Below, piece after piece: positions 1 to 33,635 of a DNA stretch of 33,635 bases (position 1 is the first letter of the stretch; each line of letters starts with the position of its first letter). The notes beneath the pieces were generated by a model that was given only the letters and a program-made list of their open reading frames with translations, was not told the origin of the DNA and did no database searches. The position numbers and the translations under genes were made by a program. Source of the DNA: Nanobdellota archaeon. Lineage in GTDB: Archaea > Nanobdellota > Nanobdellia > Parvarchaeales > Parvarchaeaceae. The DNA lies in contig JAJZNK010000014.1 of NCBI GenBank assembly GCA_021811735.1, positions 1 through 33,635 of the forward strand, in the 5' to 3' direction.

Positions 1-271
1 TGTTACTTATTTTTATTATATTTTTGAATATGTCTCTGTTAAGGGACTTTAAAGGTGTTATATATAATACTTGGATACCCTCAGAATCCTGGTCTAATTT
101 ATCAAGTATTGGCAGGAATGCTGCCAGAGTTTTTCCATAGCCAGTCGGCGCGCGGAATATTATATTTTTTCCACTCTTTATTTTAGGTATTACTATTTTC
201 TGTATCTCAGTAAGTCCCTTAAATCCCAGTTCATCCAGTGCTCTGGATAGTTTTTCAGATATGCCTTCCAT
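1..271 (-). CDS. DEAD/DEAH-box (Lhr-like) helicase, N-terminal part; gene runs off the left edge
   Basis: Reverse-strand translation from ATG at 271: MEGISEKLSRALDELGFKGLTEIQKIVIPKIKSGKNIIFRAPTGYGKTLAAFLPILDKLDQDSEGIQVLYITPLKSLNRDIFKN; Q-motif region, Walker A (APTGYGKT), motif Ia (TPLKSLNRD). Open at the window boundary, absent from supplied ORF track. Confidence 0.85.
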   Translation of the reverse strand, partial: MEGISEKLSRALDELGFKGLTEIQKIVIPKIKSGKNIIFRAPTGYGKTLAAFLPILDKLDQDSEGIQVLYITPLKSLNRDIFKNIIKISN

Positions 272-340
272 TCTACTCCTTAAATAAGACGTTAACTTTA
301 GCTCGTATACTTATTAATAACTTTATGAGATATAATTACT

Positions 341-1537
341 ATGCAAGACCTAAATGAAACGGTTGAAAAAGCGCGTAAACTTTTCGTTCCTTCTGTCGAT
401 GACAAGAAAAAATTGGATATGATATCCACAAAGATAATAACTTCTTTAAGATATGTAACATCCAAAAAGAAACTATCCATCGAGTTTAAGTTCAGTGGAT
501 CTTATGCAAAAGGAACTTGGGTAAAAGGGGAGAGCGATATAGATATACTCGCCATTTTTCAAAAGGAAGCAGATATAAAGAACCTAAATTTAATAATCCC
601 GAAGGGATTTGTAGCGGCATTCGGTACGCGAAAGTATTTTAGGGGATACTTTGGCGGTGCAGAAATAGAAGTTGTTCCTATATTAAAATTTTCAGACATT
701 AAAAAAGTAAAGAACTCAATAGATCTTTCCATTTTACATGCAGATTACATAAACAGTAGACTCTCAAAGGAACAAAAAAATGATGTTATTATACTAAAAG
801 TTTTATGTAAGGCAAACGGCTGTTATGGATCCGAGACGTATATGCATGGGTTTTCAGGCTACGCTCTTGAGGTTATGATAGATAAATTCGGGGGTCTTGC
901 ACATCTTATAGATGAGGTAGAAACATGGAAGGAGAAAGTCGTTCTTGGTGAAAAAATTGGGATTACAGATTATCCTATATACCTTCCAGATCCTACCAAT
1001 GCTTCGAGGAATATATGTGCTTCTGTTAGCGTAGATCACTTATCAAAATTCATATTCGCCCTTAAACAGTTAAAAATATTTCCTTCAATAAATTTGTTTT
1101 TAAGAAAAAGTATAAAGAGTGTAGTTCTAGAGCAGAAAAAGAGAAGAAATACGACTCTTTTCGCATTTACTACACAGATAAAAGAACCAAAGGACATGTT
1201 TTTGTCAAAATACGTTAAAAATGCAAACAAACTTCTGGATGAGTTAAGGAAAGAAGACATAGAAGTGTACTCTATGGACTTTGATTATTCAAAGAATAAT
1301 GCAGTAATGTTCATGCAGGTTTCTAATACTCCAAAAACAAAAACCAGGGCGGTGTACGGGCCTTCAGTGTTCTCCCCTTCGAATGTTATAATTGAATTTA
1401 TGAAAGTGCATAGGGACGTTTTTATAGTCGAAAACAGACTTTGCTACGATAAAATTTATGGCATTAAAGACTTCAATAAATTTATATTGCTTAAAATAAA
1501 GGAATATATGTCTCAGAAATCTATATTAAACAATTGA
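341..1537 (+). CDS. cca: Archaeal (class I) CCA tRNA nucleotidyltransferase
   Basis: 398 aa; nucleotidyltransferase signature FKFSGSYAKGTWVKGESDIDILAIF, full-length archaeal CCA-adding enzyme architecture. Confidence 0.93.
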   Translation: MQDLNETVEKARKLFVPSVDDKKKLDMISTKIITSLRYVTSKKKLSIEFKFSGSYAKGTWVKGESDIDILAIFQKEADIKNLNLIIPKGFVAAFGTRKYFRGYFGGAEIEVVPILKFSDIKKVKNSIDLSILHADYINSRLSKEQKNDVIILKVLCKANGCYGSETYMHGFSGYALEVMIDKFGGLAHLIDEVETWKEKVVLGEKIGITDYPIYLPDPTNASRNICASVSVDHLSKFIFALKQLKIFPSINLFLRKSIKSVVLEQKKRRNTTLFAFTTQIKEPKDMFLSKYVKNANKLLDELRKEDIEVYSMDFDYSKNNAVMFMQVSNTPKTKTRAVYGPSVFSPSNVIIEFMKVHRDVFIVENRLCYDKIYGIKDFNKFILLKIKEYMSQKSILNN

Positions 1538-1538
1538 T

Positions 1539-1610
1539 GCCCGAGTAGCTCAACGGCAGAGCACTTGGCTGTTAACCAAGGTGTTGCAGGTTCGAATCCT
1601 GCCCCGGGCG
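1539..1610 (+). tRNA. tRNA-Asn (GTT)
   Basis: Cloverleaf folded by hand: acceptor gcccgag/cccgggc (one A-C mismatch), D-arm gctc..gagc, anticodon arm cttgg-ctgttaa-ccaag (GTT at 1571-1573), T-arm gcagg-ttcgaat-cctgc, discriminator G; no encoded CCA. Confidence 0.95.
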
Positions 1611-1775
1611 ATTCAATGGAACGTATTAACTAACCTTAAAAATTTGAAATTCTCTCTATTAGAATAAACGCTTTATTGCGAGTTTCAAAAACACTAAACA
1701 GGCAAGTAAAACACGGTTTTCTAGATTATGAGAAAGTATTAAAGTATTTATATCACATATTGTCTACATTCAAAA

Positions 1776-2484
1776 ATGGGATTGTTTGATTTGATAGATT
1801 TCATGGCCGAAAAGGCATATGACAAATACAAAGACTCTAAGATGGAAAGTGCGATGGATAGCTTACTCGAGGCAGTAGATACTTGTTCAGTTAATTTGGA
1901 GATTCTTCCTTATGACATGGGCGATAATCCACATATCTTGAAAGGTAAGGTATACAGGTTTGGTAAAGACCAAGTTGACAGTTCGGCGGCCTCTTATTTT
2001 CTTGTAACAAATAGCTGGCTTAAGAAAGCAGGCGTGAATATTGACGATGAAAAGATTTATCAAGCAGCATTCAATGAAAAGGGGGGGCTATGCAATTTTG
2101 GGTCTTGCGGGCAAGCATCCAGCGATTACAAAAAACTATGCTAATTTGTATCCTAATAAACCCGCTTTTCTTTCTCTTTTTGTCTATTTGAACGAAAGTA
2201 GCGCATTACTATCCGTTCCCAGGTATTTTCAGGATCCAAAAGACAAAAAATTTAAGCTGAGTAAAAAAGCAAACGTCGATAAGTTTGGGCAATTTGAAAA
2301 AATAAGCAAAGATAATTCCTCCGAGATAGACGAAAAACTTAAAAATTTCTACTTAAGAGCAAAAACATTCGCTTACTTAGTTGCAAAAGAATTAAACGAG
2401 TATGACAAGGCAGACCTTGACAATGCATTCAAACAGTTCGAAGAAAAGCATGGAAAAGGAACGGAAATAAGTTATACTTTCTAA
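1776..2484 (+). pseudogene. Hypothetical protein, one coding region split by a single-nucleotide frameshift in a G7 run
   Basis: ORFs 1776-2144 and 2041-2484 overlap; removing one G from ggggggg (2081-2087) gives continuous ...FNEKGGYAILGLAGKHPAITKNYANLYPNKPAF.... Either sequencing/assembly error or real frameshift. Confidence 0.75.
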
Positions 2485-2533
2485 TAGGTAAATTCTCTTA
2501 AAAGAATATATATTAACACCATGTCTTCTTAGT

Positions 2534-4957
2534 ATGCTAACTCAGAGGGCACAGATAGTTATTGGAATAGGCGTTATAATACTATCTGCAGCTTTTCTTT
2601 TAGTTGGTGTATATTTTGCAAATTTACAAGGTCTTTTCTTTCAAAACGGTGCCAGATCCCTACAATTGTTTGCAGATAATGTCGGGTTTTCAATAAATTC
2701 ACTTTACAGTGCACCTTCTTCAATGAGCATTACGTTGAATGGCAATAATTCATTGTGCTCGTGGGACCCATCCATCTCAGCATACACTTGTGCAGGCGGG
2801 TCAAAAATTTACAACGTTTCATATTCGAACGGGCCAACACTGGATTCTGGTAAGAACGTCTTCAGTGTTGCATTGTGTTTTATGGTTGGTTATGGATTTG
2901 GAGGGGTTGGTGGCTCGAAATCTGTCGAAACAGAAGCTGCCGATGAAGCAGCTGCAGTTACTTCACAAGTTGCGGGAGAAGATGCAGCTAGTATTGGTGA
3001 AAAAAGTACGCAAATTGCAACAGGAGATACTGAGGCAGCTGCAAAAACCACTGGGACAGAAAGTGAGCAATCTCCAAGTTTGGTAAGCAAGATAGGTCAA
3101 CGAATAAAAAAAGGGGTTATAACCACTACAAAACGCATGTTTGTACAAGATATACCGGAGGATTCGCTTCTCTCAAGCAGCTTTTCCTCAATACAAAAGG
3201 CTTTGCGTCAATCATCAGCTTTTTTACCCGTAGCTGTTGCTTCGATGTCGGTGGCACTTGTAGCAGTCCCTATATTTGAATTGTGGTTTGGAACAAGCAG
3301 TAGCAATCTAAATACATATATAACAAAAGGAGTTTACGCCAATGGTCAGCAAGTCGGTGCATTAACAGGACCTTCCGTGTCAATAAGTCAACAGATTTCA
3401 GCCGCCTATTTCAGCCAGGAACCTCTTCCATTTAAATATGCAGCAGCAGATTTCGTTTTGCAGCAGTATTCGCATACCTTGTCAAGTCTGCAAACATTGA
3501 ACTCATTACCGCCAGGTATTGGAAAGGATACTTTGATATTATTCGCTTCAAAACAAGTTGCTGTAAAACAAAATGTTCTATCAGAATTGTCAAGTTCAAC
3601 ATCGGCGATATCAAATCCATATTCTACTCCTTATGGAGGAGTGTCGGCCCCAGGTGTTTTAAGCTCTCCAAGTTCTTCAATCGGTTCAATCAGTCTTTCT
3701 GCAAGTGGTGCGGATCCGTTGCTTTCAATAACTTCTTTTCTTGCACAGAATGCTTTCCTTGTTTATGCAAGAACTGCGAGTTGTCTTAGTTTGCCACCGC
3801 AGCCTTTAAATGGGAATTCGTATAATTCCTTTGGCAAAGGGTTTTCTGCTGCCTCTTCGGAATTTGGAGCAGCGACTACACTTGTTAATCTATATACAAA
3901 GATAAATTCTGTCCTTCCGTTAGGCACGTATTTTGTCGGTTACGGCGGCGAAGTGTACTTGAATGGGCAATCCAATGGTAAACCGACTCAAGTTACCAGC
4001 CCAATAATAACAGATATGAAAGATATGTGTGAACTTGCTAGTACTTCATCACAACCTGGCGAGAATTTAAACACTATAATACAGCCAAGCGGCAATGGTT
4101 CTATAACGTTTTCTTTGTCGCAAGGACTCTACAATACATTGTGTTCCAGAAATAATGCTCTATTTCCACACACTCTCCAAACAGATATTAATGAGCTTCT
4201 TAATTCCCAGTCAAATACACAGAACATGTCAGTGCTCCTGCCCCCTGGAGACGCATTAGCCATATCAAACAGCACCAAAACAATTAACATATGCATCTAT
4301 CGCATGCTTATTGACTCATTCGGCTCCCCAGTGCTATCCACAAGCGGATTTACTTCGTCTGTTTTTAACGTCACAGAATTTGGTTCGCCAATCTCCTGCG
4401 TAAATCTTACTAATTTGACCGGTGGAAAAGTTAATGTAGGAATGTTAAATTCGGAGGTTGGCGCATTAAATAATAATATGCTTTTAAACAAGGATTTTTA
4501 TATAAATAATGGGTCTCTGATAGGTTTTTCTGTACCTGTTACTGATTTTCCAGATAGTTTAACATCGGTTAATATTCTTGGTTCATCTAATAACTTTTTA
4601 TCTGCAGGTAATTTCATCGCCGGAGGTAATCCAAGGTTAAAGACTGAATCAGGAATTGATTTTCCAGTGGTTTCATTTTTAGCGAGCATAGTTAAAGCCC
4701 AAGCACCAAAGTTGCAGACTTCAATTTTTTCTTCTCTTGCCAACTATCTTATTTCCCCGCTTTTCATGATTTCTTCACATGCTACCAATTTATCTTATTA
4801 TGAGACCGATTATGCGAATGTAACTCTCCAGTTCCAGAGAATTAATAAAAATGGTATTATTTATTATAATATAACCAACACATATAATAACTTGGTTTTT
4901 GGAGTGTATCCAAACAATGCAAATTCATTTGGAGGTACATACTTTTCAGGTAGCTAA
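2534..4957 (+). CDS. Large membrane-anchored surface protein, first gene of pilin-like operon
   Basis: 807 aa; N-terminal hydrophobic helix (IVIGIGVIILSAAFLLVGVYF), further hydrophobic segments (VFSVALCFMVGYGFGGVGG; FLPVAVASMSVALVAVPIFELWF), Ser/Asn/Thr-rich rest with many N-x-S/T sequons. Confidence 0.8.
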   Translation: MLTQRAQIVIGIGVIILSAAFLLVGVYFANLQGLFFQNGARSLQLFADNVGFSINSLYSAPSSMSITLNGNNSLCSWDPSISAYTCAGGSKIYNVSYSNGPTLDSGKNVFSVALCFMVGYGFGGVGGSKSVETEAADEAAAVTSQVAGEDAASIGEKSTQIATGDTEAAAKTTGTESEQSPSLVSKIGQRIKKGVITTTKRMFVQDIPEDSLLSSSFSSIQKALRQSSAFLPVAVASMSVALVAVPIFELWFGTSSSNLNTYITKGVYANGQQVGALTGPSVSISQQISAAYFSQEPLPFKYAAADFVLQQYSHTLSSLQTLNSLPPGIGKDTLILFASKQVAVKQNVLSELSSSTSAISNPYSTPYGGVSAPGVLSSPSSSIGSISLSASGADPLLSITSFLAQNAFLVYARTASCLSLPPQPLNGNSYNSFGKGFSAASSEFGAATTLVNLYTKINSVLPLGTYFVGYGGEVYLNGQSNGKPTQVTSPIITDMKDMCELASTSSQPGENLNTIIQPSGNGSITFSLSQGLYNTLCSRNNALFPHTLQTDINELLNSQSNTQNMSVLLPPGDALAISNSTKTINICIYRMLIDSFGSPVLSTSGFTSSVFNVTEFGSPISCVNLTNLTGGKVNVGMLNSEVGALNNNMLLNKDFYINNGSLIGFSVPVTDFPDSLTSVNILGSSNNFLSAGNFIAGGNPRLKTESGIDFPVVSFLASIVKAQAPKLQTSIFSSLANYLISPLFMISSHATNLSYYETDYANVTLQFQRINKNGIIYYNITNTYNNLVFGVYPNNANSFGGTYFSGS

Positions 4958-4962
4958 AAATT

Positions 4963-5769
4963 ATGGCATTGATGGAGATGATGGCGTTTTTGAATGCAGG
5001 CATACTTATAGTTGCGTTTGCGCTTCTTTTAGTTGTTTTATCGTTCAGTATTTCACAGATAAACAGTAGCAGCGTATTTGCGAATTCAGAGTCCGTGGCA
5101 ACAGGGATAGGGACACGCCTCATAACCTCTCCAAACTGTTTTGCTTATAAGAACACAATAACATACTATAATTCAACTCTTGATGCACCTGGTGGACCAC
5201 TTTATTCTTCATCTTACACAGAACCAGGCGTCGTTAATGTTAACAAGTTTATCGAGAATTATTTCCTATCATGTATGCAGTATATATATTTTGGTGGGGC
5301 TACGAACATACCGGCTCTGCAATCAGATTTAGCGGCAGCCACAGGCGTATCCTTGACATTATCCGATACGCAGGTTCCAAGTGCGTTGGGCCCGACCGGT
5401 TCATTATATCTCTCAAATTACAACCAATTTAATTTTGGGAATAGTTTCCAGCAAACAGAGGCTTTGATACAAAGATATGCACAAATAGCACAATACGCAG
5501 CAATGGGTGCTAGTATGGTAACAAGTTTAGGGGTAATGATAGCTACAGGAGGCTTGATACAGTTCAACATAATACTCGCAATCGGACAGCAATCTAGTAC
5601 AGAAATACTTCCACAATATGCACTTGGAACAGTTTTTTATTCTGAAAATACCTATAAAGAATCGTTTCCCGTTGAGATACAATTTACAAATGCGAACGGG
5701 CAACCAACATTTCAAAACACAGGAGTATTAACAGTAGATGTAACTTATGGAATTCCGCCTTATAGTTAG
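4963..5769 (+). CDS. Membrane-anchored surface protein, second gene of pilin-like operon
   Basis: 268 aa; N-terminal hydrophobic helix (AGILIVAFALLLVVLSFSISQ) and second hydrophobic stretch; starts 5 nt after the previous stop. Confidence 0.8.
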   Translation: MALMEMMAFLNAGILIVAFALLLVVLSFSISQINSSSVFANSESVATGIGTRLITSPNCFAYKNTITYYNSTLDAPGGPLYSSSYTEPGVVNVNKFIENYFLSCMQYIYFGGATNIPALQSDLAAATGVSLTLSDTQVPSALGPTGSLYLSNYNQFNFGNSFQQTEALIQRYAQIAQYAAMGASMVTSLGVMIATGGLIQFNIILAIGQQSSTEILPQYALGTVFYSENTYKESFPVEIQFTNANGQPTFQNTGVLTVDVTYGIPPYS

Positions 5770-6331
5770 ATTCGGGAGAAAAGGTCAGCTTGAGGTGCTA
5801 GATCTAGTACTGGCTCCCATGGCTGCAGTCGTGCTCGCTGTACTAGCTTCTGCATTACTTCATAACGCCACTGCGAATCTGTTGACAGCCGTCAACCAGC
5901 AACCCGCTTCGTTTTCATGTAACTTTGCGTTGGACTCAATCTACAGTACATATTATGTGCATACTGCGTATACACTTTCCCAACTGGCTTTATCAAATCC
6001 GGGGCAGTACTCATTTGCCCAATCAAATAAACAACAAAGCTTATCCACAAGTTGTGGAGGTTCATGCAACCCCGCCTATAGTTATAGTCAGAGTTATCTG
6101 TACAATTCTTCATCTCTTTATGACGATTTTATAGGCTATTTTTCCGGATTTTCATTAAGTAATTTCCAGATTTTGACCGGCCAGCAGGCACCAACTTTAA
6201 ATGCTTTGGGTATTAAAGTTTTCCTAAATCAGATACCCGCAGGAGTGACGGGAAAGCAGGAATGCAGTCTTAATGTTTATAATCCTGCAAGTCCATTACA
6301 CCCCTATACTATCTATGGAGTGATGAACTGA
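5747..6331 (+). CDS. Prepilin-like surface protein, third gene of operon
   Basis: 194 aa; RKGQLEVLDLVLAPMAAVVLAVLASALL resembles an archaeal prepilin signal (basic-G-Q then hydrophobic helix with an early Glu); 23-nt overlap with upstream ORF. Confidence 0.75.
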   Translation: MEFRLIVRFGRKGQLEVLDLVLAPMAAVVLAVLASALLHNATANLLTAVNQQPASFSCNFALDSIYSTYYVHTAYTLSQLALSNPGQYSFAQSNKQQSLSTSCGGSCNPAYSYSQSYLYNSSSLYDDFIGYFSGFSLSNFQILTGQQAPTLNALGIKVFLNQIPAGVTGKQECSLNVYNPASPLHPYTIYGVMN

Positions 6332-9300
6332 TGGATAAAAAAGGACAGGCAAACATGATAGTTGTCCTTGGGATGGTTGCAGCTACCATATATATCGCTC
6401 TTAATGCCTTTGGTTACATAAGTAACGTGGGTTTAAGTTCGAAGATAGAGATAAGTGCTCAGAACAGTATCTACCAGACTCTTGCACTCAAAGACTATCT
6501 TCTCCAAGAGGCAAATTACAACTTTCAGAAGGCTCAGCTTTTCGATGGGTTAACTTTACAACCCAGCTCTGTTAATTGTGGTTATATAAATACTTCACAG
6601 TCATTACCCTTTGTTCCTATACCACAGGTATATTACTGGAGAAACTTTGCCGGGCAGATTTGTCTTCCTAACAATAATCTAATAGAATACGGACTGGAAA
6701 CTCTTCTTAATCAAAATTCTTTTGAAATAGTGAACTCATCAGGTACCGATATACAGTCTAATCTAATCTTAAATCTTTCAGTGAAAAAAGGTCAAGTCTT
6801 CTCCGGTAACTTCACTGCACCATTTCTGAGCAAGAATTACACGTTTTTCTATAATTCATCTTCCGATGAATTCTCTATTTGCAGACAGTCAAAAAATTCA
6901 TGCGTTTATACGTTAAATGATTCTCCAATTGGCTTAAACTTTAATATGTCCGGATTGACATTTACTTCCCTTCCCAACCAGAATGTTATATCAGGAGTAA
7001 TAAGCCAGGGAGTTTCTACAAATGCATTTTTCAGCGGTTCTGGACTTTCTCCGTCAAGTCAATATACCATTGTGACGTTCCCCGGTGGTAATATAGCAAT
7101 CCTATATTCAAATACTATCTCAGGGGTGACCAGTTTTAATCTGACACCTATGCCAAATAAGAATTTTTATACTCTTAATAGTGTTCTTGCATATGACAGA
7201 GGACATGGGATACAAAGTATTCAGTTAGTTAACAATTCGAATCAGATTTTTGAAGGGGTAAATTATACGTTTTCTGTAACATCCGATACAAATGGAGTCT
7301 TTTCGATAACTCCTACTAATTACGTCATGTTTGGAATCCAACCTCAGTTCGTTTATTACAAATATATACTGAATAGTATACAAAACTCTGGAGTACAGAA
7401 TCTCCTATTCCCTAACAACCAAAATCTTTATATCTCATATTCAGCGTTTCCTCTATATTCTCCACAGGTTTGCATCAATTATAATGAAGGGGAGTACAGC
7501 CTGCAAAACTGTCTTACTTTGTCGGATTCAATAACAGGTAAAAATTACCTTAGTCAGTTGATGCAGGTAGGAACAGCATTTGTAAATGAAAGTTTTCCGA
7601 TAGGTAACCAAAAAATAGAAGGGTTTGCTCAGTATGAAATAGATAATTACATTTCAAATGCTATAAATGCGGTAAATCTGAGAACAGTGTCTGTCAATGG
7701 CAGACCAAAGTATGACTGGTACTCTGCATTGATCCTAGCTTTGGGTTCGCCACAAGGTACAAATTACCTTATAAGTAAACTTGCCAACGTAAAGGAATCT
7801 TATTATAATACCTATATATATGACTGCGAACAAAGCGCAGCAGATCTCTCCTACTGCAGAAATTTGTTATCATCAACACTCTCTCAAGATATCATGGCTT
7901 TGTTCCAACAGCAAATGCCACAAGAACTTAGCTTCCTTTCCGGCACTAATTTCAATATTAACGTTTTGAATTTGTCTGTAAATGCAAGTGAACTTTCGTC
8001 GTGTACAAATGCCAGCAATTATAGCGTAAGTTCAAATTATGCCTATTCCGTAAACAGTAGTCCTGTAAACGGAAACTATTCAGAGGAAATACTTGGTATA
8101 CCAATATCCCTAGATTTCGGATATCAGAACAGTCTAAATTTACACCCCACCGAGGCGTGCGGAATACAAAAATCGCCGTATTCTACTGGCTATTCCGGAT
8201 TTTCGCAAGCTTTGATAACAAATAATAACACTTATATAAACTGTGCGCCGATAATGGCCCAAAGATTTCTTAACAATACGTGTATCGCAAGCCTTGAGAC
8301 TACAGATTCCAATGTTGCCAGTTATCTCAATTCCACGAGTTCTGCCCCGAGTAGAGAATTCTGCAGAAAAGAAACAAGTGGTCAGTATTTTTGTCCTTAT
8401 TATAAACTGTCTAGTTTTTCCTACAAAAACTGGCTCACAAACAGTAATAGTTGTCCGAATTACTTTGTAATAGACAATGAAAACTTTACGACCACACAAA
8501 ACAGTTACAGGTTAGTATCAGTTTACGGCGGTGGCGCAAATTCCTTGAGCTTGTCTTTTTACAATAAAACATTTGCATTATACAATGGTACTCTATCTCT
8601 CCCCACAAATCTAAGTTTTACAGTAGGATTCAACTCGACGGGGCCTTATGCTGGAATCGATGCGTTCTTCTCCACCAATAATCTTTTAACTGGGAGTGTT
8701 ATTTCAGCATCGTTTAATTCCGTGCATGATCCTATAGGGATATACAACTATTCTATATCAACAAATTCTTTAACTATGTTAAGTGGATCAAACAATTTTA
8801 TCTTTCCAAACACAAAAAACCAGATAAGTCTTAATAGATACTGCACTTCAGCAGGTTGCAACATAACATCGTATTTAAATTCAAAGTTCGAGAGCAGTTT
8901 TTACGGTAATTTCCCCTCTTCGACGTCAAGCGTAAATTTGCTAGGTGTTTCGACACCTTCCAGTTCTTCTTCAGCCATAGTAAGCTACGCATTCGTAAGC
9001 AATTTTATGCCAGCGTATAATCCTATAATAAATGAACTGTCATACACTCCTGCCACTCAGCTAAACCCCTCTCTAAATACCTCATTTGGTCTCACAACTG
9101 CTAACAACACTTATTTTAATGAATTTATTCTAAATTCGACTACTATGACAAGCACATATCAGTTAGAACTTGATCTCAACTCAAGGTTTAATTTTAAATA
9201 TATGTTACCTGGGTATATAAAGATCTTTGGGATTTATCCAAATAACAACGTAAAACAACTTTACTGGTGGAACCAAAATACTATAGCAAATGGTGGTGTT

Positions 9301-9738
9301 ATATGGGTCAATCTTACTCAAAATGTCCCAGCTGAATTATATGTTGTATATGGAGAAGGAGCATTAGCGAGTGGCAAGACATATGATAATGGGACATCTG
9401 TTTTTCCAATGTTCTATTTTATAAATCAAACAGGCAACTCATTTAATTTTCTGTATCCTAATAATAATCAGCACTCTATTGGTGCATTTTATTCGAATGT
9501 TGGCTTAAACCTTACAAATGAAGAACCAATCCCGCCATACGTCTATAATTCGACTCTTAACTTATATTATGAGGAATTTGCATGCATAAACAAAAATCCT
9601 TTCAATCTTATACTTCTTAACGGTACTTATTCTTCATCCCCTCCAAACTTTAATATAAATGAATTGTATAACAATTTTGGTACGCTTTATCCAAACCTCA
9701 CAATAATCGGTAAAAAAACTTATACGAGCTGGCCTTGA
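6331..9738 (+). CDS. Large prepilin-like surface protein with a DUF2341-like C-terminal region
   Basis: 1135 aa; MDKKGQANMIVVLGMVAATIYIALNAF N-terminus; TGATG coupling with previous gene; C-terminal YMLPGYIKIFGIYPNNNVKQLYWWNQNTIANGGVIWVNLTQNVPAELYVVYGEG resembles DUF2341-type beta domain. Confidence 0.8.
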   Translation: MDKKGQANMIVVLGMVAATIYIALNAFGYISNVGLSSKIEISAQNSIYQTLALKDYLLQEANYNFQKAQLFDGLTLQPSSVNCGYINTSQSLPFVPIPQVYYWRNFAGQICLPNNNLIEYGLETLLNQNSFEIVNSSGTDIQSNLILNLSVKKGQVFSGNFTAPFLSKNYTFFYNSSSDEFSICRQSKNSCVYTLNDSPIGLNFNMSGLTFTSLPNQNVISGVISQGVSTNAFFSGSGLSPSSQYTIVTFPGGNIAILYSNTISGVTSFNLTPMPNKNFYTLNSVLAYDRGHGIQSIQLVNNSNQIFEGVNYTFSVTSDTNGVFSITPTNYVMFGIQPQFVYYKYILNSIQNSGVQNLLFPNNQNLYISYSAFPLYSPQVCINYNEGEYSLQNCLTLSDSITGKNYLSQLMQVGTAFVNESFPIGNQKIEGFAQYEIDNYISNAINAVNLRTVSVNGRPKYDWYSALILALGSPQGTNYLISKLANVKESYYNTYIYDCEQSAADLSYCRNLLSSTLSQDIMALFQQQMPQELSFLSGTNFNINVLNLSVNASELSSCTNASNYSVSSNYAYSVNSSPVNGNYSEEILGIPISLDFGYQNSLNLHPTEACGIQKSPYSTGYSGFSQALITNNNTYINCAPIMAQRFLNNTCIASLETTDSNVASYLNSTSSAPSREFCRKETSGQYFCPYYKLSSFSYKNWLTNSNSCPNYFVIDNENFTTTQNSYRLVSVYGGGANSLSLSFYNKTFALYNGTLSLPTNLSFTVGFNSTGPYAGIDAFFSTNNLLTGSVISASFNSVHDPIGIYNYSISTNSLTMLSGSNNFIFPNTKNQISLNRYCTSAGCNITSYLNSKFESSFYGNFPSSTSSVNLLGVSTPSSSSSAIVSYAFVSNFMPAYNPIINELSYTPATQLNPSLNTSFGLTTANNTYFNEFILNSTTMTSTYQLELDLNSRFNFKYMLPGYIKIFGIYPNNNVKQLYWWNQNTIANGGVIWVNLTQNVPAELYVVYGEGALASGKTYDNGTSVFPMFYFINQTGNSFNFLYPNNNQHSIGAFYSNVGLNLTNEEPIPPYVYNSTLNLYYEEFACINKNPFNLILLNGTYSSSPPNFNINELYNNFGTLYPNLTIIGKKTYTSWP

Positions 9739-9739
9739 T

Positions 9740-12700
9740 ATGGGGAAGAAAGAAGTAATTGCATTAGAGATAACATTGATAGTCGTGGTACTTTTACTGT
9801 CGTTTTTAATAGTAAACAGGATGATAGCTATACACACTAGTATTGCAAAAAGTTACGCTTATAACTATGGACAGCAAAGTTTTGCATCACGCCAATTGTC
9901 AACTTCCAATATTGTACCTTTTAGTGGAAGTTCTGACATTTTAAGTAATTCGATCATAAAAAATGAATTTGTTGGTACAATTTCTAACTCTATTTATAGC
10001 AGTAATTTCTACTTCAATGAAAGATTTTATCCTGGGAACGTTTCGGTATCATCCAACGGTTATTCTTGTTCTATAGTAAACGAAATAAAAGGGCCACATC
10101 TCTGTTTAAATTTGTTTTCGTTGTTCTCCTGTGGAGGCGGACCAAAATTAGGAAGTCTTAGCAATCTCGTTGGTTATTTAGGATTTTCTCAGCAAGATTT
10201 TAATTTTCCTAATAATCAACGTGTTAATTACTCAAATCTCTACTCTGCATCACAACCAACATCTTTTCAGACGGTTTATCAATTACCACCAACATGGGAA
10301 TATCAGAATTTTATAAATTGGAGTCCTTCCTCAATTCATTCATATAGTGCTTCTCCATTTGGCTCTCACTATATGTATGCCATAAATAATTCTTTCACAG
10401 GTTATCCAAGTATTCCCGGAAGCATTTCTAAAAGTACTTTAATTATCCCAGCTGTTTCTTGTGGAGCTACATTTATAAATGACTTTGTGACGTATCCTGG
10501 CTTTCTTAATGCAATCTACGATTTATCTACTTTAAGCGGGTTTACTCCCTCAGTTTATCTTGCATCAAATGATGAAAGCAGTTTTGGAGCGGATTATGGG
10601 CTTGGATATCTATTAGTTGGAAACGGGTTTCCATGGACACATTCAACATTTAATTCTCTTTTAGCCTATCAAATTCAATCAACTTATCCTGCGTTTAATT
10701 ACACCATGCCGAGCGAAAACTATGCCCAGTTTCCAAGTGGAAATAAAGGGGATATCCAGTATGTAAATGTTACTAGTGAGTTTTTAACCCCCCTGTCAAT
10801 GAGTTATTATGGAGGGAGCAGCAATTCAAACGTATCTATATACTTATCAAATACTAGCATTGCTTCCACTGAAATTACTTCAAGCTCAGAAAATGTATGT
10901 ACTCCGAGTGAGGGTATGGGATGTGTACGCTATACAAAAGAAATTGTAACTGCAAAAAACACAGATACTTTTACTGATCCAAATTTGCAAAGTGCTTACT
11001 ACCCCAACTACAATAATGGTCTGTATGTTAACTTTAGAACAGACGGTGTGTTTCCTATATGTGCCTGGAATAAGTTAACTGGTAATATTTTAAGTAGCTG
11101 TACTTTTGAAAATTCTTCAACCATGAACAGCATAACTTATCAGAGGCTTTGGCTTTCAAATAACCTTAAAAATAACCAACTTTATAACACACCATTTACC
11201 CCGGGCTATTCTGTTTCTTCAGCACAAAATAACTTCACTTTAACAGCTTTGGATAGTTTTTGTTTTTATGGAGAACACTTTAACACGGCGAATGGTATAT
11301 ACACTTCCCCAAGTTACACTAGAATCATACCTCCTACCACAGCAGAGAACTACACCTCTGCTATAGGGACGTGTAATGCATTTTTCAATAATACCAACTG
11401 TTTTAGTCCAGGTGCAAGTCAGTACCTGAATTTTGAAGATGGGATTTTTGCAAATAATATAGTGTGTACTCCTTCTGGTATACATGCAAACAATATTACC
11501 GATGCATGGATAAGTTCCATATTTGTGGCGAATAATGCGGGTAGATACTGTGGTGATTTCCTTGGTCAGAAAAATCCCACTAATCCACAAGCAAATTCTA
11601 CCATATTTTTACAACAAATCTCAAATAACTGCCCAAGTTTCAATGCCAATGCATCTTCCGTGAACTTAGTTATAACCGTTAAAAATGTGGGAAATTCAGA
11701 AATAAAGAATCCTTACTTGATTGCACTTTACGGAAATAATAATTTAAGTACAATTTTCCCCAACTCGCAAAATGATATATTCACAACATATAATCTTTAT
11801 AAAAGTTTTCTTTCTGCGATGAGCGCTACAACTGGGATTATCCAAGTAGACTATAATAGTCAATTAAATACAAACATGTATGTTTTCGATAATGGTCATC
11901 CCCTTAATCCTATACCAGTGGACTCTTTATTTTTGCCAGGGGAAGGATACATAAACGGACCATTTGATAATTCTTTATTAGGGATGTTTATCTACAATAA
12001 AAATTATGGGTTGCCAAACAACGTTATAAGAACTTCTAACGTGGTTCTTTCACATTCTTCTTCAGGTAATTCGCAAGTACCTGTAATATTGCCAAATGGC
12101 ACTGCCACTTTTACAGTACAAGTTCCAATGTCCTTATTCAAGGTATTGCTTTCTGGAGAATATAATCTAAGTGTTTTTTTCGGAAACACTTTTAATGCAT
12201 CGTGGAATGGAGGAAGTTCGCCGGCTACCACTATGCAAAACCCAGGACAGACATTAGTTAATCCTTTAGTGTCGTCTTCTATAGTGAATTCCTCGCAAAT
12301 ACATAATAATGAACTTTTCTTCAAGAACAGTGGTCTGCCTTCTCCGTTATGGCAATACATCGTAAGCTACAATTTCAACATGGCAGAATCACCGTTCAGC
12401 AGTGTGGGACTTTATAATGATAATATATCAGTATCGGTGTCTTCATTAAATTCCACCTCCAATGCCCTTAATATTACCGTAAATCCTTCAGTATCAGTAT
12501 TTAACGGAAGTGGTTCGTATAACCTTGGATCCGACGCACTTACAGGTTCGTCCATTTCGTGTTTTGCTTCCCCAGATAATTTACAAGATTTCGGTGTGTT
12601 TTGGTCCAGGAGTATAGTTTCACCTTCTAATTTGAATTATGCATTATCAAGTAGCATATACTCTGGAGAACAGAAGCAAGCCAGTGATACACTCATAACT

Positions 12701-15700
12701 AGCTGGACTGGCATGTTGTTTATGCCTTACTCCGACCAGGTTGCACTAAATTATAATAACCTGCCGCATTATTTTCCTTCTAGTGTGTCTTTTCAATTAG
12801 AAAAACCAACGTTAAATACAACCTCAAACCAATTTTCGTATGAAGCGTTTGATTATTTCGGAAGCGGAAGTAAAAATAAGGTGTTTGCAGGGTTATCCAA
12901 TTCATATAGTCTATTAAATACTTCAGTCTCGTCTTTTCCAGTCAGTCTTCCGAGCAGTTCACTTGCATTTACGTTGGTATCAAATTCTTTAGTAAGTGAT
13001 CCATCAGTTCTAAGAATAGTGGGAACTGATACGTTTGTAAATTATTCAACGTTTTCAAACGAGTCATTCGATTTTTCAGTTACAAGTAATGGGGTTTTGA
13101 GTTGTTCTGGTAGTGAATACACCTCGGAAAATTCAACTTATTCAATTTCTAACACGATGTTTTCAAATTGTCTTAGCAATGTAGTTGTAAATAAGTCGTA
13201 TATAACCATCTCTTCATCACATGGGCCATTCTTTGTGGACATGTATAATAATTCCAATCTGAATATTTCCAATGAAACCTATGGCAATACTGTTTTAATG
13301 GGTGGAAATGAGACTCTCTCAAAGGCAGGAGGAAATGGGCAGTTCCAGATAACAATACCAATAAATACCTCTGTCAATAATGGCGTTACGTTTGTTTTCT
13401 CTCCAGTTCCACTGACAAGGCATCTTTACAACGCGAAAGTTTATTTGTACAATATAAATGGTACTCCGTTCAATTGCAACATAGTTAATGATTTTAACGA
13501 TACAGGCAATCTTGGAGTTTCACAGATAGGCATTGGAACATATTCTTTACCAAATGGTACAATGATGTGTAACCTAACTACAGATTTTACATATCTTAGG
13601 GCAGTTTTTGTAAACAGCTCAAATGGTGTCTACCTTGGAAGTGGTGATATACAATCCGGGTTAACAATCTCTAATATAAGTTCATCTTCGAGTAATGCGT
13701 TGAATGTTAGTATAAACGGTATCCCTGTAAACGCACAGAATGCAGAGATTTTATCACCACAAAAATATGACAGTTGTAACGTAACGTCACCAGAAAATAT
13801 TTACAATGGGATTCTTAAATATCCAACAGGGTGCTATAACTTGTCATATGCGTTTATAACATTTGATTACAATAATAATGGCACACAACTTCTCGAATCT
13901 GCAGCTATTTCACCAAAGAATTATTACAGGCATGGCCCGGATTTTATGTATTCTAGTCCTTCAGTGGCGACCACATCTCCTGTTTCAGAGTATAATTTAA
14001 GTATTCCAGATACCGGTGCAAGCGGTATACCTGTGCAGTTTTCTATACCAAATAACTTTGGTGGCTGCAATAATGTAATACTTACTTCTCAATTCCCATA
14101 TCCTTACGCTGAAATACCTTATCAAGTAATTTCTTCCAGTCCTGCTTCATGTGATTACGTTTTTGTAAATTCAGTAAGTCAAGGTTACTCTGTTTTTGCA
14201 ACGAATTCTCCTTCAATAGTCTATCCAAATAACTGGTTAAATTACACCAATTCTCAATACAATGTCCATGTCTCAACTAGCACATTCAATGGGAATGTTA
14301 TAAGTAACTGTCAATCTGGTTTTGGACCATGTATAGATTCGTTTTCTGTTGGTGGCAAGGATATTGGAAACCTGCTTTTCAATAATGTCTCAACATCCTC
14401 TGCAACGATTTCACAGTCTATAAATGGGCCAATTGAGGATTGTTTTACTGTGTTATATTCCTCTTCACAGACAGTAAATTTCCCAGAAACTGGGTTTGGC
14501 AGTATAAACTATGCAAATAACAAAGTATACCAAACCGCAAGTCCGTCTCAGTCCATAACCAGCCAATATTGTTTTTACGCAGGTTCATCTTTGATAACCG
14601 ACTCAATATTTGCTTCAGGTTCTCCTATAAGTTTCAAAGTCCAAAATCAGTTAGTATCCAATTTTTCTTATATTGAGGATAGCAATAACCGCATCTTTTC
14701 AGTCCCACCGGCGATAGAAGTAGGATATTCATCTTATGACAATGTAAACGTAAGCGCGATAAATATAACTGCTTATAATATAACAGGGGTTAGTTTTCTA
14801 TCAAAATGCGCAAATTATACGATTACAGGATCCAACGCAAGTCTTACTCCATTCAGTCAAACAAACGGAACAAATATAAGTAGCAGTTATATGAATAGCA
14901 GCGTCGGACCACGTTATTGTTTCTATGGCGGAAGGCCTTCGTATACTCCTGAATTTTCACTAGGCTCTAAAAATAATTCAAACTCTTCTACAGGTTTAGG
15001 TTTTGCATATCAACCTGGTAATTATACAAATGGTGTAGGTACGCTTTACGACTCCTGTCTCACCCCTGGAAGTTTATCTATTTCTTCCGAACCATTGTTT
15101 TATCTTAACGGTAAACAAGTGACATATAGCGGTTCCACAGCTGAGAATAATCTAATGGGCAATTCATCAAATTATGCCGGGTCTGAAATGCTCTTCAGTA
15201 AAAACGGTGGAGTTTTCATCAATAAATGCGCTCCGAACACACTAATACTAAGTTCTACCACGTGCACAAAACTTATTGATATAATACCACAAAATGGCTC
15301 TTACAATAGCATAGAAGCAATACCCTCTGGTTCAAATGGCAATTTGTCATTTGGTGGCGGGTGTTATATAGGGACGCTGAACAACGTAAATTATAACTGC
15401 GCACCTACTGATGGGACTTTAAGTTATAGTCTTTCGTCTAAGTCTACAACAACTTCAACAGTATCCGTATCAAATATATTACTAAACAAGACTATTGCAC
15501 CTACTTCAGCATTACAAGTCTCATTTGACTGCAGTATTACTGCCAGTGTGACAGGCAGTTCAAATCCAGTTTCCAATTCATGTAGTTACCCCAACAATAA
15601 GAATTCAGGGATATGCTCAGCCAGCGTTTCGTACAGTAAGATAAATTCGACTGCTTACAACATTACTTCAGAATGTTCGGCTATATCGACTAAATCTGAT

Positions 15701-18700
15701 ACTATCAGTAAGATTACTACCAACAAGCTAAGTAATCTATATATAACTGGATCACAGTCGGAAACGACAGGTTTAATTTCCCCCACTACTTTTCTATGTG
15801 GTAACAACACCAATTTTATAAATACAAATGTAATTAATGGATGGACTTGGAAACCTTATTCTACTGCTGGTTCTATAAATCCCGCGCCAAGCACAAATAC
15901 GTTAGGAGTGGCAGAAGTGGGAGGATGCGAAGCAGGGAGATATTCGTTCGAAACACAGACACCAAATATTACAACAAACTATTCCGGTAATACTCCTCAG
16001 CAGTTTTATTCATGTAGTCCTGGTTATACTGGGACTATCACCGCATGCAGCCAAGGAGTTTCTGTAGCGAATTCTACCGCTAATATCCCTCCAAACACCT
16101 CATCGTGTTATCAAGATAATGTCACGCTTCTAAATTCAACTATTTTGAACAAAATTATAAATGGAAATAATACAGGTGGGCTTGGTACTAGTTGTAATGC
16201 ATTTAGCAGATCAGGGTATATCTCGCCGACTGTCTCTGACAATTGTATAGCATATCCATTCCCTGTTGTAAACTCAACGTACTCATCCTACGAACTGCAG
16301 TATTCAAATTCGAGTGGTTATGGCCTAGGTATGGGGATAATCGGGAAAAGTTATGAACTAAACGTTTCTATCCCAAATGGCAAGCAGCAAAATTCAATAA
16401 AAGATAGTTATTTTACGGGGTTGTCAGAATCTCAATTACAATCTGGAAGTGATATACTGACAAACATTCTGCCAACATCTTTGCTGGAATCGAATTTACC
16501 AAGCAAAGCTCTATCCATTTCCGCTGCATATTCGTATGATACACTCAATATATTGATGTTACAAAATCCATCTTTTGGGGTCAGCGGTATACCTGGTTTT
16601 GTTAATGGAAGCATACTTGACTATGCCTTGAGTATTTTTACTGGGGGAACATCTGGGAACTGTGCTCAACCTTACAGTAAAAACGGCTATGGAATTTTTA
16701 CTTTAGGAGAGGGAGAACTATGCTCAGGTAGGACTCTGCCATCAAGTTATAAAAATGGGGTGTTTTTGTCTTTAGGGAGTCTAAACGAGGGCTTGCATTC
16801 CCTACAGTTTTACAGCATTGGTAACACGACCAACGAAGCACAACCATCAGTCTCTGTTTTCGACAGTGTCAGTAATGCGGTAAATCTCAACAATGCATGC
16901 ACAAATGGCAATAAAAAAGTATTTACATCCGTTTACAATGGAGGTCAATGGAGTTTCAATATAACATCGGATCAACAGTGTACTCCAGTTAATAACAAAT
17001 TGTATGGTTACATAGTAAACTGCCTTTATCAGACTCCTGGAAACCAAACATATACGATAACATCGCAGTATTATCTAGCTTATAACCTGCCAACGGTATG
17101 GAATATAAGTTATTCATTATTAGTTTCGCCAAAGAGTTACCAGGTCGTTCCAACGCCAGTTTATCAAATTAATTATTCAACTGGCTCGATACTTACGTTC
17201 CAGCACCCTAATAGAACCACATTTATAGAAAAAGGCTTGCCTAACGGATACAAATGGAGTATGACTTTTGATCACATTAGTAGGACTTCTTCCTCAAGCA
17301 ATATATACTATTATTCGCCTGGAACACATTCATTTGAGGTTTCAACACTGTCCAATCGTTCATCAACAAGTGACTGTTATACAATCTATACTTCAGCTCC
17401 CGGGTCTGGTAGTGAAACCTCAGGTACTACAACCTATATAGAGTTTACAGGTGTGACTACATGTAATAGCTACTTTAAGCAAACTGGACTGCCAGATGGA
17501 ATAAATTGGAATGTGACATATGACGGTATATTAGGAAGCACCTCAAATCAAGGCGCATCGGCTTCTACTCAAAATGGTTACGTTAATGTAATCAGTGGTT
17601 CATTGATGGAGTTTATAACAAGCAACAACGGTGGATTTGGAGGTAATTTCTTCTATTCAGTAAGTGATGTGCATACCTCCTGTTCCACATATACACCAAC
17701 TCCTTCTTCAGGATACCTTCTAGCCGGTACTAATCAAACAGTGTCGTTTTCAAACTCAAAGTGCATCACTAAGATTACTACATTCAATGAAGGAGGGTTG
17801 CCAGCTGGAATTCCGTGGTCAGTCGATTATAATGGTACTACTAAAACTAGCACAGTCTCCGAAATAAATTTCACTGGATTAACTGGCACGTATAGTTTTT
17901 CGGTTAGCACATCGTTTTCACCGTCTATTTTAATAAATAATCAGCCTGTTGGTTCTTGCAGTTATGTGCCAGTGCCTTCTTCTGGTAATATTCCAGCAGG
18001 CCAAGTGGAAAAAATAACCTTTGTGAAGAGCTGTAAACAATTCTTCACCTATGTCAGTGGGGGAACGTCTACTAGTTCTTTAGTTATCATGCTCAAAAAC
18101 GTTTCTCGTGGCGAAAAAATATTAGTATCTAACTTTATAAATTTTGGAAGCACTGGCGGCAGTGCTGTGATAAGTGATTCATTTGGGGATAGCTTCTACA
18201 CAACACAATCACATTTTTCTCAAAACGCACAGATTTATTATTCTAGTTGGGAAGCAACGGCTTCGAATACTGGCAATGATACCATAACAATAACTTACCC
18301 ACACCCTGTCACTTCCTATGCCACGGCCATAGGTTTGGTAGGATATTATCTAGACACATTGAATTATTATGTGAACCCCAATAGTTGTTCAATAACCTCA
18401 ATAACCCCAAACCCTGGGGAATTCGTGTTTGGGATTTGTCACGCTGGTGGGGCTAGTTCTGTAGATAATACATCTGGATTTTATTCAATGCCACCTTCCG
18501 AATCATTTGCGGCTTCTGAGTATTCTTTGCATTGGCCGGGTGGTTCGACAACAGTGCCATTTACCGTGATAAATAGTCTCACTCCGATAGATGATGTTTT
18601 AACAATTTCAAACGTTTCCCCGACGACATCGGCCACATTTTCAGAGACAGGTTTACCCGCAGGTTCTTCATGGTCTATTTTCTACCATTACACCACCTTT

Positions 18701-18940
18701 AGTTCATCAAGCAGTAGTATAACCGCGTATTCTACTAACGGATCCTATTCATTTACTGCCGAAAACGCGATAGGCGTAGTATGTTCATCAACCAGTCCAG
18801 CTGTATTTGGTGTTTACTATGAATATAATTATTCTCCTTCTCCTTCCCAGGGCACCGTTACTACGCCAGGCTCTCAGACTATAACTTATAATAAAGTAAG
18901 CGGCACCGGTACTAAGACTAGTGTTACTTGCACTGGTTAA
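9740..18940 (+). CDS. Giant (3066 aa) surface protein/putative adhesin with C-terminal GLPxGxxW repeats
   Basis: Uninterrupted ORF; MGKKEVIALEITLIVVVLLLSFLIVNRM pilin-like N-terminus; very rich in S/N/T and N-glycosylation sequons, poor in K/R/E; paired cysteines; C-terminal repeats. Confidence 0.85.
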   Translation: MGKKEVIALEITLIVVVLLLSFLIVNRMIAIHTSIAKSYAYNYGQQSFASRQLSTSNIVPFSGSSDILSNSIIKNEFVGTISNSIYSSNFYFNERFYPGNVSVSSNGYSCSIVNEIKGPHLCLNLFSLFSCGGGPKLGSLSNLVGYLGFSQQDFNFPNNQRVNYSNLYSASQPTSFQTVYQLPPTWEYQNFINWSPSSIHSYSASPFGSHYMYAINNSFTGYPSIPGSISKSTLIIPAVSCGATFINDFVTYPGFLNAIYDLSTLSGFTPSVYLASNDESSFGADYGLGYLLVGNGFPWTHSTFNSLLAYQIQSTYPAFNYTMPSENYAQFPSGNKGDIQYVNVTSEFLTPLSMSYYGGSSNSNVSIYLSNTSIASTEITSSSENVCTPSEGMGCVRYTKEIVTAKNTDTFTDPNLQSAYYPNYNNGLYVNFRTDGVFPICAWNKLTGNILSSCTFENSSTMNSITYQRLWLSNNLKNNQLYNTPFTPGYSVSSAQNNFTLTALDSFCFYGEHFNTANGIYTSPSYTRIIPPTTAENYTSAIGTCNAFFNNTNCFSPGASQYLNFEDGIFANNIVCTPSGIHANNITDAWISSIFVANNAGRYCGDFLGQKNPTNPQANSTIFLQQISNNCPSFNANASSVNLVITVKNVGNSEIKNPYLIALYGNNNLSTIFPNSQNDIFTTYNLYKSFLSAMSATTGIIQVDYNSQLNTNMYVFDNGHPLNPIPVDSLFLPGEGYINGPFDNSLLGMFIYNKNYGLPNNVIRTSNVVLSHSSSGNSQVPVILPNGTATFTVQVPMSLFKVLLSGEYNLSVFFGNTFNASWNGGSSPATTMQNPGQTLVNPLVSSSIVNSSQIHNNELFFKNSGLPSPLWQYIVSYNFNMAESPFSSVGLYNDNISVSVSSLNSTSNALNITVNPSVSVFNGSGSYNLGSDALTGSSISCFASPDNLQDFGVFWSRSIVSPSNLNYALSSSIYSGEQKQASDTLITSWTGMLFMPYSDQVALNYNNLPHYFPSSVSFQLEKPTLNTTSNQFSYEAFDYFGSGSKNKVFAGLSNSYSLLNTSVSSFPVSLPSSSLAFTLVSNSLVSDPSVLRIVGTDTFVNYSTFSNESFDFSVTSNGVLSCSGSEYTSENSTYSISNTMFSNCLSNVVVNKSYITISSSHGPFFVDMYNNSNLNISNETYGNTVLMGGNETLSKAGGNGQFQITIPINTSVNNGVTFVFSPVPLTRHLYNAKVYLYNINGTPFNCNIVNDFNDTGNLGVSQIGIGTYSLPNGTMMCNLTTDFTYLRAVFVNSSNGVYLGSGDIQSGLTISNISSSSSNALNVSINGIPVNAQNAEILSPQKYDSCNVTSPENIYNGILKYPTGCYNLSYAFITFDYNNNGTQLLESAAISPKNYYRHGPDFMYSSPSVATTSPVSEYNLSIPDTGASGIPVQFSIPNNFGGCNNVILTSQFPYPYAEIPYQVISSSPASCDYVFVNSVSQGYSVFATNSPSIVYPNNWLNYTNSQYNVHVSTSTFNGNVISNCQSGFGPCIDSFSVGGKDIGNLLFNNVSTSSATISQSINGPIEDCFTVLYSSSQTVNFPETGFGSINYANNKVYQTASPSQSITSQYCFYAGSSLITDSIFASGSPISFKVQNQLVSNFSYIEDSNNRIFSVPPAIEVGYSSYDNVNVSAINITAYNITGVSFLSKCANYTITGSNASLTPFSQTNGTNISSSYMNSSVGPRYCFYGGRPSYTPEFSLGSKNNSNSSTGLGFAYQPGNYTNGVGTLYDSCLTPGSLSISSEPLFYLNGKQVTYSGSTAENNLMGNSSNYAGSEMLFSKNGGVFINKCAPNTLILSSTTCTKLIDIIPQNGSYNSIEAIPSGSNGNLSFGGGCYIGTLNNVNYNCAPTDGTLSYSLSSKSTTTSTVSVSNILLNKTIAPTSALQVSFDCSITASVTGSSNPVSNSCSYPNNKNSGICSASVSYSKINSTAYNITSECSAISTKSDTISKITTNKLSNLYITGSQSETTGLISPTTFLCGNNTNFINTNVINGWTWKPYSTAGSINPAPSTNTLGVAEVGGCEAGRYSFETQTPNITTNYSGNTPQQFYSCSPGYTGTITACSQGVSVANSTANIPPNTSSCYQDNVTLLNSTILNKIINGNNTGGLGTSCNAFSRSGYISPTVSDNCIAYPFPVVNSTYSSYELQYSNSSGYGLGMGIIGKSYELNVSIPNGKQQNSIKDSYFTGLSESQLQSGSDILTNILPTSLLESNLPSKALSISAAYSYDTLNILMLQNPSFGVSGIPGFVNGSILDYALSIFTGGTSGNCAQPYSKNGYGIFTLGEGELCSGRTLPSSYKNGVFLSLGSLNEGLHSLQFYSIGNTTNEAQPSVSVFDSVSNAVNLNNACTNGNKKVFTSVYNGGQWSFNITSDQQCTPVNNKLYGYIVNCLYQTPGNQTYTITSQYYLAYNLPTVWNISYSLLVSPKSYQVVPTPVYQINYSTGSILTFQHPNRTTFIEKGLPNGYKWSMTFDHISRTSSSSNIYYYSPGTHSFEVSTLSNRSSTSDCYTIYTSAPGSGSETSGTTTYIEFTGVTTCNSYFKQTGLPDGINWNVTYDGILGSTSNQGASASTQNGYVNVISGSLMEFITSNNGGFGGNFFYSVSDVHTSCSTYTPTPSSGYLLAGTNQTVSFSNSKCITKITTFNEGGLPAGIPWSVDYNGTTKTSTVSEINFTGLTGTYSFSVSTSFSPSILINNQPVGSCSYVPVPSSGNIPAGQVEKITFVKSCKQFFTYVSGGTSTSSLVIMLKNVSRGEKILVSNFINFGSTGGSAVISDSFGDSFYTTQSHFSQNAQIYYSSWEATASNTGNDTITITYPHPVTSYATAIGLVGYYLDTLNYYVNPNSCSITSITPNPGEFVFGICHAGGASSVDNTSGFYSMPPSESFAASEYSLHWPGGSTTVPFTVINSLTPIDDVLTISNVSPTTSATFSETGLPAGSSWSIFYHYTTFSSSSSSITAYSTNGSYSFTAENAIGVVCSSTSPAVFGVYYEYNYSPSPSQGTVTTPGSQTITYNKVSGTGTKTSVTCTG
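17217..18045 (+). repeat. Three consecutive degenerate GLPxGxxW protein-domain repeats (about 83-103 aa each)
   Basis: FIEKGLPNGYKWSMTFDH; FKQTGLPDGINWNVTYDG; FNEGGLPAGIPWSVDYNG; each followed by a Cys-bounded segment (e.g. CSTYTPTPSSGYLLAGTNQTVSFSNSKC, CSYVPVPSSGNIPAGQVEKITFVKSC). Confidence 0.85.
18630..18940 (+). repeat. Fourth GLPxGxxW domain repeat at the extreme C-terminus
   Basis: ATFSETGLPAGSSWSIFYHYTTFSSSSSSITAYSTNGSYSFTAEN...YEYNYSPSPSQGTVTTPGSQTITYNKV. Confidence 0.8.
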
Positions 18941-18992
18941 TTGGTTAGATATCAAATAAAATACTTATTAAACCTAATTTTTATATAGATAT

Positions 18993-19481
18993 ATGGAAAA
19001 AATACATGAGATTATAGTTAGCCTAGAGGAAGGCTTAAATATCATAATTGGACAGGCACATTTTATAAAAACCGTTGAGGACCTTTATGAAGCACTGGTT
19101 ACCTCTTCGCCTGGAATCAAGTTTGGTATAGCATTTAATGAGGCATCTGGCGATAGACTAATACGAAAAGATGGAAATGATGAGAAATTAATAGAAAAGA
19201 GCGTAGAGTTTGCCAATAATATAGGCGCAGGGCACGTTTTTGTTATACTTTTAAAAGATACATACCCTATAAACGTTTTGAACAGGGTAAAAGAAGTAAT
19301 GGAGGTTGTAAATATTTATGTAGCAACTGCTAATCCGTTGAAAGTCTTGGTCTATGACGACGGTGAAGCTGGAAGGGCGATATTGGGTGTGATAGACGGT
19401 AAAAAGCCAACGGGAACGGAGAAAGAGGCCGACAAAGACAAAAGGCATAAATTTCTTAGAGACATAGGTTATAAGAGATAG
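18993..19481 (+). CDS. Adenosine-specific kinase family protein (DUF355/Adenosine_kin)
   Basis: 162 aa; PGIKFGIAFNEASGDRLIRKDGNDEKLIEKSVEFANNIGAGHVFVILLKDTYPINVLNRVKEVMEVVNIYVATANPLKVLVYD is characteristic of the family. Confidence 0.88.
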   Translation: MEKIHEIIVSLEEGLNIIIGQAHFIKTVEDLYEALVTSSPGIKFGIAFNEASGDRLIRKDGNDEKLIEKSVEFANNIGAGHVFVILLKDTYPINVLNRVKEVMEVVNIYVATANPLKVLVYDDGEAGRAILGVIDGKKPTGTEKEADKDKRHKFLRDIGYKR

Positions 19482-19552
19482 TCGGGGTAGTACAACGGTA
19501 GTACGCCACCCTCATGAGGTGGAGGTTGTGGGTTCAAATCCCACCTCCGACA
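19481..19552 (+). tRNA. tRNA with CAT anticodon (elongator Met or Ile2; not resolved)
   Basis: gtcgggg/ctccgac acceptor, gtac-aacggta-gtac D-arm, ccacc-ctcatga-ggtgg anticodon arm (CAT 19513-19515), gtggg-ttcaaat-cccac T-arm, discriminator A; no encoded CCA. Confidence 0.93.
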
Positions 19553-19581
19553 TATTTATTATTACAAATCCATAATTCTGT

Positions 19582-19995
19582 ATGACATATAATTTCTTTT
19601 TTGGATTTATTATAGGTCTGGTAACTGTTTCAATAATATCTTTCTTTATCTTAAAGTACTTGTTAAAGAAGAAAATCGCACAATGGGAGAAATATGAGAT
19701 GCAGAAAGCCATTGAAAAAAGCATAAGCATACAAAGGCCAGTGCTAAAGGGAAAGATAAGCGAGCAGCTTTATCCTCTGCTTTACGAAAAAGAGGGAAAT
19801 CTTTCTGATTTAAGATTTTTGGGAAACCCTATAGATTACATAAAATTCGAAGGTCTGTCCGAATCCAGCGAAAAAATAAAGATAAAATTCATAGAAATAA
19901 AAACGGGCATGGCAAAATTGAACAAGAATGAGGAAGCAGTGAAGAAAGCCGTGGAAGAAAAGGAAGTATATTGGGAAGAAATAACTATGCAATAG
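19582..19995 (+). CDS. Membrane-anchored Holliday junction resolvase-related protein (Endonuc_Holl-like)
   Basis: 137 aa; N-terminal TM helix, coiled linker, then RPVLKGKISEQLYPLLYEKEGNLSDLRFLGNPIDYIKFEGLSE...IKFIEIKTGMAKLNKNEEAVKKAVE, typical of this family. Confidence 0.8.
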   Translation: MTYNFFFGFIIGLVTVSIISFFILKYLLKKKIAQWEKYEMQKAIEKSISIQRPVLKGKISEQLYPLLYEKEGNLSDLRFLGNPIDYIKFEGLSESSEKIKIKFIEIKTGMAKLNKNEEAVKKAVEEKEVYWEEITMQ

Positions 19996-20059
19996 TGGTT
20001 ATAAAATTCTGTATATTTTACAATTACATGTCTTTAAATTTTATAAAGAACATATCATA

Positions 20060-22114
20060 ATGGTGGATATAAAGAAGTTTTTCGAGCCCGAAAGCATAGC
20101 AGTAATAGGCGCATCAAGGGACCCAAATAAGGTCGGGAGCGCCGTTATGAAAAATCTTATAATTACTTTTAGAGGAAAAATATTTCCCATAAACCCCTTC
20201 GTTGACGAATTGCAGGGATTAAAGGCTTATAAATCAGTCACTAATGTTAAAGAAAGGATAGACATTGCAGTTATTGCTGTGCCAGCGGCTTTAGTGCTGA
20301 ATATACTCAGGGAATGCGAAAAAGCCAAAGTACCACTGGCTGTGATACTTAGCGCAGGCTTTAATGAGATAGGTGGGGAAGGAACTAAACGAGAGGATGC
20401 AATCAAAAAGTTTCTGTCAAAATCAAAACTTAGGATAATTGGTCCAAACTGCTTGGGAATAATAAATACTGATCCAAATTTCAATGCTACATTCCTGGAT
20501 CCGAATTCAAAGGTTATGAAAGGAAACGCTGGGTTTATCTCACAGAGCGGGGCGCTCCTAAGTGCGATAGTGGATGACGCCTCAACCAATAATATAGGGT
20601 TCAGCAAGATAATAAGTATAGGCAATACGACGGACATAAGCGAGGCAGATGTGATACAGGCCTTCAAGACCGATGAAAAAACAAAAGTACTTGCACTATA
20701 TCTCGAGGGTCTTAACAACGGCAGTGAATTTCTAAAGGCAGGAATTGAATTCTCCCAAGAGAAACCTCTTCTAGTTTTGAAAGGCGGAAAATTTAAATCA
20801 GCTTCTACTGCAGTTTCATCCCATACTGGCTCCATGGCTGGAGATTATAAAGCCTATGAATTAGCCTTCAGACGGATGGGGGCTATATCTGTTGACGGTG
20901 TGGACGATTTATTTAATTTTATGAGAGACTCTCCAAACATTAAAATAACCTCTGACGAGGTCATAATCGCCACGAACGCTGGTGGGGCTGGAGTCATAAC
21001 CACGGATCATTTGGCAAGCAGCGGTTTGAAACTCGCCAAGTTCAGCGATAAACTTCTGAACGAACTTGGCAAAGCGCTTCCGAGAGAAGCCAACATACAC
21101 AATCCAGTTGATATAGTAGGCGATGCAACACCCGAGCGATATAAAGATACTTTGGAAATTTTGATGCAGGCAAATAAACCAATAATAATACTCTTTTCAC
21201 CACAAGAGATGTCGCAGCCATTGGAAACCGCAAAGCAAATCTATGAAGTGCACCAGAAGCATCGCGATGTTCCGTTGTTGTCGGTTTTCCTCGGCGGAGC
21301 AAGGGTGGAACGGGCCAGAAAGTTTCTTCTGGAGAGAAATATGCCAATATATGAGTATCCGAACGAGGCAGTATCAATGGTCAAAGGATTGTTTACGTAT
21401 TACTCTCACAGGATGCAGACTTTCAAGATGATTTCAAGGGAAAAATCCAAATATAGGGATTTTAAACTCAAGAATGACACGTTCGGTATGGATGCAAAAA
21501 AGATATTTGATTCAATAGGTATAAAAAGTGCAAACGGGGTTAAACTAGCTTCAGTCAAAGAATTTCCAAAAGCCATAACTGCAATCGGATATCCTTGCGT
21601 TCTCAAGATAGAAGCAAATACGTTAGCCCATAAAAATAAGATCGGGGCAGTTGTAGTCGGGATAAAAAATGAGAAAGATATGATGAATGCGTTCGACGGG
21701 CTGTCAAAGATTGTCAAAGATCAAAATATAAAAAAATCAGCATTTGGGTTGTATGAAGATGTTAATAAATTCGGAGAAAATAAGCTTGAAATCCTAGTCG
21801 GTGCACATAGAGACCCTCAGTTCGGGTCAATGATTGCGCTTGGGCTAGGAGGAATATTCGCCAACGAAATCAGCGACACGACATTTCTACTTTCTCCCAT
21901 TTCTGATCAAGATATAGAAGAGCTTAAGACATCAAAGCTAGGCAGGATAATAGGCCAGGTCGCCTCCGAATCGGCATTCAATGAGTTGATATCATATTTG
22001 CTGAAGCTCGATAAACTTATGGATTCGAATAAGTCTATAAAAGATATAGACCTCAACCCTATAATACTATTCAAGGACAAGCTTTTTGCGACTGACTTCA
22101 AGATATTCGTTTAA
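20060..22114 (+). CDS. Acetate--CoA ligase (ADP-forming), fused alpha and beta subunits
   Basis: 684 aa; CoA-binding FFEPESIAVIGASRDPNKVGSAV, phospho-His region AVSSHTGSMAGDYKAYELAFRRMGAISV, C-terminal ATP-grasp region (GYPCVLKIEANTLAHKNKIGAVVVGI). Confidence 0.92.
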   Translation: MVDIKKFFEPESIAVIGASRDPNKVGSAVMKNLIITFRGKIFPINPFVDELQGLKAYKSVTNVKERIDIAVIAVPAALVLNILRECEKAKVPLAVILSAGFNEIGGEGTKREDAIKKFLSKSKLRIIGPNCLGIINTDPNFNATFLDPNSKVMKGNAGFISQSGALLSAIVDDASTNNIGFSKIISIGNTTDISEADVIQAFKTDEKTKVLALYLEGLNNGSEFLKAGIEFSQEKPLLVLKGGKFKSASTAVSSHTGSMAGDYKAYELAFRRMGAISVDGVDDLFNFMRDSPNIKITSDEVIIATNAGGAGVITTDHLASSGLKLAKFSDKLLNELGKALPREANIHNPVDIVGDATPERYKDTLEILMQANKPIIILFSPQEMSQPLETAKQIYEVHQKHRDVPLLSVFLGGARVERARKFLLERNMPIYEYPNEAVSMVKGLFTYYSHRMQTFKMISREKSKYRDFKLKNDTFGMDAKKIFDSIGIKSANGVKLASVKEFPKAITAIGYPCVLKIEANTLAHKNKIGAVVVGIKNEKDMMNAFDGLSKIVKDQNIKKSAFGLYEDVNKFGENKLEILVGAHRDPQFGSMIALGLGGIFANEISDTTFLLSPISDQDIEELKTSKLGRIIGQVASESAFNELISYLLKLDKLMDSNKSIKDIDLNPIILFKDKLFATDFKIFV

Positions 22115-22173
22115 TAATTGAATAGCAGACCCACCTCCACAACATATTTAAACTAAAAAAGACAAATTAAGTT

Positions 22174-22452
22174 ATGGCTCTAAAATTGAAAAGTATAGGT
22201 TCAACTTACGGATTGAAAGTGTACACTGATAATGGGATATATTTTGGTGAGATAGACGAGGCAATACTCCAGGATAACAGAGTAGTGAGTTGGAGGATAA
22301 AAGCAAGTTCTTCCTCAAATTTATCCAAGATGATAAAGGGAGCAAAGGGTGCCATAATACAACACAGTCTGGTGAGAGCAATAGGGGACATCTTCATAAT
22401 TTCAAATATAGTTGCTTCACAGTCAGAAACTGAAAATGCAGAATCAGAGTAA
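22174..22452 (+). CDS. PRC-barrel domain protein
   Basis: 92 aa; LKVYTDNGIYFGEIDEAILQDNRVVSWRIKA...KGAIIQHSLVRAIGDIFIISN pattern. Confidence 0.65.
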   Translation: MALKLKSIGSTYGLKVYTDNGIYFGEIDEAILQDNRVVSWRIKASSSSNLSKMIKGAKGAIIQHSLVRAIGDIFIISNIVASQSETENAESE

Positions 22453-22507
22453 GTTTTTAAACTGGCAAATGCTTACTTTTAAGTTTTGGTAAGGAGTAGA
22501 AGATAAC

Positions 22508-24433
22508 ATGGATAATACTTTTAGCATATCGTTTAAGACGACTGATGATATTAAGATACCTCCTAAAATCGTAGATCAAGTTATAGGACAGGAGTCGGCA
22601 GTTGAGATAATCAAAAAGGCCGCAATACAGAGAAGAAACGTACTGCTTGTAGGCGCTCCGGGAACAGGTAAGAGCATGCTTGGGCAGGCTTTATCACAGC
22701 TTTTGCCTGCTGAAAAACTTATTGATATTCTTGCATTTCCAAATCCAAAGGACGAAAATGAGCCTACGATAAAATCTGTTCCTGCCGGGGAAGGTAAAAG
22801 GATATTGAATCAGGCAAAGGCAAGAAACATGTCCGCATTGGGCGGTGGAAATAATATGATAATCTTTCTTGGTTTTATAGTTGCATTCTTTATAGCTACA
22901 TATATCGTGAGCATTGTTGTTTCTGCCCAAAGAAACCCTATAATAGCCGCTGCAAATCAGATATCCGGAACGCTTTTCATAATAACCATGCTTATAGGAT
23001 TTTTATTTGTTCTACTGATGTATAGACTTGGAAGGACTTCCTTAAGAACAGTAGTGCCTACTCCAAAGCTTTTGCTTGATAACTCTGGTTCCAAGTATGC
23101 TCCGTTTGTGGACGCAACCGGTGCAAAAGAGGGCGCTTTACTTGGAGATGTCCAGCACGATCCTTTCCAGTCAGGTGGTCTCGGGACACCTGCGCATGAA
23201 CGTGTCGTCCTTGGAGATATTCATAAGGCAAACGGAGGAGTCTTATTTATAGATGAGATTGCCAATCTTTCGTCTGAAACTCAGATTCAATTGCTTACAG
23301 CAATGCAGGAAAAGAAATTAAGCATTACAGGTAGAAGCGAAAGAAGCGCAGGTGCAATGGTAAAAACCAATCCTGTGCCATGCGACTTTATACTTGTCGG
23401 CGCTGGCAATCCTAACACTCTAACTCAAATGAGTCCTGCTTTAAGATCTAGGATAAGAGGTTATGGTTATGAAATATATATGAATGAAACAATGCCAGAT
23501 ACGATTGAAAACAGGAATAAAATCGCTAGGTTCGTTGCCCAAGAGATAAGTAAAGATAAGAAGATACCTCCTTTTTCAAAAGATGCAGTTGTGGAAATAG
23601 TAAATGAAGCAAGGAGAAAATCAAACAGGAAAGAGTCTTTGACGCTAAAGTTGAGAGAACTTGGGGGGATAGTAAGGGTTGCAGGAGATATAGCTGTAGA
23701 AAACAAGCACTCTGTAGTCACAAGGGATGACATTATAAATGCGAAGAGTTATTCCGGTTCGTTTGAACAGCAGATTGCCTCAAGATACATAAAGGAGAAG
23801 AAGGATTATGATGTTATTCAGGTAAACGGCTCTAGAGTCGGTAGGGTGAATGGACTTGCGGTAATAGAAAATTCTGACTCAGGGTTAATGCTGCCCATAG
23901 AAGCTATAGTCACAAAAAGTATGAGGAGAGGAGCAGGGGAAATAATAGCGACGGGTAAACTCGGTGAAATCGCACAGGAAGCAGTTAAAAATGTTTCTGC
24001 AGTCGTAAAATTGTACTCAAACAAGCCTCTTACCGACTATGATATCCATATACAATTCCTGCAGGCCTATTCGGGTGTAGAAGGTGATAGTGCCAGTATA
24101 AGCGTTGCAATAAGTATACTTTCTGCCTTAACAAATATCCCAATCAAGCAATCTTTGGCAATGACAGGATCACTTTCAATATGGGGTGAAGTTTTACCAG
24201 TTGGAGGAGTTTCTGCAAAAGTGGAAGCGGCGATAAATGCAGGAATAAAAGAAGTTATAATACCTGCTTCCAACATAGATGATTTAGTCCTTTCAAATCC
24301 AAAAGCTATAAAGATAATCCCTGCAAATAACATAGCTGATGTTATAGAAAATGCTATGGTCAGTAGTGGTCAGAAAACGAAACTTCTCAGTGCTATAAAG
24401 AAACTCTTAAAGATAAATTATGCCAAAAAGTAA
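22508..24433 (+). CDS. lonB: Archaeal membrane-anchored ATP-dependent Lon protease (LonB)
   Basis: 641 aa; [29 protein letters not shown], two TM segments inserted between Walker A and B (typical of LonB), Walker [10 protein letters not shown], catalytic GDSAS and VSAKVEAA. Confidence 0.95.
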
Positions 24434-25118
24434 GGTATTCTCCCACGTTTTCGACGAGGAAACACTTAGAAACGTAAACAAGCTTAGAGGTGACGGATAC
24501 ATAGGGGATCTTCTTGGGCCAATAGGCACTGGAAAGGAATCATACGTGTTCTACAGCAGGGATTTTCATAAAAAGGAAGTTGCAGTCAAGTTACACAGGC
24601 ACAATATATATTCTTTTAAAAAGATACCTTCTTATATAAGGCTCAGGGGAAGAAAGAGCGGCGGATTTATACATCAAATAAATGACTGGGCAAGGTTTGA
24701 GTACTACTTTCTTTCCAAGGCTTATAAACTTGGAATAAATTCACCTGAACCGATAAGATGCTATGAAAATATCATAGTGATGGGTTTCATAGGAGAGAAT
24801 GGGGTCCCGTCAAAACCGGCAATAAAAGACAGTGATTTTGATGCGGAACACTGGTATTCTACTATAATAAAATTTATAATAGATATGGCTAAAAACGGAT
24901 TTATACACGGTGATCTGAGTCCATACAATATACTTAATTGGAATAAAGAACCTTATCTTATTGATTTTTCCCAGGCTTTGAAACTGTCTCCGCTCACAAA
25001 AGATTTTTTGATACGTGACATACAGAATATAAACAAGTGGTTTTTGTCCCTTAGATTCGGCAGGATTGAAAGTGTTGATACAATATTAGGTAATATAGGG
25101 TTGGAAAATGACAGCTAG
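24420..25118 (+). CDS. RIO-type serine/threonine kinase (Rio1-like)
   Basis: 232 aa; [45 protein letters not shown]; no N-terminal winged helix so Rio1-like rather than Rio2. Confidence 0.88.
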
Positions 25119-25425
25119 GGAATTAAGAGTATACAATCTGCTGAAGAATATCCCTCGGGGTAAAGTCACGACTTACGGAATAATTGCAGAAAAATTGGGT
25201 TTAAATCCAAGGGATGTCGGTAGGATACTCAGCAAAAATGAGCATCCTTTGGAATATCCTTGTTATAAAGTTGTAAGATCCGATGGTAGATTGAGAGGCT
25301 ATACAATAAACGGGAAAAATGATAAGTCTACCTTAAAGGTAAAAGCAAACAAGCTGCTTTCAGATGGAATCAAATTAAACGGCGGAAAAGTAAACAAAAA
25401 GTTTTTCTATAAGTTCAATAGGTAA
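25108..25425 (+). CDS. Methylated-DNA--protein-cysteine methyltransferase-like (MGMT/Ogt family)
   Basis: 105 aa; LLKNIPRGKVTTYGIIAEKLGL...RDVGRILSKNEHPLEYPCYKVVRSDGRLRGY. Confidence 0.87.
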   Translation: MTARELRVYNLLKNIPRGKVTTYGIIAEKLGLNPRDVGRILSKNEHPLEYPCYKVVRSDGRLRGYTINGKNDKSTLKVKANKLLSDGIKLNGGKVNKKFFYKFNR

Positions 25426-25459
25426 ATCTCAGTATGAGCATTTCATGGACGTAATAATA

Positions 25460-25467
25460 CTTATAAA
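25460..25467 (+). promoter_or_regulatory. TATA box of pilin-like gene 25489, consistent with leaderless transcription
   Basis: cttataaa about 25 nt upstream of the ATG at 25489. Confidence 0.6.
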
Positions 25468-25488
25468 CAATCGTAACGTATCCTAATT

Positions 25489-27000
25489 ATGCGAACCAAT
25501 CAGCATAGAACTGCAGCTGAGAAAGAATCTTCTCCTATATATATTCACACACACACACACACACACACAAAAAAATTTAGCCAGTTAACTCTTCTAGACA
25601 GCAGAAAAGCCCAGTCGGCCTTAGAATATATGATGACGTATGGTTGGGCAATATTAATCATAGTAATCGTAGCAGTAATCCTCTACAGTATGGGTATCTT
25701 CAACCCATCATCAAGCGTATCCTTCACAAGCTCAGGCTTCTCCCCTTTCACAGTCTCATCCTCCTCATGCAACAGCATAGGCTATAAGGTAGCAGTGATA
25801 GCAGGTCCAATCCCAAACAATGCAAACTCCCTGCAAATAACCAAGGTATACGTAACATCTGCATCAGGAGCAAATACCTCTAGTTCAGTGTATACTCTGC
25901 CATCACCAATAACTCTCAAAAGCAGTCAATCAGCAGTCATAATAGTCCCAAACGTCGCCTGTAATGCAGCAAACGTAAAGTATTCCTTCTCTGCAATAAT
26001 ACAGTATACTTATAGTGTCCCAAGCATAGGAAACCAGATAATAAACACATCAGGCACAGTGGCAGGCACGTCAATAGCAGGAAAACCCTCCATCCTAACC
26101 TCATATGAACCCTTGACGATAACCAATACTCAGACATCAGCCACACCCTCACCCTTCCAGCAGATGATTAATATGACAAGCACAGATCCAGGCTGGTCCT
26201 CAATAGCAACCTCAAATTTCGCACAAAACGTGGAGTTCTTCTACTACAACGGCAGTATAATCCCTTCTTGGTTAGAGAATTACACCTCCTCCGGAGCGAT
26301 CTGGTGGCTTAAGCTTCCTTCTATCTCTAATTCCATGGTAATCTACATGGGCTTCGCCCCTTCTTCCACATCCCTTTTCAACACAGTCAGCACAGGTGAA
26401 GCCCCTCAGCTATCCTCCACATATGCAGAATACGATGATGGCGCAAGTATTTTTTATAGTTATGCAGGTAAAAATACACTTCTCATGCAACCTTATACCT
26501 CTTTGCAATCTAATGGAGTTTTCTTTGATCTTAATAACTACGAAGATACAATTGCTCTAAATTCTACTGATTCTACAGGGATACTTGCTATGGTAAAAAC
26601 ATATCCCATTTCTCCTGCCAGTGATCTCTGGCACTTTTTAATAACAGGTTCCGTTGGTAATGGTTTCTACTGTGGCCAGCGTACAGTTGGAAATGGAAAC
26701 AATTTTTTTAATGGATATGGGGCTGCAAGTATCACCATAAATGGGGGTTTTGGTAACCCTTCAAATTATTTCAATGAGTTTGTTCCATTTTATTATAACT
26801 TTTCTAACGGAGTGTCGATTTTGTCGATAGACAACGGACAGGAAACTGGGCGCGCTACTTATAGTACCTCTGCATTTGGCAGCGGAGTAGGTTCGATACA
26901 AGTACAATTGTTTTGGAATATAACTGTACAATATGTCGCCCTGACAAATTTGCCACCAAACGGTGTAATGCCTTCCGTTGCGTTTGGTAGCATTTCTTAG
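25489..27000 (+). CDS. Class III signal peptide-containing (pilin-like) surface protein with DUF2341-like domain
   Basis: 503 aa; KAQSALEYMMTYGWAILIIVIVAVILYSMGIF class III signal; central NVEFFYYNGSIIPSWLENYTSSGAIWWLKLPSISNSMVIYMGFA DUF2341-like. Confidence 0.88.
   Translation: MRTNQHRTAAEKESSPIYIHTHTHTHTKKFSQLTLLDSRKAQSALEYMMTYGWAILIIVIVAVILYSMGIFNPSSSVSFTSSGFSPFTVSSSSCNSIGYKVAVIAGPIPNNANSLQITKVYVTSASGANTSSSVYTLPSPITLKSSQSAVIIVPNVACNAANVKYSFSAIIQYTYSVPSIGNQIINTSGTVAGTSIAGKPSILTSYEPLTITNTQTSATPSPFQQMINMTSTDPGWSSIATSNFAQNVEFFYYNGSIIPSWLENYTSSGAIWWLKLPSISNSMVIYMGFAPSSTSLFNTVSTGEAPQLSSTYAEYDDGASIFYSYAGKNTLLMQPYTSLQSNGVFFDLNNYEDTIALNSTDSTGILAMVKTYPISPASDLWHFLITGSVGNGFYCGQRTVGNGNNFFNGYGAASITINGGFGNPSNYFNEFVPFYYNFSNGVSILSIDNGQETGRATYSTSAFGSGVGSIQVQLFWNITVQYVALTNLPPNGVMPSVAFGSIS
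25546..25575 (+). repeat. (CA)12 dinucleotide tract followed by A6, in coding frame (HTHTHTHTKK)
   Basis: Direct reading: attCACACACACACACACACACACACAaaaaaattt. Confidence 0.98.
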
Positions 27001-27011
27001 GGTTATATCCT

Positions 27012-27725
27012 CTACTGATAATTTTCAAGAGAATTAGCATCAGCTAACGCCTGCATACATTCTTGGTAAAAAGGGCAGTATTTACATTCCCATACTTTTT
27101 TATTGTCAAAGTAATATTCTGCGGGAGGCAGCAATTTATTTCTTAGATGGTAGTCCAGGTCCTTGAACCTTTGCATGACTTTTTTGTATTCTTCTTCGTT
27201 ATACTCTATCTTAAATTGTTTTATCTCCAGGTTTTTCTTGTCCGCGTAAACGAGCAGGCCGTAATCAGCAGGCTGTGCGGCTAAGTATAAAGATATCTGC
27301 ATTTTGTGTTTTGGATCAGGGCCGGTGACTTTTGTTATGTCTCCTGTTGATTTCGCTTCTATTATTATTTTTTTGCCGTTTTTTGTCTCTACATAATCGT
27401 CTATCCTGCCGTATATCATGAATTCGGTTTCTTCGTCCTTATACCCTATCCTTATTGGTTTTTCTTCCTCTGCGATTGTCAGAGATTCGGACTCCTTTAA
27501 TGCTTTTGCTATGAATTCATGCACTTTGTTGCCGAGCGCAAATATTCTCAAAGCTGTCGTCTCCGTAGGCTTCTGTATAAAATATGAATAGTAGCTCCTT
27601 CGGATGCACATCCCTATTTCGCTTGGATAGTATGATCCTATTTTTTTAGGCCTAGACTCTTCATTAAGGTATTCATCTATTATACCACCGACATCAATAT
27701 CAACCAATGGGTCGTCGTTTTGCAT
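27012..27725 (-). CDS. Cas4/RecB-like PD-(D/E)XK nuclease with Fe-S-type cysteines
   Basis: YYPSEIGMCIRRSYYSYF, GRIDDYVETKNGKKIIIEAKSTGD, QISLYLAA, C-terminal WECKYCPFYQEC. The ORF track starts at TTG 27731; ATG at 27725 (MQNDDPLVDIDVGG) is preferred. Confidence 0.85.
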   Translation of the reverse strand: MQNDDPLVDIDVGGIIDEYLNEESRPKKIGSYYPSEIGMCIRRSYYSYFIQKPTETTALRIFALGNKVHEFIAKALKESESLTIAEEEKPIRIGYKDEETEFMIYGRIDDYVETKNGKKIIIEAKSTGDITKVTGPDPKHKMQISLYLAAQPADYGLLVYADKKNLEIKQFKIEYNEEEYKKVMQRFKDLDYHLRNKLLPPAEYYFDNKKVWECKYCPFYQECMQALADANSLENYQ

Positions 27726-27746
27726 TAACAATATAGTATAGAAAAG

Positions 27747-27756
27747 AATTTAAATT
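27747..27756. promoter_or_regulatory. Palindromic TATA element aatttaaatt between divergent genes, apparently shared by both
   Basis: Perfect 10-bp palindrome centred about 25 nt from the ATG at 27776 (+) and about 26 nt from the ATG at 27725 (-). Confidence 0.6.
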
Positions 27757-27775
27757 TACTTCTTTTGGTATATTA

Positions 27776-28471
27776 ATGTTTGATAAAAAATGGTTTTACA
27801 TAGGGGTGTTTTCGCTCGTCCTTTTCCTAATAGTGTTTTTAACGGTAAATTTCAAGATATCCTACAATTTTGACATAACAGTTTTTAAGCTGATAAATGA
27901 GAGTTGGAGCGTTCCCGCTTTAAACTCTTTCTTCTCAGGAGCAGCGATTTACGGCAGAGAATACTTTTGGGTGCCGATAGTTGCGTTGATGTGGATCCTT
28001 GGCAGCGCGTTTAAGAATGAAAACGCAAAAAAAGGAGCATTGATGCTTATTATAGTCTTTGTCGCAATAATAATAATTGGTTTGTCTTTCAAGGCGGTTT
28101 ACTATAGACCAAGGCCTTTCTTGAATCCTGTCCTTTCCTCGGTTGTCCACGTATTGGTTCCAAAGGATTTCGATTCATCATTCCCATCCGGTCATGCCTT
28201 GGTAGTGGCTGGAGGTGCAGCGATAGCGTTTCTTTTCCTGAGGAGAAGATATTCCATACCTCTGATTGTAGAAGCGGCAATAGTCTCATACTCTAGAGTT
28301 TACGTCGGAGTTCACTATCCAACAGACGTTCTAGCAGGTATCCTTCTAGGTGTAGCAATAGCATTCATAATATACTCTCTAGTCATTAAGACAAAGGCAT
28401 TTGCACTCCTCTTTAAGTTTATAGATGATTCATATGGCACGCTGCTTAAAACTCTGCGTTTGGCTAAGTGA
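27776..28471 (+). CDS. PAP2-family membrane phosphatase
   Basis: 231 aa; KAVYYRPRP, SFPSGHA, SRVYVGVHYPTDVLAG: three PAP2 motifs in a multi-TM protein. Confidence 0.93.
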   Translation: MFDKKWFYIGVFSLVLFLIVFLTVNFKISYNFDITVFKLINESWSVPALNSFFSGAAIYGREYFWVPIVALMWILGSAFKNENAKKGALMLIIVFVAIIIIGLSFKAVYYRPRPFLNPVLSSVVHVLVPKDFDSSFPSGHALVVAGGAAIAFLFLRRRYSIPLIVEAAIVSYSRVYVGVHYPTDVLAGILLGVAIAFIIYSLVIKTKAFALLFKFIDDSYGTLLKTLRLAK

Positions 28472-28473
28472 AG

Positions 28474-29481
28474 CTATATCCTTTTGCCTTCTTTGTATCT
28501 TTTTGCAAGTAACTTCAACTCGTCTATAAGCTTGCTCTCGTTTTCGAACATGTCATCCACAAAATAAGGCGTGAATGGGCTATAATTTTTGAATGGGAAA
28601 TACAATAAAACCTTTTTGCCAGTAAAATGGGCATGCATTCTTTCGCTGTCCACTCCGCTGGAATAAACCAAATCTGACAGGTAGACTATCGTCATGTCTG
28701 ACTGGTCTATGAAATGAAAATCCCGTCTCACAGTCTGGTTAAATATAAGATTTTTTATTCGGTCGTTTTCGTCAACTTTATATGCACCTATGTCAATCGC
28801 CTTTGGATTGAATACGATGACATACTTCTTTATTTTTTTTATGAATGAATCAAGCTTTTCATATCCACTTTTTCTGTGCTCTATCGTAAAACTTATGTAA
28901 GCCTTTGGCTTGTCATTTTTATACATAAGTTCAAATAGTGTCAACGGGTCCTCGCTAGAGCCTATTATATAGTTTTTCTTACCGATGAACTTGCTTACCA
29001 AATCTGCAGTGTATATTTCAAGCTCCGACCACAGCGCTATCTCATACTCGTCGACAGCCTTATCCTCCCAGGATTTTTTGCTCTGGAGGTTTTTATTTAT
29101 GTTCTTAGGGTCGTTCACGACCGATATGAAAAAATCAGGGTTTATGAGTTTCACATCCTTTGAATTTATGAGGTTCAACGGGCCCTGTCTCCACCAAAAA
29201 GAAAGGTGACCGTCTATTATATAATCCTTTTTAGGGTTCTTGTCGATATATGATTTTAACTCTCGCAATGCGCTGTCTTTCAGGATTCTTACGTTCTCTA
29301 TATCTAGGTTAGGTAGGTTCCTTGAATTTATGTAAGGGTTTGTTTTGTTTGCCGCTTTCACCATCTCATCTATCAAGTTAAGTATCTCTATCTTTTTTCC
29401 GTTCTTTGCGGCAATCTTTACTGTTTTGTTCTCGAGATTTACTCTATCTGACCCGGCAATGGCCGAGCTGAACACAATCAT
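28474..29481 (-). CDS. Adenylate-kinase/AAA-like N-terminal domain with degenerate P-loop plus nucleoside 2-deoxyribosyltransferase-like C-terminus
   Basis: MIVFSSAIAGSDRVNLENKTVKIAAKNGKKIEILNLIDEM; KKDYIIDGHLSFWWRQG; C-terminal DFHFIDQSDMTIVYLSDLVYSSGVDSERMHAHFTGKKVLLYFP. Confidence 0.5.
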   Translation of the reverse strand: MIVFSSAIAGSDRVNLENKTVKIAAKNGKKIEILNLIDEMVKAANKTNPYINSRNLPNLDIENVRILKDSALRELKSYIDKNPKKDYIIDGHLSFWWRQGPLNLINSKDVKLINPDFFISVVNDPKNINKNLQSKKSWEDKAVDEYEIALWSELEIYTADLVSKFIGKKNYIIGSSEDPLTLFELMYKNDKPKAYISFTIEHRKSGYEKLDSFIKKIKKYVIVFNPKAIDIGAYKVDENDRIKNLIFNQTVRRDFHFIDQSDMTIVYLSDLVYSSGVDSERMHAHFTGKKVLLYFPFKNYSPFTPYFVDDMFENESKLIDELKLLAKRYKEGKRI

Positions 29482-29511
29482 ATTATATGGTATCCCTACG
29501 TGCTAATAAAC

Positions 29512-30918
29512 TTATTTTCTCTTCTTTAGTTTTCTCGGCCTGGTGAGGTTGAACGGGTCAAAGGCAGTTTTAAGGTCCTTTTCATTAAGAAGCCCCCTCT
29601 CCTTTACTATCTTGGGTATTGCCTTTTTTTCCGCCAGGGATTCCCTTACGACTTCTGCAGCCTTTTCATAACCGATGTAAGGATTTAACGCTAGCCCTAC
29701 TCCTGGTGTTTTTTCTACCATTTCTGTTATGTGCTCTTTATTCACCTTTATATCGTTTATGCATTTCTTCGAAAATACTCTACAGGAATTTTTCAGTATT
29801 ATAAGGTCATGGAGGAGGCAGTAATTTATGATAGGTTCCATAACATTCAGTTCAAACTGTCCGGCCTGCGTGGCCAGTTCAATCGTGCGGTTGTCACCAA
29901 GCACTCTGAAGCAGACCATATCTATCATCTCTGCAATGCTCGGGTTCACTTTTCCAGGCATTATTGATGAGCCTGGCTGGACTGCCGGCAGTATTATCTC
30001 ACTAAGCCCGGTTATGGGCCCGGAATTCATCATCCTGAGGTCATTTGCAATCTTTATCAGGTCAGCTGAAAGGACAGATAGACTACTGGATAGGTTAAAC
30101 AGGTCAGAAGGGGACTCAGTGACTTCAGGCAAGTCAGCGGCCTGCCTGAGTTTTTCTCCGGTGAACTTTCGGAGGTAGGAAGTGGCCTTTTTAACATATC
30201 TAGGGTCGGCATTTATCCCAGTGCCCACGGCAGTTGCGCCCAGATTGATCTCCTTTAGTTTTTCCCTGGCATTGTCTATTCTCTCGATTGAATCTTTGAT
30301 CATATCAGCCCATGCTCTAAATTCCTGTCCAAGCCTTATCGGTGCGGCATCCATAAGGTGGGTCCTTCCGCTTTTGACTATTTTGTCGAACTCTCCAGAT
30401 TTTTTAAGGAATGAAAGCTGCAGTTCTTTCAGGGATTCTATCAATTCGTAGGACAATTTGAGAGCAGCGATTTTAGTTGCAGTGGGTATGACATCGTTAG
30501 ATGATTGGCACATGTTTACGTCATCATTCGGATGGATGATTGAATAGTCTCCTCTCTTCCCACCAAGCATCTCGATTGCTATGTTAGCTATGACTTCATT
30601 GGCATTCATATTATTCGATGTGCCCTCTCCGGCTTGATAGATATCCACGGTAAACTGCTTGTCGAATTTTCCGTTTAAGATCGTGTCGCAGGCCTTTATT
30701 ATTATGTCAGCTTTTCTTTTGTCTAACAGGTTGATATCAGAGTTCGCCATCGCGGCAGCTTTTTTAATTGTGACCAAGGCGTAAGTATATTCCTTTATCG
30801 GGTTGATGCCAGAAATGGGGAAGTTGTTTATGGCTCTCTGCGTTTGTACCCCCCAATACGCATCGGCAGGGACTTTTAGTTCTCCAAGGTAATCTTTTTC
30901 AGTCCTGTATCCTTCCAT
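29512..30918 (-). CDS. Aspartate ammonia-lyase / class II fumarase family enzyme
   Basis: 468 aa; TEKDYLGELKVPADAYWGVQTQRAINNFPISG, signature GSSIMPGKVNPS, LALNPYIGYEKAAEVVRESL; MEPIINYCLLHD looks closer to aspartase. Confidence 0.88.
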   Translation of the reverse strand: MEGYRTEKDYLGELKVPADAYWGVQTQRAINNFPISGINPIKEYTYALVTIKKAAAMANSDINLLDKRKADIIIKACDTILNGKFDKQFTVDIYQAGEGTSNNMNANEVIANIAIEMLGGKRGDYSIIHPNDDVNMCQSSNDVIPTATKIAALKLSYELIESLKELQLSFLKKSGEFDKIVKSGRTHLMDAAPIRLGQEFRAWADMIKDSIERIDNAREKLKEINLGATAVGTGINADPRYVKKATSYLRKFTGEKLRQAADLPEVTESPSDLFNLSSSLSVLSADLIKIANDLRMMNSGPITGLSEIILPAVQPGSSIMPGKVNPSIAEMIDMVCFRVLGDNRTIELATQAGQFELNVMEPIINYCLLHDLIILKNSCRVFSKKCINDIKVNKEHITEMVEKTPGVGLALNPYIGYEKAAEVVRESLAEKKAIPKIVKERGLLNEKDLKTAFDPFNLTRPRKLKKRK

Positions 30919-30957
30919 TCGAATTACTGTGCTTTGGAATATAAATCCATTTTAAAC

Positions 30958-32169
30958 TCACTGCTTTACTTTTTTACCCTTCAAGGTTATGAATGCTCCG
31001 ACAGTTGTAACGATGTTCGTCAGGATTATAACATATGTAACCAAAACAAGGAAAGTGTTAGCATGGGGTATCCCATACTCAAGCGCCAGGATTGCAAGAG
31101 TCGCAGGGGTCAGCCCCTGGGCAAGCGATATTAGGATTGGTAATTTGTCTTTTACCATGTCTGATTTGTAAGTTGATGCAGTCACAGCCAATATCCTTGA
31201 AACTATGAGTATGACGAGTATTATAGCGCCGAATTCGAGTCCGAAAAACAAACTGGAGAACGACAGACTTAGTATCAAACCAAGAAAGACGAAGAAAAAC
31301 GTTTTCAATATAAAAGTTATCTCTCCCTGGAAACCGAAAATTTGGTTTTCCAACTTTTCCATTCTAATTTTTTTCTTGAACAGCTCACTCACGAAACGGT
31401 GGTTTCCAAAGATGATCCCAAAGATTATGACTGCCAGGTAGCCGCTGCCGCCCGCTCTGTCTGTAAGTCCGAAAGTAAGGAAAAGAAGTCCTAGCGTCAA
31501 AACATAGGTATAGTTCTGTCTCTTTAGATAATGGAGCAAGTATATCCAGATGATCGAAAGCACAAGTCCTATGAATATACCGATGGAAAATGAGGATACT
31601 AACGAGTCTATAGTGGTGTATATGCTTGCGCTTCCATTCTGGTAAAGCCCAATGAATGTAAGGAAAAGGACTACAAGGACTATTGAATTCAGTGCGGCCT
31701 CGAACGTGAGAAACATTACGGTCTTATCTTTTATATCCAATTGTCTTGACAGAGGTATTATGACTACTGTAGTGGTCTCTCCGCCAACTATCGAGCCGAA
31801 GATAAGGGCGATAACCCAGTTAAAGTTCAGCAGGAAATGGACCATCGTCGATATGATTGCGATACTCAGCAGCACATAAATCGCGACCTGCACCAATGGT
31901 CTCCATCCGTCTCTCAGCAAAGTGCTTACTTTAAGGTCCATTCCGCCATGGAATATGACCATTATAAGGGTTATTTCAGCAAGTACTCCCAGTAGCGGGA
32001 TAAGTGTAGACTTTTGTATTATCCCTAGAACAGGGCCAAGTATGAATCCTGTGAATACAAGAAAAAGAAACGATGGGACATGCGTTTTTCTGAATATCTG
32101 CTCACCTATGTAACCAAGGAATATTATCAGAGCGGATATTAGAAGTATGAACGTTGTAGAGTCAGTCAT
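30958..32169 (-). CDS. Cation/proton antiporter (CPA family), paralog A
   Basis: 403 aa, about 12 hydrophobic segments; GGETTTVVIIPLSRQLDIKDKTVMFLTFEAALNSIVLVVLF. Confidence 0.83.
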   Translation of the reverse strand: MTDSTTFILLISALIIFLGYIGEQIFRKTHVPSFLFLVFTGFILGPVLGIIQKSTLIPLLGVLAEITLIMVIFHGGMDLKVSTLLRDGWRPLVQVAIYVLLSIAIISTMVHFLLNFNWVIALIFGSIVGGETTTVVIIPLSRQLDIKDKTVMFLTFEAALNSIVLVVLFLTFIGLYQNGSASIYTTIDSLVSSFSIGIFIGLVLSIIWIYLLHYLKRQNYTYVLTLGLLFLTFGLTDRAGGSGYLAVIIFGIIFGNHRFVSELFKKKIRMEKLENQIFGFQGEITFILKTFFFVFLGLILSLSFSSLFFGLEFGAIILVILIVSRILAVTASTYKSDMVKDKLPILISLAQGLTPATLAILALEYGIPHANTFLVLVTYVIILTNIVTTVGAFITLKGKKVKQ

Positions 32170-33385
32170 TCGCCGTTCCCTCCTTGTATTTTAATTTGTT
32201 TATTGCAGACACCAGGACACTGTTAATGAAGATTGTCACGAATATCACTGCGAATATTATATCTATGAATGCACCGCTTCCACCTATTCCGTAGCTGAGA
32301 GGCAATGCGGCAACGACGGCTGCACCGGTTCCACGTGAGATCATAGAGGAGATGATATCTTTGTCCTTTTTATCGTATGAGGATTTATATAATGCAATTC
32401 TTGTCGATAGGTATTTCGTCAGCAACAGGGCCAATGCTATCATGATTCCGAATATGAACGCCAGATAATCATTTATCATCACGAGTGCCCCAAAATAAAC
32501 AAAGAAAAATGAAGCTGTTAGAAACGTCACAAGGTCGTTGAATGACTTAGATTCTTTGTTTATATTGAAAGATATGCTATGTCTGTATTTTAGTGATCTG
32601 AAGATATTCTCCCCATTTGCAATCACCATCCCAAACGCAAGCACGGCTATCGGGCCACTCCCCTTTATCTCCTCTATGAATACGTACAGCAAAAATACAA
32701 TGGCCAATGATGCGGCATAGGAATAATCGTAGCGTTTCCTCTGCAAATAACCCATTACAGGAACCCAGGCCATACCTATCAAAGCACCTATCACTGCTCC
32801 TATGGAAAACTCTGAAATAACCTTACCGGATACAAAGCTGAGGCTAGTGTTATTAAGTATAACGGCCCCTACAAGGACTAGCACGAATATTATCGTTAGA
32901 GGTTCTTCTATCGTGGCCTCAAGCTCGACTAAGTTTCGCACCTTTTCAGTCCCGCTTTTTCTGCTGAAGCTTGATACAACAGACAGGCTTAATCCAGCTA
33001 CAGACAGGCTTATCAGCGCGGATATGATGAAGTTATTCAAAAGAAAGTACGCAATTGCAAATATTACAACAAAAGACAGGATAAAATTTGTCAACGCCAG
33101 TCCCATACCTCTTGATATTGTCCTTATGATTTTTCTGAGGTTTATGTTCAGTCCAGCATTGAAAAGCACAAGCATTATGACTATATTTATTATAAATGGG
33201 AGGTAAGCAAGCAGGGAAGCTCTGTTCAGCAGGCCCAAAACCGGGCCCAGAAGCAGGCCAAAGAACATAAGCCACATTATATATGGTATAGAGGTCCTTT
33301 TTCCCAGTACTCTGCCTAGAAAACCTATGAGTAAAACTCCTGCAGTTCCCAACATTATAAAACTCAAAACTGGACTATATAACAT
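32162..33385 (-). CDS. Cation/proton antiporter (CPA family), paralog B
   Basis: 407 aa, polytopic; FFGLLLGPVLGLLNRASLLAYLPFIINIVIMLVLFNAGLNINL, LVELEATIEEPLTIIFVLVLVGAVIL; overlaps paralog A by 8 nt. Confidence 0.83.
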   Translation of the reverse strand: MLYSPVLSFIMLGTAGVLLIGFLGRVLGKRTSIPYIMWLMFFGLLLGPVLGLLNRASLLAYLPFIINIVIMLVLFNAGLNINLRKIIRTISRGMGLALTNFILSFVVIFAIAYFLLNNFIISALISLSVAGLSLSVVSSFSRKSGTEKVRNLVELEATIEEPLTIIFVLVLVGAVILNNTSLSFVSGKVISEFSIGAVIGALIGMAWVPVMGYLQRKRYDYSYAASLAIVFLLYVFIEEIKGSGPIAVLAFGMVIANGENIFRSLKYRHSISFNINKESKSFNDLVTFLTASFFFVYFGALVMINDYLAFIFGIMIALALLLTKYLSTRIALYKSSYDKKDKDIISSMISRGTGAAVVAALPLSYGIGGSGAFIDIIFAVIFVTIFINSVLVSAINKLKYKEGTAND

Positions 33386-33523
33386 AAATAATTTTGCTAT
33401 TCAATTGTTAAATAGGTTTAAAATGCGGAAATTTTAGGGCCTGGGCTAAAAACACTTATATCTACTAGATTGCGAAAGGGTCAAATACTTTCCTTTTATC
33501 TACATAAAAAAGTGTAGTCTAAT

Positions 33524-33532
33524 CTTTATAAA
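33524..33532 (+). promoter_or_regulatory. TATA box of second class III signal peptide gene
   Basis: ctttataaa about 26 nt upstream of the ATG at 33555. Confidence 0.55.
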
Positions 33533-33554
33533 CGCTATCCCCTTTATTTTATCT

Positions 33555-33635
33555 ATGCGAGTCAATCAGCACAGTGAAGGTATATACACAACTTCTCTAA
33601 GAACCAAAAAATCCCAGTCGGCCTTAGAGTACATG
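33555..33635 (+). CDS. Second class III signal peptide (pilin-like) protein, truncated by the window end
   Basis: MRVNQHSEGIYTTSLRTKKSQSALEYM..., parallel to MRTNQH...KAQSALEYM of the gene at 25489; near-identical DNA at cccagtcggccttaga(a/g)ta(t/c)atg. Confidence 0.85.
   Translation, partial: MRVNQHSEGIYTTSLRTKKSQSALEYM

Follow-up and report, generated by a model that had tools for sequence, protein, structure and literature searches.

What kind of surface apparatus is encoded by five adjoining genes for pilin-like and giant proteins in the genome of a host-dependent archaeon? The genes lie at 2534-18940 of a 33,635-nucleotide stretch of DNA, called the window, and the original prediction, made from the letters alone, saw in them a resemblance to a minor-pilin operon and a possible attachment system of DPANN (Parvarchaeota) origin. 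The origin is confirmed, the genome being one of the Parvarchaeales, of ARMAN-4/5 type; among named records its relatives are MAGs of Candidatus Parvarchaeota and Nanoarchaeota and, further out, Candidatus Rehaiarchaeum and Candidatus Haiyanarchaeum. The window (G000:C18) is one of 52 contigs of a genome of 877,581 bases that is ~89 percent complete.

A Compact Operon of Five Genes

Five co-directional open reading frames, of 807, 268, 194, 1135 and 3066 codons, occupy the predicted positions:

g1, 2534..4957, + strand: 807-aa pilin-like protein with a large ectodomain
g2, 4963..5769, + strand: 268-aa pilin-like protein, leaderless in the window's genus
g3, 5747..6331, + strand: 194-aa small pilin-like protein
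g4, 6331..9738, + strand: 1135-aa modular pilin-like protein
g5, 9740..18940, + strand: 3066-aa giant surface protein with a hydrophobic N-terminus lacking a prepilin motif and with 60 Cys
putative TATA-like box, 2505..2515, + strand: A/T-rich, weak, ~20-30 nt before the g1 start, suggested by reading of the sequence

The tight junctions and the TGATG coupling that had been claimed are present, with g1 and g2 separated by 5 nt, g2 and g3 overlapping by 23 nt, g3 and g4 sharing the TGATG at 6329-6333, and g4 and g5 separated by 1 nt. The operon is flanked by a CCA-adding-enzyme/tRNA-Asn block on one side and an adenosine-specific-kinase/tRNA-Met block on the other. Kyte-Doolittle profiles also agree with the prediction that every protein begins with a hydrophobic helix, each having one strong N-terminal segment; both g1 and g2 have extra internal hydrophobic segments, the second, internal stretch of g1 spanning aa 227-253. 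Searching the g1-g5 sequences against Pfam, NCBIfam and the PDB yielded nothing usable. The description of the ectodomains as rich in N-glycosylation sites mostly did not survive comparison with shuffled sequences, since composition accounts for nearly all sequons (95 in g5 against 80 ± 7 in shuffles, 38 in g4 against 29 ± 5, and no excess in g1-g3).

Prepilin Leaders in g1, g3 and g4

Three of the five N-termini had been assigned to the prepilin type. The count was right; the third member is g1, with RA/QIV, and not g5, whose 'KKE' had been read as such. Class III leaders are found at the following sites (the slash marks the cleavage position):

g1 leader cleavage motif RA/QI, 2546..2557, + strand, by a FlaFind-type pattern
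g3 leader cleavage motif KG/QL, 5780..5791, + strand, by motif pattern
g4 leader cleavage motif KG/QA, 6340..6351, + strand, by motif pattern

In a loose form ([KRNE][GAST]Q beside the first hydrophobic segment, a FlaFind-type pattern) the motif recurs in 24/25 orthologues of g1, 24/24 of g3 and 25/25 of g4 (73/74 overall). The same loose form occurs in only one of 30 other proteins with an N-terminal transmembrane segment taken from the same loci as a comparison set, in none of 27 g2 orthologues from the window's genus and in none of 22 g5 orthologues. By motif, the N-termini of g1, g3 and g4 are of the prepilin type rather than ordinary Sec signals. Distant g2 proteins begin with K[AGS]Q leaders, and in the window's genus g2 mostly starts with MAL-x-E, each of the 20 aligned sequences having Glu, Asp or Gln at position 5. 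It is possible that g2 lost its leader and yet retains the Glu5-like residue of mature pilins. The model of g2 consists of a 53-residue N-terminal helix (residues 3-55) followed by antiparallel strands; a pilin fold is unproven for g2 because the confidence of the model is modest (pLDDT 61) and a fold search with it against the PDB gave no significant match.

Conservation of the Gene Order

In every complete relative that we fetched, the genes stand in the order g1-g2-g3-g4-g5. Because the same five genes recur in the same order, the operon is not a chance arrangement, and the module is real and conserved rather than an artefact. The order is conserved not only within genus and family but also in further families of the class. 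We found g4 in 28 of the 57 genomes searched (own genome included), mostly from the same genus and family, and weaker g4 matches in three genomes from other families of the class. A g2 profile extended to many more families; once broadened, it matched 52 of 193 high-quality genomes and, counted by genus, 66 of 250 in the class. The neighbours of distant g2 genes were named g1, g3 and g4 by their position relative to g2, and the names were tested independently by comparing profiles of near and distant sets. Like pairs scored 94, 99, 95 and 97 percent and unlike pairs at most 33 percent, and these diagonal matches confirm, at the level of sequence profiles, the orthology of g1-g4 across families. 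Eighteen weak g2 matches were checked by neighbourhood, and nearly all lie within runs of co-directional ORFs with N-terminal helices, most of which have a prepilin-like motif beside the hydrophobic helix. One weak first-round match (G144, L058) lies outside any pilin cluster and was taken as false. We also dropped the idea that the operon is dispensable in some Parvarchaeum species. The species with no match mostly lack the downstream neighbour gene as well or reach a contig edge, so that gaps in the assemblies are an equally likely cause.

Downstream of the cluster, translations at several loci (L046-L051, L062) read as an FKBP-type isomerase, FtsZ, NusG/Spt5 and ribosomal proteins. The recurrence of these genes in several families marks, as far as the translations tell, a stable chromosomal neighbourhood.

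A Motor Orthologous to That of Clusters in Relatives

The original prediction noted that no ATPase, platform protein or peptidase could be recognised nearby. All three are indeed absent from the window; the accompanying hint that the operon is an orphan does not hold, as all are encoded in the same genome. Two T2SSE/T2SSF motor sets lie on contigs other than the window's. Contig C52 carries a 507-aa ATPase and two TadC-type genes, and contig C16 a 746-aa ATPase and a 705-aa protein, the latter weakly T2SSF-like by Pfam and similar over its full length to TadC of relatives. An A24 prepilin peptidase is encoded at C47:2012-2353 (E 1.7e-14), and PF06847 (Arc_PepC_II, EppA type) had no match in the genome. 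The region of the A24 peptidase (L094, C47:1-6000) also holds four pilin-like ORFs with KGQ, KGA and NGQ leaders, candidate major pilins by their sequences. On C16, a subtilase with a Sec signal directly precedes the 746-aa ATPase and the TadC gene (L019:11256-13664).

In relatives from several families, a C16-type ATPase and a TadC open the same co-directional cluster that has the g1-g5 block at its 3' end, the extended order being ATPase, TadC, single-helix proteins, small KAQGLP pilin-like ORFs, g1-g2-g3-g4 and a Sec-type g5. The ATPases of these clusters are 47-52% identical to the C16 ATPase of our genome and the TadC proteins 30-38% to its TadC. Among 30 genomes with coordinates for both genes, the ATPase lies 6-27 kb upstream of g2 on the same strand in 14, from 9 families (binomial P ~1e-17 under random placement, the genomes being treated as independent though related). 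This linkage weakens the case for the C52 motor, with its 507-aa ATPase and two TadC proteins, as the partner of the operon.

Nearly every genome of the class, 380 of 383, has a match to the C16-type ATPase, a few of these matches being weaker and possibly paralogous. At 12 further ATPase loci, from genomes with no g2 match, an adjacent multi-pilin run was seen in 3 (L127, L128, L135); the notion that the cluster always accompanies the ATPase was rejected, most of these loci having no such run. Two single-contig genomes, G040 (L125; 490,885 bases) and G052 (L126; 605,887 bases), keep the ATPase and have no pilin cluster adjacent to it. The length of G040 equals that published for N. equitans, and the A24 peptidase had no match in that genome.

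Small ORFs of 84-160 aa with a single helix and the pattern K[AG]QGL[PS]xxxIVIxxxAxxVLxV recur class-wide in these clusters, often in tandem (L114-L119, L096-L113); the one ORF tested received no NCBIfam name.

A Predicted Lectin-like Domain in g4 and a Variable Tail in g5

The two largest proteins can be divided as follows:

g4 beta-sandwich, aa ~745-900, 8563..9030, + strand, the mapping being inferred from the well-predicted strands of the model
g4 DUF2341-like stretch (YWWN...IWVN...VYGEG), aa ~925-1030, 9103..9420, + strand, from motif positions
g5 conserved body, aa ~400-2600, 10937..17539, + strand, 25-83% identity per 200-aa segment among six relatives
g5 hypervariable C-terminal tail, aa 2601-3066, 17540..18937, + strand, 0-42% identity, of variable length in relatives

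The N-terminal region of the g4 model is poorly predicted (pLDDT <50), with low-confidence helices at 3-33 and 38-75, and its beta domains are well predicted. In a structural search the model matched, at probability 1.0, the carbohydrate-binding module CBM66 (E 1e-4), galectins and the LNS domains of neurexins. The sandwich at aa ~745-900 is presumably the region behind these matches, and g4 is predicted to contain a carbohydrate-binding-like beta-sandwich. At the sequence level, DUF2341 was detected in 5 of 13 g4 orthologues and a LamG-type domain in 1 of 13, the window copy matching neither.

Between species, the tail of g5 can hardly be aligned, and both its length and its GLPxG modules vary; in the window copy the modules are at aa 2499, 2583, 2686 and 2971 and extend into the tail. 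The g5 counterparts of other families have a LamG lectin domain, FG-GAP repeats, or a PQQ propeller together with PKD repeats.

Comparison with Known Systems

The leaders of g1, g3 and g4 and the synteny in relatives bear out the resemblance to a minor-pilin operon. In M. xanthus, each cluster encodes four minor pilins and a Sec-exported PilY1, which form a priming/tip complex (PMC7541494). Like the FimU-PilV-PilW-PilX-PilY1 set of type IVa pili (T4aP; PMC7541494), the operon combines four pilin-like proteins of varied sizes with a very large Sec-exported protein, and, as in PilY1, adhesive beta-rich modules are found on a large protein, namely the propellers and lectin domains of g5 relatives. 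Unlike T4aP minor pilins, g1 and g4 are very large proteins in their own right, and g2 is leaderless. Furthermore, Pfam and NCBIfam revealed no homology of g1-g5 to FimU, PilV, PilW, PilX or the C-terminal propeller of PilY1, and because of this we describe the five proteins as working like, and not as a member of, the minor pilin-PilY1 complexes.

Among archaea, the minor pilins of clade 1 type IV pili (T4P) number five or more and are accompanied by two large DUF2341 proteins, for which a role as PilY-like tips has been proposed (Makarova 2016, PMC4858521). The present locus likewise has many minor pilins and a DUF2341-bearing large protein; it differs in that DUF2341 is weak and fused to the leader-bearing g4, that EppA (PF06847) was not found in the genome, and that the linked motor in relatives comprises one ATPase and one TadC. 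Clade 1 systems are marked by a clade 1 ATPase, an EppA peptidase and two TadC proteins; the C52 set of our own genome has two TadC-type genes, and no EppA was found with it. DPANN 'dark matter' islands with a secretion ATPase, TadC and diverse predicted pilins have been noted (Makarova 2019, PMC6393860, Fig. 2A) and are probably loci broadly similar in kind to the extended clusters of other families; the five-gene giant module, its cross-family orthology and the lectin-like domain are not described in that paper's text. From Parvarchaeales genomes, PilA-type pilins have been reported along with some other structural proteins, and archaellum genes from one MAG (PMC10134863). Our literature search, which covered a minority of subscription papers and preprints, found no description of the five-gene module. 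The predicted graft of a lectin-type domain onto a minor pilin in g4 recalls PilC of Streptococcus sanguinis, a modular lectin minor pilin at the tip of its filament (as described in PMC12075869), though the organism is unrelated and g4 bears several further domains. Relative to known filament tips, what is new is the unusual size and the predicted sugar-binding pilin.

A Tip Module Proposed for Host Contact

We consider it probable that a type IV filament has the products of the five genes as its tip (priming) module, made of minor pilins and a giant adhesin and enlarged in Parvarchaeum. The proteins g1-g4 would be minor pilins, of which g1, g3 and g4 would be cut by the A24 prepilin peptidase after [KR][GA], with g2 joining them without a leader. 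Their N-terminal helices would bundle into a short starter of the filament, and the C16-type ATPase with the TadC platform would push this bundle outward atop separately encoded major pilins. There g4 would display its lectin-like beta-sandwich and DUF2341-like domain, and g5, exported by Sec, would sit at the tip or close to it, serving as a giant adhesin whose body is conserved and whose end varies. Jointly, g1-g5 might then let the cell attach to sugars or to a partner cell's S-layer; the lifestyle of these archaea and the domain content (a lectin-like domain in g4 and a variable tail in g5) make host attachment plausible. Imaging has shown ARMAN cells physically linked to Thermoplasmatales, by structures that are partly pili-like and often ascribed to the partner (PMC4110969).

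The same proteins could instead build a membrane-anchored surface coat or S-layer-like complex, their N-helices staying in the membrane and their ectodomains forming an adhesive or protective layer with no filament. The ectodomains are very large, rich in S, T and N and poor in charge, the anchor of g5 is of a non-prepilin kind, g2 has no leader, and in our own genome the motor genes are on other contigs, all of which suits a coat. We nevertheless think a coat unlikely, since a plain anchor has no need of a conserved prepilin site, the leaders of g1, g3 and g4 are near-identical across otherwise divergent proteins, and in relatives the genes sit with an ATPase, a TadC and small pilin-like genes. 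A pseudopilus akin to type II secretion (T2SS), whose short filament would expel cargo, perhaps g5 or the C16 subtilase and for instance towards the host, is very unlikely. Its layout of several minor (pseudo)pilins with one motor is matched, and the Sec-signal subtilase ahead of the C16 ATPase is a possible cargo, or else a processing protease, but the clusters showed neither a secretin-like gene nor another hallmark of the T2SS, and giant exposed domains fit display better than the action of a piston. That g1-g5 are components of an archaellum-related structure or of a generic PilA adhesion pilus is highly improbable: class III leaders and T2SSE/T2SSF, common to all such systems, speak for it, but g1-g5 have no archaellin-type or PilA family match in Pfam or NCBIfam, and the ATPase linked in relatives is of the 746-aa type, not the 507-aa C52 type with two TadC proteins.

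On a wider reading, the multi-pilin cluster, with the operon as its tip module, would encode the filament of the DPANN attachment apparatus seen in Nanobdellota, together with the head by which it contacts the host. Cryo-tomography has resolved this apparatus into a cone, a portal and a thin tube into the host, and the papers on it state that the proteins composing it are unknown (PMC11420986, PMC11104419). The imaged organelle includes parts that no pilus would explain, G040 and G052 have the ATPase without the adjacent cluster, and we regard this equation as distinctly unlikely.

The locus supplies conserved candidates for the recognition and holding of hosts by obligately host-associated archaea. 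Both a motor and a sugar-binding domain are predicted for it, and its variable tail can be compared among species that live with different hosts. It also puts forward pilins for a motor present in nearly all genomes of the class. One nanoarchaeal T4P ATPase type was listed as having no identifiable cognate pilins (Makarova 2016, PMC4858521), and this may be the C16-type ATPase.

Other Genes of the Window

Upstream of the operon, frames at 1776-2144 and 2041-2484 (both +) correspond to a single 234-aa ORF in a relative (G013, L027:1416-2120), and the split reads as a frameshift, real or from assembly. Downstream, 25489-27000 (+) encodes a protein of 503 aa that has a canonical class III leader (KAQSALEYMMTYGWAIL) and matches DUF2341 weakly, by these features a stand-alone large PilA-like pilin. 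A tandem pair of Na+/H+ antiporter genes occupies 30958-33385 (-).
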